From: Humisphaera borealis
Lineage (GTDB): Bacteria > Planctomycetota > Phycisphaerae > Tepidisphaerales > Tepidisphaeraceae
Assembly: GCF_015169395.1 (NCBI RefSeq)
Contig: NZ_CP063458.1
Coordinates: forward strand, 2,852,001 to 2,916,000
DNA length: 64,000 bases
Reading direction: 5' to 3'
Shown piece by piece: positions 1 to 64,000 of the stretch. Each line of letters starts with the position of its first letter. Within the stretch, counting starts at the first letter, position 1. The notes under the pieces were generated by a model. The model saw nothing but the letters and a program-made list of their open reading frames with translations. It had not been told where the DNA came from and made no database searches. The position numbers were made by a program, and so were the translations under genes.

Positions 1-32
1 GCCCGTCGTTCCAACAGCAGTAAACGAAACGA

Positions 33-111
33 AGTAGTCAGTAGTCAGTAGTCAGTAGTCGGTGGCCAGGGCATTTTCCTCTCTGACCACTGACTACTGA
101 CTACTGATTAC
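33..111. repeat. Imperfect inverted repeat of AGTAGTC/GACTACT units
   Basis: Tandem copies of a 7-base AGTAGTC unit (33-60) face copies of its complement (83-111) across a short spacer. The whole stretch lies in the leader upstream of the DUF1501 gene at 195. It can fold into a long imperfect hairpin. A comparable array with a different core (GTCACTGGTCA) precedes the cyclase gene at 44803. No coding potential is seen in 1-194. Confidence 0.6.
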
Positions 112-194
112 TCTCAATCGAAACAAACAGGTTCCAACACCAGGTTCATCGAACGATTCTGAAACGATCGTTCCCAACTCGTCGGAGGCTCAAT

Positions 195-1652
195 ATGAGC
201 ACGTCACGCCGCGATTTCCTTCGTAACTCCGGGCTGGCCGTCATGGCCGGTGGAGCCGTTCTGTCGACCGAGCAGTGGCTCGCCGGCGCCGATCTGGAAA
301 ACGACTTCAAGAAGAAGTTCCAGTCGGGTTCCGTCCCCACCCCCGCCGCCCCGTCGGCGTCGGGTTCGGAAGACTCGGCCTCGGTCATCAAGGACAAGCG
401 CCTTGAAGTCCCGACGCTGGTCACGATCTTCCTTCGCGGCGGTGCCGACGCGCTCAACGCGATCGTCCCCTACGCCGACGACCACTACTACAAGGTCCGT
501 CCGCGTATCGCGATCCCGGTCCGCGCCAAGCGCGGCGAGCCGGTCATCAAGCTCAGCAAGGGCATCGGCATGAGCGACATCTTCGGGCTCAACCCCGGGA
601 TGAGCGCCTTTGCCAAGCTCATGGAAGAGGGCAAGGCGACCGCGTTCATGAACATCGGTTCGCCGAACGGCTCGCGCAGCCACTTCTCCGCCCAGGACAA
701 CATGGAACGCGGCACCACCGGCGACGCCCGCGTCTCCAGTGGCTGGCTCAACCGCTACCTGATGGCCACCCGCAAGCAGACCGACGCCCCGCTGCGTGGC
801 CTGTGCGCGATGAACCTGCTCCCCCGCTCGCTCCGCGGCGAGTACCCGGTCCTGGCCGGCCAGAACCGCACCGAAAACATGGAGCTCTTCGAGGACCTCT
901 ACGCCCCCTCGAACCTGATCAACCAGACGGCTCGCGATAGCGCCAACATGGAGAAGGGCACCCGCCTGGATGACCTCCCCACCGGCGAAATGAAGCGTCG
1001 CCAGCTCACCAGCGACTGGGCCCGCGACGTCATCTCCGACTCCGGCACCAACGCGGTCGTCCGCATCAAGGCCCTGGAAGCCGCGATGGCCCAGCCGTCC
1101 ACCGGCAACTACCCCAACGGCGGCCTGGGCAACCAGCTCCGCACGATCGCCAAGGTCATCAAGGCCAACGTCGGCCTGGAAGTGGCCCAGGCCGATTACG
1201 GCGGCTGGGATCACCACGCCGACCTGGGCGAATCCGACGGCAAGCATGCCCGCATGCTCAAGCACGTCTCCGACTCGATCGCCGCGTTCCTCGAAGACCT
1301 CGGCACCCGTTCCGAAAAGGTCATGGTCATGGTCATGAGCGAGTTCGGCCGAACCGTCCATGAAAACGGCAGCAACGGTGCCGACCATGGTCGCGGCGGC
1401 ATGATGCTCGTCGCCGGTGGCCCCATCAAGGCCGGCAAGTTCTACGGCACCTACAAGGGCGTCGCGGACATGGTCGGCGACTACCAGCCGGTCTACACCG
1501 ACTTCCGCGCCGTCTACGCCGAAGCCGTCTTCAAGATGTTCGGCTACGACCCGTTCAATCCGCAGGCGCTCGTCAAGATGTTCCCCGAGTACAAGCCCAA
1601 GCCGACGGATTACCTCGACTACCTCAACGTCATGAAGGCCGTAAAGGCCTGA
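195..1652 (+). CDS. DUF1501 family secreted protein (Tat signal)
   Basis: A 485-residue DUF1501 protein of the alkaline-phosphatase/sulfatase-like superfamily, abundant in planctomycetes and of unknown substrate. The N-terminus SRRDFLRNS followed by a hydrophobic stretch (AVMAGGAVL) is a twin-arginine export signal, so folding before export is expected. Family hallmarks seen are FLRGGADALNAIVPY near residue 80, the WLNRYL region, and EFGRT...GADHGRGG near residues 385-402, where Asp and His would bind metal. A CGGAGG ribosome site lies 6 bases before the ATG. A strong terminator follows. Its usual partner (a DUF1800 or DUF1549/1553 gene) is not downstream and may lie left of the window. The family assignment is firm; the biochemical role is unknown. 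Confidence 0.9.
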   Translation: MSTSRRDFLRNSGLAVMAGGAVLSTEQWLAGADLENDFKKKFQSGSVPTPAAPSASGSEDSASVIKDKRLEVPTLVTIFLRGGADALNAIVPYADDHYYKVRPRIAIPVRAKRGEPVIKLSKGIGMSDIFGLNPGMSAFAKLMEEGKATAFMNIGSPNGSRSHFSAQDNMERGTTGDARVSSGWLNRYLMATRKQTDAPLRGLCAMNLLPRSLRGEYPVLAGQNRTENMELFEDLYAPSNLINQTARDSANMEKGTRLDDLPTGEMKRRQLTSDWARDVISDSGTNAVVRIKALEAAMAQPSTGNYPNGGLGNQLRTIAKVIKANVGLEVAQADYGGWDHHADLGESDGKHARMLKHVSDSIAAFLEDLGTRSEKVMVMVMSEFGRTVHENGSNGADHGRGGMMLVAGGPIKAGKFYGTYKGVADMVGDYQPVYTDFRAVYAEAVFKMFGYDPFNPQALVKMFPEYKPKPTDYLDYLNVMKAVKA

Positions 1653-1716
1653 AGTGACAGCGGTACCGGTCGCAAGACCGCGGCAAGACCTGTTGTGAAC
1701 TCAAGTTGAACCTGGA

Positions 1717-1746
1717 CCCCTCCGAGTCGAAAGATTCGGAGGGGTT
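1717..1746 (+). terminator. Rho-independent terminator of the DUF1501 gene
   Basis: A perfect 9-bp stem (CCCCTCCGA / TCGGAGGGG) with a 10-base loop is followed directly by TTTTT. It lies 65 bases after the stop at 1652, so the gene is probably transcribed alone or is the last of an operon that begins left of the window. Confidence 0.85.
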
Positions 1747-1793
1747 TTTCGTTGCGCCGCCCGCTTACCCCCGCAAAAGCGCCCTCTGGGAAC

Positions 1794-1811
1794 GCCGAGC
1801 TCCAGCTCGGC
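1794..1811. repeat. REP palindrome copy 1 (GCCGAGCT-CC-AGCTCGGC)
   Basis: An 18-base palindrome preceded by GGGAAC. The same unit, on the opposite strand and followed by GTTCCC, occurs at 2172-2189 and 2673-2690. All three are within or just beyond the RAYT gene at 1902-2735. RAYT transposases are known to bind and mobilise such palindromes in other bacteria. Confidence 0.7.
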
Positions 1812-1901
1812 CCTCTCTCCACATGCGCCGGGAACGCTGCCCCCGAACTATGAGCTCCGGCCGGGCCATTGTCTTACTTAAAGGCGCGCCTCAGTGCCGA
1901 G

Positions 1902-2735
1902 TTATAGCCCGTTGATCCCAAAGCTGCCCGAGAGTACCTCGTTGGCGCTGCTCCACCGCCACGCGGTAGGACTGCTCACGATGCCGGCCTTTACCGGGTT
2001 CTGGTGAATATAATCCACGGTTGCCGTGAAGTGCTGTTCGTTGCGGATGTAGCGATCCCAGTATTCGCGCATCCAAATGCCGCCGGAGACTTCGGTCGGA
2101 GTAACGCCGGCCTCAGGGCCGGCATTGCCGAGCCCCTGCTTAACGTTCTTTACCGGCGAGCTCAGCCCCGTGCCGAGCTGGAGCTCGGCGTTCCCAACGA
2201 TTTTCTCGCGAAGCATTTTCCCGATCTTCCGCGACGTGAAACTCTTCCATGACTGGACAATCTTCCCCAGCGTCCATCCCTCATACACGCGGACCATCAC
2301 GTGAACGTGGTTCGGCATTACAACCCATGCCATCAGGTCGTATCGCTTACCGTCAAAGTGCCTCCAGCCCTGCACGACGCAATCGGCCGCTGCTGGATCG
2401 CGCAGCAGGCACGAACCATGACCCGCGTCCAGCCACTGCTCGAAACGCCGACGACGCTCATCGTCTTGTTTTGGTGGGGGTAGCAATGCCAGTTCGTCTT
2501 CAATCTTTGCCAACACCGAGGCGGGAAGACTATCGGCCAAACGGTACGTGATCGATTGTAACAGTCCAGATTGGTCGCAATGTGGAAGATACCCGCGCGT
2601 GTACCAATTCTTCGGAACGTTCCGGGGAACACCGCGTTCCGGCTCGCCGTCCTTAACCGGATGAGTTGAAGAGCCGAGCTGGAGCTCGGCGTTCCCGTTA
2701 TCGCTCCCGAATGAGCTTCTTTGTTCGTCAGCCAC
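1902..2735 (-). CDS. REP-associated tyrosine transposase (RAYT, Y1_Tnp)
   Basis: A 277-residue single-strand DNA transposase of the IS200/IS605-like Y1 family, REP-associated branch. The HUH motif is visible as MPNHVHVM near residue 140, and the catalytic tyrosine is likely in DYIHQNPVKAG near residue 244. The characteristic RAYT opening YTRGYLPH...LQSITYRLADSLP is also present. I chose the GTG at 2735 because GGGAGGT sits 7 bases upstream. A longer reading to 2807 would overlap the protease gene. Two stretches look like translated REP units: GNAELQLG...HPVKDG near the N-terminus and GNAELQLG...SPVKNVK near residue 170, the latter followed by a second palindrome (GNAGPEAG). These insertions are in frame. 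Whether the enzyme is active is not known. Confidence 0.85.
   Translation of the reverse strand: MADEQRSSFGSDNGNAELQLGSSTHPVKDGEPERGVPRNVPKNWYTRGYLPHCDQSGLLQSITYRLADSLPASVLAKIEDELALLPPPKQDDERRRRFEQWLDAGHGSCLLRDPAAADCVVQGWRHFDGKRYDLMAWVVMPNHVHVMVRVYEGWTLGKIVQSWKSFTSRKIGKMLREKIVGNAELQLGTGLSSPVKNVKQGLGNAGPEAGVTPTEVSGGIWMREYWDRYIRNEQHFTATVDYIHQNPVKAGIVSSPTAWRWSSANEVLSGSFGINGL
2106..2123. repeat. Palindrome GCCGGCC-TCAG-GGCCGGC inside the RAYT gene
   Basis: A 7-bp perfect stem with a TCAG loop lies within the RAYT coding sequence, 50 bases from REP copy 2. It encodes part of the GNAGPEAGV stretch, which has no counterpart I recognise in ordinary RAYT proteins. Confidence 0.5.
2172..2189. repeat. 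REP palindrome copy 2, inside the RAYT coding sequence
   Basis: GCCGAGCTGGAGCTCGGC followed by GTTCCC. It is translated on the minus strand as part of GNAELQLG within the RAYT protein. Confidence 0.7.
2673..2690. repeat. REP palindrome copy 3, at the 5' end of the RAYT gene
   Basis: The same 18-base palindrome plus GTTCCC as copy 2. It is translated as GNAELQLG near residue 16 of the RAYT protein and followed by a similar HPVKDG stretch, so the repeated unit extends beyond the palindrome itself. Confidence 0.7.
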
Positions 2736-2769
2736 TTGGTAGACCTCCCTTCCCCGGTCGTCAGCCCTC

Positions 2770-5397
2770 CTACGGCACCCCAAACGTCGTTCGCACATAC
2801 AACCCATCGGCCGCCTCGAAACTCACCCGTCCTGTGTCGGAACTGCTGGTCTTCGCCGCCAGGTCCGCCAGGATCTGCTTGCTCTCGGCCTTTGGCAGGC
2901 CGAGCGTCACGATCAATCCGGTGCCCGAGGAATACACGCATTCCTTTCCCGTGATCTGGCAGCCGAACAGGTTGCTCGTGTTCATGCACCAGGCGACCGA
3001 CGCGGCGATCTGGCAGCCGTAGAAATCGCAGTCGCGAATCATGCTCCATTCGCTCGTGGAGATCTTGTACGAGTCGTGCTTGGTATCACTGCTTCGTTCG
3101 GAGAGGGCGCAGTTGACGAAGGCGCAGCCGTTGAGCTTGAAGCCGTAGTCCACGCGGGACAAGCGATCGAACTTACTCTCGACGAACAGGCAGTTGGTGA
3201 ACTCGAACTTGGCGCTGTAACTGTCGACGAACCAGCCTCCGGACTTGGCGAAACTGCACTGATCGAAGACGGCGTGGCGGGCCTTGAGCCGGCCGGACAG
3301 TTCGACGCCGAACCGCACCTTTCGGAACACCACCGGCCGGCCCGGTTCGCCGGAAATGTCCAGCACGCCCTGGGAAGCGATGATCGTGCCCCCTTCAACC
3401 AGGCAACCCGGCGCGATCTGAAGCGTGCCTTTGACCGTCGGGCGGTTTTCCTTTTTGTTCTCCTCCTGGCCGATGCTGAGCCTGCCTGACAACGCATGAG
3501 CGCCGCCCGGCCAGGTGACCTCGCCCAGGATCGGCGGTTCTGCCGCCAGCGGCTTTCGAGCAGAGCCTGCGTCGGTCCAAACCTTATTGCGATAGCTCTG
3601 TACCCGCGCCATGAACTTCTCGGGCGACAGCCCCGCCGCCTGCGGACCAACCCGCGGCGAGCCCGACGGTGTCGCGACGGCGACCGGGGAATCACTCCCG
3701 CCGGTGTTCGCCGCCACCTCCGGCGGTGCCGACGGCAACTCCGTCAGCCGCTTCTCGACCAACGACTTCACCAGACCCGTCAACTGCGGCAATGCCTGCA
3801 GATACCAGAAGCCCGCCCGGCTCTTGCACAGGTCGGCGATCGCCGGGTTCTTTGCTTCCTTGGTCGCCTGGTCCCACCACAGGTCGCCGACCGCTTTTTG
3901 CGCCTCGGCGGTCGCCGGCCCGGCCTGATCGGCGACCGCGAGTGCCTTCAGCCCGGCGTCGGAACCTTTCGCCAGCAGTGGAACGCCTTTGTCCAGGTCG
4001 CCGCGGGTCAGCGCGAGATATCGACCGACGATCAGGTTGGCTTCGGGGTCGGCCGGAGCGGCCGCCAGCTTCGCCCGGGCCGACTGAACGCGGTCGAACT
4101 CCGCGGCCATCGTCTCGAGGCGCGGCAGCCGGTCGCGAATCTGTGCCGAGACGGTGACGTTACGGCTGGCGATGCCATTCGAACGGACCAGCGGCACCAG
4201 TTTCCGCATGTCGGTGTACTGCTCACGCCTGGCCATCGCCTCACAGATCATCATTCCCAGCGCCGAGACCCACGCCGAATCCTGAGGCTGGCCGGACCGC
4301 CCGCTCACCCGCAGCACCACGTCCTTCATTACGTCGATGGGCATGACGGCGTAGTCTTCGCTAAGCATCAGCGCCGTGTACGCCGCCGTGGTAACATCAC
4401 CCGCCACGATTGCGTTCTCTCTGGCCTCAACGAGCATGGTGTATCGACCGGCAGGGTCGTCCTTGCTCGCCGATGCGCGGGACAGCAGTTCCAACACCAG
4501 GCTGTAGCGGCCGGCGGGCGTGGTGTCGGCGTACTGCTTCGACAGCACATCCTTCAGCAGCTTCTGGTTCTCCTTGAACGCAGCATCGCCTGGCACCGGT
4601 TTGCGGGTCGCCGGTCCGTCCGACGCGAGCCAGTCGATCAGGTCGTTAGCGGCGGCGGCGTTGGTCAGCACGCGCGGCGTCAGCACGACATTCGCCGCAC
4701 TCAGCACCGTGCGGATAAAGCCCACCGGCCCGGCGAAGTTGATCTGCTTGCCCTCGACACCGGCGGTGACCACCCCCACCACCTGCCCGTGCGCGTCGAT
4801 CAGCGGCCCGCCGGAGTTGCCATGGGTCACACTCGCGTCGAACTGAATCGTGACCAGCTGCCCCTTCTCGTGCCGCATCGCGCTGACCCGGCCGGTGGTG
4901 ATGGTGATCTCGGGGAGCGACTCTTTCTTCAACGACAGCCTCTGCCCCAGCGGAAAACCGAACGCCACCACTGGTGCGGTCTCGCGCATGCTCGCGATCG
5001 CCGCCGGCGACGCCAGTTCCAGTGCGTCCAGCGGCCCCGGCCGTTCGACCCGCAGCACCGCCACGTCGCGGGCGGCGTCCGACTTGACGACCGTCGGCGT
5101 GTAGATCCGCTGGGCCTTGGTGCCGGCGGCGACGATGAGATAGATCTTTGCGTTCTTCTCTTTGGTGAGCGGCTCGACGACGTGCTGGTTGGTGATAAAG
5201 ATGCCCGTGGCATCGATGCAGAATCCGGAGCCCATGTAGAGCCCCTTGTCCGCTTCAATGACGACATAAACCGTCGCCCGCCGCCCCGCTTCGATCAGCT
5301 TAGGATCGACCTGCGCGCTCGCCGATCGACTCGGCAGAACGCTGGCGATTAGAACGACAACGACGAACCTGAGTGCTGCAGAAGTGCCCCATCGCAT
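2770..5397 (-). CDS. HtrA-like trypsin-fold serine protease with beta-helix-like C-terminus
   Basis: An 875-residue secreted protein. A Sec signal peptide (residues 1-29, ending SASAQ) precedes an S1C-type protease domain with an intact triad: His72 in NQHVV, Asp111 in RDVAVL and Ser195 in HGNSGGPL. No PDZ domain is evident, unlike classical DegP. The middle (about 260-570) is helical and Ala-rich with no family I recognise. The C-terminal 200 residues (GTIIASQGVLDISG... FDQCSF... FTNCLF... LNGCAFVNC) have the short Asn/Cys ladders of a parallel beta-helix. The start has GGGAG 6 bases upstream. A role in periplasmic or surface protein quality control is inference. Confidence 0.8.
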   Translation of the reverse strand: MRWGTSAALRFVVVVLIASVLPSRSASAQVDPKLIEAGRRATVYVVIEADKGLYMGSGFCIDATGIFITNQHVVEPLTKEKNAKIYLIVAAGTKAQRIYTPTVVKSDAARDVAVLRVERPGPLDALELASPAAIASMRETAPVVAFGFPLGQRLSLKKESLPEITITTGRVSAMRHEKGQLVTIQFDASVTHGNSGGPLIDAHGQVVGVVTAGVEGKQINFAGPVGFIRTVLSAANVVLTPRVLTNAAAANDLIDWLASDGPATRKPVPGDAAFKENQKLLKDVLSKQYADTTPAGRYSLVLELLSRASASKDDPAGRYTMLVEARENAIVAGDVTTAAYTALMLSEDYAVMPIDVMKDVVLRVSGRSGQPQDSAWVSALGMMICEAMARREQYTDMRKLVPLVRSNGIASRNVTVSAQIRDRLPRLETMAAEFDRVQSARAKLAAAPADPEANLIVGRYLALTRGDLDKGVPLLAKGSDAGLKALAVADQAGPATAEAQKAVGDLWWDQATKEAKNPAIADLCKSRAGFWYLQALPQLTGLVKSLVEKRLTELPSAPPEVAANTGGSDSPVAVATPSGSPRVGPQAAGLSPEKFMARVQSYRNKVWTDAGSARKPLAAEPPILGEVTWPGGAHALSGRLSIGQEENKKENRPTVKGTLQIAPGCLVEGGTIIASQGVLDISGEPGRPVVFRKVRFGVELSGRLKARHAVFDQCSFAKSGGWFVDSYSAKFEFTNCLFVESKFDRLSRVDYGFKLNGCAFVNCALSERSSDTKHDSYKISTSEWSMIRDCDFYGCQIAASVAWCMNTSNLFGCQITGKECVYSSGTGLIVTLGLPKAESKQILADLAAKTSSSDTGRVSFEAADGLYVRTTFGVP

Positions 5398-5580
5398 GAT
5401 AGCTCCCGGCCCTAGGCCCTTTTGAGGAAGGCCGGATCATATCCGACCGGCGGCCATTGTGGTGCGGGCTTCACCCTGCACGTCCGTGGCACGAACGCCG
5501 TTCGTTCCCTGCGTCCAGAAAAGTGTCGACGCACTCACGGAGTAAACAGCCCGATTTCCCTTGCAAAACAACGCGCGGAC

Positions 5581-6160
5581 ACCTAACATATATAGAACAA
5601 TATCCGGCGTCGCCATGGGACGGGCGGCGTCCTTCCTCCATGCGCCGGTCGGCGGGTGTGATCTGTCGGCTTTAGCGTGCACTCCATGGAGATGGCTGTC
5701 CTTGGACGATCGGTGTCGGTCGGGCCGGGGTGGTGGTGTTGGTGTTTTGAGGCGGCCGAGAGATTTGGAGATGCGGGAGACGACGGGTTAGCCGCGACGC
5801 GAAGCGGAGCGTCCCCGGGCGGGTTGGTCGCCCTGCTCGAGCGTCGTCCGACCACGCCGGGTTCGTTCGGCGATGTCGCTCTGGGTTCGTTCGGCTAACA
5901 AGCCGAGGGCGCAGCGTACTCGCGGAGCCCCGGGTTTGCCGGTGTTGTCTCGGGTTCGTTCGGCAGTCTGCGCGTGGTGATTCGGTGTTAGACCTTGGGT
6001 GTTCGACGTTCGATGTTTGCGTCGAGTCCTGGGTTCGTTCGGCGCGCGGCCGGACATCGGACGGCGGGAGCATCGCCGGTGGTCTGCGGGGTGCGGTGGG
6101 GTGAACCCCACCCTACTTTCGCCTCGGGTTCGTTCGGCGACGTTGCGCCGGGTTCGTTCG
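5581..6160. repeat. Left arm of a long inverted repeat; array of GGGTTCGTTCGGC units
   Basis: The 5398-6199 gap holds no credible gene. From 5581 the sequence is a close inverted match of 25020-25777, beginning CTAACATATATAGAACAATA and continuing through several recognisable blocks. The 13-base unit GGGTTCGTTCGGC recurs at 5859, 5883, 5952, 6031, 6126 and 6150. The spacings 24, 69 and 79 recur exactly, mirrored, in the right arm. A palindrome of the GTAGGGTGGGG family lies at 6092-6116. The two arms bracket about 19 kb. Confidence 0.8.
6092..6116. repeat. Palindrome family TGCGGTGGGGTGAACCCCACC, copy 1
   Basis: A 25-base imperfect palindrome (GGTGGGGT-GA-ACCCCACC core). Other copies lie at 25063-25087, 26802-26826 (variant) and 26932-26956. 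All are intergenic. Confidence 0.65.
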
Positions 6161-6199
6161 GCCAAGCCGCTTGCCTTGCCGGGCATACGTCGTGTGCCG

Positions 6200-7162
6200 T
6201 TACGCAAGTTGCGGCTTGTGGATGGCGCGGCGGGCGGTGGGAGAAAGAAACTGATTCCAGACCCGCGGAATGCAGTACTGCGGGCGGAGGATGCCGGACG
6301 CCATCAGGTAGGCGCACGCTTTGACGTACGCCCGGCCGCCGAAGGCCATGCCGGCCGTTCGGTAATACAGGCGGGAAAGCTGGTCGGTCGCCCGCAGCAC
6401 TCTGCTGAAGAAGCCTAGGCCGTCGTACTCGGCGGAAAACTGGTTGTAATCGATGGTTTCGCCCTTGAGGCGGGCCTGCTGTCGCGATTGCACGAACTTG
6501 ACGTACTTCAGGATCTTGAAGAACGACGTCATGCTCACGCTGGAGGCGTGAACCCGGTAGTGCATCAGCGGTTCGGGAAGGACGACGATCGGCCCTTCGA
6601 CGGCCATCCGGTCGAACAGCTCGAAGTCTTCGGCGCCGTCGAACGCCGGGTTGTACCCGCCGACCTTCTCCAGGACGTCTTTCCGCAGGAAGGCGGTCGG
6701 GTGAATCATGTGGACGTCTTCGCCGGCGGCGCGAAGGCGGCGGAACTCTTCAACGGAGGTGGGACCCGTCTGCGACAGGCTGAGCACGCGATCCCCGGAA
6801 CCGATGTGCTGGGCGAAGCAGCCCCAGGCGACGACTTCCGGCTGCCGGTTCGCCGCCGCCAGCTGTTTGGCCAGCCGCTCGGGCATCGCGATGTCGTCGG
6901 AGTGCATGATCGCAATCCACGGATGCTTCGCCAGCGCGATGCCCTTGTTCAGACTTCGGCTGATGCCGCCCTTTTCGGCGCGGATGACACGGATGCGGGG
7001 GTCGGCGGCGGCGTGTTTCTCGGCGCGGGCGGCGGTGTCGTCGGTCGAGAGGTCGTCGATGACGATCAGCTCGAAGTCCGCAAGCGTTTGAGCGCGGATG
7101 CTCTCGATCGCCGGATCGATGTACCGGGCGGCGTTATAGGCGGGCATGACGACGCTGACCAT
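6200..7162 (-). CDS. Family 2 glycosyltransferase
   Basis: A 320-residue GT-A fold glycosyltransferase, family GT2. It shows the usual opening VSVVMPAYNAARYI, the IDDLSTDDT nucleotide-binding region near residue 36, and the metal-binding HSDD near residue 87. A central acceptor-side region (GAEDFELFDRM) matches the ED acidic motif of the family. I chose ATG 7162 because GGAG lies about 7 bases upstream; an upstream in-frame start at 7186 has none. It would transfer a sugar from a nucleotide-sugar donor to a surface polysaccharide or lipid; the acceptor cannot be told. It stands alone between the repeat array and the exoprotein genes. Confidence 0.85.
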   Translation of the reverse strand: MVSVVMPAYNAARYIDPAIESIRAQTLADFELIVIDDLSTDDTAARAEKHAAADPRIRVIRAEKGGISRSLNKGIALAKHPWIAIMHSDDIAMPERLAKQLAAANRQPEVVAWGCFAQHIGSGDRVLSLSQTGPTSVEEFRRLRAAGEDVHMIHPTAFLRKDVLEKVGGYNPAFDGAEDFELFDRMAVEGPIVVLPEPLMHYRVHASSVSMTSFFKILKYVKFVQSRQQARLKGETIDYNQFSAEYDGLGFFSRVLRATDQLSRLYYRTAGMAFGGRAYVKACAYLMASGILRPQYCIPRVWNQFLSPTARRAIHKPQLA

Positions 7163-7309
7163 ATGAACTCTCCGTCGGGCGCGCAACGCGGACCAGGCTC
7201 CCTGTCTGGTCTATCGGCTCAGAAGCGGCCCGGAACAAGCTGCCGGGAATCGTCCGGTAATGACGACGCCGGCAGGCGACGGACAGTGCGTCAGTTGGGG
7301 TCGTACAAC

Positions 7310-10300
7310 TCAGTTGAGGTCGTATATCTCCAGCAGGTTGGAGGTGGACGCGCCGGCCTGGGTCCCGCCGCCGGCCAGGTACGCCCTGCCTGCGAAGTAG
7401 AGCGGGAAGATTCCGTGCCTGGCGGTGGGCATGGGCGACCCGACCCGCCAGGTGTTTGTCAGCGGGTTGTAGATGTCGACCCGGCTGTAGACTTTGTTGG
7501 CCGTGGCGCCGGCGCCGGTCGAGGTCTCGCCGCCCATGACATAGAACTCGCCGTTAGCGAACACGGCTTTTCCGGTGCCGCCGCGGGCCTGGGGAAGCGG
7601 CGCCAGCGGCGCGCCGCTACCGCTGGAGGTCCAGGTATTGGTGGCCGGGTCGTAAACCTGTGTGTAGTTGAACCCGTTGGACGGGATGTTGCCACCGTCT
7701 CGACCGCCGAAGACGTAAAGCCGGGTTCCGTCAGTCGCCGAGGCGGCATGGTTCACACCCTGTGGCATCGCCGCCAGCAGGGTCCAGGCGTTGGTTTGCG
7801 GATTGTACTTGGCCACCTGATTGGTGGTGGACGAGCCGATGATCCCGCCGGCGACGAAGATCTCTCCGTTGATGACAGCGGAGCTGCTGCTGCCCGCGGC
7901 AAACGGCATGTTGGCTCCGGTCGACCAAGTATTGGTAAGCGGGTTGTAGATCTGCACCTTGCCTTCGGAGGATCCGCCGAGGCCGCCGATCAGGTAGAGC
8001 CTGCCGCTGACAACTTCGGCGACGTGGTGATTGCCGACGAAGGGTCGGACGGCAAGATTGCTTTGCCAGGCACCGGTGGAAATGTTGTACGCCAGCGTGG
8101 CCGAGCTTCCCTCGCCGACGATGTACATCTTGCCGGCAATGACACCGCCCGCGACTTCGCCGAGCGCCACCGGAAGGGGTGTGCCCGTAGACCAGGTTTT
8201 GGAGATTTGTCCGACCCACCCGCCAGCCACCGGGTTGGGGCTGTCTCCACCGACGACGAACAGCTTGTCTCCGATAAGGCCCGCGACGGGGGTCTTACGG
8301 CCTTGGGGAAGCGACTGGAGCTTGCTCCAGGCGTTGGTGGCGGGGTCGTACTCGGCAATGTCGCTACTCGGGAGGTCGCCGTTGACCGTACCGCCAATGA
8401 CCAGGATGCGCCCGTTGCGGACGAGCACGGACGAACTGATGTGCCCGCGGGCGACGGAAAGATCGGCCAGACGGGTCCAGGTGTTGGTCGTGGGGTTGTA
8501 GGCATCGAGCTCGACCTGGTTGCCGCCGAACTCGTCTGCCAGGTGCTGTCCGCCGATGGCGTACACCAGGCCGTTGACGGCCGCGCCGGCAAGGTGATTG
8601 CGCGGATTCGGCATCGCGGCACGCGACTCCCAGGTCGTGCCGCCATTCACGGGGAGGACCCAATGGTCGCCGTAGTCCATGTCGCCCAGGGCGAGGGTGC
8701 GGGAGCGTCCACCGAAGAAGTGGATTTCCGAACCGACCAGTGCCGCGCCACCACCGGCCCGCGACGCGGGCAGGCTCGGTCCGGCGGACCAGGTGTTGGT
8801 CAGCGTGTCGTACTTCCAGACGCTGGCAATTTCCGGGCCGGGGTTGTCGCCGAGGAAGCCGCCGACAAACCAGACGGTGGTGCCAACGACAACGGTACCG
8901 GCATGCGTCACGGGCTCCGGCATGTCGGCGATGCGTGTCCAGGTATTGTTCGAGGGGTCGTAGACGTCGCAACGGGTGGTCGCGAGGAACAGGTCGTTGT
9001 AGAACCCGCCGAACGCGTAGAGCTTGCCGTTCACGACGGCTGCCTGTCCTTCGCCTCGGGAAATCGGGGATGGCGCGATGGCATTCCAGGCGAAGGGCGA
9101 AGTCGGGGCCGGATTAGCCGTGGATGTGAACTGCACCCAGTCGAAGTTCCCGATATCGCCGCCGCTGTTGGTAGCGTCGAAGGCAATACGGACGACGTGG
9201 CTGCCGGCGGTAAGGGCAACACCCGTCTTGATGATGGTGGCATAGGTCTGCCAGCCACCGGTGGGACTGAGCGCCATCGCGCCGGTGACGTTGGCGCCAT
9301 CCACTTCGATGTGGAAAGTGCCGCCATAGCCAGCGTCGGCGGAGGCGCGGACAGAGACGTCGTACGTTCCCGATGTCGCGACATTGACCGTGTACTCGAG
9401 CCATTCGCCGACCGAGGCGTGGCCGACGGCGTAGCCGGGACCGGCGTCGGTGATCGCCTCGACATCGACGCCGGACGCGCGATAGGCGCCGCTGACATTG
9501 GTGGTGTCCGTGTCATGGTAAGCAATACCCTCGCCCCCTTCGTCGAAGTTCTCGACTTCGATCTTGCCGGGCAGGGCCCATGCCGCACCGCCAAAGGGTA
9601 GCTGGCCCGCGGGCGGAGGCGGTGGTGGCGGAGGCGGAACGGTCGGTGATGCCGTCAGCGTGAGCCAGTTCAGGTTGCCGATATCTCCACCGGCCGATGC
9701 ATCAAACGCCAGCCGCAGGACATGCTGGCCGGCGGTCAGGTTAAGGCCGGGCTTGCTCACCGTCTGCCAGGTCTGCCAGCCGCCAGTGCCGGGCAGCGTG
9801 ATCGACCCGCCGGTCGCGACGCCGTCAACTTCCAGGTGCGCGGTGCCACCGCCGCTGGCCGTCGCGAAGCGGATGCCCAAGTCGTAAGACCCGGCGGTGG
9901 CGATGTTCACGGTGTATTCGAGCCATTCACCGGCGACGATCCGGCCGATGTTGAAGCCGCCACCGGTATCGGTGGTCGCCTCAATATCGACGGCGGTCGT
10001 GCGGTAGGCACCGCCGCCGTTGACGGTGTCGGCGTCATGAAAGGCGACGCCTTCGCCGCCGTCGTCGAAGTTCTCGGCTTCGATCTTCCCGGGTACCGCC
10101 CAGGCGACGCCTCCGAAGGGCGTCTGACCAGCGGGTGGTGGTGGTGGTGGTGGCGGCGGAACAGCGGTGTCATTGTCGGCGATTGTGACGGTGCCGAACG
10201 TCGCCGCGCCCAGCGTGTACGCGACCGACGACGCCAGCGTCAGCGTCACCGTTTCGCTTGCTTCGACGGCGGTGTCGTCGACGGGGACAACATTGATCAC

Positions 10301-11128
10301 CGCGGTCGTCGCACCGGCCGGAATAGTGACGGTGGAACCGAGGGTGCTGTAGTCGGTCCCGTTCGTGGCAGTACCGCTGACGACGTAGCCGACGACAAGA
10401 GCTTGTGTCGTATCGCCGCCGCTGCGACTCACGGTGAACGCGCCCGGATTGCCCGCCGCTTCAGACGCGGAGGCATCCGTTGCCGCGATGGTGACGGTGG
10501 ACAGCGGTACGGGAACATCGACACGCGAACTGACCGCCGGCCCGGTGCCGGTGGGTGTATAGGTGGACGACGCCGTCAGCACGATCTTGTCGGCGACAAC
10601 GCCGTCTTCGCGCATCCAGATGCTGATGGTGTGCAGGCCCGTCGTCGGAACGTTGATCGTCGCGATGGGCCCGTCCATCGTGGCTCGCGACCAGCCGTAG
10701 CTCGTGTTCGGAAAAGTCAGCTTGTCAGACGTGGTGGGAGCGACGCCGTCGAGGCCGACATGAAGACTATTGTCCTGATCCGTGGCACCCAGACCGCGAA
10801 CCCAAACGTAGTGGGTTCCGGTGCGGGCGAAGTTCACGCGGAAGTCGAGCCGCGGGCTACCCGTCAGGTAACCGGCATCGATATTGGCTCCGGTGTTTGG
10901 CGTCGCCTGCCGTGCGCCCGTGCCGCTGAAGCCGGCACCCGTATACGCGGTCCAGGTCTTGCCCCCCTGGGCGACGGCGGCATCGTAGGCCTCGGCCTCC
11001 ATGGACATCAGGGCATTACCGCCCGTTCCTTGCTGATATGCCGCCGCAAACAGGATTCGCCGCTCCAGCCCTTCCAAAGCCGATACAACCGCCTGTTTCA
11101 TCGTCGCCGTGCGTCTATCGATTTTCAT
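7310..11128 (-). CDS. LEPR-XLL exoprotein with CBM, Calx-beta, two CBM6-like and kelch-repeat domains
   Basis: A 1,272-residue secreted protein. The N-terminus carries the planctomycete LEPR-XLL signature as GLERRILFAA (residues 20-29). Then follow a carbohydrate-binding-like domain (35-187, SMEAEAYDA), a Calx-beta domain (210-322, ending VTIADND) and a poly-Pro linker. Two CBM6-like modules follow (338-492 and 511-668, each with GEWLEYTVN and GGWQT), separated by another poly-Pro. Last is a kelch beta-propeller from about 680 with repeated P...R..GGA.V...IY..GG units. This architecture fits binding of polysaccharide at the cell surface. It is a paralogue of the next gene upstream (11237-14917), with the same domain order. 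No catalytic residues are evident. Confidence 0.85.
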   Translation of the reverse strand: MKIDRRTATMKQAVVSALEGLERRILFAAAYQQGTGGNALMSMEAEAYDAAVAQGGKTWTAYTGAGFSGTGARQATPNTGANIDAGYLTGSPRLDFRVNFARTGTHYVWVRGLGATDQDNSLHVGLDGVAPTTSDKLTFPNTSYGWSRATMDGPIATINVPTTGLHTISIWMREDGVVADKIVLTASSTYTPTGTGPAVSSRVDVPVPLSTVTIAATDASASEAAGNPGAFTVSRSGGDTTQALVVGYVVSGTATNGTDYSTLGSTVTIPAGATTAVINVVPVDDTAVEASETVTLTLASSVAYTLGAATFGTVTIADNDTAVPPPPPPPPPAGQTPFGGVAWAVPGKIEAENFDDGGEGVAFHDADTVNGGGAYRTTAVDIEATTDTGGGFNIGRIVAGEWLEYTVNIATAGSYDLGIRFATASGGGTAHLEVDGVATGGSITLPGTGGWQTWQTVSKPGLNLTAGQHVLRLAFDASAGGDIGNLNWLTLTASPTVPPPPPPPPPAGQLPFGGAAWALPGKIEVENFDEGGEGIAYHDTDTTNVSGAYRASGVDVEAITDAGPGYAVGHASVGEWLEYTVNVATSGTYDVSVRASADAGYGGTFHIEVDGANVTGAMALSPTGGWQTYATIIKTGVALTAGSHVVRIAFDATNSGGDIGNFDWVQFTSTANPAPTSPFAWNAIAPSPISRGEGQAAVVNGKLYAFGGFYNDLFLATTRCDVYDPSNNTWTRIADMPEPVTHAGTVVVGTTVWFVGGFLGDNPGPEIASVWKYDTLTNTWSAGPSLPASRAGGGAALVGSEIHFFGGRSRTLALGDMDYGDHWVLPVNGGTTWESRAAMPNPRNHLAGAAVNGLVYAIGGQHLADEFGGNQVELDAYNPTTNTWTRLADLSVARGHISSSVLVRNGRILVIGGTVNGDLPSSDIAEYDPATNAWSKLQSLPQGRKTPVAGLIGDKLFVVGGDSPNPVAGGWVGQISKTWSTGTPLPVALGEVAGGVIAGKMYIVGEGSSATLAYNISTGAWQSNLAVRPFVGNHHVAEVVSGRLYLIGGLGGSSEGKVQIYNPLTNTWSTGANMPFAAGSSSSAVINGEIFVAGGIIGSSTTNQVAKYNPQTNAWTLLAAMPQGVNHAASATDGTRLYVFGGRDGGNIPSNGFNYTQVYDPATNTWTSSGSGAPLAPLPQARGGTGKAVFANGEFYVMGGETSTGAGATANKVYSRVDIYNPLTNTWRVGSPMPTARHGIFPLYFAGRAYLAGGGTQAGASTSNLLEIYDLN

Positions 11129-11236
11129 TACCGCTGCTTCCCGAATACCTCAGAGGAATGCCCTTGTCGGGCACAAGCGGCGGGTCTGGCGACGCACCGC
11201 AACATCGCTTCTTCTGCAGAACGAACGGCCCGCCGA

Positions 11237-14200
11237 CTACCCGCCGTACGCCACGCCGCCGGCGCAGCCACAGCCACAACCTGGCGGATGAGCCGGCCAA
11301 CCCGCCGCGCCGAACGCCGACCATTTTTTGGTCTTGCGGTCGTACACCTGGAGACTGTCGTCGGTGACGGGAGAGATGTTGCCGTTTTCGTCGGTCGTAA
11401 TCCCTGCGCTGACATAGAGCCGATCGCTGCTGGCCAGCGCCGAGGCGCTGCCGCGGGCAAGCGGCATGTCGGAGATCAGGGTCCATTTTCCGCTGGCGGT
11501 GTTGAACCGGGCACCCGCATTGGATGCCTTGCCCTGAACGATCCCGCCGACGACGTAGACCGACTTGCCATCGGCAGTCACCGCCGGATCGACGGCGGCA
11601 AACGGCATCGACTTGGGCTTGGACCAGCGTGCATTGCGGGTATTGAACGACTGTACTTTTCCGGCCGCATCGCCGTCGCCGCCGAACACCCACAGCTTCC
11701 GCCCGACGGCGATCACCGAGCCGACAGTACCTGCCACCGCGCGGGCCGAGGCCGGCGCCACTTCGCGGGCGACGTTGCTGGTCAGGCTGCGGGCCAGAAC
11801 CGTACCGTCGTCGGCGACTGTGTAGACCGTCTTGCCGAAGACCGCACCGTTCATGCGTGCAGTCGCCTGCTGAGACGTGGAAGCCATGCCGCCCGATCCC
11901 GATGGCGTCGCACCCAGTCGCAGCGGGACGGTCGTTTGTGTCGTCGTTCCGGGCAACTGTCCCACGAAGACCGTGCTCAGCGGCCCGGCCGTGTAGACGG
12001 CACCGGTAACCATGTAGACGGCGTTGCCGACGGCGCGAATGACCGAACCCTGGCGCTGCACCGGAAGCGGTGCGAGTGTCGTCCAGGCGTTGGCCGAGGG
12101 GTCGTACGCGACGACGCTTGTTGTCGAATCGAAGTTGTCGGTCTGGCCACCGGCCATGACGATCTTGCCGTCCAGGACGAAGCTTCCGGACTCGATGTGG
12201 CTCTTGCCGAGCGGCATGCTTGCCAGCTGCGTCCAGGTGTCGGTCGCGGGGTCGTACACGTGCATGTCGGTCTGCTGAAGGTGCAGAGTGTGATGCCCGT
12301 GTTCGCCGCCGAACGCGTAGATCTTTCCGTTCAAAACGGCGGAGCTGAAGTGATCCTTCGGATTGGGCATCGGGGCCGCGGACGTCCAGGCACCGATGTC
12401 GAGGTTGTAGACCCAGTGGTCGCCGACGTCGGTAACCTGATCGGCATTGAACCCGCCGAAGTAGTGAAGCGTACGCCCGATCAGATCGAGCGCGCCGGCG
12501 CCTCGGGGCGCGGGCAGGTCGCCGATCTGGGTGAAGCTGTTCGATATCGTGTCGTAACGCCACAGGTCGTCGCTGATCACCTGGGGCGGCGAGACGTTGA
12601 ACTGGAAATCGCCGCTCAGGCCGCCGGCGAAGTAGATGTAGCGGCTGTCGTCATAGGCGATGCCGGCGTGGGACTCGGCCATGCCCACGGGCATTGTGCC
12701 CAGCGTGGCCCAGGTATTGGTGGCGGTGTCGTAGGCTGCGTAGGTTCGATCGACCTGAAAATCGCTGTTCTTGAAGCCGCCGAAGACGTAGATCTTGGTA
12801 CCCACCACGGTGCCCGCGGCTTCGAACCGCGGACTGGGTGCGTCGGCAGCAGATTGCCAGTTGGTCGGCCACGGGGGCGCGACCGGCGTGCCGGGAGGCG
12901 GCGGCGGTGGCACGGTGGGAACGGCGGTCAACTGAAACCAGTTCAGGTTCCCGATGTCGCCGCCGGCACTGGAATCGAGCGAAAAGCGAAGTACGTGCTG
13001 GCCGGCCGGCAAGGTCAGGCCGTTGAGCGCGAAGGTCTGCCAGGTCTGCCATCCGCCGGTGCTCGTCAGGGCCAGGCTTCCACCGGTCTGCACGCCGTCC
13101 ACTTCGAGATGGGCGCTGCCGCCGAGGTTACTGCTGGCGAACCGGACGCCCAGGTTGTACTGGCCGGCGGAAGCGATATTGACGGTGTATTCGAGCCATT
13201 CCCCGGCCGTGACATGGCCGAGGGCGAACCCGCTGTCGGTGTCTCCGGAAGGTTCGATGTCTACGCCGGTCGAGCGGTAGGAACCGCCGACGTTGGTGGG
13301 ATCGGAATCCTGATAACTGATGCCCGCGCCGCCTTCGTCGAAGTTCTCGAACTGGATCGTGCCGGGCAGTGCCCAAGGCGTGCCGCCGAACGGGGTCTGA
13401 CCGATGGGAGGTGGTGGAGGCGGCGGCGGAACGGTCGGCGCATCGGTCAGCGAAAGCCAGTTGAGGTTTCCGATGTCGCCGCCGGCGGAGGCATCGAACG
13501 CGAAGCGAAGCACGTGCTGACCGGCGCTGAGGGTAAGGCGCGGGCCGGCGACGGTCTGCCAAGTCTGCCATCCGCCGGTGTTCGGCAGCACGATGGCGCC
13601 GCCGGCGGCCAGACCGTCCACCTCAAGGTGGGCGGTGCCGCCGCCACCAGCGGTGGCAAAACGGACGCCCAGGTCGTATTGGCCCGCGGCGGCAATGTTA
13701 ACGGTGTACTCGAGCCACTCACCGGCACTGATGTGCCCGATGTTGAAGCCGCCGCCAGTATCCGACGCACTCTCGACGTCGACGCCGGTCGAGCGATAAC
13801 TGCCGCTGACGTTCGTCGGGTCGGTATCGTGGAACGCAACGCCTTCCCCGCCGTCGTCGAAGTTTTCCGCCTCGATCGTCCCCGGCACCGCCCACGCCGT
13901 TCCGCCGAACGGCGACTGGGTGACCGGCGGAGGTGGCGGCGGCGGCGGTACGGCGATGTCGTTGTCGGCAATCGTCACGGTGCCGAAAGTCGTCCCGCCC
14001 AGCGTGTAGGCCGCGGCGGCCGAAAGCGTGACTGTTGCTGTCTCAGCCGGCTCGACCTCTGCGTCGTCGGTCGGATTCAAGGTGATCACGGCCGATGCGG
14101 CGCCGGCGGCGATGGTGACGCTGCCGGTGAGCGTTGCATAGTCGCTGCCGTTGGTCGCTGTCCCGCCAACAGTGTAGTTCACGACCAGTGGCAGCGTGTT

Positions 14201-14917
14201 AACGCCGCCGGTACGGGTGACGGTAAGCGTGCCGGGATTGCCGGCGGTTTCGGAGGCTGCACCGTCGGTCGTCGCCAGCGTGACAGCCGGTTTGGGGGCC
14301 GGGATGTCCGCTCGCACGCTGACGGCTGGCCCGGTCCCGGTCGGTATGTAGGCGGAGGACGAGGTCAGGACGATCTTGTCGGCGATGACGCCGTCTTCCC
14401 GCATCCACAGATTGATCTTGTGAACGCCAGTGGTCGTCACGTTGATGGTGGCGACCGGGCCATCCATGGTGGACCTCGACCAGCCGTAAGTCCGGTTCGG
14501 GAAGGTCAGTCGGTCCGAAGACGTCGGCGCGACGCCGTCGAGCCCGACGTGCAGGCTGTCGTCGTTGCCGCTGGCCCCGAAACCGCGCACCCAGATGTAG
14601 TGGGTTCCAGTGCGGGTGAAATTGACGTTGAAGTCCAGCCGCGGGCTGTTCGTCAGGTACCCGGAATCGATCTGGCCGCCGGTGTTGGGCATGGCGCGGA
14701 GCGCGCCGGTACCCGTGAACCCGGCGGCGGTGTACGCCTGCCAGCTCCGGCCGCCCTGGGCCACCGAGGCGTCGAATCCTTCGGCCTCCATCGAGACCAG
14801 TGCATTGGCCGCCGTCGACTGCTGGTACGACACGGCGAACATCACCCGGCGTTCCAGGACTTCAACCGCCGACGCAGCGGCCCGTTCGACACTCGACTGA
14901 CGCTTCCGTGATTTCAT
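11237..14917 (-). CDS. LEPR-XLL exoprotein with CBM, Calx-beta, two CBM6-like and kelch-repeat domains; Cys-rich tail
   Basis: A 1,226-residue paralogue of the 7310-11128 product, with the same order: LEPR-XLL (VLERRVMFAV, 20-29), CBM-like (35-187), Calx-beta, poly-Pro, CBM6-like, poly-Pro, CBM6-like, kelch propeller. I start at ATG 14917 rather than 14953 because this aligns the N-terminus residue for residue with the paralogue. The last kelch section is shuffled relative to the paralogue. The protein ends in a Gly/Cys tail, GCGCGCAGGVAYGG, which the paralogue lacks. The pair probably arose by tandem duplication. A 108-base gap separates the genes, so they may be cotranscribed. Confidence 0.85.
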   Translation of the reverse strand: MKSRKRQSSVERAAASAVEVLERRVMFAVSYQQSTAANALVSMEAEGFDASVAQGGRSWQAYTAAGFTGTGALRAMPNTGGQIDSGYLTNSPRLDFNVNFTRTGTHYIWVRGFGASGNDDSLHVGLDGVAPTSSDRLTFPNRTYGWSRSTMDGPVATINVTTTGVHKINLWMREDGVIADKIVLTSSSAYIPTGTGPAVSVRADIPAPKPAVTLATTDGAASETAGNPGTLTVTRTGGVNTLPLVVNYTVGGTATNGSDYATLTGSVTIAAGAASAVITLNPTDDAEVEPAETATVTLSAAAAYTLGGTTFGTVTIADNDIAVPPPPPPPPVTQSPFGGTAWAVPGTIEAENFDDGGEGVAFHDTDPTNVSGSYRSTGVDVESASDTGGGFNIGHISAGEWLEYTVNIAAAGQYDLGVRFATAGGGGTAHLEVDGLAAGGAIVLPNTGGWQTWQTVAGPRLTLSAGQHVLRFAFDASAGGDIGNLNWLSLTDAPTVPPPPPPPPIGQTPFGGTPWALPGTIQFENFDEGGAGISYQDSDPTNVGGSYRSTGVDIEPSGDTDSGFALGHVTAGEWLEYTVNIASAGQYNLGVRFASSNLGGSAHLEVDGVQTGGSLALTSTGGWQTWQTFALNGLTLPAGQHVLRFSLDSSAGGDIGNLNWFQLTAVPTVPPPPPPGTPVAPPWPTNWQSAADAPSPRFEAAGTVVGTKIYVFGGFKNSDFQVDRTYAAYDTATNTWATLGTMPVGMAESHAGIAYDDSRYIYFAGGLSGDFQFNVSPPQVISDDLWRYDTISNSFTQIGDLPAPRGAGALDLIGRTLHYFGGFNADQVTDVGDHWVYNLDIGAWTSAAPMPNPKDHFSSAVLNGKIYAFGGEHGHHTLHLQQTDMHVYDPATDTWTQLASMPLGKSHIESGSFVLDGKIVMAGGQTDNFDSTTSVVAYDPSANAWTTLAPLPVQRQGSVIRAVGNAVYMVTGAVYTAGPLSTVFVGQLPGTTTQTTVPLRLGATPSGSGGMASTSQQATARMNGAVFGKTVYTVADDGTVLARSLTSNVAREVAPASARAVAGTVGSVIAVGRKLWVFGGDGDAAGKVQSFNTRNARWSKPKSMPFAAVDPAVTADGKSVYVVGGIVQGKASNAGARFNTASGKWTLISDMPLARGSASALASSDRLYVSAGITTDENGNISPVTDDSLQVYDRKTKKWSAFGAAGWPAHPPGCGCGCAGGVAYGG

Positions 14918-14985
14918 TGCAGTTACAGCTTTCTCAAGTACTGGTTGGGGCAAAGACGTTTTCGCCTGGGTGCTTGGAGCGTGGT

Positions 14986-17900
14986 TCAGCTGACCACCGG
15001 CGCGTTGATGATGGTGAAGCGGACCGTCACGGAGCCGATCTCTGCTCCAGTGGCATCAATCGCGGTGGCCACAACCGTGTGCTCGCCGGGCTTAAGCTTC
15101 CAGGCCGCGGTCCTGGTGGTGACGGAAGGTTGTTTGTCAGTGCGGTACCGCTGCTTGCCGTCGAGCGAGAACCGGACGAGTTTCGGGCTTGCGCCACTGG
15201 ACTCCATCCGAATCGCGATGCGCCGGGTCGGCAGCGACGCGAGGTTGATCGTCGCACCGTCGGTCAGAGCGCCGACGCCATCGATCGGCACACCGGTTCG
15301 TGCATCGACCAGGCGCAGGGAACCGACCGACTGCGTTTCGCCGCTGTCGGACAGAGCTGCGATGGATTTCAAGGTCGCGGCACCGGCCGGCGCGGCGACG
15401 GTGTTGAGCCGCAGCCAGTTGACGTTGGGCCCACGTCCGCTCGCGACGGCGGTGTCGATCGCGAGCCGGAGAACGTGCGTTCCGGCCGACAGCGAGAACG
15501 CGGGCGAAGTGACGTTTCGATACGTCGTCCAGGCGCCCGTGTTGGGGACTGCCAGCGAACCGGTAACGTTCACGCGGTCGGCCTCGACATGGAATCGGCC
15601 GGCGGTTCCGCCTTTGGCCGAGACGCGGGTGTCGATCGTGAACCATCCGGCGGTCGGAACGTTGACGGTGTACTCCAGCCACTCGCCGGCGGCCGTTGAT
15701 GCCACGACGAACCCGCCGCCGGTGTCGGTGGTGGACTCGATATCGACAGCGGTCGTGCGGTACTTGCCGCCAAGGTTGGTCGGGGTCGTGTCGTTAAACG
15801 CGGCCCCCGCGCCGCCGTTGTCGAATGCCTCTGCCTGCAGGATGCCCGGCATGGCGATGGGCGTTCCAGAGAACGGCGACTGGCCCGGGCTGGTCAGGGT
15901 CGTCACCGACACGATCGCGCTGAACGGCGAGTCGCCGACGGCGTTGGTCGCCAGGACGCGGTAGTTGTAGTTGGAACTGGCGAACCCAGTGGAATCGCTG
16001 TAGGTGGTCTGGCCCTTCTGGGTGGTGCCCAGCGGAGCCCAGGTGCCGGTGGAACCCAGACGTCGTTCGATCCTGAAGCCGGTTTCGTTCGTGGACCCGG
16101 CGGTCCAGGAGAGGTTCACCTGCGTGCTGGACGCTGCGACGGCCGCGAGATTCGTCGGCGCGGCCGGGGCCGTGGCGACCGGGGGCGGCGGCGGTACCGG
16201 GGTCGGCGCGAAGTTCAACCAGCTCAGCACGCCGATGTCTCCGCCGGCGGTCGTATCGAACGCGAGCCGCAGGACGTGCTGACCGGCGGGCAGGTTCAGG
16301 CCGGACGAGGTGACGGTCGTCCAGGTCGCCCAGCCACCGGTGCCCGGCAGCGTGATCGATCCGCCGACCTGCGCACCGTCGATCTCGATATGCGCCGTTC
16401 CGCCGCCGTGGCCGGATGCGAATCGGATGCCGAGGTCGTAGAGTCCCGCGGAGGCAAAGTTGACAGAGTACTCGAGCCACTCGCCGGCGCTGATGTACCC
16501 GACGCCGTATCCACCGCCGGTATCGGTGACGGATTCGACATCCACGCCCGTAGCGCGGTATGCACCGCCAGCGTTGTTGGTGCCGTCGTCGTGATAGGCC
16601 AGGCCTTCGCCGCCTTCGTCGAAGTTCTCGGCTTCGATCCTGCCCGGCAGCGCCGCCGGCGTTCCGCCGTACGGTGCCTGGGTGGGAGGAGGCGGTGGCG
16701 GTGGTGGCACGGTTGTCGCGCCGGTGATGTCGATGTAGTTGAGGTTCCCCGCAAAGCCCGACGGCCCGACGCTCAGGACGGCAAATCGCAGCACGTGCGT
16801 GCCCGCCGCGAGATTGATCGCCGGCAGCGATACGGACTGATACGTCTGCCAGCCGGCGGTATCCGGGACGGCGGTTGCGCCGCCGACCGCGATGCCATCG
16901 ATCGTGAGTTGGAAGGTGCCGCCGACGCCGAGCGACGCAAGTCGCGGCGAGAAGGTGTAGGCGTCGGCCGAGGGGGCGTTGAAGGTGTATTCGAGCCACT
17001 CACCGGCGGCGAGGTAACCGACGTTGTAACCGCCGCCGATATCGCCGGTGGTTTCGCTGTCAACGCCGGTCGTGCGATAGGCGCCACCCTGGTTGACGGT
17101 ATCGGTATCGCTGTAGCCGCCGCCTTCGCCGCCGTTGTCGAAGTTCTCGGCTTCGATCCGTCCCGGTATTGCCACGGCCGAGAACGGCGACGTAACGGCG
17201 AGCGCGGCGATGTTGCCGGCAAACCCGCTTGCACCTTCGGTCTCACAGACCAGCCGGAGCACGCCCTGACCGGCCGGCAGGTTGATTCCTGTCACGTGGA
17301 CGGACTGATAAGTCTGCCAGCCGCCTGTATCGGGAATCGTGAATGTCGTGCCGACCTGCGTTCCATTGTATTCCAGCCGGAACCGCCCGCCGACGCCCTG
17401 CGACGCCACGCGAGCGCGGACTGAGTAAGTGCCGGCGGTTGCAACGCTGGTGGTGTAATTCACCCACTCGCCGGCCTTGATCCAGCCGAGGTTCAGCGGG
17501 CTGCCGGCATCATTGCTGTACTCGAGATCCACGCCTTCGCTCGGACGGTAGGCGGCGGCGGTACCTTGGTTCTCGACCGTCAGGTCGTGGAACGAAACCC
17601 CCTCGCCGCCGAAGTCGTAATCGCTGACCTTGATGCGCCCCGGCAACGAGATCGGCGAGCCGGAGAAAGGCCCCGGGCCGCTCGCCTGGGCATAGATTGC
17701 GGTGTAGGTGATGTTCGTGGCAGGCGTGCTCACGTTGTGGCTGGCGGCTCCGCCGTCGGACCACGACACGAACGTGTAGACGATGCCGTTGACGAGTTGC
17801 TGCAGCGGCGCGCCAAGTCCGCGAATCAGCCCTGCGACCGCCTGCTGCGTGAGCGGCGTAGTGACGGGCTGGCCGTCAAAGTTCAGGGTGATCCCCGGAA

Positions 17901-19722
17901 CGTTGCTGGCGAGTGTGAGGTTGACCTTCTGCGGGTTGACGTTCACCGAGGTGGTGCTGGTCAGGCCCAGGCTGTTGGTGACGGTCAGCCGGATCTCGTA
18001 CCACTGCACCGGATCGGTTTCGCCGGACGTGGGGATGACGAATGAACCACTTCGCACGCCGGCGATCGAGTCGACGAAGCCGTGCGTGTGCGTCTCGTGA
18101 TGGAAGATGACCGACCAGTTGAACGCGCTGGCCGGAAGTACGCCGTCAACCGGGTCGGTTGCCGAACCGGAAAACGAGATCGTATCGCCGGCGATGTACG
18201 GCGCGTTGTTCGCCGGGAGTGTGATGACCGGCGTCGGGGCGACGGCACCGACGGTGATCGCCGGCGCGGTCGTGGAGTGGGTCAGCGCGCCGTCGGAGAC
18301 GGTGAGCGTCGGCGTGTAGACGCCGTTGGTGGTGTAGGTCTTGGAAACGGTCCTGCCGGTCGCGGTCGTACCGTCGCCGAAGTTCCAGGTGTAGGTCAGG
18401 GTGTCGCCGTCGGGGTCGGTCGAACCGGATGCGTCGAAGCTGACGGTCAGGGGCGCCAGGCCGCTGGTGGGCGTCGCCGTGGCGACGGCATTGGGGGCGC
18501 GATTGGCCGCTCCGACATAGCTGACCTTGTACACCGCCCGGTCGTAATGCGAGAGGTACAGGAAGCCGCCGTCGGCGGACGCTTCCATCCGGATCACGCC
18601 ACCGGCACCCGTGGCGAACGGGCTTGCCGCGCCGGTCGACGGGTTGACGGTCTTGATCCAGCCCTGGATGTAGTCGGCGACAAAGTACTGGCCCGTATAC
18701 GAAGCCGGGAACGCCCCCCCGCGATAGAACAGACCGCCGGTCACCGAGGCCGAGTACGTGACGCTCGGGTCGTGCGCGTAGGTGTAGAGGGGATTGACGT
18801 ACGAGGGGTTGGTGCTGTTGCCCTCGGAACCGGGCCAACCGAAGTTCGCGCCGGCGGTGATTGCATTGACCTCTTCCCAGGCGGCCTGACCGACATCGTT
18901 GGCAAAGATCTTGCCGGTGACCGGGTCGACCGCACCAGAGAACGGATTCCGCAGCCCATAGGCCCAGACTTCCGATCGCTTGCCCGCCTGGCCGAAGAAC
19001 GGATTGTCCGAGGGAATGGTGCCGTCGGCGTTGAGGCGGAGGACCTTGCCGCCGAGGCTGTTGAGATCCTGCGAGTAGCTGGGTACGCCGCTGGTCTGTG
19101 CGTCGAACGCCACGCCACCGTCGCCGGTGCCGAGATAGATCTTCCCGTCGACGCCGAACTCCAGCAGGCCGCCGATGTGGTAGCCGGTATTGGAAGGGAT
19201 GTTGTCCAGCAGCACGACCTGGCTGCCGGCCTTGGCGGTATCGGGTTTGGCCGGGTCAACGGTGACGCGGGCAAGGCGGTTTACAGCGGCATTGGGGGCG
19301 GTGTTGGGGTTCGCAGGGTCTGCGCCGGTGTAATACAGGTAGACGTAGCCGTTGGTCGCGAAATTCGGATCGAGTGCGATCGAGTCGAGGCCACGATCGC
19401 GATAGGTGTCCACGGGAATGGTGATGAACGGCGTGCTCAGGAGCGTGCCGTTCTTGATCACCCGAACCGCACCGGACTTTTCGGTGACAAAGACCCGGCC
19501 GTCGGGTGCGACGGCCATGTCGGTCGGCTCGCCGAACCCACCGGACAGCCGAACTTCCGCGAAGCCGGACGGAAGTGTGGCGGCCATGAGCTGGCGGCCT
19601 TCGAGTGGTTCGACCAGCGCATGGGCGGCCGCCGCGGCGACCCGGGAACGGGCGTAGCGACTGGCGACAGTCAAGGTGGCCCCGACATGACGCCGCGAAA
19701 CGGTTCTGAGACTTCCGGACAT
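14986..19722 (-). CDS. Secreted glucose/sorbosone-dehydrogenase-like protein with PKD, FN3 and CBM6-like modules
   Basis: A 1,578-residue exoprotein. The LEPR-XLL signature (PLEGRQLMAA) ends near residue 48. Residues about 50-405 form a PQQ-dependent sugar dehydrogenase-like propeller (EPTDMAVAPDGRVFVTEKSG, RDRGLDSIALDP, GGLLEFGVDGKIYLGTGDGG, VWAYGLRNPFSG). Then come a PKD domain (about 414-477, DPDGDTLTYTWNFGDG), an Ig-like region with HHETHTH, four CBM6-like modules (starting near 690, 850, 1024 and 1290) and a fibronectin type III domain (about 1180-1274). I start at ATG 19722, preceded by GAGGGAAG. It probably oxidises or binds a sugar at the surface. It shares CBM6-like modules with the two kelch proteins downstream, 68 bases away. 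Confidence 0.85.
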   Translation of the reverse strand: MSGSLRTVSRRHVGATLTVASRYARSRVAAAAAHALVEPLEGRQLMAATLPSGFAEVRLSGGFGEPTDMAVAPDGRVFVTEKSGAVRVIKNGTLLSTPFITIPVDTYRDRGLDSIALDPNFATNGYVYLYYTGADPANPNTAPNAAVNRLARVTVDPAKPDTAKAGSQVVLLDNIPSNTGYHIGGLLEFGVDGKIYLGTGDGGVAFDAQTSGVPSYSQDLNSLGGKVLRLNADGTIPSDNPFFGQAGKRSEVWAYGLRNPFSGAVDPVTGKIFANDVGQAAWEEVNAITAGANFGWPGSEGNSTNPSYVNPLYTYAHDPSVTYSASVTGGLFYRGGAFPASYTGQYFVADYIQGWIKTVNPSTGAASPFATGAGGVIRMEASADGGFLYLSHYDRAVYKVSYVGAANRAPNAVATATPTSGLAPLTVSFDASGSTDPDGDTLTYTWNFGDGTTATGRTVSKTYTTNGVYTPTLTVSDGALTHSTTAPAITVGAVAPTPVITLPANNAPYIAGDTISFSGSATDPVDGVLPASAFNWSVIFHHETHTHGFVDSIAGVRSGSFVIPTSGETDPVQWYEIRLTVTNSLGLTSTTSVNVNPQKVNLTLASNVPGITLNFDGQPVTTPLTQQAVAGLIRGLGAPLQQLVNGIVYTFVSWSDGGAASHNVSTPATNITYTAIYAQASGPGPFSGSPISLPGRIKVSDYDFGGEGVSFHDLTVENQGTAAAYRPSEGVDLEYSNDAGSPLNLGWIKAGEWVNYTTSVATAGTYSVRARVASQGVGGRFRLEYNGTQVGTTFTIPDTGGWQTYQSVHVTGINLPAGQGVLRLVCETEGASGFAGNIAALAVTSPFSAVAIPGRIEAENFDNGGEGGGYSDTDTVNQGGAYRTTGVDSETTGDIGGGYNVGYLAAGEWLEYTFNAPSADAYTFSPRLASLGVGGTFQLTIDGIAVGGATAVPDTAGWQTYQSVSLPAINLAAGTHVLRFAVLSVGPSGFAGNLNYIDITGATTVPPPPPPPPTQAPYGGTPAALPGRIEAENFDEGGEGLAYHDDGTNNAGGAYRATGVDVESVTDTGGGYGVGYISAGEWLEYSVNFASAGLYDLGIRFASGHGGGTAHIEIDGAQVGGSITLPGTGGWATWTTVTSSGLNLPAGQHVLRLAFDTTAGGDIGVLSWLNFAPTPVPPPPPVATAPAAPTNLAAVAASSTQVNLSWTAGSTNETGFRIERRLGSTGTWAPLGTTQKGQTTYSDSTGFASSNYNYRVLATNAVGDSPFSAIVSVTTLTSPGQSPFSGTPIAMPGILQAEAFDNGGAGAAFNDTTPTNLGGKYRTTAVDIESTTDTGGGFVVASTAAGEWLEYTVNVPTAGWFTIDTRVSAKGGTAGRFHVEADRVNVTGSLAVPNTGAWTTYRNVTSPAFSLSAGTHVLRLAIDTAVASGRGPNVNWLRLNTVAAPAGAATLKSIAALSDSGETQSVGSLRLVDARTGVPIDGVGALTDGATINLASLPTRRIAIRMESSGASPKLVRFSLDGKQRYRTDKQPSVTTRTAAWKLKPGEHTVVATAIDATGAEIGSVTVRFTIINAPVVS

Positions 19723-20136
19723 TCTTCCCTCGGACGCGTCATTGAGGTGCCAACGACCACGACAAGCACGTTTCGCTAAATCAACGAGATACACCCGTCG
19801 ACTCAGTCGAACGCGCCACGCACCTGAATAACTAGGCCTGACCACACGCCCGCCAGTTGCTGGCGAGGCACCCACTACGGCAAACGCGGGACGCTGCCCG
19901 CTCTACCTTTTTCTACCTATAGTGCGATCCATGTGCCAGCGGATAAGTCAGTTTCTGTGGTGACTTCCGGCCCGATAACAGCCGGGCCGCCGCGACCTGA
20001 CGAATGACGCAATCTGTACCATCTCTAACGACTGGGAATGATGGGTAGTTTGCATCGGTATAGCCCCGGCGCGACGCAACCCGCAGACTTGCGCCCGGGC
20101 AGTCCGCGTCAAAAACCGCTATCCTGATCCCCGGGG
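19723..20136. other. Divergent intergenic region, no gene seen
   Basis: About 410 bases separate the divergently transcribed exoprotein gene (start 19722) and comEC (start 20137). I see no convincing small gene or strong consensus promoter. Promoters for both neighbours must lie here or in the adjacent sequence. Confidence 0.5.
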
Positions 20137-22725
20137 ATGATCACTCCGCCGGGCACCCTCAACCCGACTCACCTGACCTCCGCCGCGCGATACCCGGCGG
20201 TGCCGGTTGCGTTCTTTTTCCTTTGCGGCATCGCGATCTTCAGACTCCTTCCGACATGGCCGTTGTCGTGGCTCGCGGCGGGTGTCTTGCTCCTGGGAAT
20301 CGCCGTCTTGTTTCGCCGATCGGCAGTGGTCGCCAGTGTCTGCTTCTGGGCCGCGTGGCTGATGACCGGGTTGGCGGCCGCCCAGCAGGCGGCGTTCGAG
20401 TACCCGCACAACCACATCGCGCACTATGCGGCGGATCAGTCTCGACTGGCGCAGCTCGAACTGACGCTCGACGACCCGCCGCGCATCATCACCAACCCGT
20501 TCGACCAGCGGCAGGCGATTCCGCCCAAGCAGGTGGCGCTGGCGCGTGTCGTCCGCGTTCTGACGAACACCGGCTGGCAGCCTTGCGACGGGGAGGTCCT
20601 GCTGCAAATCAACGATCCGCACCCGGGACTGCTCGCCGGGCAGACGCTTCGAAGCATCGGCTTGCTTCAGAGGCCCGCACCGGCAATGAACCCCGGCCAG
20701 TTCGACTGGGCGCGTTACTATCGCGAAAGGCGCGTGCTCGCGAGCTACACGATCAACCGCGCCGACTGCATTGACATCGTCTCCGCCGCCTCGCCCGACC
20801 CGCTCACCGCCGCACGCCTCAAGGCCCGCCGGCTGCTGGCCGACGGTTTCTCTCCGGAGCAGTCGCTCGATCATGCCGTTCTGCGTGCCCTGCTGCTGGG
20901 CGACAACGACCCTCAACTCCGCGACGTGCAGGAACAGTTCCAGCGGACCGGCACCGCCCACCACCTGGCGATCAGCGGCACGCACGTCGCACTGCTGGCC
21001 GGCATGATCTGGGGCATCTGCAGGGTCATCGGCGTCCGCCCCCGACGCGCCGCCTGCGTCGCACTGGTATTCACCGTCAGCTACGGCCTGCTGGCGCTGC
21101 CGTCGCCGCCGGTCGTGCGGTCCATCGTACTGGCCTCGGCGATGGGCATCGGCGTGATCAGCGGAAAGCGCGGACAGGCGCTCACCCTGCTCGCCGCTTC
21201 GGTGATTGCGATGCTCGTCTATCATCCGCTCGACCTGTTCAACGCCGGCTTCCAACTCAGTTTCGGCACCGTGCTCGGGCTGATCCTCCTGACAGAGCCG
21301 ACGCTGCGTTCGCTCGAAACCGCCACCGGCTACAATGACCCCGACGCCGTCGTGCGGCGCAGCTTCCAGACGCCGACCCGCTGGGGCCGAATCAAGGACG
21401 CGGCGAATCGCGCGGTACTCACGTCGCTCGCGGCCGGCATCGTGGCGTGGCTCGTCTCGATGCCGCTTATCGCGCTGCACTTCGAACAGCTCAACCCCTG
21501 GGCGATCGTCGCCGGCATCGCACTGGCGGTGTTCGTGCTGGTCGCACTTGCCGGCGGAATGCTCAAGCTGCTGCTGACGTTCTGCTGGCCGTCGCTGGCC
21601 GACACCTGGGCGACCGTCGCCGCTACGCCCATCCGATGGATGCGAGGCGTCGTCGAGTGGCTCGGTACCTGGCCCTTCGCGGACATCCCCGTTCCGCCGT
21701 CGCCCTGGTGGCTCCTTCTGCTTTTCTACGTACTGCTCCTGACGGCGATCTGGCGGACCAAGCCCGACAGCCTGCGCTGGGTCCTTCGCCTGGGGCGGCT
21801 GGCCGTCGCGATGTTCATCGTCCTGCCGCCGCTGCAGGCCTACGTCAATCCGCCCGTCCCCGGCGGCACGGTGCGGGTCACGCTGCTCGCGGTCGGCGCC
21901 GGCCAGTGCGCCGTGGTGCAGCCCCCCGGCGGACGAACACTCCTGGTCGATGCCGGCTCCTCCAGCCTCGCCGACCTGGTCGGCAAGTGCCTCGGCCCGT
22001 TCCTTCGCCACGCGCGATGTACGGGCGTCGATACGCTGATGCTCAGTCATGCCGACCACGACCACGTCTCGGCCGCCGTTGAAGTCGTCCGCTCTTACCA
22101 GGTCCGCGAGGTACTGGCCGGCAATCGGTTCACCGCCCACGCGCAATCGAACCCGCAGACCCGGCGGCTCATCGATGACCTCGGCGCCCTGAACCGACCG
22201 CCACGCATCGTCCTACCCGGCGAACGCACCCCACTGGCGCAGGACACCGCGATCGAAATCCTCTGGCCTCCCGCCGCCGCCGGCATCGCCGAGCCCAAGC
22301 TCACCACCAACGACGGCTCACTGGTCTTCCGCCTGAAACATGCCGGCCGGACCATCCTCTTCCCCGGCGACATCCAGGACGGCGCGATGCGGGAGCTCCT
22401 GCGGAACCCGTCGCAGTTGAAGGCCGATGTCCTGGTCGCCATGCACCACGGCTCTGCCGAAACGATGACCGAGGCGTTCATCGCGGCGGTCGATCCGCAG
22501 TTCGTGGTCTCGAGCAACGACCGCACGCTCAGCGGCAAGCAACGCCAGTTCGAACGCCTGCTCGCAAATCGCCTCCTGCTTCGCACGAACGACGCCGGAG
22601 CGATTACCATCACGATCGACGAGCAGGGTGCGCTGCGGGTCGTGCCGTTTATTACATCGCCCCAGACATCAACTCAGACATCACAACAGACATCGTTCCT
22701 GACAAGACCGCCGGAAGGACCATGA
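20137..22725 (+). CDS. comEC: ComEC/Rec2 family DNA uptake channel
   Basis: An 862-residue polytopic membrane protein. N-terminal helices and a DUF4131-type region (about 20-200) precede the Competence domain (about 240-510), including the signature HHLAISGTHVALLAG near residue 275. A C-terminal metallo-beta-lactamase-like domain (about 580-840) carries LVDAGSSS and LSHADHDH near 635, which would bind metal. The family conducts single-stranded DNA across the inner membrane during natural transformation, and the C-terminal domain is proposed to be a nuclease. Length and order match full-length ComEC. The stop overlaps the next start (ATGA). No other competence genes are adjacent, so a functional system depends on genes elsewhere. 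The start codon lacks a clear ribosome site. Confidence 0.9.
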   Translation: MITPPGTLNPTHLTSAARYPAVPVAFFFLCGIAIFRLLPTWPLSWLAAGVLLLGIAVLFRRSAVVASVCFWAAWLMTGLAAAQQAAFEYPHNHIAHYAADQSRLAQLELTLDDPPRIITNPFDQRQAIPPKQVALARVVRVLTNTGWQPCDGEVLLQINDPHPGLLAGQTLRSIGLLQRPAPAMNPGQFDWARYYRERRVLASYTINRADCIDIVSAASPDPLTAARLKARRLLADGFSPEQSLDHAVLRALLLGDNDPQLRDVQEQFQRTGTAHHLAISGTHVALLAGMIWGICRVIGVRPRRAACVALVFTVSYGLLALPSPPVVRSIVLASAMGIGVISGKRGQALTLLAASVIAMLVYHPLDLFNAGFQLSFGTVLGLILLTEPTLRSLETATGYNDPDAVVRRSFQTPTRWGRIKDAANRAVLTSLAAGIVAWLVSMPLIALHFEQLNPWAIVAGIALAVFVLVALAGGMLKLLLTFCWPSLADTWATVAATPIRWMRGVVEWLGTWPFADIPVPPSPWWLLLLFYVLLLTAIWRTKPDSLRWVLRLGRLAVAMFIVLPPLQAYVNPPVPGGTVRVTLLAVGAGQCAVVQPPGGRTLLVDAGSSSLADLVGKCLGPFLRHARCTGVDTLMLSHADHDHVSAAVEVVRSYQVREVLAGNRFTAHAQSNPQTRRLIDDLGALNRPPRIVLPGERTPLAQDTAIEILWPPAAAGIAEPKLTTNDGSLVFRLKHAGRTILFPGDIQDGAMRELLRNPSQLKADVLVAMHHGSAETMTEAFIAAVDPQFVVSSNDRTLSGKQRQFERLLANRLLLRTNDAGAITITIDEQGALRVVPFITSPQTSTQTSQQTSFLTRPPEGP

Positions 22726-23030
22726 CCGAAATCAAAGCCAATAAGCTCGCCGTCGCAAGCTGCGTGCTGGCGATCGCGGTATTCGCCCTCGGACTCGTGA
22801 TGCCGATCGGACCGATGCTGCACGACCCCGAGCCGGCGATCCGCGGCCGCGCCGAGGGACGCCTGATCGGACACATCGTTTTCGCGGTCGTCGGCATGGT
22901 GTTCGGCGGCATCGCGATGGGTGCGGCACGCCGGTTCGGTCGGCCGGACATCAGGATCAAGGCGATCATCGGCATGGTCGCTTGTGCCGCGATCACCGCG
23001 GTCCGCGTCATGATGCTGGTCAACGGCTGA
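22722..23030 (+). CDS. Small hypothetical membrane protein
   Basis: A 102-residue protein with three predicted membrane segments (about 8-32, 48-68 and 77-99) and a basic loop (AARRFGRPDIRIK). Its ATG overlaps the comEC stop by 4 bases, so translation is likely coupled. I do not recognise a family. Cotranscription with comEC does not by itself imply a competence role. Confidence 0.7.
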   Translation: MTEIKANKLAVASCVLAIAVFALGLVMPIGPMLHDPEPAIRGRAEGRLIGHIVFAVVGMVFGGIAMGAARRFGRPDIRIKAIIGMVACAAITAVRVMMLVNG

Positions 23031-23122
23031 TCCGGACGATGGCGCGGTCCCACGATTCGCGGCGTTCGGGATTCATGTGCCCGTCGCCGCCGCGCATCGG
23101 ACGCCGTACAATCCGCGACCCC

Positions 23123-23917
23123 ATGCAAGACCCGGCCGATCCAGTCAGTTCGTTGCCACCGCCGCCGCGGCCGGTGCTCCCGCGCATCAGCCGTCGAGCC
23201 TGGTCCGAACCCACCGTCAGGTTCTGGTGGGTGCTCGCGTTCGTCCTGCTGGCGCTCGCTCCTTTCGTCGGGGCCGGGCCGTTCCGGCAGTGGCAGAAAC
23301 TGTCCCGGCTCTCGACCGAGCCGGCGGTCAACGCGAAAGTCCTGCGGACCGACCGCGAAACCGTAACCGGCCGCCCGACGCTGGCCGGCGCACAGGTGCA
23401 GATCGAGATCGCCGCCCCGTCGCCGCGGCAGCTCTGGGGAACACTCGACGGCTGGACGAAGGGCCCGCTCCCGCGCATCGGCGACACGATCGAAATCCGC
23501 CTCGACCCCGACGACCCCGACGCCTGGGCCGTCGTCCACCAGGTGCCGCCGATGATTTCTGCCCTGGCCACCGGGCTCTCCATCGCAGCGATCGCGGTTC
23601 TTCCACTGCTGGCGGCGTTCGTCCTTCGCGCCCGCGTGCTAAAGGTCTGGCGTCACGGTCAGCTCCGCGAAGCCGCGGTCGTCGGCCAGCAGCAGACGGC
23701 ACTCGCGCCCGGCGCCTACGCGCTGCGCTGCGTCTGGATCGACGGCGACGGACCCACGACCTCCGCGGCACGCGGCAAAGCCAGGCCCGACCGCTCGATC
23801 TTCCGCGTCTTCGTTCCCAAGCGCACGCAACCGGCGCTCGACCGCGACGCCGTCGTTCACGTGCTCGCCCTTCCCGACGGCGGCAAACGACTGGCACTGG
23901 ACTGGTTCAACGCCTGA
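23123..23917 (+). CDS. DUF3592-like membrane protein
   Basis: A 264-residue protein with a Pro-rich N-terminal tail, one membrane segment near residues 32-50 ([17 protein letters not shown]), a beta-rich extracytoplasmic part and a second segment near 140-165 ([24 protein letters not shown]). The arrangement resembles DUF3592 proteins (TM, beta domain with a GD.I.I..DP motif, TM), here [12 protein letters not shown]. The start is uncertain: ATG 23123 gives a compact N-terminus, while ATG 23075 has GGGA 4 bases upstream. It lies 92 bases after the small membrane protein gene and 43 before hslV. Confidence 0.65.
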
Positions 23918-23960
23918 CGCTAACCCCACCCGACTTCCGCCGAAACAGGAGTGCCCACGC

Positions 23961-24494
23961 ATGAAACCCGCACGATCGACCACCATCCTTTCCGTCCGGC
24001 GCGGTGACCAGGTTGCGCTCGGCGGCGACGGGCAGGTGACCCTCGGGAATGTCGTCGCCAAGGCCGACGCGACCAAGATCCGCCGCCTCGCCGGTGGCCG
24101 CGTGCTGGCCGGCTTTGCCGGCGCGGCGGCCGACGCGTTCGCCCTGATCGAGCGGTTCGAGAAAAAGCTCGCCGAGTTCCCCGACAACACCCGCCGGGCC
24201 GTCATCGAGCTGGCCAAGGACTGGCGGACCGACCGCGCCATGCGCCGCCTCGAAGCCATGCTCGCCGTCGCCGACAAAACCACGAGCCTGATCGTCAGCG
24301 GTGCCGGCGACGTCATCGAACCGACCGACGGCGTCATCGGCATCGGTTCCGGCGGCCCCTACGCCTTGTCGGCCGCTAAAGCGCTACTCAGCCATTCCAC
24401 CCTGACCGCCAGGGAAATCGTCGAAGCCTCCCTTCAGATCGCCGGAGAAGTCTGCATCTACACCAATACCAACATCAAGGTCGAAGTCCTCTAA
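23961..24494 (+). CDS. hslV: HslV, proteasome-like ATP-dependent protease subunit
   Basis: A 177-residue HslV (ClpQ), the peptidase ring of the HslUV protease in the cytoplasm. Compared with E. coli HslV (which begins MTTIVSVR) it has a short leader, MKPARS, before [24 protein letters not shown]. Thr7 would therefore be the N-terminal nucleophile after processing. The Gly-rich [14 protein letters not shown] segment near 130-143 and the C-terminal [13 protein letters not shown] are typical. CAGGAG lies 9 bases upstream. The ATPase partner hslU is not adjacent in this window, although the two are often an operon. Confidence 0.93.
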
Positions 24495-24590
24495 AAGGCG
24501 CTCGGTCATCGATTACGGCTACTTGTAGTGCGGCAGAAGAATCATCATGGCTTCCAACTTAAGGCCGACGGCACCTCACTCAGATGAGGT

Positions 24591-24660
24591 AACCGCAGAT
24601 TGCGCAGATCTCGCAGATTGCTCTGTCTCAAATCTGCGCAATCTGCGAAATCTGCGGTTC
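24591..24660. repeat. Long hairpin of AACCGCAGATTGCGCAGAT family, copy 1
   Basis: The left half begins AACCGCAGATTGCGCAGAT and the right half ends with its near complement (ATCTGCGCAATCTGCG, then AAATCTGCGGTTC). A second copy is at 28236-28306. The 24495-24812 gap between hslV and tRNA-Ser contains this hairpin and nothing else that I can identify as a gene. Confidence 0.7.
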
Positions 24661-24812
24661 CTCGCCGCATTTTCGGAGCAGGCACGGTTGCCAGGCGACC
24701 CAGGGGCCCGCAAGTTGCACCCGCTTTCGATGCCGACCCGACCGCGCGATGGAAACATCCGCCGAGTTCCGCTACTATTTCGCCCCCGTCAACACCGGTT
24801 GGCGGGGAGCCC

Positions 24813-24901
24813 GGAGAGATGGCCGAGCGGCTGAAGGCGCAGCACTGGAAATGCTGTTGGCGGCTTAAACCGTCACGCGAGTTCGAATCTCGCTCTCTCC
24901 G
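24813..24901 (+). tRNA. tRNA-Ser (anticodon GGA)
   Basis: An 89-base class II tRNA. The acceptor stem GGAGAGA pairs with TCTCTCC and is followed by the discriminator G. The anticodon stem CAGCA/TGCTG encloses the loop CTGGAAA with anticodon GGA at 24847-24849, reading UCC and UCU. A long variable arm (TTGGCGGCTTAAACCGTCA region) is typical of serine tRNA, and the T arm is GCGAG-TTCGAAT-CTCGC. CCA is not encoded. It lies just inside the right arm of the long inverted repeat. Confidence 0.95.
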
Positions 24902-25019
24902 CTAGTCCCGCCGCCCGCCAAAGCATTGGCGGGCGGCGTCGTTTCAAAACCCACCAGGGCGGCGCCGCGAGCCCAAGGCCCAAGGCGAACGCCGAACACC
25001 GAACGCCCAACTTCGAACA

Positions 25020-25777
25020 CCGAATCAGCAGGCGCGGATTGCCGAACGAACCCGAGGCGAACGTAGGGTGGGGTTCACCCCACCGCACCCCGTGGACCAC
25101 CGGCGATGTTCCTGCCGTCCGACGTTACGTCCCGCGCCGAACGAACCCGGCGCAACTCCGCCGAACGAACCCGGCGCGGTCGGACGACACTCGATCAACG
25201 CGACCAACCCGCCCGGGGACGCTCCGCTTCGCGTCGCGGCTAACCCGTCGCCGGAAGCACATAACCTGTCGTCGCAAGTGCGCAACCCTCGTCGCGGAGT
25301 GCGTGCAGGGTTCGATCCGTCCCACGAAGAGGGTTAGCCGCGACGCGGAGCGGAGCGTTCGCGCAACCTCGCCGAACGAACCCAGGACTCGACGCAAACA
25401 TCGAACGTCGAACACCCAACGTCGAACACCAAATCGCACAACACAGACTGCCGAACGAACCCGAGACCACACCCGCAAACCCGGGGCTCCGCGAGTACGC
25501 TGCGCCCGCGGCTTGTTGGCCGAACGAACCCAGCACGACATCGCCGAACGAACCCAAGTGATCGATCAGCGTGCCCACGTCGTCTCTTTCGTCTCCAAGT
25601 CTCCACGTCTCCAAAACACCAACACCACCCCGGCCCGACCGACACCGACCGTCCACGGACGGCCATCTCCACGGAGTAGACGCCGATGCCGACAGATCAC
25701 ACCCGCCGACCGGCGCATGGAGGAAGGACGCCGCCCGTCCCAGGGCGACGCCGGATATTGTTCTATATATGTTAGGT
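25020..25777. repeat. Right arm of the long inverted repeat; array of GCCGAACGAACCC units
   Basis: The 24902-25844 gap holds no credible gene. The reverse complement of 25369-25777 aligns with 5581-6044, and 25020-25140 aligns with the 6045-6130 part. The 13-base unit GCCGAACGAACCC (the complement of the left-arm unit) lies at 25041, 25136, 25160, 25371, 25450, 25519 and 25543. Read from the right, the spacings 24, 69 and 79 match the left arm exactly. The 25161-25368 stretch carries additional sequence with GGGTTAGCCGCGACGCG repeats. Confidence 0.8.
25063..25087. repeat. Palindrome family TGCGGTGGGGTGAACCCCACC, copy 2
   Basis: Inverted copy of the 6092-6116 unit inside the right arm of the long inverted repeat. 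Confidence 0.65.
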
Positions 25778-25844
25778 ACGCGGCCGCGGAAGACAAGCAA
25801 AATCCGCCCGGCGTCACACGCTGACAAGATCCCCTGGCGACCAC

Positions 25845-26204
25845 GTGATCCCGACCGCGCCGCCCGCCCCCGGCCGACCCCGTGTGGCACGGGTAGGGTG
25901 TCGTGGGCAAGCGTACCCGCTTGCCGGTGGCGATCGCCGACCGACGCTCGACGCGTGCATCGTGTGCTTCGAAGCTGCTTCGTATGACGAGGCCTTCGAG
26001 AAGGCTAAGCGGGAATCGGACCACTACGTGGCATCCGCCGAGTTTGCCGAGTGCGAGGCCTTCGAGCAGCTACAGGCGTACCAGCAGGATGGCGACCCGC
26101 TGATCGACGGGTACGAGGTTTACTCCAAACTGTACGAGTCACGGGAGTCACTGGGCGAGTTCTACGCGAACAGGTTCGAGAGGTACGAGTATCATCCGGA
26201 GTAG
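25845..26204 (+). pseudogene. DUF4288-like protein fragment, 5' end replaced by a palindrome
   Basis: An open frame of 119 codons. From about residue 36 on it reads like the C-terminal part of DUF4288-type proteins: ACIVCFEAASYDEAFEKAKRES, then FEQLQAYQ...PLIDGYEVYSKLY...FYANRFE. The first 30 residues are Pro/Arg-rich and come from repeat sequence that includes the palindrome at 25906-25925 (GGCAAGCG-TACC-CGCTTGCC). No ribosome site precedes the first GTG. The likeliest reading is a 5'-truncated gene; a short protein from GTG 25962 is also possible. The family link is by motif resemblance only. Confidence 0.4.
25906..25925. repeat. Palindrome GGCAAGCG-TACC-CGCTTGCC
   Basis: A 20-base palindrome. 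A relative (GGCAAGCG-TACT-CGCTTGCC) lies at 60219-60249 within a larger inverted repeat after the Hsp70-like gene. Confidence 0.6.
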
Positions 26205-26333
26205 GCGGGCGATGTGCCCGTAGTAGAAATAACGGGGACCGGTAGAGGAAACGTAGAGAAGCCGGGACGGCTCCGTCGCTTCGTCGGCCTCGGCCAATGA
26301 ATGTGCCTACGATCGGCAAAAGGAGCGTGAGCG

Positions 26334-26798
26334 GTGAAGTTGTACCTGGCGAGAATGTTCCGATATGTGGCGTGGGCTGACCGCAGGACGTTGGCGGCTG
26401 TGCGCGTCACGCCGGCGGCACACGCCGAGGCCTTGCCGCTGCTGGCCCACCTGCTCGCCGCGGAGCACGTCTGGCTGGCACGACTCGAGAATCGCGACCC
26501 CAGCCACCCCGTCTGGCCGACGCTGAGCCTCGACGCGTGCGACTCGCTGGCCGCCGAGAACGAGGCCGGCTACCAGGCGTTCATCGGGCGACTCGGTGAT
26601 GGCCCGACGGGATCGGTCCGCTACCGGACCACCCAGGGGCAAGCGTTCGTCACGCCTGTCCTCGACATCCTTTCGCAAGTCATCACCCACGGACCATACC
26701 ACCGTGGGCAGATCGCCAAGATCATCGGCCGGACTGGCGGAGCGGTCATCAACACGGACTTCATCACCTTCACCCGAGAGGCCGAGCCGGCCGGATAG
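26334..26798 (+). CDS. DinB-family (DinB/YfiT-like) metal-binding protein
   Basis: A 154-residue four-helix-bundle protein of the DinB superfamily. The three conserved metal-binding histidines appear to be His45 (AAEHVW), His119 and His123 (THGPYHRGQIA). Members bind nickel or zinc; some are thiol-dependent S-transferases, but substrates are mostly unknown. The start is GTG 26334 with AGGAG 8 bases upstream. It stands alone on the plus strand after the DUF4288-like fragment. The product is full length for the family. Confidence 0.88.
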   Translation: MKLYLARMFRYVAWADRRTLAAVRVTPAAHAEALPLLAHLLAAEHVWLARLENRDPSHPVWPTLSLDACDSLAAENEAGYQAFIGRLGDGPTGSVRYRTTQGQAFVTPVLDILSQVITHGPYHRGQIAKIIGRTGGAVINTDFITFTREAEPAG

Positions 26799-26801
26799 TT
26801 G

Positions 26802-26826
26802 GCAGGGTGGGGTCCACCCTACCGCA
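26802..26826. repeat. Palindrome family TGCGGTGGGGTGAACCCCACC, variant copy 3
   Basis: AGGGTGGGGTCCACCCTACC, a diverged copy directly after the DinB gene stop. Confidence 0.5.
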
Positions 26827-26931
26827 TCGCGAATGAGAACCGGCTGTGTGGGTTCGCTGTCGGCGTTTGAACGCGCCGAGTCGGATGGTTCGTCCCGCCC
26901 GGCGATGGGCACCGCTCGTCATCGAACATGT

Positions 26932-26956
26932 TGCGGTGGGGTGAACCCCACCCTAC
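26932..26956. repeat. Palindrome family TGCGGTGGGGTGAACCCCACC, copy 4
   Basis: The same unit and orientation as copy 1. It ends 9 bases before the alpha/beta hydrolase start and so would form a hairpin at the 5' end of its message. Confidence 0.65.
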
Positions 26957-26965
26957 GGAGAACAG

Positions 26966-28084
26966 GTGAACGCCATGCGAAACGCCTTGACCGCTGTGTG
27001 CCTGCTTGCGATCAACCTGTGCGGCCTTCCGGCGTTCGGGCAGGTTGCTGGCGGGGGCGATCGGTTCGGGGCGGACGCTTTGCTGGCGGGGCGGGGCGAA
27101 GCGGACGGGGCGGTTCGGTCGGCGGCCGATTGGCCGCGTCGGCGCGATCGGCTGCTGGAGGCGATGCAGCGGGTCATGGGGCCGCTGCCGGCGCCGTCGG
27201 CGGCGCCGCTGGACGTCAAAGTGCTGGCCGAAGAGCGCGGCAGGACGTTCGTCCGTCAGACCATCGAATACACCGCCGAGGTAGACCCGCGCAGCGGCCG
27301 GGCCGAGCGGGTGCCGGCGTACCTGTATCTGCCGATCGACCTGAAGGCCGGCGAGAAGCGGCCGGCGGTGCTCGCCCTGCACCCAACATCAAAGCTGGGC
27401 AAGGCCGAGATCGCCGGCGCCGGCAAGCCCAACCGCCAGTACGGGCTGGAGCTGGCCGAGCGCGGTTACGTGGTGATCTGCCCCGACTACCCGTCGTTCG
27501 GTGACTATGCCAAGGACTTTGCCGCGTCGCCGCACGCTTCGGGGACGATGCAGGGGATCGTCAACCATCGCCGGGCTGTCGACCTGCTGATCTCGCTTTC
27601 GCAGGTGGACGGCGAGCGGATCGGCGCGATCGGGCATTCGCTGGGCGGGCACAACGCACTGTTCATCGCGGCGTTCGACTCCCGCATTAAAGCGGCCGTC
27701 ACGAGCTGCGGCTGGAACCTGTTCCCCGACTACTACAAGGGAGACCTGACCGGCTGGAGCAGCGACCGGTACATGCCGCGCATCAAGTCGGAGTTCGGCC
27801 GATCGCCCGACCGGATGCCGTTCGATTTTCATGAGGTGATCGCCACGATCGCACCCCGCGCGGTGCTGAGCATCTCGCCGACACAGGATGCGAACTTCGC
27901 GGCGGAAGGGGTTCGCAAGGCGGTGCCTTCGGTCGCGGCGGTTTATGCGCTGCTGGGAGCCGAGCGGGCGTTTGAGGTGGAATACCCGGAGTGTGCGCAT
28001 GACTTCCCGCCGGCGATGCGGGACCGGGCGTACCGGTTTCTGGATGTCGCGCTGCGGGTGCAAACTGACGGGCGCGGCAGATGA
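26966..28084 (+). CDS. Secreted alpha/beta hydrolase
   Basis: A 372-residue exported serine hydrolase. A Sec signal peptide (about 1-25, ending PAFGQ) precedes an alpha/beta hydrolase fold. The likely triad is Ser225 in GHSLGGH, Asp308 in PTQDANF and His345 in ECAHDFP. The strand-turn AVLALHPTS near residue 130 forms the oxyanion region. It resembles the dienelactone-hydrolase/acetyl-xylan-esterase-like proteins common in planctomycetes, so a carbohydrate-ester substrate is possible but unproven. The start is GTG 26966 with GGAG 5 bases upstream; ATG 26975 is less well placed. Confidence 0.82.
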   Translation: MNAMRNALTAVCLLAINLCGLPAFGQVAGGGDRFGADALLAGRGEADGAVRSAADWPRRRDRLLEAMQRVMGPLPAPSAAPLDVKVLAEERGRTFVRQTIEYTAEVDPRSGRAERVPAYLYLPIDLKAGEKRPAVLALHPTSKLGKAEIAGAGKPNRQYGLELAERGYVVICPDYPSFGDYAKDFAASPHASGTMQGIVNHRRAVDLLISLSQVDGERIGAIGHSLGGHNALFIAAFDSRIKAAVTSCGWNLFPDYYKGDLTGWSSDRYMPRIKSEFGRSPDRMPFDFHEVIATIAPRAVLSISPTQDANFAAEGVRKAVPSVAAVYALLGAERAFEVEYPECAHDFPPAMRDRAYRFLDVALRVQTDGRGR

Positions 28085-28235
28085 GTCACCACCACGGCGG
28101 ATGAATCACCACGGAGGCACGGAGACACGGAGGGGCGCCCGGGGACCCAAGGTGTTGGCGTGATGAGAGGCTGGATGTCGGGTCCTCAGTGCCCCGCGTT
28201 TGTCGCCAACTCGTCTGCTCCGAGAATGCTGAAAT

Positions 28236-28306
28236 GAACCGCAGATTGCGCAGATTGCGCAGATTTGGGAGAAAGCAATCTGCGACATCTGCGCAATCTG
28301 CGGTTC
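28236..28306. repeat. Long hairpin of AACCGCAGATTGCGCAGAT family, copy 2
   Basis: The same family as 24591-24660, with ends GAACCGCAGATTGCGCAGATT and its complement. It sits in the 277-base convergent gap (28085-28361) between the hydrolase and BNR-protein genes. No gene is seen there. It may act as a bidirectional barrier. Confidence 0.7.
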
Positions 28307-28361
28307 AGTTCGGCGTGCACAGGACGTGTTCCATCCCGGTTCTTCAGCCGGCGGCGTGCGT

Positions 28362-29609
28362 TCAATAGATGACGCGGAAGGAGCCGTCGGGCAGCGCGAC
28401 GGCGGAGGGGACGCTCCAAACCGGGATGCCGGGTGCCTGGCCGGACTCGCCGGCGATCGGTTTGCCAGCGGCATCGAAGAGCTGCCAGGCGAGGGTTCCT
28501 CCCTTGTTCCAGCCGGTGCCTTCGGCCCAGGCGACCAGTATTTGTCCGCGGGAATTCGCGGCGACGCTGGGGTGCTTGCGGCTCTTTCCGTCGCCGGGCA
28601 CCGACATCATGACAGTGGGCTTGGTCGCACCGGCGGTCAGCAGCGCGACGCGAATCTGCCCGGTCGTCTCCCATGCGGCGGCGAGCGACCGGCCGCCATC
28701 GGCCGCCACGCTGGTACAGGCGGCGGTGCTCATGACGCAGGTCGCGACCTGCCAGGGGTCGGCGACGGCGACCTGAAACGATTTGCCGTGGTCGTCGGAC
28801 ACGAGCATCTGGATATCGCGGTGGATGGCCTGGCTCGCCGAGCGGTACAGGATCAGCACGCGACCTTTGTCGCCGCAGTAAATGCGCATGCCGCAGCAGG
28901 CGCACACGCCATTGGGTTGGGGGTTGGCGGCGGTTTCGGGGGCGAAGGTTTTGCCGTCGTCCTGGGATCGGCTGATCCAGACTTGTCGCCCCTCTTCGCC
29001 TTCGGACTTGCCGGGATGGGCCGGTGCGTGCCAAGCGACGTAGACGTTGCCGTCGGCATCGGCGGCGACGGACCCGCCGCCGTCGAGGCCGGGGTGTCCG
29101 GCCCCGACGTTGCGTTGCGGTTCGAACGCGTCGCCGGCGTCGTTGAGCCGGGTGTAGAGCATGGGGGCGAGCTTGCCCGACTTGGGCTCGGCCTTGGAAG
29201 AGCCCATCCATGCGACGTGGATCCGATCGCCACGGCCGACGGACAGGTGCGGGCCGCGAACGGTTCCGGTGACGATGACGCTTTCGGGCCCGCTGTTGAC
29301 CCGGATGGGTTTGGTGAAGGTCGCCCCGCCGTCGTCCGAGCGGACGTAGTAGGCGTCGGCGGCCATGGGATCGCCTTTGACGTACATCAGGTGCAGCCGT
29401 CCGCGGGAGTCGATCGCGGCCTGCGGAAAGATGCCGCGGTCGGGGACGCGAAGCGTTTTGACGGCTGGCGCGTCCACCGCGGCGACCGCCTGCGCGGTGG
29501 ACGCCAGTGCCGAGGCGAGCAGTACCATGACGAGCAGCGCTGCGGCCCAGAACGGGGCCGCGGCGCAGCAGCGGATTGGCCTGGGGCTGTTTGGTCTCGC
29601 TGTTCTCAT
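28362..29609 (-). CDS. BNR-repeat (sialidase-like) secreted protein with CxCC motif
   Basis: A 415-residue protein with an N-terminal membrane or signal segment (about 20-42) and a sialidase-type beta-propeller. BNR/Asp-box-like repeats are visible (SDDGGATF, SQDDGKTFAP, SDDHGKSFQV). The residues that make true sialidases catalytic are not apparent. A motif VCACCGMRIYC near residues 234-243 places four cysteines together and looks suited to metal binding. It is the last gene of the minus-strand run 33817 to 28362, starting 34 bases after the multicopper oxidase gene, which suggests a copper-related role (inference). Confidence 0.72.
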   Translation of the reverse strand: MRTARPNSPRPIRCCAAAPFWAAALLVMVLLASALASTAQAVAAVDAPAVKTLRVPDRGIFPQAAIDSRGRLHLMYVKGDPMAADAYYVRSDDGGATFTKPIRVNSGPESVIVTGTVRGPHLSVGRGDRIHVAWMGSSKAEPKSGKLAPMLYTRLNDAGDAFEPQRNVGAGHPGLDGGGSVAADADGNVYVAWHAPAHPGKSEGEEGRQVWISRSQDDGKTFAPETAANPQPNGVCACCGMRIYCGDKGRVLILYRSASQAIHRDIQMLVSDDHGKSFQVAVADPWQVATCVMSTAACTSVAADGGRSLAAAWETTGQIRVALLTAGATKPTVMMSVPGDGKSRKHPSVAANSRGQILVAWAEGTGWNKGGTLAWQLFDAAGKPIAGESGQAPGIPVWSVPSAVALPDGSFRVIY

Positions 29610-29643
29610 GGGCGGTCGGTCCTGTTAGAAACGGGCGCGGAAC

Positions 29644-31146
29644 TCAGTGCTGATGTGGGGAGGTACCGGCCGGCGTCGGTCTGGTTGTCGGGCCGGTTGA
29701 TGGATTGCCTTTTGGCCGAGCCGCGGCAGCGATGCCCGGGGGCGGCTTGGGCGCGGTGCTGCCGTCGGCGGCGATGCCGTTGGCTTGCAACTGCTCGGCC
29801 GTTGCCGGCAGCGATCGGTCGCCGGGCTTGTCCTGGTACCAGCCGGGATCGGCGTTGTCTCCGTTGGGGAGCGTTTCGCGCACCTTCAGGATGGTGAACA
29901 TGCCGCCCATGGTGATGTAGTCGTGCGGTCCTTTGCCGCCGACCATGGGAATGCTGTTGGGCGGAACGGCCATCCCCATGTCCCCCATGTCGCCCATGCC
30001 GTGCTGGCCCATGGTCATGTAGTCGGGCAGGAGCTTGCGTATCTTGTCGTCGAGGCCGGCGGGATCGACGCCGATCATGTTGGGCAGGCCGTGCCCCATC
30101 TGGTTCATCACGTGGTGGGTCATGTGGCAGTGCATGGCCCAGTCGCCGAGGTTGTCGGCGACGAACTCGACGGTGCGTGTGGAACCGACCGGCACGAGCA
30201 CGGTGGTTTCCGGCCACTGGCCGGCCTCGGGGATGCGGCCGCCGTCGGTCTCGGTGACCTTGAAGTAGTAGCCGTGCAGGTGAATGGGGTGATGATCCAT
30301 CGCCGACAGGTTGCCGAAGCGCATGCGGACCTTGTCGCCCAGTTTCGCGACGAGCGGCGCGGTTCCGGGGAAGGCCCTGGCGTTAAAAGTCAGCACGTTG
30401 AAATCGGTCATGACGTTGGGGTCGGGGCGGTTGGTGCCCACTTTGATCGCCCATTCGTGCGTCTGAAGGACGAAGTCGCGGTCGGGTCGCTGGTCGGGCG
30501 GCACGCCACGCGGGTGCACGACGATCATGCCGACCATGCCCATGCCCATCTGGGTCATTTCGTCGTGATGGGAGTGGTACATGAAGGTGCCGTTCTGGCG
30601 GAGCGTGAACTCGTAGGCGTAGGTTTCGCCGGGCGGGATGGCTTTTTGCGACAGGCCGCCGACGCCATCCATGCCGTTGGGGACGATGAGCCCGTGCCAG
30701 TGGACGGTGGTCGCCGCACCCAGCCGATTCGTCACGAAAAAGCGAACGCGATCGCCTTCGACGGCTTCGATGCACGGACCATGGACCGAGCCGTTGTAGC
30801 CCCAGCAGCGGGCGCGCAGTCCGGGCGCGAACTCGTGGTCGACTTCTTCGGCGACCATGTGAAAGACTTTGACGCCGTCGACGATCTTGTACGGCAGCGT
30901 CCAGCCGTTGGGGACGATGACGGGGTTGTAGTCTTTGCCCGGTTCGCCCGGGGGGAGCGCGGCACCCGGGTTGGCATTCGCGGGGCGGGATGCGGCGTCC
31001 TGCGCCGAGGCTATGCCGTTGTGGTGAAGCGCCCCGCCGGCGACGGCGGTCGCCGTGGCGGCCAGCATTCGTCGGCGGGACAGTACGCGAGTTGCAAGGC
31101 TGAACGTCGATGCGTGGTTGTCATGGTTGCTAGAGCGATCGGACAT
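29644..31146 (-). CDS. Multicopper oxidase (Tat-exported)
   Basis: A 500-residue laccase/CopA-type multicopper oxidase. The N-terminus has a twin-arginine signal (LSRRRMLAATATAVAGG). All four His-x-His copper clusters are visible: HWHG at 149-151, HSH at 191-193, HPIHLH at 286-291 and HCHMTHH at 339-345, together providing type 1, 2 and 3 sites. The C-terminal region is Met/Gly-rich (MTMGQHGMGDMGDMGMAV), as in copper-tolerance oxidases. I start at ATG 31146, with GGGAGGT 7 bases upstream and the TolC-like gene stop one base before. It would oxidise Cu(I) or organic substrates in the periplasm. Confidence 0.92.
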   Translation of the reverse strand: MSDRSSNHDNHASTFSLATRVLSRRRMLAATATAVAGGALHHNGIASAQDAASRPANANPGAALPPGEPGKDYNPVIVPNGWTLPYKIVDGVKVFHMVAEEVDHEFAPGLRARCWGYNGSVHGPCIEAVEGDRVRFFVTNRLGAATTVHWHGLIVPNGMDGVGGLSQKAIPPGETYAYEFTLRQNGTFMYHSHHDEMTQMGMGMVGMIVVHPRGVPPDQRPDRDFVLQTHEWAIKVGTNRPDPNVMTDFNVLTFNARAFPGTAPLVAKLGDKVRMRFGNLSAMDHHPIHLHGYYFKVTETDGGRIPEAGQWPETTVLVPVGSTRTVEFVADNLGDWAMHCHMTHHVMNQMGHGLPNMIGVDPAGLDDKIRKLLPDYMTMGQHGMGDMGDMGMAVPPNSIPMVGGKGPHDYITMGGMFTILKVRETLPNGDNADPGWYQDKPGDRSLPATAEQLQANGIAADGSTAPKPPPGIAAAARPKGNPSTGPTTRPTPAGTSPHQH

Positions 31147-31147
31147 C

Positions 31148-32590
31148 TTAGTGACCTCCCCGGCCACCGGCCGGTGCTGCGGAGCCTTCATTGTCGTTGG
31201 CGTTTGTGTCGTCGGCGGCGGGCATTCTGCCGAGCAGGAGCTGATCCAGTTCTGCTCTTGCCAGCCAGTAATCCCGGACTGCGCGGACGTACCCTGCCCC
31301 GGCATCGATCTGCTGTTGCCTGGCGTCAACGAGTTGCAGCGGGCTGGCCTGCATCGCGTTGTACTGAAGCTGCGTCTGATCGACGATCTTTTGCCGCAGC
31401 GGCAGGATCACCTTCCGGTGGTAGTCGGCCTGTTCGTGGGCGGCGATGACCGCTTCGCAGGCTTCGCGGGTTCGAGACCGCACATCGACAGCGATGGCGG
31501 CGTAGCGCTGATGGGCGCGGCGCAGTTCGGCCTGCGCTTTGGCGACGGCGGGCTGGCCCTGATCGAACAGCGGGATGGGCAGCGAGAAGGCCGGGCCAAC
31601 GCCCCAGCTGCCGTCGTTGTCACGATCGGCGATCACGCCGAGCGAGACTTCGGACAGCAGGCCATACGGTGCGGCGAGTCCGAGCGTCTGTGACGCCGCC
31701 TCGATCTTCTGGCGTCGCAGTTGCAGATCCAGGCTTCGTTCCACGGCACGGGATTCCAGGCCGTCTGCGAGCCCGACGTCTGCAGGCGCGTCCGGCAGGT
31801 CCGGCAGCCGACCGGCGACCTTCCACTCGGCGGCGGGCGTGCCCCAGAGGCCCATCATCCGGTTCAGCCGCTCGCGATGCCGAACCGTCTGCGCCTCGGC
31901 GGCCCGCACGTCGAGCTTGCTTCGCTCGAAAAGCGCTTGCTCGGTAAACAGGTCGAGCTCGCGGGTGTTGCCGGCCGCCCGCAGACGTTTGGCGATGTCG
32001 TAAGAGGCGTCGGTTGCCGCCAGGACCTGTCGGCGAAGTTCCAGCATCTGCTGCGAAGCCTGCATCGAGAAGAACGCGGTGCGTGTCTCGCCGGCCAAAT
32101 CGAGCACGGCACCGGTGACGCGCAGCTTGGCGGCGGCGAACTCGCTGCCCGCGATGCGCTGGCGCAGGGGGATGTAGAGCAGATCGATAAAGTCCTGCAC
32201 GAGTGCCAGCTCGACCGCCGTGCCGCCGCCGGTGGTCGAGAATCGGATGTTGCCGTCGAACACGGGGTTTCGAAGCAGCCCCGCGGCGACGAGGTCGGCC
32301 TGGGCGATCATCAGGTCTTCGTAGGTCGCCTGAAGGTGCCGGTTGTTCAGCAGCGCGATCTGCACCGCCTGCTCGGCCGACAATTCAGACCGAAGCATCT
32401 CGGCGACGCGGGCCTCGACGGCTTTGTCGGCTTCGGTGCCCTGGTTCCAGCGGACCTCCAGGCCGGTGCGCTCGGAGACGTTCTGTTTCACGTCGGCAAA
32501 ACCGGCCTCGCGGGGGACGTCGGCGCAGCCCGCCGCGACGAGCAGAAGGCTAGATATCACGACAGCACGGAAAGTGATGGGATCGGCCAT
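31148..32590 (-). CDS. TolC-like outer membrane efflux lipoprotein
   Basis: A 480-residue outer-membrane factor (OEP family). A lipobox (LLVAAGC, Cys22) implies lipid anchoring. Two long helical OEP repeats follow (about 70-260 and 270-460), with the typical ALLNNRHLQATYEDL and PLFDQGQPAVAKAQAEL segments. It would form the outer-membrane channel of a tripartite exporter, as CusC does for copper and silver. No membrane-fusion or RND pump gene is present in this cluster, so it must use a pump encoded elsewhere or has diverged. It is 3 bases from the metal-binding lipoprotein gene and 1 base from the oxidase gene. Confidence 0.88.
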   Translation of the reverse strand: MADPITFRAVVISSLLLVAAGCADVPREAGFADVKQNVSERTGLEVRWNQGTEADKAVEARVAEMLRSELSAEQAVQIALLNNRHLQATYEDLMIAQADLVAAGLLRNPVFDGNIRFSTTGGGTAVELALVQDFIDLLYIPLRQRIAGSEFAAAKLRVTGAVLDLAGETRTAFFSMQASQQMLELRRQVLAATDASYDIAKRLRAAGNTRELDLFTEQALFERSKLDVRAAEAQTVRHRERLNRMMGLWGTPAAEWKVAGRLPDLPDAPADVGLADGLESRAVERSLDLQLRRQKIEAASQTLGLAAPYGLLSEVSLGVIADRDNDGSWGVGPAFSLPIPLFDQGQPAVAKAQAELRRAHQRYAAIAVDVRSRTREACEAVIAAHEQADYHRKVILPLRQKIVDQTQLQYNAMQASPLQLVDARQQQIDAGAGYVRAVRDYWLARAELDQLLLGRMPAADDTNANDNEGSAAPAGGRGGH

Positions 32591-32593
32591 GGG

Positions 32594-33226
32594 TCAATGC
32601 CCTCCATGATCGTGCCCCGCGGCCGGAGCCGTGGTGGCTGACTGCGTAGCGGGGATCGGCTTGAGCTTCATGCCGCACTTGGGGCACTTGGCGTCCGCGT
32701 CGGCGGACACGACCTGGGGATGCATGGGACAGGCGTGCATCGCGCCCGCGTGCCCGGCGTGGCCGCCCGAGTCGGAAGCCGAAGTCGGCTGCGTTGTCGC
32801 GGCGGATGCGCCGTGGTTGTGCCCGGCTTGCTCGCTGACGGCAACCGGAGACGCGGTCGGCTGGGTTGCGGGTTTCAGCTTCAGCTTCATGCCACACTTG
32901 GGGCAGCGGTCATCGGCTTTGGTCGAGATCACTTCCGGGTGCATCGGACAGGTATAGAGGGCTGGAGCCGTGGCCGGTGCCGCGGCGTGTTGGTGAGCGG
33001 CGTTGTCGCCGGCCGAGGCCTGACCGTGATCGTGCGCGGCCGGCTGGGCGGTCGCTTCCGCCAGAACCGCGGACGCCAGTGTCGTACTTCGCGCGGCGTG
33101 CGGGGTCTCCATCGCTGCCGGACTGGCCGGATGGTTCGGACCCATAGACGACGAAGAAGAGGTGGCGGCGGTGCATCCGCCGATCAGCACGGACAACAAT
33201 GCAAATGGGACAAGTTGCCAGTTCAT
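32594..33226 (-). CDS. Lipoprotein with two heavy-metal-binding (HMBD) domains
   Basis: A 210-residue lipoprotein (lipobox SVLIGGC, Cys18). Two copies of the heavy-metal-binding domain YTCPMHPEV...CPKCGMKL lie at residues 91-116 and 165-190, each with a Cys/His pair and a CxxC. The linkers are rich in His, Ala and Thr (HDHG, HQH, HNHG, GHAGHAG), which would add metal-binding capacity. In other bacteria this domain occurs on CusB adaptors and copper ATPases; here it is free-standing and duplicated. It probably delivers or buffers copper for the oxidase and efflux channel encoded next to it. Confidence 0.88.
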   Translation of the reverse strand: MNWQLVPFALLSVLIGGCTAATSSSSSMGPNHPASPAAMETPHAARSTTLASAVLAEATAQPAAHDHGQASAGDNAAHQHAAAPATAPALYTCPMHPEVISTKADDRCPKCGMKLKLKPATQPTASPVAVSEQAGHNHGASAATTQPTSASDSGGHAGHAGAMHACPMHPQVVSADADAKCPKCGMKLKPIPATQSATTAPAAGHDHGGH

Positions 33227-33343
33227 GGCTTCTCCTGAGATTGAGATCGGGATATCGAAGAAGGAAATCGCAGAGGCCGCCCCGCGGCACCAAACGGCAC
33301 CGCAGCGCCGGGCGGGCGCGACGTCAGCATCGACGGCCGATGA

Positions 33344-33817
33344 TCAATTCAGGAGAGAGCAGTGAAGTGAAAGGAGCGTAAGCCCGTCTCGAAGCCGGGG
33401 TGGATCCGTCGTGGGCTGCAGCGACAAGTAGTCGCCGGTCTGGGAGAGAAGGCTCGTCGCGAGCGGGATGAAGGCGAAAGCCGGTTCGAACCCCAACCCG
33501 TCGCCAGCCGATCTGGCATCGCCGACAACCGGTGCGGCCTGGCTGACCTTGCAATGATTGCAGCCTGTCGGAGTAGGCGTGGCCGGCTTGGGCGCGTGGG
33601 CGGGTCGATGATCCGGCTGGTCTGCCTTGGATGTTGCGCAGCACGCGTGAGCCGTGCCGGCGACGACGTCCGGCGACGCCGACACCGCGACAGTCGTGCT
33701 ATCGACGGCGGCGTGATGCGCCGGCATCGCCGCGGAGGCGCAGACACACCGACTCCCGGCCAATGCGATCGCAAAGGCCGTCAGGATGGAGAAGATGCGT
33801 TGGACGCCGGCGGTCAT
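33344..33817 (-). CDS. Small secreted Cys/His-containing protein
   Basis: A 157-residue protein with a signal peptide (about 1-28, LTAFAIALAGSRCVCASA) and a mature part with HHA, HACC and CNHCK motifs. The pattern resembles DUF2946-like proteins seen in metal-resistance loci, but I cannot assign it firmly. It is the first gene of the copper-type run, 117 bases upstream of the HMBD lipoprotein gene. It probably binds metal in the periplasm. Confidence 0.55.
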   Translation of the reverse strand: MTAGVQRIFSILTAFAIALAGSRCVCASAAMPAHHAAVDSTTVAVSASPDVVAGTAHACCATSKADQPDHRPAHAPKPATPTPTGCNHCKVSQAAPVVGDARSAGDGLGFEPAFAFIPLATSLLSQTGDYLSLQPTTDPPRLRDGLTLLSLHCSLLN

Positions 33818-34125
33818 GTGTTCACGGAACTCTGACGCTCAGTTATACGCTCTACCGGCGACGATCGTTTTCTATTCGCGCCAATTCTGTCAGCCGGCGG
33901 CTCTCAAATGGCTGCCATAACAGAGGATAGCACCATTCGGTTGCGTAATGATACGCATGAAATCATTGGGTTTCTTCAATCGGCCGGTGGTTATCGACCT
34001 TGACCGCCACGCCAATCAGACGCAGGCTGACCGCACGAACGATCACTGAATCCGGTTGTCTGATGTTTCGCAGGAAGCAAACGGGCTCATCGCCCGGATG
34101 TTTCGAACCACTCCAAGAACGTCCC
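33818..34125. other. Divergent intergenic region, no gene seen
   Basis: About 308 bases separate the copper-type run (minus) and the DUF11 lipoprotein gene (plus). It contains the motif GAGCGTATAACTGA (minus strand, 33840-33853), which also occurs before the chorismatase gene near 61280. A TATAAC there could be a -10 element, but no matching -35 is evident. Confidence 0.35.
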
Positions 34126-35979
34126 ATGAATCGACCTACCCTTGTCGCCACCGCCCGCACCGTTGCCCTCGCGATCGCCGCCGTTGTGTTGGCGGTCGGA
34201 TGTGCGCCTTCCAGTCCGATCGAGCCGGCGGTGATGAAGCCGTCGTCGCAGCCCGTCGCCCAGGCGACGACCGCGCCGGTCCCCGACATCATTCGAAACA
34301 AGGAGAAGGAAACCTCCAGCCAGGTGCTGGCCTACCCGACTGGCGACCGCGGGACGAGCGTGATCTTGCTGGAGAAGAAGTTCCCCACGCAGGCCCGGCT
34401 CGGGCAGATTTACAAGTACCAGATCACCGTGACGAACCTAAAGGAATGGCCGATCGCCGGCGTAGTGGTGCGCGAGGACTTCCCGCCGTCGTTCGCCGTC
34501 GCGAAGGACCCCAATGAGGTCGCACCCGGAACGACCTTGCCGGCCGAGGCGGGTGCAGCGAGCGGGAGAGCGGTCGAACCGGAAGATCCCGCCCAGCCGC
34601 CGATCGCCAACCCGCTCGATACGAGTGCGCCAGCCACCCGCCCCGCCAACCCGCTTTCGCCGACGCCGGCGGCGACCGTTCCTCCCCCGCCGTCAATGTC
34701 GCCACGCGATGGCAAGGACGTCCGGTACGTGCAGAACATCGGCTACGTCCGCGACGTCGACGGAACCTGGTGGGGCACCGCGACACGCCGCGAAAAGCGT
34801 GGCGTCATCGCCCAGGAGTATCTGATTGGCACGCTGGAACCGGGACAGGTAAAGCAGATCACCGTGGCGGGCGTGTCGGACGAACTGGGCAAGCTCGATA
34901 CCCGCAGCACGGTCACCTACACGCCGGTGCTGGCCGGTGGGACGGACGTGATCAACCCGATCCTGAAGTTGACGAAGGAAGCCCCGCGCCACGCCGATTT
35001 GTGCGACGCGATCGAGTTCCGCTACATCATCGCCAACGTGGGCGTGGGCACCGAAACCGACGTGCGAATTGACGAGGCGTTGCCTGAAGGCATCACGACC
35101 GAAGACGGGAAGAGCAGCATTCGCATTCCCGTCGGCGATCTGCCGCAGGACCAAAGCAAATCGTTCACGATCAGGGTCCGCGCGGCCAAGACCGGTGAAT
35201 ACGCCACCCGCGCCCAGGCCCGCGGGTTCGGTACGGCCACGCAATCGGCGGAGCTTCCGACGGCGGTCCATGCGCCGAAGCTCGCGATCGCGATGACCGG
35301 GCCGGCGTCGGAGTATGTCGGCAAGGCGGGCGGTTACGAAATCACCATCACCAACACCGGCGACGCCGCCGCCCGCAACACCACGCTGTCGGCGACCGCC
35401 GACGCCGGGGCCGCGGTGCAGTACCCCGCGCCGGCAGCCGTGGCGACATCCCGGCCAGCGGCCGGGGCGGGATATGCCGTCGGCGTTATCGAGCCGGGTG
35501 CTTCGAAGAAGGTCCGCATCACCGCACGCCCCACCGTCGGCGGCCCCATGACCGTCAAGGCGACGGCCAAGTCCGACTGCGCCGACGCGGTGTCGGCCAC
35601 CAGTTACACCGACGTCAAGACGATCGCCGCACCGGACATCCAGGTGACCGACGTCGATGATCCCGTTCGCGTCGGCGAGATGACACGGTACCGCATCGTC
35701 GTCAGCAACGGCGGATCAGGACCGGACCGGAACGTCCGGATCGTTGCCACCCTGCCCGTGCAGATGAAGTTCATCCAGGCCACAGGCCCGACGCCGGCGA
35801 AGTCGGTCGATGGCAAGATCACATTCGAGCCGCTTTCGAAGCTCGACGCGGGGCAAACCGTGACATGGCTGGTTGAAGTCAAAGCCGAGGAGGCCGGCGA
35901 CGTGCGTTTCCGCGCCGAGATGACGAGCGAAAGCCTGACCGAACCGGTCATCGGCACGCAGTCGACGCGGCTGTACTGA
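34126..35979 (+). CDS. Lipoprotein with DUF11-type repeat domains
   Basis: A 617-residue surface lipoprotein (lipobox VLAVGC, Cys26; hence the choice of ATG 34126 over 34000). At least three Ig-like DUF11 domains are recognisable by YKYQITVTNLKEWPIAGVVVREDFP, YEITITNTGDAAARNTTLSATAD and RYRIVVSNGGSGPDRNVRIVATLP. A Pro/Ala-rich insert follows the first (about 145-190). DUF11 proteins are structural or adhesive components of the envelope. The last repeat ends in LTEPVIGTQSTRLY. It has no obvious operon partner and converges on the 36022-37601 genes. Confidence 0.82.
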   Translation: MNRPTLVATARTVALAIAAVVLAVGCAPSSPIEPAVMKPSSQPVAQATTAPVPDIIRNKEKETSSQVLAYPTGDRGTSVILLEKKFPTQARLGQIYKYQITVTNLKEWPIAGVVVREDFPPSFAVAKDPNEVAPGTTLPAEAGAASGRAVEPEDPAQPPIANPLDTSAPATRPANPLSPTPAATVPPPPSMSPRDGKDVRYVQNIGYVRDVDGTWWGTATRREKRGVIAQEYLIGTLEPGQVKQITVAGVSDELGKLDTRSTVTYTPVLAGGTDVINPILKLTKEAPRHADLCDAIEFRYIIANVGVGTETDVRIDEALPEGITTEDGKSSIRIPVGDLPQDQSKSFTIRVRAAKTGEYATRAQARGFGTATQSAELPTAVHAPKLAIAMTGPASEYVGKAGGYEITITNTGDAAARNTTLSATADAGAAVQYPAPAAVATSRPAAGAGYAVGVIEPGASKKVRITARPTVGGPMTVKATAKSDCADAVSATSYTDVKTIAAPDIQVTDVDDPVRVGEMTRYRIVVSNGGSGPDRNVRIVATLPVQMKFIQATGPTPAKSVDGKITFEPLSKLDAGQTVTWLVEVKAEEAGDVRFRAEMTSESLTEPVIGTQSTRLY

Positions 35980-35990
35980 TCGCAACGAGC

Positions 35991-36018
35991 CGGCACGGGC
36001 GTGCAACCGCCCGTGCCG
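35991..36018. terminator. Hairpin between convergent genes
   Basis: A perfect 11-bp stem (CGGCACGGGCG / CGCCCGTGCCG) with a 6-base loop lies between the stops at 35979 and 36022. There is no T-run, so it is a candidate bidirectional terminator rather than a certain one. Confidence 0.5.
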
Positions 36019-36021
36019 CAG

Positions 36022-36306
36022 TCAGTCGCTGCTCAGTAGTTCCATGATCACATGCGCGATCGCGAACATGACAATGCCGCTTGCGGTCCCGGCACCTCCC
36101 ACCAGGAAGAGGAACCACTGGTACCAGGTGTCATCAACTGAATCGAAGGTCACAAACCCGATCACAAGCCACACCAGCCACGAGACGCCAAAGCAGCACG
36201 CAGCGACGATCAGTCTTCGCCGTTTGGTCGTTAAAGGGGCCGCACCGGCCCGGCCGGAAGCGTAGTTCAGCTTGGGGGGACGGCGTGACATCCGAGCGCT
36301 GGCCAT
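36022..36306 (-). CDS. Small two-helix membrane protein
   Basis: A 94-residue protein with a basic cytoplasmic N-terminus (MASARMSRRPPKL...TTKRRR) and two membrane segments (about 34-51 and 62-85). Its ATG overlaps the upstream beta-helix gene stop by one base (TAATG), so translation is coupled. No family recognised. Confidence 0.65.
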   Translation of the reverse strand: MASARMSRRPPKLNYASGRAGAAPLTTKRRRLIVAACCFGVSWLVWLVIGFVTFDSVDDTWYQWFLFLVGGAGTASGIVMFAIAHVIMELLSSD

Positions 36307-37601
36307 TACTTGATCGGGCTGGCGATCATCCGCTTGAGCATCATGTCCCGAGCCTCGCCGGGGTTCTTCGGCCAGGTGCCGAGTGATTCGGGGCGGGTCG
36401 GGCGGGTGGCGGTGACGGCATAAAGGGTGCCGGCCGTGGGGGCCGGCTTCTCGACGGGCGCGAGAATATTGGGGTCGCGAATCCCGGTGAACGTGTACAC
36501 GACATCCGGCTTGGTGCTCTCGAACTTGTCGGCGTTGCTGCCGCCCCAGCCGATGCTCTTGTACGCCAGGTTCCCCAGGCCGATCTCCTCGCGCTTCCAG
36601 TAAGCCCAGGCGGGCCAGCCATGACTGGTCAGCGATCGGACGAAAACGCCTTCGAACAGATTGCGGCCGGAGTCCTTCCGATTGCCGTGGTAGTTGACGT
36701 CCCCCTGGAAGTTGCAGTCGAGCATGACATTGAACTTGCAGTCGCCGCCCGAAAGCGTGTCGCGGATGACCAGGCAGTGCCGCGTGTTCTTGACGGTGTT
36801 GTTGTAGAACAGGCCGCCGGTGACGGAGAAGTAGACGTTGCCGCTGCCAGCGGGCGAACCTTCTTCCCCCTTGTTGAACGCGCCGTCGATCAGTACATCG
36901 CGCACCGTGATGCGACGGCCGGCGGCATCGAGCGGGTGCGATCCGCTGTGCAGGATGTTGACGTTGTCGAGCCAGCAATCCTCGCTGTCTTCGATCTCAA
37001 CGCCGCCGACGTGCAGATCCTTGACGCCATTGGGATTGTTCTTCGGCCCGGCCACGCGCTCGGCGTAGACGGCCAGGCCCAGGCGGGCGACTTCCTCGTG
37101 TCGCAGCGTGAGGTCTTCGATCCCCGCCAGGCGCACCTTGTCGGCCCGAACGGTGAACGCCGCCGGCGACAGCTTGGTCGATCGCAGCGTGTTTTCGATG
37201 ACGGCCAGTTCTTTGTTCTGGCCGCGAAGGACCACGCCGCTGCGGAGTTCGATCGCCTTGCGGATGCTGTGGGTGCCGGTCGAGAGCAGAACGACCACCG
37301 GTTTATCGGCTTCGGGTTTCTTCGGGTCGGCCGATGCGGCGAACTCCTTGGCGGCGGCGTCGATCGCGGCCTGGAGGTCGTCGCCGGGCTTGATGGTTTT
37401 GACGACCTTCAGGGTGTCTCGCAGCGGGATACCGCCGCGAACGCCGGCCGACGCCCATTCCTTCATGTCGGGGTAGTTGGGGTCGAAGCGGGCGGCGTCC
37501 GGCTTGCTGTCGGGATCGCCGGGGCGCGGTTCGGCCGCCGCCAGCGCGGGAATGGCGGCAAGCAACGCCGCGATACAGGCCATCGATCGAAGATAACGCA
37601 T
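36306..37601 (-). CDS. Secreted right-handed beta-helix (pectate-lyase-like) protein
   Basis: A 431-residue exported protein. A signal peptide (about 1-22, ALLAAIPALAAA) is followed by the pectate-lyase-fold opening IKPGDDLQAAIDAAAKE near residue 72 and by successive beta-helix rungs (GVVLRGQNKELAVIENT, VRLAGIEDLTLRH, CWLDNVNILHSGSHPL, GLFYNNTVKNTRHCLVIRD). No catalytic triad of a specific lyase family could be confirmed. The fold suggests binding or cleavage of a polysaccharide. I chose ATG 37601, preceded by CGGAG and giving a clean signal peptide, over 37634. Confidence 0.75.
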   Translation of the reverse strand: MRYLRSMACIAALLAAIPALAAAEPRPGDPDSKPDAARFDPNYPDMKEWASAGVRGGIPLRDTLKVVKTIKPGDDLQAAIDAAAKEFAASADPKKPEADKPVVVLLSTGTHSIRKAIELRSGVVLRGQNKELAVIENTLRSTKLSPAAFTVRADKVRLAGIEDLTLRHEEVARLGLAVYAERVAGPKNNPNGVKDLHVGGVEIEDSEDCWLDNVNILHSGSHPLDAAGRRITVRDVLIDGAFNKGEEGSPAGSGNVYFSVTGGLFYNNTVKNTRHCLVIRDTLSGGDCKFNVMLDCNFQGDVNYHGNRKDSGRNLFEGVFVRSLTSHGWPAWAYWKREEIGLGNLAYKSIGWGGSNADKFESTKPDVVYTFTGIRDPNILAPVEKPAPTAGTLYAVTATRPTRPESLGTWPKNPGEARDMMLKRMIASPIK

Positions 37602-37659
37602 TTGGAAAAACTCCGGCTTCGAACACAGGCGCAACCGGCGGCATGAACCGCCGGCGGTA

Positions 37660-39114
37660 TCACGGACTACCCGTTGGTTGCGCGGGGTGTTGAACGTCAG
37701 GCTGCATTGGTGTGGTTTCGAGAGCGGGAATCGGCTTGCGCGGCGCCATCAGCGCCAGGGGAACCAGGCAGATCAGGCCCAGCGCCGCATCGGTGATCAG
37801 CATGTTCGGGTAGCCCCAGTGCTCGATCGCCCAACCCTGCCACCAACTGCTGTAGGCCATCGCGAGATTCATCAGCGACATGTACGCCGTGAACTGCGTC
37901 GCGGCGACGACGGGGTTGCTGACGTCCATGAAGCCCGCCGTTCGCGAGCCGTAGATCAGTCCGATGACGTAAGAGTAAATGAACCCCCAGACAATGAATG
38001 CCGTCACCAGCCCGTCGGCAGGAACGGGCCGGCTCGCCGCCTTGGTGTCGATCGGCATGATCCACCCGTTGGCGTTGAGGTGCCACGCCAGCGCGAGGGT
38101 GGGGATAAGCGTCAGGATAGCAAAGAGCGAGATCGCCTTTCGACGACCGATGCGGTCCGACAGAAACCCGCCGGACAGACATCCTCCGACCGAAAGAATG
38201 GTGCTGACAACGGTGATGTTGGCAACCGTTGCCTCCGACAGCCCGAACTCTGCCGACAGGTTCTGGCTGACAGTCAGGCTGACGGCGAACGCCCCGGTTG
38301 GCAGCAGCGCGAAAAAGAATGCCGCCAACGCCCTGGCGTTTCCGAACATCGATTTGAAGAGTTTCCCGAGGTACGGAAGCACGTCGGCAGGCCGCAGCTT
38401 TTCGGCCGTCATTTCGGGCAGGTCATTGCCCCTGCCGTACTCGAGTGGAATCGTTGCGCCACGCCCGTCTTCACGGATCGCGATCGGCTGCAGGACGACC
38501 GCCTGTGGCACCGCGACCGCCGTTCGCGGCTCGCGGATGCGGAGCGAGATGAATACCGTCACCAGGAGGATCGATCCGGCGACCAGCCAAAAACTGTTCG
38601 AAAAGCCGATGACGGAAGTGAGGTAAAGCACGCCCGCCCCGCCGATGCCCGCGCCCGTGTAGGCGCCGGCAAACATGAAGCCGTTGGCCGTGCCTCGCTC
38701 GCTCTCGGGCAGGACGGTGACGGCCAGCGCGTCGATCGCGACGTCCTGTGTCGCGGCGAAAACATTGTGAACGACGATGATCAGCGAAAACAGGTGCAGA
38801 TTGGTCGAGTAGTCGATCGGCCACGCCGCCAGCAGCGTCAGCGACATCATCAGCTGGCAGCCTACGATCCAGGCGCGGCGTTTTCCGAGCCGCTCGGAGT
38901 AGACCAGGTCGACCACGGGTCCGGCGAACACCTTCCAGGCCCACGGCAGGTAGAGCGAGGCAACAAATGCACCGACCTCGGCCGGCCCCAGGCCCTGCTT
39001 GCGCATCTGAAAAGCAATTGCGACCGAGGCGAACCCCTGCGGGATCCCCTCCGTTACATAGAGAAGGAAGAACGTCAGGAGCCGGCCATAGCGTGTTGCA
39101 AGAAGATGCCGCAT
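37660..39114 (-). CDS. AmpG-like major facilitator permease
   Basis: A 484-residue 12-14-helix transporter of the major facilitator superfamily. The opening FLLYVTEGIPQGF (residues 15-28), SLYLPWAWKVFAGPVVDLVYSERLGKRR and QDVAIDALAVTVL match the AmpG/acetyl-CoA transporter (PAT) branch. AmpG imports anhydro-muropeptides for cell-wall recycling. The central loop (about 205-240) is long and the last loop carries an extra helix pair (GLVTAFIVWGFIYSYVIGLIYGS). The substrate is inferred from family only. It precedes the beta-helix gene by 58 bases on the same strand. Confidence 0.78.
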   Translation of the reverse strand: MRHLLATRYGRLLTFFLLYVTEGIPQGFASVAIAFQMRKQGLGPAEVGAFVASLYLPWAWKVFAGPVVDLVYSERLGKRRAWIVGCQLMMSLTLLAAWPIDYSTNLHLFSLIIVVHNVFAATQDVAIDALAVTVLPESERGTANGFMFAGAYTGAGIGGAGVLYLTSVIGFSNSFWLVAGSILLVTVFISLRIREPRTAVAVPQAVVLQPIAIREDGRGATIPLEYGRGNDLPEMTAEKLRPADVLPYLGKLFKSMFGNARALAAFFFALLPTGAFAVSLTVSQNLSAEFGLSEATVANITVVSTILSVGGCLSGGFLSDRIGRRKAISLFAILTLIPTLALAWHLNANGWIMPIDTKAASRPVPADGLVTAFIVWGFIYSYVIGLIYGSRTAGFMDVSNPVVAATQFTAYMSLMNLAMAYSSWWQGWAIEHWGYPNMLITDAALGLICLVPLALMAPRKPIPALETTPMQPDVQHPAQPTGSP

Positions 39115-39416
39115 GAGCCTCAGGTGAGAAGGAGCGATTTTCTGGCAAAGCAGGATTTGTGCCGTGCCCGGCGCGTGGTGGGAATGATACCGTCAATGCA
39201 AGAGGTCCGCCCGCGTCCGCACTTTGTGACCGCAGACGCCGAAATCCGTCAGCCGCATGTCATGAGACGACCTCACGACCCGTCGTGAGGCAGAATGTGC
39301 TGTGGCACGACGCTGGACGCTGCGTGCCCGCATCAGCAGCACAAGGCCGTGCGATGGCGACCCGCGTGCATTGCCGGCGACGCTTTTTCACGACCCAGGC
39401 CAAAGGAGTAAAAACG
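39115..39416. other. Divergent intergenic region with a small hairpin
   Basis: About 300 bases between the AmpG-like permease (minus) and the delta-60 protein (plus). An 8-bp perfect hairpin (CCTCACGA-CCCG-TCGTGAGG) lies at 39271-39290. No gene is seen. Confidence 0.45.
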
Positions 39417-41642
39417 ATGACTTTGTTGTACCGCCGAAACTCGCGTGCGAGGCGCGTCGTGACCCATGCCACCAAAGCCGCCTTCGAATCGCTCGAAGGG
39501 CGCAAGCTTTTTGCCGCCGCCGGCGATCTGGATGCCGCATTCGGGACCGGCGGGCGGGCAACGATCAACTTTCCGGTCGTCACTCAGCCGGCCAACAGCG
39601 ATTTTGCCGACAGGGGCGTCGAACTGTTCTCGCTCGATTCCCGCAACGGCCTGACGGTCGTCGCAGGCGACCACCGCACCGGCAGCCTCGAAGCAGGCCC
39701 GACCTTTGACGACCGCGAACTGGCTTTGGCCCGGCTCGACGCCAGCGGCCAGCTCGATCCGACGTTCGACGGCGACGGCGTTCTCTATTCGCCGGTCCTC
39801 CGAAGTGTCGTCGATATCTATGTGCAGTCGGACAACGGCATTCTCGTCCTGGGCAGCACCGTCGCCGCGCCGGAAGGCAGCTTCCTGGCCCGCTTTACGC
39901 CGGCCGGCACGCTCGACACTGCCTTTGGCGGCGGCGACGGGATCGTCGCGTTCGACTTCACCGCGACGAACGTGGACCAAACGCCCGAGGGCAAGATCGT
40001 CGTCAGCGGATCGGCGTTCAGCCAGGCCCAGAGTCAGGACGTCCTGGTCGCCGCCCGGCTGCTCAGCGAAGGCGCGCTCGACGCTTCATTCGACGACGAC
40101 GGTGTCGCCGAGACACCCTTCGCCTTCGGCTCGGGGGCGTTCCTCGCGATTCAGCCCAACAACGGCAAGGTGCTGCTGGCCACCAGCGTCGTCCGCCAAC
40201 CCACGCCGGTCGAGATCGACGGCAGTCTCATTCGCCTCAATCTCAACGGCAATCCCGATTCCACCTTCAGTGGAAACGGGCAGGCGTTCGTCAACAGCGA
40301 GCAGATCGACGACGTTGCCGGGATCGATGTTGGCACGACCGGCGACATCTTCGTCGCGCTCGGCGACACGCGGCCGACAAAGACCGTGCTGACCAAAGTC
40401 AGTTCCGGCGGAAGCCAGGGCCTGCTGTTCGAAGCGCTCGACGCCAACGCTCTGATCAACGACATCCAGGCGGCGTTCGATACCAGCGGCAAGGTGCTAC
40501 TGTTCGGGCGCGTCGAAGCGACGCCGGGCGCTTCGGACTTCAAGGACGCCGTCATCCGCTATAACGGCGACGGCACGCTCGATCGAACGTTCGGCACCAG
40601 CGGCAAGGGATACATCTTCAATGAAGGTGAGACCGGCGAATCGGCCAATGCCTTCCTGGGTGACCTTCAGGCGGACATGCGGATCGTGTCTGCCCGGGGC
40701 GACCTGGCGGCCTCGGGCAGTTACAGCGTGACCATCACCCGACGGCTCTCGACCGGCGACGTTCCGCCGGTCTCGCCACCGACCTCACCGCCGCCCACAT
40801 CCCCGCCGACGTCGCCTCCACCGGTTTCCCCGCCGCCTGTTTCGCCCCCGACTTCGCCCCCACCGACCTCTCCACCGCCTGTGTCGCCGCCGCCGCCCGT
40901 CGGTGCCACGCAGGGAACGCTTTCCGGCACCCTCACGACCAAGCTCCCAGCGGGCCTGATCGGACAGCAGAAGCTCGTCGGCGGCAAAGTGATCGTCGCG
41001 GTGACCAATCCCACGACGTCCCTGGTCAAGGGAAAAACCACCTTCTCCCTCAGCGTCTCGGCCGATGCGACGCTCGACAGCGGCGACGCTGCGGTCGTCT
41101 CCAGGCAGCAGAACCTCAAGCTGAAGCCGGGGCAGACACGGAATGTGAAGCTGCCGGTCAAGCTCCTGCCGATCGGGACCGCGGGCACCTACCAGCTGCT
41201 GGCACGGATTACCGCGCCGGATCAAACAACGACCGATGTCGCCGGCGGCACGACTTTCTCCGTGGCAGAACCCGTCGTTGATCTGAGCAGTGCGATTGAC
41301 CGCGGTATCACCGGCACGGTCGCGGTCGGCGCGAAAGCGGCGGTGAAAATGAGCGTGCAGAATCTCGGCAATGTGCCTGCCAAGGGGCCGCTGACCGCCG
41401 CGATCTTTGCTTCGACGGACAACACCAGTTCCAGCGACGACGTGCTTCTGGTTTCCAAGTCGGGCAACGTCGCGATCAAGCCCGGCAAGAGCAAGTCCTT
41501 CGGGCTGTCGTTCCGCGTACCGGCGAACCTGCCGGCGGGAACCTACTACCTGACCGCCAAAGCCGACACGCTCAGCGCCTTCGCCGAGCCGGACGAGGCG
41601 AACAACATCGTCGTGTCGTCGGGAACGTTCACGGTCGGATAG
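39417..41642 (+). CDS. LEPR-XLL exoprotein with delta-60 repeats, Pro-rich linker and CARDB domains
   Basis: A 741-residue secreted protein. The LEPR-XLL signature is SLEGRKLFAA (25-34). Residues about 37-440 are delta-60-type repeats (GDLDAAFGTGGRATINF, GQLDPTFDGDGVL, GTLDTAFGGGDGIV, GALDASFDDDGVAETPF, GTLDRTFGTSGKGYIF), probably a propeller. A linker made almost wholly of Pro, Ser and Thr (about 451-496) leads to two CARDB-like Ig domains (about 500-741). AAAGGAG lies 8 bases before the ATG. It is probably anchored at the cell surface. Role unknown. Confidence 0.85.
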   Translation: MTLLYRRNSRARRVVTHATKAAFESLEGRKLFAAAGDLDAAFGTGGRATINFPVVTQPANSDFADRGVELFSLDSRNGLTVVAGDHRTGSLEAGPTFDDRELALARLDASGQLDPTFDGDGVLYSPVLRSVVDIYVQSDNGILVLGSTVAAPEGSFLARFTPAGTLDTAFGGGDGIVAFDFTATNVDQTPEGKIVVSGSAFSQAQSQDVLVAARLLSEGALDASFDDDGVAETPFAFGSGAFLAIQPNNGKVLLATSVVRQPTPVEIDGSLIRLNLNGNPDSTFSGNGQAFVNSEQIDDVAGIDVGTTGDIFVALGDTRPTKTVLTKVSSGGSQGLLFEALDANALINDIQAAFDTSGKVLLFGRVEATPGASDFKDAVIRYNGDGTLDRTFGTSGKGYIFNEGETGESANAFLGDLQADMRIVSARGDLAASGSYSVTITRRLSTGDVPPVSPPTSPPPTSPPTSPPPVSPPPVSPPTSPPPTSPPPVSPPPPVGATQGTLSGTLTTKLPAGLIGQQKLVGGKVIVAVTNPTTSLVKGKTTFSLSVSADATLDSGDAAVVSRQQNLKLKPGQTRNVKLPVKLLPIGTAGTYQLLARITAPDQTTTDVAGGTTFSVAEPVVDLSSAIDRGITGTVAVGAKAAVKMSVQNLGNVPAKGPLTAAIFASTDNTSSSDDVLLVSKSGNVAIKPGKSKSFGLSFRVPANLPAGTYYLTAKADTLSAFAEPDEANNIVVSSGTFTVG

Positions 41643-41654
41643 GCCGGGCAGGAT

Positions 41655-41724
41655 TGAACGCCAGGACGCCGAGAGTCCCCTTGCCTTAGGTGGCATTCCT
41701 GGGATCTCGGCGTCCTGGCGTTCA
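41655..41724. repeat. Perfect 20-bp inverted repeat after the delta-60 gene
   Basis: The arm TGAACGCCAGGACGCCGAGA (41655-41674) and its exact complement (41705-41724) flank a 30-base loop. There is no T-run. It may form a long hairpin that blocks or protects the 3' end of the message. Confidence 0.7.
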
Positions 41725-41802
41725 TCACCCTGTGAGTTCTTCGTGTCCTGTCCCGAAATAGCGCTCGACGGCCAGGTGCGCAGGCCCAACGGGCCGTCAT
41801 TT

Positions 41803-41944
41803 TATAGCCCAGGGCATCGCCCTGGGACGGCCAGAACCCCTCGAGCTCGAGGCCTGAAGGGCCGCGATACGTCGTTCGTTATCCCGACCTTTCAGGCCTT
41901 GCGTCACAGGACCTACTCGTCCCAGGGCGTTGCCCTGGGCTATA
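41803..41944. repeat. Pair of CCCAGGGC palindromes in inverted orientation
   Basis: Each unit (41803-41827 and 41920-41944) is itself a palindrome (CCCAGGGC...GCCCTGGG). The two units, both reading TATAGCCCAGGGC on opposite strands, are inverted about 92 bases apart. The IS3-family element begins 4 bases after the second unit, so the REP pair may have been its landing site. Confidence 0.65.
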
Positions 41945-42012
41945 GAATTGGCCTTCCCCACGTTTGGTGGGCGCTCACTGGGCAGGATACCCTCCTGCCG
42001 AAGGAGCTGGCC

Positions 42013-42288
42013 ATGCGTCGTAGGAAGTTCACTCGTGAGTTCAAGCTGGGTGCCGTCAAGCTGGTGCACCAGCAGGGCCGATCGGTAATGCAGGCGGCTA
42101 AGGACCTCGGCGTCGATCCCAAGTGCATCCGCGAATGGATCGAGAAGTACACGGCCGATCCCGACTCGGCCTCGCCGGCGGCGATGGCCAAAGAGCTGCA
42201 GCAGCTGCGCACCGAAAACGCGCGTTTGCGAATGGAGCGTGAGATCCTAAAAAAAGCGACGGCGTTCTTTGCCAGCCAGCAGGAGTGA
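42013..42288 (+). CDS. IS3-family transposase OrfA
   Basis: A 91-residue helix-turn-helix protein (RRKFTREFKLGAVKLV...AAKDLGVDPKCIREWIEKY) that binds the IS ends, with a C-terminal leucine-zipper-like helix (LQQLRTENARLRMEREILKK). The start at 42013 has AAGGAG 6 bases upstream. A run of seven A at codons 80-82 allows -1 slippage. The -1 frame from there is open into OrfB, giving a fused OrfAB transposase. Confidence 0.92.
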   Translation: MRRRKFTREFKLGAVKLVHQQGRSVMQAAKDLGVDPKCIREWIEKYTADPDSASPAAMAKELQQLRTENARLRMEREILKKATAFFASQQE

Positions 42289-43145
42289 GGTTCGCCTTCA
42301 TTGCCAGCACGCTCGACGACTATCCGCTGGCAGCGTGTTGCCGGGTGTTGTCGGTCACGCGCTCGGGCTTCTACGCCTGGAGGTGTCGTGCCGACAGCGA
42401 GCGACAGCGTCGGCGTCAGGAACTGCTCGTGCGGATCCGCGACGTGCACGAGGCCAACCGCCAGGTGTACGGCAGCCCGCGGATCTACCAGGTGCTCAAA
42501 AGCGAGGGGCAAAGCGTGTGTGAGAACACGGTCGCTGCCATCATGAAGCAGGCGCAGATCCGAGCCAAAGGTCGGCGTCGTTTCGTGCCGCGTACGACCG
42601 ACAGCGGGCACGGGCAGCCGGTGGCGACGAACGTACTGGACCGGCAGTTCGCCGCCGAGGGTCCGGACCGCAAGTGGGTGGCGGACATCACCTACATCGA
42701 AACCGCTGAGGGCTGGCTTTACCTGGCGGGCGTGCTGGATCTGTACTCGCGGAAGATCGTCGGCTGGTCGATGACGCAGCACATGCGTACGGAGCTGGTG
42801 GCCGAGGCGTTGCAGATGGCGATCGCGCAGCGGCAGCCTTGCAAGGGCCTGCTGCACCATAGCGACCGAGGAGTACCGTACGCGTCGGAGGACTACCAGC
42901 ATTTGTTACAATCGCACGGGATGGTGGTGAGCATGAGCGATCCGGGCGAGTGCTGGGACAATGCGACGATGGAGAGCTTCTGGAGCACGCTCAAGAGCGA
43001 GCTGATGGAAGGGACGAGGTATGCGACGCGGGCGGAGGCCCGGCAGTCGATCTTTGAGTACATCGAGGTGTTCTACAATCGAAAGCGGCTGCATAGCACG
43101 TTAGGCTATCAGAGCCCCGAATCGTTCGAGGCGAGCCGCAGTTAA
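42285..43145 (+). CDS. IS3-family transposase OrfB (DDE integrase)
   Basis: A 286-residue rve-type integrase. The DDE residues are visible in WVADITYIE, HHSDRG and ATMESFWSTLKSEL. The N-terminal HTH_21-like region (YGSPRIYQVLKSEGQSV) is present. Its GTG start overlaps the orfA stop (GTGA). Active transposase is expected to be the OrfAB frameshift product, with OrfB alone made by reinitiation. Confidence 0.93.
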   Translation: MRFAFIASTLDDYPLAACCRVLSVTRSGFYAWRCRADSERQRRRQELLVRIRDVHEANRQVYGSPRIYQVLKSEGQSVCENTVAAIMKQAQIRAKGRRRFVPRTTDSGHGQPVATNVLDRQFAAEGPDRKWVADITYIETAEGWLYLAGVLDLYSRKIVGWSMTQHMRTELVAEALQMAIAQRQPCKGLLHHSDRGVPYASEDYQHLLQSHGMVVSMSDPGECWDNATMESFWSTLKSELMEGTRYATRAEARQSIFEYIEVFYNRKRLHSTLGYQSPESFEASRS

Positions 43146-43300
43146 CCCAACCCGCGCCCACCAAACGTGGGGAAGGCCAAATCTCGGCCCTTCGGGCCTG
43201 TTGGCACCGCCGTCAAGTTTCATCATCTCGCTGAGAGGTGACAGACCTGATGATGCGCTCCGTGGCGATCTGCAGTTTTGCGCCTCAACCGCAACGCGGA

Positions 43301-44560
43301 TCACTCGTCGAAGTCGAACGAGTCCCGCGCCATGACCAGCGGGCGGTGCTGGCCGATGTTCAGCAGCAGGCCGGCCGCCATGTAGCTTGCGAGCAGGCTG
43401 GTGCCGCCGTAGCTCACGAACGGCAGCGTGATGCCGGTCACGGGCATCAGGCGCAGCGTGACCATGATGTTGATGAACGCCTGCCCCGCGAACATGACGA
43501 TGATGCCGATCGCAACCAGGCGTCCGAAAGGATCGCGGTTGTTGGCGGCGATCTCGATACCGCTGGCGAACAGGACGATATACGCCACCAGGACCGCCGT
43601 CGTCCCGAAGAAGCCGAACTGCTCGCCGATGATCGAGAAGATCATGTCATTGTGGGCCTCGGGCACGATCTGCCCGACGGGAATGACACCGAACCCCTTG
43701 CCCGCGACGCCGCCCGAGCCCAGCGCCGTCATCGCGTGTTCCTGCTGAAACCCGGTGCCGCGGAGGGTTCGGGGGTCGTGGCTGAACATCGCCAGCACGC
43801 GCTCTCGCTGATACCCCTTGATGATCGCCGGGAAGTGACGGAAGAACGGCACATCGGTTCCGCTCATCCAGACCAGCGGCGCGAGCACGATCGCCGTGCC
43901 GACGATCGGAAGCAGGTGCTTGAGCTTTGCGCCGGCGACGAACAACATCGCGAACAGGACGGGGATGAACACAAGTGCCGTGCCCAGGTCCGGCTGTTTG
44001 AGGATCAGAAGCAGGGGCACACCCGCCAGCGCGAACGGGGCGAGCAGGCCACGCACCGTGCGGTAGTTCGAGCGGAACCGCAGGTAGCGGGCCATCACCA
44101 TGATGAACGCGAGCTTCATCAGTTCGGCGGGCTGGAAGCTGGTGCTGCCGAAATAGATCCACGCCGTCGCGCCGTTGGTCCGCCGCACGCCCGGCAGCGT
44201 CATCACGCCGCCGGCAACGGTGTAGAGGATCAGCAACAGGCTGAAGATGTAGAACCCCCAGGCAAGCCGGCCGAGCATCTGGTAGTTGATCGCCTGGAAG
44301 AGTGCCATGCCCACAACGGCCACCCCCAGGAATGTGAGCTGCTTGGAGACATCGGCCCGGGCGTCGGCCCAGATGCTGATCAGGCCGATCGCGGTCAACA
44401 CACCGATCGCCGCCAGCGCCGGCCAGTTGGTGTAGATCGCGAGCTGTTTCCACACGCGTCCGAGCCAGACGGACAAGGGCGTGGGGGCGCGGCGCGACTC
44501 GCGCCGACGGGCGTCGGTCGTTACGGAAGGCGGAAGATTGCGAATCTGCAGGAACGCCAC
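43301..44560 (-). CDS. rodA: RodA-type SEDS peptidoglycan polymerase
   Basis: A 419-residue polytopic membrane protein of the SEDS (FtsW/RodA/SpoVE) family. These are glycosyltransferases that polymerise lipid II. Recognisable segments are FGSTSFQPAELMKLAFI, LLILKQPDLGTALVF, and the loop IVPEAHNDMIFSIIGEQFG, in which Asp305 matches the essential extracytoplasmic aspartate of RodA. The C-terminal LRLMPVTGITLPFVSYGGTSLL is the family signature. The order of motifs fits RodA better than FtsW, but this rests on resemblance. Its usual partner PBP2 (mrdA) is not in view. The GTG start has no clear ribosome site. Confidence 0.88.
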   Translation of the reverse strand: MAFLQIRNLPPSVTTDARRRESRRAPTPLSVWLGRVWKQLAIYTNWPALAAIGVLTAIGLISIWADARADVSKQLTFLGVAVVGMALFQAINYQMLGRLAWGFYIFSLLLILYTVAGGVMTLPGVRRTNGATAWIYFGSTSFQPAELMKLAFIMVMARYLRFRSNYRTVRGLLAPFALAGVPLLLILKQPDLGTALVFIPVLFAMLFVAGAKLKHLLPIVGTAIVLAPLVWMSGTDVPFFRHFPAIIKGYQRERVLAMFSHDPRTLRGTGFQQEHAMTALGSGGVAGKGFGVIPVGQIVPEAHNDMIFSIIGEQFGFFGTTAVLVAYIVLFASGIEIAANNRDPFGRLVAIGIIVMFAGQAFINIMVTLRLMPVTGITLPFVSYGGTSLLASYMAAGLLLNIGQHRPLVMARDSFDFDE

Positions 44561-44590
44561 GGGGCGTAAGAGTACCTTGAACGGGGGGAT

Positions 44591-44755
44591 TGGTCATTTG
44601 TCACTGGTCATTTCTCGCTTGTCACTGGTCACTTGTTACTGGTCAACTGTCGAGGAGGGCAGTTGCTGTTCGATCGTGGTAACCAGTGCCCGGTATCGAG
44701 TAGCCAGTGACAAGTGGCAAGTGGCAAGTGACAGGTGACCAGTGACAAAGGACAA
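44591..44755. repeat. Inverted array of GTCACTGGTCA-type units
   Basis: Several copies of TGTCACTGGTCA (44591-44645) face copies of the complement AGTGACAAGTGGC / TGACCAGTGACA (44706-44753). The array fills most of the 242-base divergent gap between rodA and the cyclase gene. It resembles in style the AGTAGTC array at 33-111. Confidence 0.6.
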
Positions 44756-44802
44756 CCAACAACTTCCCGGTTAGGCTTTGAAGTCAAAGGATCACGCACA
44801 CC

Positions 44803-47800
44803 ATGGCACGAAGCGACCGCCACATCCGCAACAGCACTTTTGCCGTCGGGTTCACCCTGGCACTGGGTATTTTTTTCGCCTGGATGTCGGGCTGGCTGGA
44901 AGGAACCGAGGCCGGGCTGTACGACGTCCGCGCCAAGCGATTCCAGAAGTTCTCGCCCAAGCCCAGCGACAAGATCGTGCACGTCGATATCGACGACGCC
45001 ACCCTCGAGGCCGTCGGCGCCTGGCCCTGGCCGCGCACGCAGATGGCCGACATCATCGACGAGATCGCCCGCGCCGGGGCCAAGGCGATCGTGCTCGATA
45101 TTCTTTACACCGAGCCGCAGGAGATTCAGTACGTCCGATCGCCCGACGGCAAGACGTTCACCCCCGTCGATCATGACGCCAACCTGGCGGCATCGTTCGG
45201 CCGGGCGGGCAACGTGCTCGTGCCGGCGAGCCTGTCGTTCGTGTCGGCCCGGGCACAGTCCACGGCGACGACGGCAGCGGTGAAAACGCTGGCCGCCCAG
45301 CCGGAAACAACGCTCGACACGCTGATGGCCGGCCTGAAGGCCCAGGGGAAGTTCACCGCCGAGGAACTGACCGAGGTCGAATCGATCTTTTTCACGCTTC
45401 GCCGCGAAGCCGTCCTGGCCCGCGTGGAAGACGAGATGGACCAGGAGTTCGGCGGTCACGGACACCGGCACGCCACCACAGCAGCAACCAGTACCGTATC
45501 AACCAGTACCGCCGCTACCGGTCCGGCCATTGCAGCAACACAGCCGACGACGGCCGCGACAACGCAGCCGGCACCATCGTCGCAGCCGACCTCGCCGAAG
45601 TTCATGCCCACCCCGGCCCAGGCCGAAGCGCTTCAGCGCAAGCTGATGCTCCGGCTCTTCCCGTCGCTCGACCCGAACGTCGAGTCGCCCCAGCTTCGCC
45701 TCGTCCGGGAAGGCTACGACCGCGCCCTGGCCGAGCGGCACCTGGACGGTTTCACACGGCAGGCGGTGCCGGGCGTCGCGGTTTTTCAGCCGCGCAGCGA
45801 GATTCACCCCGTGCACACCCTGCTCGGTGCCGCCGCGAGCAGTGCCTACGTCGACTACCCCAATTTCGGCGACGGCACGGTTCGATCGGTGCCGCTGTTC
45901 ATGGCGCACAAGGACCGATGGCTCCCCCAGATGGGCCTCAGGACAGCCTGCACCATGCTGGACGTGAACCCGGAGGATCTGATCGTCACGCAGGACAGCG
46001 TGATCATCCCCGCCGGCACGATGGCCGACGGAACCCCTCGCGCCGAGCGGGTGATCCCCGTGCGCACTGAAACGCACTCGTTCACCAGCGGCAGAAGCAT
46101 CGAGATGCCGCTGATGATGGACATCCCTTGGTTCGGCCCCGGCCGCTGGTACGCCATGTACGACCCGGACCGGCCGAATCAGAAGGCGCAGCATCTGTCG
46201 ATGGCGCTGCTCTACGGGGCGGCCGAAACAAGATCGCGAATCCAGCGGAACAGCCAGAAGGTGGACGAGGCGATCTTCTTTCTCTTGAGCGATCAAACGA
46301 CCGAGGGAGGCATCAAAGCGATGGGATTGGATATGAAGGCCGCCAAAGCGCACCTTCTGTCTCGCCCGCCGCTGGATGACCTAAAAGCACGAGCATTCAT
46401 CATCCAAACCGCGCTGCAGAAAGTTGAGGCCACGAAGATTGTTGAAGAGTTCGAATTGATTAAGCCGGAGGAACGCACAAAGGAGGAGCGCGATCAGTAT
46501 CGCGAACTCACTGTCAACATTGCGAACCTGAAAGCCGCCGCCACCGAGGCCGGTTCACTTCAGGCTCAACTCGACCAGCAACGATCCGAGCTGAAATCGT
46601 TTCTAACCGGCAAAGCCGCCATCCTCGGCTGGACCGCCGTCGCCGCCGTCGCCGATCAGAAGCCTACACCCCTGCACGCCGCCGCCCCAGGCGTTGTTGT
46701 TCACGGCGTGATTGTGAACGCCATCCTCGCCAACGACTTCTGGCAAACCGCCCGGCCGTGGGTGAACGGACTGCTGATTATCCTGTTCGGACTGATCACC
46801 TCCGTCGCGGTCGCCAGGCTTTCGCCGGTGGTGTCGCTGGTCACGGCAGTACTGCTTGCCGCGGGCTATGTCCTGTTCAACTGCGTCGTGCTGTTCGACT
46901 ACGGCAACTGGCTGGTCGAACTCGCCGCCCCGCTGCTGGCGGTCGCCGGGCCGTGGGCCGGGGGCACCATCACCCGACTGGTGATCGAGACGCGTGAAAA
47001 GGCCCGCATCACCCGCCGACTGGGCTCCTACGTGGACCAGGACCTGGTGCAGTACTGTCTCGAATCGCGCGACGAAACGATCTTCACCGGCCAGGAACGC
47101 GAGACGACGGTTGTCTTCACCGACCTCGAAGGCTTCACCAAGCTCTCCGACAAACTGAAGAAGGCGGTCGTTCCGATTCTGAACGACTACATGGGCCGGG
47201 CGACGGTCGTCATCAAGAAGCACAAGGGCTTCGTCAACAAGTTCCTCGGCGACGGCATTCTGTTCTTCTTCAACGCCCCTCGGCCGAACGTCAACTTCGT
47301 TGAAAACGCGATGGACTGCCTGCTCGACCTGCAGGTCATGATGAAGGAGTTCAATGTCGAACTGGTCAGGGATGGCCATTCGCCGCTGAAAATGCGGGCC
47401 GGCATGACAACGGCGAAGGTCATCGCCGGCGACGCCGGCTCGAAGGACCACGCCGACTACACCGTGCTCGGCGATGACGTGAACCTGTCGGCCCGGCTGG
47501 AGTCGGCCAACAAGTTCTTCGGCACGCTCATGCTCGTGACCGACGTTTCGATGCAGCGCGCCGGAGACCGCTTCCTCTTCCGCCCGGTCGGCAATATCCA
47601 GGTCAGCGGCCGCAGCGAAGGCGTAATGACGTACGAGCCGTTGGCATGGATCAAAGACGCGACCGACGAGGAGAAGGAACTCGCCCGCCGAACCGATGCC
47701 GTCTACACCGCATTCGCCGCCGACAAGGCCGCCGACTGCTTGGCGGCGGTCGAAGCGATGGAGAAAGCGTTCGGAGAATCCAAGCTGACCAAGACCTACC

Positions 47801-47874
47801 GCAAGATGTGCGAGGCAGTCCTCAGCGGCGAAGAGCCGGCGTTGCCGAAGCAGATCGTGCTGTCAGAGAAGTAA
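44803..47874 (+). CDS. CHASE2-domain class III nucleotide cyclase
   Basis: A 1,023-residue membrane receptor cyclase. An N-terminal helix (about 14-30) leads to an extracytoplasmic CHASE2 sensor domain (DKIVHVDIDDATLEAVGAWPWPR; later AYVDYPNFGDGTVRSVPLFM), then three membrane helices (about 655-725) and a cytoplasmic class III cyclase domain (about 765-960). Metal-binding Asp774 (VFTDLEGFT) and Asp817 (KFLGDGILFF), and Asn894/Arg898 (VNLSARLES), are all present, so it should be active on ATP or GTP. Odd points are an Ala/Thr/Gln-rich low-complexity insert (about 225-270) and a charged helical stretch inside the sensor. The ligand is unknown. AAGGA lies upstream of the ATG. Confidence 0.9.
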   Translation: MARSDRHIRNSTFAVGFTLALGIFFAWMSGWLEGTEAGLYDVRAKRFQKFSPKPSDKIVHVDIDDATLEAVGAWPWPRTQMADIIDEIARAGAKAIVLDILYTEPQEIQYVRSPDGKTFTPVDHDANLAASFGRAGNVLVPASLSFVSARAQSTATTAAVKTLAAQPETTLDTLMAGLKAQGKFTAEELTEVESIFFTLRREAVLARVEDEMDQEFGGHGHRHATTAATSTVSTSTAATGPAIAATQPTTAATTQPAPSSQPTSPKFMPTPAQAEALQRKLMLRLFPSLDPNVESPQLRLVREGYDRALAERHLDGFTRQAVPGVAVFQPRSEIHPVHTLLGAAASSAYVDYPNFGDGTVRSVPLFMAHKDRWLPQMGLRTACTMLDVNPEDLIVTQDSVIIPAGTMADGTPRAERVIPVRTETHSFTSGRSIEMPLMMDIPWFGPGRWYAMYDPDRPNQKAQHLSMALLYGAAETRSRIQRNSQKVDEAIFFLLSDQTTEGGIKAMGLDMKAAKAHLLSRPPLDDLKARAFIIQTALQKVEATKIVEEFELIKPEERTKEERDQYRELTVNIANLKAAATEAGSLQAQLDQQRSELKSFLTGKAAILGWTAVAAVADQKPTPLHAAAPGVVVHGVIVNAILANDFWQTARPWVNGLLIILFGLITSVAVARLSPVVSLVTAVLLAAGYVLFNCVVLFDYGNWLVELAAPLLAVAGPWAGGTITRLVIETREKARITRRLGSYVDQDLVQYCLESRDETIFTGQERETTVVFTDLEGFTKLSDKLKKAVVPILNDYMGRATVVIKKHKGFVNKFLGDGILFFFNAPRPNVNFVENAMDCLLDLQVMMKEFNVELVRDGHSPLKMRAGMTTAKVIAGDAGSKDHADYTVLGDDVNLSARLESANKFFGTLMLVTDVSMQRAGDRFLFRPVGNIQVSGRSEGVMTYEPLAWIKDATDEEKELARRTDAVYTAFAADKAADCLAAVEAMEKAFGESKLTKTYRKMCEAVLSGEEPALPKQIVLSEK

Positions 47875-47905
47875 TCCCGAGATCACAGCAGGCCGTACCT
47901 GCCGG

Positions 47906-48123
47906 CTGTCCGTGAGATGGCTGTCCGTGACACGGGTTTCCAACCCGTGCTGGCGATGTCGGAGTTCAAAAGACGCCAATCTTCAGTTCGCTCTTTACCT
48001 ATCTTCCACGCACGTGCAGTGCCCCGCACCGAAGCGGGCAACCTGAGGATTGGTGCCTTGTCGACTCCGACATCGCCAGCACGGGTTGGAAACCCGTGTC
48101 ACGGACAGCCATCTCACGGACAG
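47906..48123. repeat. 218-bp element with perfect 60-bp terminal inverted repeats
   Basis: The arms 47906-47965 and 48064-48123 are exact complements over 60 bases and enclose 98 bases. Imperfect pairing continues into the interior (CCAATCTTCAG / CTGAGGATTGG). Each arm contains a nested palindrome CACGGGTTTCCAACCCGTG. No gene fits inside. It could be a MITE-like non-autonomous element or a large REP doublet. It lies between the convergent cyclase and methyltransferase genes. Confidence 0.8.
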
Positions 48124-48151
48124 GCATCCCGGATGCGTCTCATCGCCCGTG

Positions 48152-48925
48152 TTACGTCGGGACGTGACCGACGTAATCGGAGAAGATGCCCAGGCGAACC
48201 CGCCGGGTGACGTTGACAAACCCCGCCGCCTGCATCGCCGCGAGGACCGTCGCCGGCTCCACGCACGACTCGATTGTCTCCCAGTAGTACCGCCAGAGCA
48301 GCGTCGTGCCGGCGCGGTTCTCATGTTCGGGTGTGGCGATCCGGCTCAGGCAGGGGATCAGGCCCTTCATGTAGGCCCGCAGCAGTACCCGGCGGATCGC
48401 ATTCTCCGGCCGGGTCAGTTCCAGCACGCACGCGATGCCGCCGGGCTTGAGCACTCGCCGATACTCCCGGAAGGTGGCGGTCAGGTCGCCGACGTGACGC
48501 AGGGCGTATCCCATGCTCAGAAAATCGAACACCCCGGCGGAAAATGGCAGGTGCTCGGCACGGGCGCGGATCAGGCGGATGGGCAGTTGCTTGCCGGCCT
48601 GGCTGATCATGCCGGCGCTGGGGTCTACGCCGATGACCAGCCCCGGATCGCCGGCAAGCGTCGCCGCCTCACGGGCGACCAGGCCGGTGCCGGTGGCGAC
48701 ATCGATCACCCGCATGCCTTTGACCAGCCCGGCGACCTGCAGCGCTTCCCGCCGATACCAGGACCCCGACCCCAACGCCATCAGCCGTTCAATTCGATCG
48801 TAACTCGCTGCCCCGCCATCAAATACACGACGGACGAACTCGCGTTTCTGGTCGGCTTTCGAGAAAAACCGCCCGAGAGTTGGATGGGGGGCGATCGCGG
48901 GCGGGTTGTCGGCAAGACGGGACAT
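48152..48925 (-). CDS. UbiE/MenG family quinone methyltransferase
   Basis: A 257-residue class I SAM-dependent methyltransferase of the UbiE/COQ5 family. It shows FDGGAASYDRIERLMALGSGSWYRREAL near residue 36, the SAM-binding VIDVATGTGLVARE near 73, VIGVDPSAGMI, and FREYRRVLKPGG. The family methylates demethylmenaquinone or the ubiquinol precursor; menaquinone is the likelier quinone in planctomycetes (inference). The C-terminal part diverges from E. coli UbiE, so another methyl acceptor is possible. It is convergent with the cyclase gene. Confidence 0.8.
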   Translation of the reverse strand: MSRLADNPPAIAPHPTLGRFFSKADQKREFVRRVFDGGAASYDRIERLMALGSGSWYRREALQVAGLVKGMRVIDVATGTGLVAREAATLAGDPGLVIGVDPSAGMISQAGKQLPIRLIRARAEHLPFSAGVFDFLSMGYALRHVGDLTATFREYRRVLKPGGIACVLELTRPENAIRRVLLRAYMKGLIPCLSRIATPEHENRAGTTLLWRYYWETIESCVEPATVLAAMQAAGFVNVTRRVRLGIFSDYVGHVPT

Positions 48926-49423
48926 TCGGGGCGAGTATACCGGCGAGTCGCCGGGACTGCCTTGGCGGACGCCGTGGCGATTTTTGCAGGGGACGCGCTG
49001 GCGGGCGAAAGGCCCGCGTCCGCCAAGGCGGACCCTACAATGTCGGCAAGATCCGAAACGGGTCGTCGCCCTATGGCCAATTCACCAAAAGCCATTATTT
49101 GATCAAAGGATACGGCATCTGTAGTGTCCGCCTTGGCGGACGCGTGGGCCCACGGGGACGCCTCAGCCGCGTAAATCGTGCATCCGCCAAGGCGGACCTC
49201 ACCGATAAGTGTAACCAGAATCACATTATCGGTCATTCCCGAACAACCCCGTTACCCAACTGTATTATTGTCGCAACACAAGGGGTCGCGTACAGATAGT
49301 CGATAGTGCCGCGAGAGAGATCACTGAGATCTTTCAGAGATCGGCCCGTGTCGCCGGTGACAGTGTCCCGCACCCGTCCCACATCGAGCCATATCCAGTC
49401 GGCTCTAACAGCGAGGTCATGAA
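48926..49423. repeat. Intergenic region with GTCCGCCTTGGCGGAC palindromes
   Basis: About 500 bases without a supported gene. Palindrome units GTCCGCC(TT/AA)GGCGGAC lie at 49018-49033, 49126-49141 and 49183-49196, with a half site near 48961. The unit is often followed by CCTAC. More copies lie at 50877-51013. The DUF1501 promoter should be in 49200-49410. Confidence 0.7.
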
Positions 49424-50866
49424 ATGAAGCGTCTCCCGAACTACAACCCGGCCGAACACACGGCTCGCGTCGAAGATCTGTTCATGACCCGCCGTGACAT
49501 GCTCGAAAAGACAGGCATGGGCATGGGCCTCCTGGGCATGGCGATGATGCTCGGCCAGGACATGATGGCCAGCCACGCCGGGGCCGCCACCGCCGGCCTG
49601 CCCCCGAAACTCGACGTCCGCTCTCCGCTGGCGGTCAAGCAGCCGCACTTCAAGGCCAAGGCCAAGCACGTGATCCACATCTGGGCCCCCGGCGGTCCGT
49701 CGCACGTGGATACGTGGGATCCGAAGCCGGCCCTCAAGAAGTACGAAGGCCAGGCGCTGCCGGGCCTTAATGGCGTGGCGCTGCCGTCGCCGTTCACCTT
49801 CTCGAAGCAGGGCAAGAGCGGCCTGGAAGTGTCGTCGGTCAACCCGTACCTCGCGAAGGTCGCCGACGAACTGTGTGTCGTCCGCTCTCTCTGGACCGAT
49901 GTCCCCGCCCACGAGCCCGCCAGCCGCTTCATGCACACCGGCTCGCTGCAGATCCCCAAGCCGTCGCTCGGCTCGTGGACGGTCTACGGCCTGGGCACCG
50001 AGAACCAGAGCCTCCCGGGCTTCATCTCGCTGGGTGGCGGCAAGTCGGACTACCGCCAGGCGGCATTCCTGCCGAGCCTCTACCAGGGCGTGAACGTCAA
50101 TTACAGCCCGAAGATGCCGCTGAACCAGGTTCTGCTGAACATCTACAACCAGTTCGAAGGCCCCAACGACCAGCGTCGCCAGCTCGACCTGGCCCGCAAG
50201 CTCAACACCATGCACGCCGAGAAGCTGCAGCGCAACGAGCAGCTCGACGCCCGCATCGAAAGCTTCGAGATGGCCTTCCGCATGCAGACCGAAGCGACCG
50301 AAGCATTCGACATCTCGAAGGAATCGGAAGAGATCAAGGCCAAGTACGGCAACACCGACAGCGGCATGAAGATGCTCGTCGCCCGCCGGCTGGTGGAGCG
50401 TGGCGTTCGGTTCGTGCAGGTTCCGATCGGCGGCTGGGATCACCACCAGAACCTCGAGCAGAGCCTGGCCCGCAACTGCGGCATGGTCGACCAGCCCGCC
50501 GCGGCGCTCATCCAGGACCTCAAGGAACGCGGCCTGCTCGACGACACCCTGATCATCTGGGGTGGCGAGTTCGGCCGAACGGTCACCCGCGATCGTGGCG
50601 GTGCGGCGACGGCCGGTCGCGACCACAACAGCAAGGCGATGTGCTGCTGGATGGCCGGCGGCGGCGTCAAGGGCGGCTACGCCCATGGCTCGACCACCGA
50701 GTTCGGCGACCGCGCCGAAACCGACAAGGTCCACGTCCATGACCTGCATGCCACGATCATGCACCTGCTCGGATTCGACCATAAGAAACTGACGTACCGC
50801 TACAACGGCCGCGACTTCCGCCTGACCGACAACTTCGGCGAAGTCGTGAAGAACCTGATCGCCTGA
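49424..50866 (+). CDS. DUF1501 family secreted protein, partner of the PSD1-domain protein
   Basis: A 480-residue DUF1501 protein. The export signal is of twin-arginine type (FMTRRDMLEKTGMGMGLLGMAM). Family features are KHVIHIWAPGGPSHVDTWDPKP near 80, VPAHEPASRFMHTGSLQ, RLVERGVRFVQVPIGGWDHH and IWGGEFGRT near 375, with a terminal TYRYNGRDFRLTD. GAGGT lies 6 bases before the ATG. In planctomycetes this family is usually encoded beside DUF1549/DUF1553 cytochrome proteins, as here (161-base gap). The two probably act together on an extracellular substrate, but the reaction is unknown. It differs substantially from the DUF1501 protein at 195. Confidence 0.93.
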   Translation: MKRLPNYNPAEHTARVEDLFMTRRDMLEKTGMGMGLLGMAMMLGQDMMASHAGAATAGLPPKLDVRSPLAVKQPHFKAKAKHVIHIWAPGGPSHVDTWDPKPALKKYEGQALPGLNGVALPSPFTFSKQGKSGLEVSSVNPYLAKVADELCVVRSLWTDVPAHEPASRFMHTGSLQIPKPSLGSWTVYGLGTENQSLPGFISLGGGKSDYRQAAFLPSLYQGVNVNYSPKMPLNQVLLNIYNQFEGPNDQRRQLDLARKLNTMHAEKLQRNEQLDARIESFEMAFRMQTEATEAFDISKESEEIKAKYGNTDSGMKMLVARRLVERGVRFVQVPIGGWDHHQNLEQSLARNCGMVDQPAAALIQDLKERGLLDDTLIIWGGEFGRTVTRDRGGAATAGRDHNSKAMCCWMAGGGVKGGYAHGSTTEFGDRAETDKVHVHDLHATIMHLLGFDHKKLTYRYNGRDFRLTDNFGEVVKNLIA

Positions 50867-50876
50867 GATTTGTAGG

Positions 50877-51013
50877 GTCCGCCCTGGCGGACGTTACCAA
50901 CACGTCCGCCTTGGCAGACCCCGGTGCAGACCCCGGTCCGCCAAGGCGGACACACGTTATTCAAGTGATCGTCGCGTCCGCGATTGCGGATTGTCGCGTC
51001 CGCCAAGGCGGAC
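50877..51013. repeat. Cluster of four GTCCGCC...GGCGGAC palindromes
   Basis: Units at 50877-50892, 50904-50919 (one mismatch), 50936-50951 and 50998-51013 fill the gap between the DUF1501 and PSD1 genes. They may act as a processing or attenuation element between the two genes of the pair. Confidence 0.7.
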
Positions 51014-51027
51014 CCTACTGGAGAGCC

Positions 51028-54000
51028 ATGAAGGCACGCTTCCTCACCCTGACAACCATTCTCGGCGCCGCGGCGGGTCTTGCCGCTGCCGCCGCTGTGC
51101 CGACCCCGGTGGCCGCGCCGGCTCCCACGCCCGCCGCCGCTCCCGGGCAGACCGCCGCCCCCGCGGCCGTCGCCAACCAGAAGCCCACCAAGGAACAACT
51201 CGACTTCTTCGAAAACAAGATCCGTCCGGTGCTCGTCGGCAGCTGCTACAAGTGCCACTCCGCCGAAGAAAAGAAAGCCAAGGGCGGCCTGGTTCTGGAT
51301 ACCCGCGAAGGCTGGATGCACGGCGGCGAAAACGGCACGGCGATCATCCCCGGCAATCCGGAGAAGAGCCTGCTCATCAAGGCCGTCCAGTACCACGACG
51401 AAGACCTCCAGATGCCGCCCGACGGCAACAAGCTCGAGGCCAAGCAGATTGCCGACCTGGTCACCTGGGTGAAAATGGGCGCGCCCGACCCACGGACCAA
51501 CGGCGGCGTGAAGCTCACCGGCCTGAACGACACCGCCCGTCATCACTGGTCGTTCCAGCCGATTCAGAACTCCCCGGTCCCGGCGGTGAAGAACGCCGGC
51601 TGGGTGAAGAACCCCGTCGACAACTTCGTGCTGTCGAAGCTCGAGCAATCGGGCATGGTTCCCAATCACCCCGCCGCCCGCGAGACGCTTCTGCGTCGCG
51701 CGACCTACGACCTGATCGGCCTGCCGCCGACCCCGGAAGAGATCACCGCCTTCCAGAAGGACACCTCGCCCAACGCGTTCGAAAAGGTGATCGACCGCCT
51801 GCTGGCCAGCCCGCAGTACGGCGAGCGCTGGGGCCGGTACTGGCTCGATTCTGCCCGCTACAGCGACACCAGCGGCATCGAAAACAACAACCGCGGCCAG
51901 GACTACCGCTATGCCTATGCCTGGACCTACCGCGATTACGTGATCAACTCGTTTAACGCCGACAAGCCGTACGATCAGTTCCTCAAGGAACAGATCGCGG
52001 CCGACCTGCTGCCGACCGCCAAGACCAACCCCGAAACGCTCGCCGCCCTGGGCTTCCTGACGGTGGGCAAGCGGTTCCAGAACCCCAACGACCAGATCGA
52101 CGAGCGCATCGACGCGCTCACCAAGGCGACCATGGCCCTGACGGTGTCGTGTGCCCGCTGCCACGACCACAAGTTCGACCCGGTCCCGACCGCCGACTAC
52201 TACTCGCTGCACGGCGTATTCGTCTCGACCGAAGAGCCGGTGCAAAAGCCGCTGATCGGCACAACCCCGACCGGCCCGGAGTACCAGGACTTCATCAAGC
52301 GGTTGACCGAGCTGGAAGCGAAGAATCGCGACCAGTACTACAGCACGATTGAATCCAAGCACAAGGAGTTCTATCGCAAGTCCGGCGTGTATCTGCAGGT
52401 CGGCATGATGTACCGCAGCAACGACGCCGAACAGATCAACGCCCGTAACAAGCTCATCGCCGAGCACAAGCTCGACCGCGACCTGTACCAGACACTGCGG
52501 ATCGATCCGCGTCGGGACAGTGCCGTGATGGGCCCGTTCTACAAGTTCTCGCAACTCAAGGCCGAAGATTACGCGGCGAAGGTTCCCGAGATCCTCAAGC
52601 AGATCCAGGGATCGACCGACGCCGCCGTCGCTGCGACGGACAAGGGCGCGGACAAAGCTGCTGAAAAGAACAAGGCCGATCGCAAAGCCGACCGCAAGGC
52701 CTTCGTCAGCAGCAATCCCCCGATCAACCCGCTGGTCAAGGCCGCTTTCAAGGACGTCAAGCCGGAACAGATCAAGAGCTTTGCCGACGTGTCGGCGATC
52801 TACGGCAAGATGTTCGCCGCCCTCGAACCCCGCCACGCCGAGTACCTCAAGGCAAGCCGCTCCACGATGAAGGGCGAAGTGACGGGCTTCAGCGAAGAAG
52901 AGCTGGAGATCCTGAACTTCCCGATCAAGATGCACCCGGCGTCGTCGCTGAGCGACGAAGGCTTCAAGGTGGCGATCGCCGACCTGCGGCTGCAGAACGG
53001 CGGGTTCCAGCGGTTCAGCGGGCTGGCCTCGGTGAACGAGCTTCAGCTCACGCACCCCGGTTCGCCGGCCCGTGCGATGGTCGTTGAAGATTCCGAGCGG
53101 CCCCGCAACAGCTATGTGTTCATCCGCGGCGAAGCCCAGAACCGCGGCCCGATCGTTCCCCGCCAGTTCCTGGAGATCATCGCCGGCAAGGACCGCAAAC
53201 CCTTCTCGGTCGGCTCCGGCCGTCGTGAATTGGCCGATTCGATCGCGACGCCGGCCAACCCGCTGACGGCCCGCGTCGCCGTCAACCGCATGTGGGCCCG
53301 CCACTTCGGCGACGGCTTCGTCCGCACGCTGGACGACATGGGCGTCATGTGCGACCCGCCGAGCCACCCGGAACTGCTCGACTACCTCGCCAGCCGCTTC
53401 ATCGCCGAGGGGTGGTCGTTCAAAAAGATGCACAAGCTGATCATGACGTCGGCGACCTACCAGTTGAGCAGCGACGCCAACCCGGCTTACGTCAACAAGG
53501 ATCCGGACAACCGGCTCATGTGGCGTGCCAACCTCCGCCGGCTCGACTTCGAAGCCATCCGCGACACCATGCTGATGTTCACGGGCAAGCTCGACCTGAC
53601 GCTCGGCGGCAAGCCGGTCAACCTGACCGACGAGCCCTACAGCAACCGTCGCAGCGTGTACGGCTACATCGACCGGGGCCTGGTCCCGGAACTGATGCAG
53701 CAGTTCGACTTCGCCGACCCCGACATGGCCAACAGCAAGCGGACGAGTACGATCGTTCCGCAGCAGGCCTTGTTCTTCATGAACAGCCCGATGTCGGTCG
53801 ACGTGGCCCGCAAGGCCGTCAGCCGCGAAGAGTTCGTCAACGCCAAGGACGATGTCGCCAAGGTCAAAGCGTTGTACGAAGTGATCTTCCAGCGGGCCCC
53901 CAAGGCCCAGGAAGTGCAGATCGCCCGCGAGTTCGTCGCGGCTGCCTCGGCCGCCGCCCCGGACCAGGTGTCCAAAGCGGCCGTCAAGTCGGGTAAGACG

Positions 54001-54147
54001 CGCACGGTGGATAACACCGGCAAGTACGGCAACCTTCGGGCCGCGATCAAGAACAGCGGCGAACTCGTCGAACGCCGTCCCCTGACCGTCTGGGAGCAGT
54101 ATGCCCAGGCCCTGCTGATGTCGAACGAGATTGCCTACGTCAACTGA
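51028..54147 (+). CDS. Planctomycete cytochrome-domain protein with DUF1549 and DUF1553
   Basis: A 1,039-residue exported protein. A signal peptide (about 1-23) and an Ala/Pro-rich linker precede a planctomycete-type cytochrome c domain (PSCyt1) with heme motif CYKCH (Cys73, Cys76, His77). DUF1549 (PSCyt2) runs about 194-400 (PVDNFVLSKLEQSG, RRATYDLIGLPPTPEEI, RYADTSG-like ARYSDTSG). A central Ala/Lys-rich helical part follows. DUF1553 (PSD1) runs about 729-1000 (RRELADSIATPANPLTARVAVNRMW, HFGDGFV). I start at ATG 51028, preceded by GGAG. Such proteins are very abundant in planctomycetes and proposed to handle complex polysaccharides; the chemistry is not established. Confidence 0.93.
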   Translation: MKARFLTLTTILGAAAGLAAAAAVPTPVAAPAPTPAAAPGQTAAPAAVANQKPTKEQLDFFENKIRPVLVGSCYKCHSAEEKKAKGGLVLDTREGWMHGGENGTAIIPGNPEKSLLIKAVQYHDEDLQMPPDGNKLEAKQIADLVTWVKMGAPDPRTNGGVKLTGLNDTARHHWSFQPIQNSPVPAVKNAGWVKNPVDNFVLSKLEQSGMVPNHPAARETLLRRATYDLIGLPPTPEEITAFQKDTSPNAFEKVIDRLLASPQYGERWGRYWLDSARYSDTSGIENNNRGQDYRYAYAWTYRDYVINSFNADKPYDQFLKEQIAADLLPTAKTNPETLAALGFLTVGKRFQNPNDQIDERIDALTKATMALTVSCARCHDHKFDPVPTADYYSLHGVFVSTEEPVQKPLIGTTPTGPEYQDFIKRLTELEAKNRDQYYSTIESKHKEFYRKSGVYLQVGMMYRSNDAEQINARNKLIAEHKLDRDLYQTLRIDPRRDSAVMGPFYKFSQLKAEDYAAKVPEILKQIQGSTDAAVAATDKGADKAAEKNKADRKADRKAFVSSNPPINPLVKAAFKDVKPEQIKSFADVSAIYGKMFAALEPRHAEYLKASRSTMKGEVTGFSEEELEILNFPIKMHPASSLSDEGFKVAIADLRLQNGGFQRFSGLASVNELQLTHPGSPARAMVVEDSERPRNSYVFIRGEAQNRGPIVPRQFLEIIAGKDRKPFSVGSGRRELADSIATPANPLTARVAVNRMWARHFGDGFVRTLDDMGVMCDPPSHPELLDYLASRFIAEGWSFKKMHKLIMTSATYQLSSDANPAYVNKDPDNRLMWRANLRRLDFEAIRDTMLMFTGKLDLTLGGKPVNLTDEPYSNRRSVYGYIDRGLVPELMQQFDFADPDMANSKRTSTIVPQQALFFMNSPMSVDVARKAVSREEFVNAKDDVAKVKALYEVIFQRAPKAQEVQIAREFVAAASAAAPDQVSKAAVKSGKTRTVDNTGKYGNLRAAIKNSGELVERRPLTVWEQYAQALLMSNEIAYVN

Positions 54148-54181
54148 GCGTTAATCGGCTCCGGCCGCCCATAGCCCTCAA

Positions 54182-54218
54182 GGGGCGAGACGCTCACCGC
54201 GTCTCGCCCCTTTTCGTT
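54182..54218 (+). terminator. Rho-independent terminator of the PSD1 gene
   Basis: A perfect 12-bp stem (GGGGCGAGACGC / GCGTCTCGCCCC) with a 5-base loop is followed by TTTTCGTTT. It closes the DUF1501/PSD1 pair 35 bases after the stop. Confidence 0.85.
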
Positions 54219-54317
54219 TCCCCTGCCGCCTGTTCCCACCCTGCCTGCCAGGAAACTAGAGTGCCCCTGTTGAATGATTTGTTTAGCGGGCGTCTACCCC
54301 TATACTCTCGGTGATCT

Positions 54318-54992
54318 ATGGCGGACGCTTCCCTATCCAGTCGCGTGTACGACGACATCCTTGGTCGCATCCTGAGCGGCCGGATGAAGCCCGGCGACGT
54401 CTTCAATCGGCGGCAGGTCGCTGCCGAGCTGGGCGTTAGTGTCGCCCCGGTACTGGAGGCGATGCTGGAACTGGAGACGGAAGGCCTGATCCAGACCCTC
54501 CCCCGGCGCGGCACGCGGGTGCGCCTTCCCGACGCCAGAGACGTGTGGGGTCATGCCGTTGTCCGCGAAGCGATCGAGTCCCAGGCGGCACGCATTTACT
54601 GCGGTGCGCCGGTCCTGCGGCACCAGTCGCGGTTGCTGAGGCTGGCCGAAGCGCTCGACGCGCTGCCGGCCGGTTCGGTCGATCAGATCCGCCAGGAGAT
54701 CCGCTTCCACCATTACCTGGTCGCGCTGGCCGCGTGTGAGCCACTCACCCGTGCGTTCGAGCGGATCATGAAGCTGGGCCTGTTGCACGCGGCGGCACTG
54801 CTGGAAGGCGAGCAATCGCTCCTGCCCAGTCATGTCGCCCTGGTCGAAGCGCTGCTGACGAGCGACCCGGATGCGGCCCAGAACGCGATCCGTGCCCACC
54901 TGCACAACCTGCGGGCGCCCCATGCGGCGACAGAGAGTCCTGTCGGCGATGAAGCGCCCGCGCTACCCAATTGGCTTTCCGAAACGGTTTGA
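54318..54992 (+). CDS. GntR-family transcriptional regulator (FCD type)
   Basis: A 224-residue regulator. The winged helix-turn-helix is at about residues 5-72 (VYDDILGRILSGRMKPGDVF, RRQVAAELGVSVAPVLEAMLELETEGLIQTLPRRGTRV). An all-helical FadR-C/FCD-like effector domain follows (ESQAARIYC, LDALPAGSVDQIRQEIRFHHYLVALA, HVALVEALLTSDPDAAQNAIRAHL). The ligand is probably a small carboxylate, as for relatives, but cannot be specified. It could regulate neighbouring genes; nothing proves this. The target site is not identified. Confidence 0.85.
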   Translation: MADASLSSRVYDDILGRILSGRMKPGDVFNRRQVAAELGVSVAPVLEAMLELETEGLIQTLPRRGTRVRLPDARDVWGHAVVREAIESQAARIYCGAPVLRHQSRLLRLAEALDALPAGSVDQIRQEIRFHHYLVALAACEPLTRAFERIMKLGLLHAAALLEGEQSLLPSHVALVEALLTSDPDAAQNAIRAHLHNLRAPHAATESPVGDEAPALPNWLSETV

Positions 54993-55006
54993 TCGGCCGG
55001 TGCTGC

Positions 55007-55390
55007 TCAACGCGACGTCGCGTATCGGGCCGGCGGATCGCTCGCGGGGAATGATTCCATCGCCGCCTCGTCCACCTCATTTTCCGGAACCTGCGTCGCG
55101 TTGCTCGAGCCGTCGTGTGCGTGAGACGCCGCGCCTTCCGGAAGACTGGGGTTGCACATCTTGCTCCGCAGTGCGTTCAGCGGGTTCTTTCCCGTCCAGC
55201 CGTAGTAGGAAAGCCCGATCCCGCCGGCCAGGAGCGCAAGGCCCGGAAGGGACCGGCGGCTCAGGCCGATCGCACCCATCAGAATTCCGGCGGCCACTGC
55301 GGTGGCGGCGTTGGCTCGGTGCTCCGGGTCGATCCTGCGGATTTCGTAGTCGTTACCGATTTTCACTGCGATGTATCGTGGTGCGTTCAT
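55007..55390 (-). CDS. Small membrane protein, DUF2892-like with ESFPASDPPA motif
   Basis: A 127-residue protein. A central pair of hydrophobic segments (about 28-48 and 51-68; GILMGAIGLSRRSLPGLALLAGGIGLSYYGWTG) resembles DUF2892-type inner-membrane proteins. The C-terminus carries DEAAMESFPASDPPA, a motif seen in many otherwise unrelated small bacterial proteins. AAGGAG lies just before the ATG at 55390. It is convergent with the GntR gene. Function unknown. Confidence 0.7.
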   Translation of the reverse strand: MNAPRYIAVKIGNDYEIRRIDPEHRANAATAVAAGILMGAIGLSRRSLPGLALLAGGIGLSYYGWTGKNPLNALRSKMCNPSLPEGAASHAHDGSSNATQVPENEVDEAAMESFPASDPPARYATSR

Positions 55391-55606
55391 GGTGTCTCCT
55401 TAAAGCGTCTTCATGCCGTAGAACCTATGGACCTGTTTCGCAAAGGAGAGGCCGCCGCCGCGGATTTCGTCTTCGCACCATACTGAGCCGTCTGTCGTCG
55501 CCGCCGCGCCCCGCCGGCACCGACAGATTGTCGCCGTGCGTGCGGCGACGGTCGCGGCTCGTCGCGGCACAGATGAAATGGCTTTCAGGCCCGCTACAAT
55601 CCCGCC

Positions 55607-56230
55607 GTGAGCCGTTCCGTCCGACTCGATCCCAATACCCTCCTGAATGCGTACGCACAGGGCGTGTTCCCGATGGCGGACCGGGACGGCGTCATCCGTT
55701 TTTACACGGCCGACCCCCGGGGCATCATTCCCCTCTCGCCGCCCGAGGCCTTTCACGTTCCCGGCACGCTCCGGCAGATCGTGCGACAGAAGCGTTTCGA
55801 CTTGCACATCAACCGCGATTTTGAAGGAACGATGCGAGGCTGCGCCGATCGCCGCGAGGACGGCACCTGGATCAACGATCGCCTCGTACAGGCCTACATC
55901 GATCTGCATCACCTCGGCTTCGCACACAGCGTCGAGGCCTGGCAGGGGGACGAACTGGTCGGCGGGCTCTATGGTGTCAGCCTTGGCGGCGCATTCTTCG
56001 GCGAAAGCATGTTCCACCGGAAAACCGACGCCAGCAAAGTCGCTTTGGTTCACCTGGTCGAAAGGCTCCGCCAGCGCGGCTACGAGCTGCTCGACACCCA
56101 GGCCACCACGCCCCACCTGCGCCGATTCGGCTGTATCGACATCCCGGCGCGGCAGTATTCCAAGATGCTCGAACTGGCCATGTCCAAGGAATGCACCTTT
56201 GATGGCCCGGTGGAAGTGTCTCGCGAGTAG
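55607..56230 (+). CDS. aat: Leucyl/phenylalanyl-tRNA--protein transferase
   Basis: A 207-residue Aat enzyme, which adds Leu or Phe to proteins with N-terminal Lys or Arg and so marks them for ClpS/ClpAP degradation. The sequence follows the family closely: [20 protein letters not shown]-like [77 protein letters not shown] and [17 protein letters not shown]. The start is GTG 55607. Length is slightly below the 230 residues of E. coli Aat. Confidence 0.95.
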
Positions 56231-56376
56231 ACGTCGGACTTCCGGGTTTAGCCGGCGGGCTCGCCTGCCGTCGCCTTTCTGCTTCGTTCGCAGGCGTCAT
56301 CGGCTTTCAATTGCCTTGGACCCACGTCAAGATGCGGGCCGCGCAAGTCCGTGAGATGGCAATCAGGAGCACGAGC

Positions 56377-57219
56377 ATGTCACGCGTTTCTCCCAAGCAC
56401 CAGACCGCCTGTCGATCTCGCGGCTTCACCCTTGTGGAGCTGCTGGTGGTGATCGCCATCATCGGACTGCTCGTGTCCATCCTGCTACCGGCGTTGGGGC
56501 GGGCCAGGGAAGGCGCCAGAACGCTTAAGTGCGCGGCCAATCTCAGGTCCATCCTCCAGGCGACGACCGCCTATGCCAACGAGAATCGGGGCATACTCGT
56601 CCCGACCGGCACTTTCTATGGCGGATGGTGGTCGAACATTCTGGTGGACAAGAAGTTTCTCGTTGCCCCAAGACTGAAGGACAGCGAGCTGGGTTCGGGC
56701 CCGAAAATGGAAGGCGTCTTCTACTGCCCGAACGGCAATTCGGACTTCTTCCCACCCGATCTCACGAATAACACGGCGATTCCCGCCAATCGCACCGACG
56801 AGCGCGGGGCCATGTGCTGGCGATTCAAGTCCCCAGAATCGCAGACGAGTATCGACGTCTGGTACGGCATGAATGCGTCCGAGGGAACAAACTACACTTC
56901 AGGGCCGCCCGGCCGTCGGATCCCCGATCCAGGCAATATCGGCCTGATGAAGATCTCCAATATCGCAAAGCCGGCGGAGATGGTCATCTTTTTCGACGGG
57001 CTCATCTATCACCACTTGAGCGTCAACGCCAATCGCCTCAATGCGCGACATGGGAACAAGACACAGACCAACCTGGGGTTCGTCGACGGACATGTCGAGA
57101 CGCATAAAACCGCAGACCTGCCCGGCGGTCTCGGTGCGGCCACCACCGCCGACTTCAGTCTCGCCAATCTCAATGCCAAGTACTCCACCGGCCCGAAATG
57201 GCGCCTTGAACAGAAGTGA
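56377..57219 (+). CDS. Type II secretion-like pseudopilin (prepilin N-terminal, DUF1559-type)
   Basis: A 280-residue protein with a prepilin signal: basic [16 protein letters not shown], cleavage after Gly16, then [24 protein letters not shown] with Glu at +5. The globular part has the planctomycete pseudopilin features [21 protein letters not shown] and the terminal [19 protein letters not shown] chose ATG 56377 because AGGAG lies 7 bases upstream. Planctomycetes carry many of these; most are thought to be pilus-like or secretion components of unknown partners. It lies alone between aat and the Hsp70-like gene. Confidence 0.88.
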
Positions 57220-57363
57220 TCCTGGGCGGCTGGCGGCTGCTTATTGCCGTCGGCGATCGCCTCCGGCCGCTGTGAACCGGGGCCGCTGTAAACGGGGCCG
57301 CCGGTTCTGTTCCGGAACGACTGCCCGCCCGCAAACGATTCCATTCGCCTACACTCCCCCGCC

Positions 57364-60195
57364 GTGACCGCTACATCGCTCGATTCTCCCGCCCGCTACA
57401 CGATCGGCATCGATCTGGGGACGACCAACTCTGCCGTGGCGTTCGCCGACGCCGCCGAGGCACTGCCGCGCGTCGACGATTTCCCGATCGTTCAACTCAC
57501 CGGCCCGGGCCTCGTCGAACCGCGGCCAACGCTGCCGTCGTTCCATTACGAAGCCGCGGCGGGTGAACTCCCCGTCGCCGCGACCCGGCTTCCCTGGACG
57601 CCGGCGGCCGATGAGCCGGCGACCCTCGTCGGCACCTTCGCCCGCGATCATGGAGCCGGCGTGCCCGGGCGACTGGTGACGTCGGCCAAGTCGTGGCTAT
57701 CGCACTCCGGCGTCGACCGCACGGCCGGGCTGCTGCCGTGGCACGGCTCGGCGGACGTTCAAAAGCTGTCGCCGGTTGAAGTCTCTGCCCGCTACCTCTC
57801 TCACCTGCGGGCGGCATGGGACCACCGCCATCCCGAGCACCCGCTGGCGAATCAGGACGTCGTCCTGACGGTGCCGGCGTCGTTCGACGAAGTCGCCAGG
57901 GAGCTGACCGTGCAGGCCGCGAAAGAGGCGGGCTTCGGCAGCCTGACACTCGTCGAAGAACCGCAGGCAGCGTTCTACGCGTGGATCGCCGCCCACGGCA
58001 GCGACTGGGAGCAGCGCGTCCGACCGGGGCAGACCATCCTGATCTGCGACGTCGGCGGCGGCACGACCGACTTCACGCTCATCCGCGTCAGGCCCGGCAG
58101 CGACGGTAAGGTTCTGTTCCACCGCGTCGCCGTCGGCGAACACCTGATCCTGGGCGGCGACAACCTCGATCTGGCCCTCGCCGATCACATCGAGAAAAAG
58201 CTTCTCGCCGAGGGCAAGCCCAAACTCGCGCCTACGCAGTGGGGCAGCCTGGTCCGTAGCGCCCGGGTGGTGAAAGAGACCTTGCTCGGCGCGGCCCCGC
58301 CGGGACGAACCACCATCAACATCGCCGGCGGTGGATCAAAGCTGATCGGCGGATCAATCCGGGTGGAGCTGACGCGCGATGAGGTCGAACGGGTGCTGGT
58401 GGATGGATTTCTCCCGCGCACGCCGCTCGACGCGAAGCCCGCCGCCCGGCGGTCCGGCTTCCAGGAATTCGGTCTGCCCTACACCACCGACGCCGGCATC
58501 ACGCGATATCTCGCCGCGTTCCTCACGTCGCACCGGGAATTGATCCGCCGGGATGGCGCCGGCGGCGACCACGACCCGGCGCGGCCCGACCTCGTGCTCT
58601 TCAACGGCGGATTGTTCGAGTCGCCAAGGCTGCGCGACCGGCTGCTGGAGGTCCTGACCGGCTGGTTCGCCGACCGATCCCCGGGGTGGTCGCCCGTCGT
58701 CCTGGAGAATCGGCGGCTGGACCTGGCGGTGGCGCGAGGCGCGGCCTACTACGGACTGGTACGCCGAGGAAAGGGCGTGCGCATCCGAGGCGGGCTGGCC
58801 CACTCGTACTACATGGGCGTGGAGACGGCGTCCGGCAAGCCGACCGCCGTCTGCCTGCTGCCGGCCGGCGTAGAGGAAGGCCAGAAGGTGGACCTTCCCG
58901 ACCGGCAGTTCGACCTGCTGATTCGCCAGCCGGTCGAGTTCCCCCTGTATTACTCCGGCACCCGGACGACCGACCGTCCCGGCGAACTGGTCGAGGTGGA
59001 CCCCGAGCAGCTCACCTCGTTGCCGCCGATCCGCACGGTTCTCACCAGCGGCCGCAGCGCCGCGGCGACGTCGGTGCAGATCGAGCTGCACGCGCAGCTC
59101 ACCGAGATCGGCACCCTCGACATCTGGTGCTCGGAAGCGCAGGGCCAGCGGACCTGGCGGCTGCAATTTGACGTTCGGTCCGCCAGCCAGGCCAACGCCG
59201 CCCGGCACGACGGCGTCGCCGAACGGCAAGGTGTGGTTGATGACGCCACGGTCGCAAACTGTGCCGCTTTGATTCGCGCCGCGTTCGGCAAGACCAGCGA
59301 TCCTCGCCCCCTCATGCGGCAGCTCGAAAGCGCGACCGGGCAAACCCGCTGGCAATGGCCGGCCTCTTTGCTGCGATCGTTCTGGGAGGTGCTGATCGAG
59401 CTCGAGCCCGCCCGGCGGCTGTCGGCCGAACACGAAGCCCGTTGGCTCAGCCTGACCGGATTCAGCCTTCGACCGGGTTACGGGCTGGCCGTCGATGACT
59501 GGCGCGTCAGCCAGACCTGGAAGCTGTTCACCGCCGGCCCGGCGTTTCACAAGAACGAGCAGGTGCGCGCCGAGTGGTGGATTCTCTGGCGTCGTGTCGC
59601 CGGCGGCATGACCGCCGGCCAGCAAGCGACCCTCGCCGAACCGCTGATCGCCGACTGGCGCACGTACCTCCGCAAACAGGGCGTGGGGGTGAAGGGGAGA
59701 TCGTCGGCATTCCAGTTCGGCCCGCACGAATCGGCCGAGGTCTGGCGTACGCTCGGCTCCCTCGAGTTACTCAAGCCGGCCGTAAAGGCGGAATTGGGGT
59801 CCATCCTGCTCGAACGCCTGCCCCGTGAAAAAGTGCAGCAGGCGCGCGACGCGATATTGTTCGCGCTGGGCCGCGTCGGCCAGCGCGTGCCGGCGTACGG
59901 GCCGCTGAACGCGATGCTCGACCCGGCCCAGGCACAGCAATGGACGCGGCAACTGCTGCAACTCAACCCGGCCGACGACCGGGCAGCGTTCGCCGTGATG
60001 CAGCTGACCCGCAAGACCGGCGACCGCTGGCGCGACGTCGCCGACGCCGACCGCACCGCAGCGATAGACTGGCTCGCGCAACGCGACGCCTCGTCTCACC
60101 TGATCGAACTGGTTCGTGACGGCGGAACCCTCGCCGACGAGGAACAGCGCAACGTGCTGGGCGAAAGCCTGCCCCGCGGATTGCGGCTGGAGTAG
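57364..60195 (+). CDS. Hsp70-family protein with DUF3731-type C-terminus
   Basis: A 943-residue protein. The N-terminal half is an Hsp70 ATPase with phosphate loops IGIDLGTTNSAVAF (14-27) and LICDVGGGTTDFTLI (about 223-237), and VVLTVPASFDEVARELTVQAAKEAGF between. The canonical DnaK substrate-binding sequence is not recognisable. The C-terminal half (about 600-930; RSFWEVLIELEPARRLSAEHEARWLSL, FQFGPHESAEVWRTLGSLELL) fits DUF3731, which replaces it in a branch of bacterial Hsp70 homologues. It is probably an ATP-dependent chaperone for specific clients. A second Hsp70-like partner often found next to this branch is absent here. The start is GTG 57364. Confidence 0.85.
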   Translation: MTATSLDSPARYTIGIDLGTTNSAVAFADAAEALPRVDDFPIVQLTGPGLVEPRPTLPSFHYEAAAGELPVAATRLPWTPAADEPATLVGTFARDHGAGVPGRLVTSAKSWLSHSGVDRTAGLLPWHGSADVQKLSPVEVSARYLSHLRAAWDHRHPEHPLANQDVVLTVPASFDEVARELTVQAAKEAGFGSLTLVEEPQAAFYAWIAAHGSDWEQRVRPGQTILICDVGGGTTDFTLIRVRPGSDGKVLFHRVAVGEHLILGGDNLDLALADHIEKKLLAEGKPKLAPTQWGSLVRSARVVKETLLGAAPPGRTTINIAGGGSKLIGGSIRVELTRDEVERVLVDGFLPRTPLDAKPAARRSGFQEFGLPYTTDAGITRYLAAFLTSHRELIRRDGAGGDHDPARPDLVLFNGGLFESPRLRDRLLEVLTGWFADRSPGWSPVVLENRRLDLAVARGAAYYGLVRRGKGVRIRGGLAHSYYMGVETASGKPTAVCLLPAGVEEGQKVDLPDRQFDLLIRQPVEFPLYYSGTRTTDRPGELVEVDPEQLTSLPPIRTVLTSGRSAAATSVQIELHAQLTEIGTLDIWCSEAQGQRTWRLQFDVRSASQANAARHDGVAERQGVVDDATVANCAALIRAAFGKTSDPRPLMRQLESATGQTRWQWPASLLRSFWEVLIELEPARRLSAEHEARWLSLTGFSLRPGYGLAVDDWRVSQTWKLFTAGPAFHKNEQVRAEWWILWRRVAGGMTAGQQATLAEPLIADWRTYLRKQGVGVKGRSSAFQFGPHESAEVWRTLGSLELLKPAVKAELGSILLERLPREKVQQARDAILFALGRVGQRVPAYGPLNAMLDPAQAQQWTRQLLQLNPADDRAAFAVMQLTRKTGDRWRDVADADRTAAIDWLAQRDASSHLIELVRDGGTLADEEQRNVLGESLPRGLRLE

Positions 60196-60218
60196 CCCCT
60201 AAAACTGCAGGTGCGTCT

Positions 60219-60309
60219 GGGTGGCATGGGCAAGCGTACTCGCTTGCCCGTGGAGGGACGCCGTCCGACGTTCGTCATGGGCAACGGAGTACCGTTGCCC
60301 ATGCCACCC
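60219..60309. repeat. Nested inverted repeat after the Hsp70-like gene
   Basis: The outer arms GGGTGGCATGGGCAA (60219-60233) and TTGCCCATGCCACCC (60295-60309) enclose two smaller palindromes, GGCAAGCG-TACT-CGCTTGCC and GGGCAACGG-AGTA-CCGTTGCCC-like. It lies between convergent genes and may stop transcription from both sides. The first inner palindrome is related to that at 25906-25925. Confidence 0.7.
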
Positions 60310-60349
60310 AGTCCCCGCAATGTCGAATGGATCGCAACACCCGGCGCTG

Positions 60350-61273
60350 TCAGGCAACCCCTTCAATCTCCACGAGCAGGTCCTGACGGCAGATGTCGGC
60401 GCGAACGAACTCCTTCGTTGCAGCAGGACACGCCAGCGATACGATCGACCGCAGCGCGGCAAGGTCTTCCGCGCGGACGTAGTAGACGCGGAGGTCGGAC
60501 ATCAGGTGGGGGCCGGCGGCGTCGTCGCCGGTGGCCGATTGCAGGAGCGCGGCAAGGTTGTCGAGCGTCTCGCCGACCTGCTTCCGCAAATCGCCGACGA
60601 ACACCGAGGCCTCGCCCCGAACGCTCGCCGTGCCGCCGACCAGAACCCTCTGACGGCCGCCCAGCGTGACGGTGGTCGCCCGCGCGAAGCAAGGCGGCTT
60701 GGGGCCGTAGCGATGGGAGTACTTGTACGCCGGCACCTGTCGCGGGTTTTCGACGGCATTGCCGGGTTCGGCGGCGGCAAGGGCGTGGATGATCAGATCC
60801 CGCCCGTCATGGCCGACACCCGACGCGGTCGCCAGCAGGCGGGGGAACGCATCTTCCCCGCCGAGCCACTGCCTGCAGGCCGCGTAGCGGCCGGCGTTGA
60901 AGACCATGTAACGGTCGAGCACTTCGCCCGAAGCCGGCATGACCCCACTGGTGGCGTGGATACCGGGGATGAAGTTCCAGAATCGAACCGGGTGTGACGC
61001 GTCAGCACTGGAGAGCCGCTGTGCGATCAGGTCGTACATGCGGGTCGTCGCCGCTTCAAAATCGTGCGACGCCAGATCGGCCGCCCGCGCGACACGCGCC
61101 GAAACCAGCGACACATCGTCGGTCAGCCGGGTCTGCAGTGCGACGTTCCCGACCTTCGCGATCTCCGCCGGCACGGTAGCGACCAGGGCCTCTGCCCAGG
61201 CGGGGAGCAAGAGCGCGTCGCCATCGATCGCGGCGGGTACGGAGGCGAATTTGTCAGGGCCGGCGGACATCAT
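60350..61273 (-). CDS. Chorismatase (FkbO/Hyg5/XanB2-like)
   Basis: A 307-residue enzyme of the chorismatase family, which hydrolyses or eliminates pyruvate from chorismate to give a dihydroxycyclohexadienoate or 3-/4-hydroxybenzoate. Features seen are RFWNFIPGIH (about 97-106), DRYMVFNAGRYAACRQWLGG (about 119-138), KYSHRYGPKPPCFARA (about 184-199) and the RidA-like C-terminal EFVRADICRQDLLVEIEGVA. XanB2-type enzymes supply hydroxybenzoate starters for xanthomonadin and other aryl polyenes. The neighbouring ketosynthase gene, ending 84 bases upstream, supports that role here. Product specificity cannot be read from the sequence. Confidence 0.82.
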   Translation of the reverse strand: MMSAGPDKFASVPAAIDGDALLLPAWAEALVATVPAEIAKVGNVALQTRLTDDVSLVSARVARAADLASHDFEAATTRMYDLIAQRLSSADASHPVRFWNFIPGIHATSGVMPASGEVLDRYMVFNAGRYAACRQWLGGEDAFPRLLATASGVGHDGRDLIIHALAAAEPGNAVENPRQVPAYKYSHRYGPKPPCFARATTVTLGGRQRVLVGGTASVRGEASVFVGDLRKQVGETLDNLAALLQSATGDDAAGPHLMSDLRVYYVRAEDLAALRSIVSLACPAATKEFVRADICRQDLLVEIEGVA

Positions 61274-61300
61274 CGGTCAGTCAGTTATACGCTCGTTCCA

Positions 61301-61328
61301 ACTATACGATCGCCCGGCGAGCGTCCAA
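61301..61328 (-). promoter_or_regulatory. Candidate sigma-70 promoter of the chorismatase gene
   Basis: On the minus strand TTGGAC (61323-61328) is followed after 16 bases by TATAGT (61301-61306), about 28 bases before the ATG at 61273. It would allow transcription separate from the upstream ketosynthase gene. Confidence 0.4.
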
Positions 61329-61356
61329 ATTTGCCGCCGCACGCATCAAGCGGGAA

Positions 61357-63696
61357 TCAGTCGCGCGTCGCCTGTTCACGCCCGCTGACGCGGACCGCCG
61401 TCACGCCGCCGGTCACGTCGGTGCAGATGACACCGACGGGTCCGCGAGCGGATTCGTCGCCAATTCCGCCTCGCAGCAGCGCCGCCGCCACTCCGGCCAG
61501 CGGGCCGGCGCTGTAGCACTCGGTCACCCTGCCGAACAGGGACGTCAGTCGGGGGCGGCGGGTGTCGTCGGGGTAGGCCAGCCGAACTGCTTCGCGTTCG
61601 ATGGCATCGATCACCGATCCGCTGCGCGACATCACGAGTTCGTCGATCGCGCCCAATTCCGACAACACGCGCACCGCGCCGGCCGACGCGACACGACCCG
61701 GGGCGGCGAACGCGGTGGCATCGACCGAACCCAGGATTCTGCCGCCGCGACTTTCGACGCTCTGTCGGCTCTCCAAGAGCAGCGAAACCGCCCCGCAGCC
61801 GGTGGCGAAACCGACCGGACCGTCGCGGCCGTCGTGGGGCTCGGCCCGCATGCACTTGGCATAGGACTGCGTGACGATCGGCCCGTACTCCTCGCCCGCG
61901 CCAACGAGTGCCCGCTCCCAACTGCCCTGCCCAATGCGGATCGCCGCCAGCGCCATCGCGTCCAGTCCGGCCGTTCGCGATCCGATAATGGTCTGGCACG
62001 CGCCTTTGATTCCCAGCGTCAGACTCACATGCGCCGCACCGGCATTGGGGACGCCTTCGCTGAACAGCAGTGGATTGGCAGCGGGGATGCCTTCGTCCAC
62101 GATCTGCTTGTAGTACTGCCCGCTGAACTCCGTACCGCCATGACTTGTGCCCAGGACGGCAGACAGGCTCTGGCAGTAGGCCTGGGTATCGGTGATGCCG
62201 GCGTCTTGGAGGGCGCTGCCGGCGGCGGCGAGCATCAGCTTGACGTACGCGCTCATCCGCCGAACCCGTCGGGCGTTGATCAGGTGCGCGATGGCATCGT
62301 CGGCGATCGGGCCCGAATCCGTCGCCGGGCCCGTCACGATCGGACTGTTGAGCAATTGAAGGAATGCGGGAATGCCGATCGCCCGGGGCAGGACAATGCC
62401 GATGCCCGTCACGAACACTTCCCGGCGGTCGGCGCCACTGAACCGGCGGTCTACGACGGGTTGTGAAGTGACGACAGCCGCCGTGGCGTCGGCAGCCGGG
62501 CCGAGCACCATGCTGGTGTTGGCACCGCCAAAACCAAGAGAGGTGCTGAGCGTCGCGCCAATCTTCGCCGGCCGAGCATGGTTGACGATCGTGAGGCCGG
62601 GGAAATCAATATCGGCGGGCGTCACGTTGGCGCACGGTGGCACGACGCCCTCGTTCATCGCCGTCGCGGCGAGGATCAGCTCGACCGCTCCCGCACCGCC
62701 CAGCGTATGGCCGACATGGCTCTTGAAACCGACAACCGGCGACGCCGCGAGCTTGTCGCCGAAGACGCGCGACAGCGCCGCGTACTCGCCGGCGTCATTG
62801 TCGGGGGTGCCGGTGGCGTGGGCGACGATCAGGCCGATGTCGTCAGGCGTGCGACCGGCGGACTTAAGCGCCTGGGCAATCGCGCGGGACGCGCCGTCGC
62901 CGGTCGGATGGGGCTGCGTCAGATGGTGCGCGTCGGCCGATTCGCCGTAGCCCAGCACGGTCGCCATCACCGGGGCGCCACGGCGTGAAGCGTCGGCGGC
63001 GCGCTCCAGGACGACAACGCCATAGCCTTCGGCGAGTTTCATGCCCTGGCGGTCGCGGGCGAACGGACGCAGCGGCTTGTCGGCCACCAGCCGCAGGCTG
63101 TTGAACCCGGCGTAAACGTACTCGCTGACCGGGTCGTACCCGCCGGCGACAATCAGGTCGAGCTTGCCTTCTCGCAGCAGGGTGACGCCCAGTGCGATGG
63201 CGCCGAGGCTCGACGAACAGGCCGAGCAGGTGGTGGCGGAAAACCCTTCGATCCCCAGCCCGCGCGTCGCCGACTTCAGCACGCTCGCGGCGAGAAACCG
63301 GGCCAGCGGCGAGGTGTCTCCGGTCCGCAGGTAGTCGCCGGCGGCGCGCATGCCGTGGAGTGTCGTGCCCATGATCAGCCCGCACCGCTCGGGGGCGTAG
63401 GGCAGGGTGCCGGCGGCGACGTTCGGACGGGTGATTCCAGCATCGCGCAGCGCATCGACGATCGCCCGGCGAAGGTAGCGAACCTCGCGCGGCTCGCCGG
63501 GTGATTCGTCCACCGGCAGTTCCGGCGCTTGTCCGCCGTGCTTGCCGTCGGGGGCGGGTTGTTCCAGCGCCGTCAGCGGGCCGATGCCGCACCGCCCCTG
63601 CCGAACCGCCTCCCAGGTGCTCTGACGATCCAGGCCCAGGCAGGTGACCATACCTGCCCCGGTGATGACAATGGGATCGAGGTACGGGTCAGGCAC
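61357..63696 (-). CDS. Ketosynthase fused to a degenerate ketosynthase (KS-CLF-like)
   Basis: A 779-residue protein. Residues about 5-400 form a complete type II beta-ketoacyl-ACP synthase with Cys160 (TCSACSSS), His293 (AHATGTP), Lys325 and His330 (FKSHVGHTLGGAG). Residues about 425-770 form a second, shorter ketosynthase-like domain (VFVTGIGIVLPRAIG) in which the nucleophile position is Arg574 (GSRTAGLDAM) and both histidine positions also appear replaced. This is the pattern of a chain-length factor. KS and CLF are normally separate genes in aryl-polyene and type II polyketide clusters; here they are one chain. The GTG start overlaps the acyltransferase stop by 8 bases and has AAGGA upstream. 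Confidence 0.88.
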   Translation of the reverse strand: MPDPYLDPIVITGAGMVTCLGLDRQSTWEAVRQGRCGIGPLTALEQPAPDGKHGGQAPELPVDESPGEPREVRYLRRAIVDALRDAGITRPNVAAGTLPYAPERCGLIMGTTLHGMRAAGDYLRTGDTSPLARFLAASVLKSATRGLGIEGFSATTCSACSSSLGAIALGVTLLREGKLDLIVAGGYDPVSEYVYAGFNSLRLVADKPLRPFARDRQGMKLAEGYGVVVLERAADASRRGAPVMATVLGYGESADAHHLTQPHPTGDGASRAIAQALKSAGRTPDDIGLIVAHATGTPDNDAGEYAALSRVFGDKLAASPVVGFKSHVGHTLGGAGAVELILAATAMNEGVVPPCANVTPADIDFPGLTIVNHARPAKIGATLSTSLGFGGANTSMVLGPAADATAAVVTSQPVVDRRFSGADRREVFVTGIGIVLPRAIGIPAFLQLLNSPIVTGPATDSGPIADDAIAHLINARRVRRMSAYVKLMLAAAGSALQDAGITDTQAYCQSLSAVLGTSHGGTEFSGQYYKQIVDEGIPAANPLLFSEGVPNAGAAHVSLTLGIKGACQTIIGSRTAGLDAMALAAIRIGQGSWERALVGAGEEYGPIVTQSYAKCMRAEPHDGRDGPVGFATGCGAVSLLLESRQSVESRGGRILGSVDATAFAAPGRVASAGAVRVLSELGAIDELVMSRSGSVIDAIEREAVRLAYPDDTRRPRLTSLFGRVTECYSAGPLAGVAAALLRGGIGDESARGPVGVICTDVTGGVTAVRVSGREQATRD

Positions 63697-64000
63697 GAGG
63701 TTTGTCCTTCTCGGGGAGGCGGGTGGGGTTGGACGTCGCGGGCTGGTCCTCGCAGAACGCCGGATGGAACATCAGCCATTGCTCGGGGTACGCGCGGACG
63801 TACTTCTGAATGACCAGCGAAAGCTTCCGCAGGAGCGGATCGACGCGGCGGGTCCCGATCGTCGGCGCAGAGGCGGCGGGCTCTTCCACATCGTCGGCGG
63901 GTGTGATGGGTGGCTCGATGAAGAGGTTGATCCTGCCGTCCGGCCGGCGGATGGAAAAGATGGGCACGATCCACGCGCCGCTCAGCCGAGCCAGCTTCGC
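63689..64000 (-). CDS. LpxL/HtrB-like lysophospholipid acyltransferase, 5' end outside window
   Basis: The C-terminal 103 residues of a protein that continues beyond the right edge. LARLSGAWIVPIFSIRRPDGRINLFIEPP and IQKYVRAYPEQWLMFHPAFCED match the end of lipid A biosynthesis acyltransferases (LpxL/LpxM family). Such acyltransferases are standard members of aryl-polyene clusters, where they attach the polyene to a lipid anchor. It overlaps the KS-CLF gene by 8 bases, so the two are cotranscribed. The catalytic HxxxxD motif would be outside the window. Confidence 0.8.
   Translation of the reverse strand, partial: AKLARLSGAWIVPIFSIRRPDGRINLFIEPPITPADDVEEPAASAPTIGTRRVDPLLRKLSLVIQKYVRAYPEQWLMFHPAFCEDQPATSNPTRLPEKDKPRA

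Follow-up and report, generated by a model that had tools for sequence, protein, structure and literature searches.

A copper-linked family of sialidase-fold proteins with a conserved cysteine site that appears to be exchanged for selenocysteine in Planctomycetota

The window analysed here is a 64,000-nucleotide stretch of the Humisphaera borealis genome (NZ_CP063458.1, positions 2,852,001 to 2,916,000), and feature positions are counted from its first base. Five genes lie on the minus strand at 33817–28362, separated by gaps of 117, 3, 1, and 34 bases; the same-strand unit with 1–120-base gaps described in the initial annotation was recovered with all five ORFs in place. The first gene (33344..33817, minus) is an ORF for a small, secreted, Cys/His-rich protein of 157 aa, which gave no Pfam or NCBIfam match in a profile search with E up to 0.1. 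It is followed by a 210-aa lipoprotein (32594..33226, minus), whose lipobox, LIGGC, was read directly and in which two stretches match the HMBD profile PF19335, at 73.5 bits and over the profile cut-off. The third gene (31148..32590, minus) encodes a TolC/OEP-family outer-membrane factor (OMF) of 480 aa (PF02321, 126.5 bits), also a lipoprotein by its directly read lipobox. The fourth (29644..31146, minus) encodes a 500-aa protein with a twin-Arg signal, read directly, for Tat export; its Cu-oxidase domains (PF07732, 124.2 bits; PF07731, 106.8 bits) and copper-ligand motifs (HWHG, HSHH, HPIHLHG, and HCHMTHHVM) place it among the multicopper oxidases (MCOs). It was assigned neither to CopA/PcoA by TIGR01480 (166.1 bits against a cut-off of 478.95) nor to CueO by NF008205 (95.5 bits against 525). 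The fifth gene (28362..29609, minus) encodes a secreted BNR/sialidase-like propeller of 415 aa, identified by PF13088, alignments, and a structure model as the cysteine form of a family with a CxCC–[C/U]P site.

HMBD proteins, OMFs, and multicopper oxidases occur in CusCBA(F)/Cop/Pco copper systems. A profile search of the genome gave no PF00873 (RND) match within the window (C1:2852001-2916000); all matches lie elsewhere, which bears out the reported absence of an RND gene, and they include a CusA-like gene with its own adaptor and OMF. With no CusA in the window and none of the five genes assigned to an adaptor family, the locus is not a Cus RND efflux operon. The proposal that it is unusual for lacking a pump, and therefore a novel "reduced" copper operon, was rejected: of the 20 other planctomycete loci that were fetched, 18 place a TolC-like gene next to their oxidase (the exceptions being L252, without an OMF, and L255, which ends at a contig edge), so the pump-less layout is ordinary and the pair is a common cassette.

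The fifth gene product scored 43.3 bits against BNR_2 (PF13088), whose curated cut-off is 31.4. A structure model of residues 30–390 reached pLDDT 76.4 and pTM 0.82, and its best Foldseek matches (E ~1e-9, TM ~0.58) were the Porphyromonas gingivalis sialidase 8feb and 5hx0. VIA-align gave Z values of 21–22 with sialidases, 25–27 with CylK, and 22–23 with PLL lectins. A conserved YR..RD segment of the A2 profile aligns, in a sequence alignment only, with a sialidase blade in 8gn6, and the solved relatives found by sequence were only sialidases and their fusions.

Conservation within the family is concentrated in a cysteine site, CxCC plus C-P/V-M/V, shared across seven bacterial groups. In the window gene, the CxCC motif occupies codons 236–239 (28893..28904, minus), and codon 291 (28737..28739, minus), here TGC, specifies the cysteine of the C[PV][MV] element. 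C236, C239, R256, and C291 are invariant in a 24-row alignment spanning the seven groups; C238 is nearly so, being missing from CSMC variants. Four rows depart from the strict motif, three with degenerate forms (L164, L175, and L176) and one in which it is lost (L163), and all four lie outside the 77 planctomycete members counted below. The initial annotation had singled out VCACCGMRIYC as the cysteine site. Its letters are right and it contains the invariant C236 and C239, but its last cysteine, C245, is absent from the other rows and the invariant second-site C291, within CVM, was overlooked. The Cys/Sec site is the most informative feature of the locus, and that earlier reading had missed it. 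Judged by sequence, the BNR protein is a member of a widespread copper-linked family with a conserved cysteine site.

It is unlikely that the BNR gene is a passenger that stands outside the copper unit and whose product binds glycans or acts like a sialidase. Its BNR_2 fold and the sialidases among its structural relatives would suit such a role, as would its neighbourhoods elsewhere: the window's MCO and OMF are absent beside the BNR gene in all 17 loci examined from close and more distant relatives, and only 1 of the 20 OMF–MCO loci contains a BNR relative, frame-broken there. Against this, the gene shares the strand of the unit behind a gap of only 34 bases, BNR genes recur near oxidases on plasmids of Bacteroidota and Alphaproteobacteria, and the conserved cysteine site is not known to have a role in sialidases.

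Linkage of the family to copper genes is found in several groups. On plasmids, the motif is present in 13 of 14 records examined, 12 of which also encode an MCO, CopC, or a heavy-metal ATPase within the stretch inspected, in a sample drawn from 24 records, some first picked for also having a copper-oxidase match and many from related Rhodobacterales; the one motif-less homologue (Paraburkholderia) has no annotated copper gene nearby. Among the gemmatimonadal loci fetched, five of eight contain Cu-ATPase or Cus-type genes. Four of 12 verrucomicrobial loci encode fusions with CusF, one of them also with SCO1 (L229), and five of the 12 have TonB copper-receptor genes, with TIGR01778 over its cut-off in the three tested; probes for CusF, SCO1, and the copper receptor made from these loci gave no match in the remaining 127 loci that were scanned. 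In Planctomycetota, at least 8 of the 77 members have an HMBD gene no more than 10 kb away where genome density predicts 0.80, the cases being read by eye, the expectation counting several matches per gene separately, and related genomes not being independent. Taken together, the neighbourhoods, the CusF/SCO1 fusions, and the HMBD enrichment partly support the earlier suggestion that the BNR protein is a metal-binding partner, and copper is its putative ligand. As worded, that suggestion is not supported by the 17 relatives' loci, none of which sets the window's MCO and OMF beside the BNR gene.

A wider comparison was less clear-cut. Any copper marker was found in the fetched stretch at 16 of 89 motif loci (a pool that takes in 13 loci from an earlier set, including three of other phyla) versus 2 of 24 other BNR loci (nearly all from Planctomycetota, three keeping degenerate motifs), and this excess is not significant (p = 0.21). 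The counter-case named in the initial annotation, that CxCC-bearing BNR genes lie mainly away from metal genes, thus holds in part within Planctomycetota. Clustering of recurrent neighbours also yielded an ABC ATPase group of generic type (11 loci) and numerous strand-shadow ORFs; these were set aside. RND genes neighbour some family loci.

These counts bear on whether the protein handles another soft metal, a metalloid, or a sulfur species, with copper genes merely frequent neighbours, a reading we consider quite improbable. The fetched stretch is free of copper markers for most planctomycete members, including 15 of the 16 with an in-frame TGA (described below), the sole marker beside a TGA member being a CusB/CzcB-like adaptor with an OMF (L135). 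The RND neighbours may be general metal pumps, and on two plasmids the BNR gene has mercury-resistance genes nearby. On both of those plasmids, however, MCO genes adjoin the BNR gene, and the fused CusF and SCO1 domains and the neighbouring TonB receptors belong to copper families.

The second cysteine of the site appears to be replaced by selenocysteine in related bacteria. Among the 77 planctomycete members, the codon equivalent to C291 is TGC in 41, TGT in 20, and TGA in 16, and these 16 genes, spread over 15 genomes, all have their TGA at this one codon. A scan reading through all stops gave 59 Cys, 16 TGA, and no TAA or TAG at the site in Planctomycetota and 20 Cys in two other phyla, the domains being otherwise free of stops up to the gene end. 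No Sec member was seen in 23 verrucomicrobial and 11 gemmatimonadal places (no or one stop each), and 20 fetched loci from these groups contained no stop inside the domain before its end. Sequence similarity persists downstream of the TGA, and of seven pairs compared for third-position bias past it, one shows hardly any (L131/L132: 56, 56, 60).

SECIS-like hairpins lie 14–34 nt 3' of the codon and are stronger in TGA members than in Cys members (p = 4e-6). Against dinucleotide shuffles, the combined p was 1e-6 in TGA genes and 0.72 in Cys genes, with 7 of 16 TGA genes individually at p < 0.05; a simpler comparison of folding in the TGA region gave a weaker difference (p = 0.009 for z, 0.05 for energy). 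A G-loop hairpin is found in 15 of the 16, that of L131 and L104 being weak and L135 having none. Selenocysteine machinery accompanies the TGA genes: SelB or tRNA-Sec was detected in all 15 TGA genomes, counting one (G174) whose SelB is truncated and below the cut-off, versus 32 of 47 others (p = 0.008; p = 0.047 without the truncated-SelB genome). SelB exceeded its cut-off in 12 of the 15, and tRNA-Sec exceeded 60 bits, a threshold of our choosing set above lower-scoring tRNA-like matches, in 13. Cys/Sec switches are repeated: nine changes were counted on the tree, at least seven on starred branches, the tree being a "quick" one on which stars should be trusted less, and two members of one genus differ at the site codon (TGT versus TGA).

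By these features (TGA aligned with Cys, a SECIS-like stem-loop, and SelB/tRNA-Sec), the family, as far as sequence can tell, is probably a new kind of selenium protein, in which the TGA would be read as Sec in the cell. The window gene itself is the Cys form and not a selenoprotein, its codon 291 being TGC, and its genome has neither a detectable SelB (best 175.5 against 242.25) nor a detectable tRNA-Sec (best 46.8 against a cut-off of 47). That the TGA codons are instead assembly errors, nonsense mutations, or the product of UGA=Trp codes is very improbable. In its favour, the 15 TGA genomes are assemblies 80–95% complete. Against it, all 16 TGAs fall on a single codon that is Cys in relatives and never TAA or TAG, SelB or tRNA-Sec is present in all 15 genomes (one SelB truncated), and conservation extends past the TGA; some of these genes also terminate in TGA.

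We consider it probable, though by no means assured, that the five genes form a periplasmic and outer-membrane copper unit in which the BNR propeller is a copper-handling redox protein with a reactive C291/Sec site. The oxidase would oxidise Cu(I), and perhaps other substrates too, while the HMBD lipoprotein and the Cys/His protein would bind copper; the OMF may either serve an inner-membrane pump encoded elsewhere or work alone. The BNR protein would be a periplasmic sialidase fold re-purposed for copper. Its CxCC and C291(P/V)M elements are predicted to converge in space as a joint soft-metal thiolate site binding Cu(I), which may pass Cu(I) between partners or change its thiol/disulfide state with copper. 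C291 is proposed as the reactive residue because its equivalent is Sec in relatives that possess the selenocysteine pathway.

A thiol/selenol oxidoreductase with an SCO/TlpA-like role, reducing or isomerising the Cys–Cu sites of periplasmic cuproproteins, with copper as its environment and not a stable ligand, is possible but appreciably less probable. Such a function would accord with the SCO1 fusion in L229, with neighbours that are cuproproteins or copper-delivery proteins, and with the view, in the review PMC13188914, that most uncharacterised selenoproteins are redox-functional. The architecture of the site speaks for metal handling instead: CxCC with a distant C/U is not the UxxC or CxxU typical of thiol redox, and the additional cysteines, together with the Met/Val that follows C/U, are more reminiscent of a metal site.

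If these readings are true, entries labelled "sialidase family protein" within copper clusters would be reclassified as proteins of copper handling, and reading frames that annotation currently truncates at TGA would be named selenoproteins. The recurrent exchange and the near pairs (TGT versus TGA in one genus) single out one residue as the site of the reactive atom, and such pairs provide a natural experiment on the benefit of selenium at a possible copper site. The chances seem about even that these are periplasmic copper proteins of a family not described before, built on the sialidase fold, whose CxCC plus Cys/Sec-Pro-Met/Val site has been exchanged repeatedly between Cys and Sec in Planctomycetota. 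They would then be the first family of propeller selenoproteins and would offer a candidate for a natural Sec–copper site, one that works with CusF, SCO1, copper oxidases, and TonB copper receptors. Table 1 of the 119-family selenoprotein inventory of 2026 (PMC13188914) lists no BNR or propeller family, and term searches of PMC12013277, PMC9312934, PMC2398784, PMC1088965, and PMC5029168 gave no hit for sialidase, BNR, or propeller; the judgement of novelty covers these papers and passages of PMC5744179, PMC5328954, and PMC4807772.

Among known systems, CusCBA(F)/Cop/Pco share with the family their gene company, in that relatives of the BNR protein adjoin Cus-like, CopC/CopD, and Cu-ATPase genes; they differ from the window operon, which has neither CusA nor CusB and whose oxidase falls below the CopA and CueO NCBIfam cut-offs. 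The TolC–copper oxidase cassette of the Simkania plasmid pSn and the 18 planctomycete loci likewise pairs an OMF with an MCO from that subfamily, to which a few loci add a small HMBD protein; it differs in that only 1 of the 20 planctomycete loci has a BNR relative. Sialidases and GH33-type propellers (8feb; 5hx0, which is Dfer_1899, of unknown function) have the same BNR/Asp-box propeller at ~10–17% identity, and the invariant CxCC and C291 set the BNR protein apart from them. The metal-linked selenoproteins listed in PMC13188914 (SaoB/SaoC, MbdU, CopZ-like, and SO_0444 Cu/Zn efflux) similarly place Sec at a putative soft-metal site, in families other than BNR. A further parallel, in gene content, is the thiocyanate dehydrogenase cluster of Thioalkalivibrio, which, according to PMC5744179 and PMC5328954, is up-regulated on thiocyanate and contains a BNR gene with copC, copD, tatA, and an outer-membrane receptor gene.

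The five genes of the copper-handling operon form a compact minus-strand unit, with intergenic gaps of 117, 3, 1, and 34 bases in transcription order. Gene 1 (33344–33817) matched no Pfam family, and the other four gave Pfam matches above cut-off: two HMBD domains (PF19335) in gene 2 (32594–33226), OEP, a TolC-like outer-membrane factor (OMF), in gene 3 (31148–32590), Cu-oxidase_3/2, a multicopper oxidase (MCO), in gene 4 (29644–31146), and BNR_2 in gene 5 (28362–29609). The oxidase retains intact copper-ligand motifs and scores under both the CopA and CueO NCBIfam cut-offs. A profile search of the whole genome (7.19 Mb, one contig) returned twelve RND (PF00873) matches, several being pieces of a single gene, and none inside the window; elsewhere, within genome positions C1:7145000–7161000, a CusA-like RND gene is accompanied by an adaptor and OMF of its own. 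ORF and Pfam analysis thereby confirmed the initial annotation of five genes on one strand with no RND gene. The unit is flanked by a divergent DUF11 gene (34126–35979) and a convergent gene (26966–28084) whose alpha/beta-hydrolase product resembles glucuronyl/acetyl-xylan esterases; short direct and inverted repeats were seen by eye between this gene and the operon end (28225–28310).

Relatives of the window oxidase (E up to 1e-100) were found in 29 of 294 planctomycete genomes, our own counted. Among 20 fetched loci from the 30 other places listed, several cut by contig ends, an OMF resembling that of the window adjoins the oxidase in 18 and RND genes occur in 5 stretches, so the pump-less OMF–MCO layout is ordinary, and the operon is not a newly reduced system. 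Small HMBD proteins were present in a few of these loci, and a BNR-family gene in one (L243), broken across frames. The window operon is a common cassette with one extra, the BNR gene. The broken relative (L243:5583–6107; CACC) is divergent to the OMF–MCO pair within a larger Cus/Cu-ATPase locus, and its genus also holds an unbroken copy (L103).

BNR relatives occur in 14 of 61 near genomes (our own counted, the last matches weak), on Planctomycetota, Verrucomicrobiota, Armatimonadota, and Gemmatimonadota contigs, and on plasmids of Bacteroidota, Alpha-, and Gammaproteobacteria. In a 24-row alignment, with selenocysteine (Sec) entered as Cys, W193, C236, C239, R256, and C291 are invariant, and C238 and P292 are retained in at least 90% of rows; C236–C239 form the CxCC motif, and C291 is the second site. 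The predicted structure of the window protein is a sialidase-like propeller (pLDDT 76.4, pTM 0.82), and a sequence search found no solved structure of this family. CSMC/CPMC replaces the usual motif in a few members (L027–L029), all from the window's own taxonomic family; the gene in L027 (7894–9060) is divergent from a CusCBA-like operon (3–7604) with a Met-rich OMF. Tandem members of differing subtypes, CNCC and CGCC, lie on the minus strand of L081 (6899–8014 and 8001–9158).

BNR matches were present in 139 of 294 planctomycete genomes, many without the motif. From among the matches listed, 100 stretches were fetched, including 20 weak matches chosen as controls; about eleven strong listed places, mostly close kin of those fetched and listed without an inner stop, were left unfetched. 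CxCC and the second-site residue were found together in 77 genes: 61 of them have a Cys codon at the second site (TGC 41, TGT 20), and in the other 16 this very codon is an in-frame TGA. The first scan broke frames at TAA/TAG; a rescan reading through every stop, with a slightly different pattern and 75 rows, gave 59 Cys and 16 TGA, with no TAA or TAG at the second site; within the domains, no further stop preceded the gene end. The terminal stop is also TGA in several of these genes. In seven pairs, protein identity is alike upstream and downstream of the TGA, and third-position changes predominate past it too, though barely in L131/L132 (56, 56, 60). The codon differs even within one genus (L120, TGT; L128, TGA). 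A 90-row quick tree, for which the second site was masked in all 77 rows that had been fetched and left unmasked in 13 others (all Cys), requires 9 Sec/Cys changes, of which at least 7 fall on starred branches; Sec members fall in two deep clades, and the window protein is placed among Cys members only.

TGA genes have more stable stem-loops 14–34 nt past the codon than Cys genes do (median −9.65 vs −3.2 kcal/mol, p = 4e-6), and these loops also outdo dinucleotide shuffles (combined p = 1e-6, vs 0.72 for Cys genes). Taken singly, 7 of 16 TGA-gene hairpins beat shuffles at p < 0.05; those of L131 and L104 are weak, the G-loop hairpin is absent after the TGA in L135, and a plain fold comparison around the codon gives a weaker contrast (p = 0.009). 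SelB or tRNA-Sec above 60 bits, counted by eye, was found in 15/15 TGA genomes vs 32/47 others (p = 0.008), one genome (G174) qualifying solely through a truncated SelB under the cut-off, without which p = 0.047. Profile searches of our own genome gave neither above cut-off. Two Cys members (L112, L122) carry a GGTT/GGTC-loop hairpin directly after the second-site codon, at the would-be SECIS place, possibly a relic of a lost Sec form.

Copper linkage was then assessed by neighbourhood. An HMBD gene lies within 10 kb of at least 8 of 77 planctomycete BNR members (0.80 expected), but any copper marker was near only 16/89 motif loci (mainly Planctomycetota, pooling 13 earlier loci, three from outside that phylum) vs 2/24 other BNR loci (p = 0.21). 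Only 1 of 16 TGA loci has such a marker. Cu-ATPase or Cus-type genes occur in 5/8 fetched Gemmatimonadota loci (11 places listed) and 2/12 fetched Verrucomicrobiota loci (23 listed), the latter rising to 8/12 when CusF, SCO1, and TonB copper receptors are counted as well; these probes gave no further match in 127 other loci scanned. Four verrucomicrobial BNR members (L226, L227, L229, L230) carry a CusF fusion above cut-off, that of L229 with SCO1/SenC besides. TIGR01778 copper receptors in L225, L229, and L230 score 687–697 bits (cut-off 472), and L227 and L231 hold their relatives. Encoded near the receptor and BNR genes are small proteins that pair a CusF domain with a Cys-rich stretch at the N-terminus (L229:6695–7090, L231:9362–9802, L230:12099–12476).

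On plasmids, 14 of 24 records were examined, many related and some first chosen for a co-occurring oxidase hit; the motif was present in 13 and missing in Paraburkholderia. An MCO, CopC, or heavy-metal ATPase gene lies in the stretch shown in 12 of these 13. Sulfitobacter THAF37 and Roseovarius share the order TolC, oxidase, copper-binding and azurin-like proteins, cytochrome c, and BNR gene. The oxidase is just upstream of the BNR gene in Tritonibacter and, annotated in pieces, in Salipiger and Roseivivax, and within the stretch in Marinovum, S. mediterraneus, and Spirosoma pSLIN02. Runella has oxidase, BNR, and RND genes, Adhaeribacter metal and copper ATPases, R. litoralis CopC, CopD, and oxidase, and Methylomagnum CopC; Spirosoma pSLIN01 has only a DUF326 gene and a heavy-metal-domain gene. 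Mercury-resistance genes merA, merF, and merT adjoin the oxidase–BNR pair on two Rhodobacterales plasmids (L264:6470–14338, L265:6774–14182).

Taken together, domain fusions and neighbourhoods favour a copper-handling role for the BNR family. Exchange of Cys and Sec at the second site alone marks that residue as chemically reactive, and the combined evidence suggests that a sialidase propeller was re-purposed to carry a soft-metal site or a redox site. The protein may store or pass on Cu(I), or may service cuproprotein thiols. The simplest reading of the window unit is a copper oxidation/sequestration cassette that gained a Cys-type BNR member. Table 1 of a 2026 inventory (PMC13188914), which covers 119 families of prokaryotic selenoproteins, has no entry for such a BNR family, and none of eight family members exceeded an NCBIfam cut-off. 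A literature search, with subscription papers and supplements outside its scope, found no report joining BNR/sialidase proteins with selenocysteine; for BNR/sialidase with copper it returned only the thiocyanate dehydrogenase cluster of Thioalkalivibrio, in which a BNR gene of unspecified type accompanies this copper enzyme and is upregulated on thiocyanate (PMC5744179, PMC5328954).
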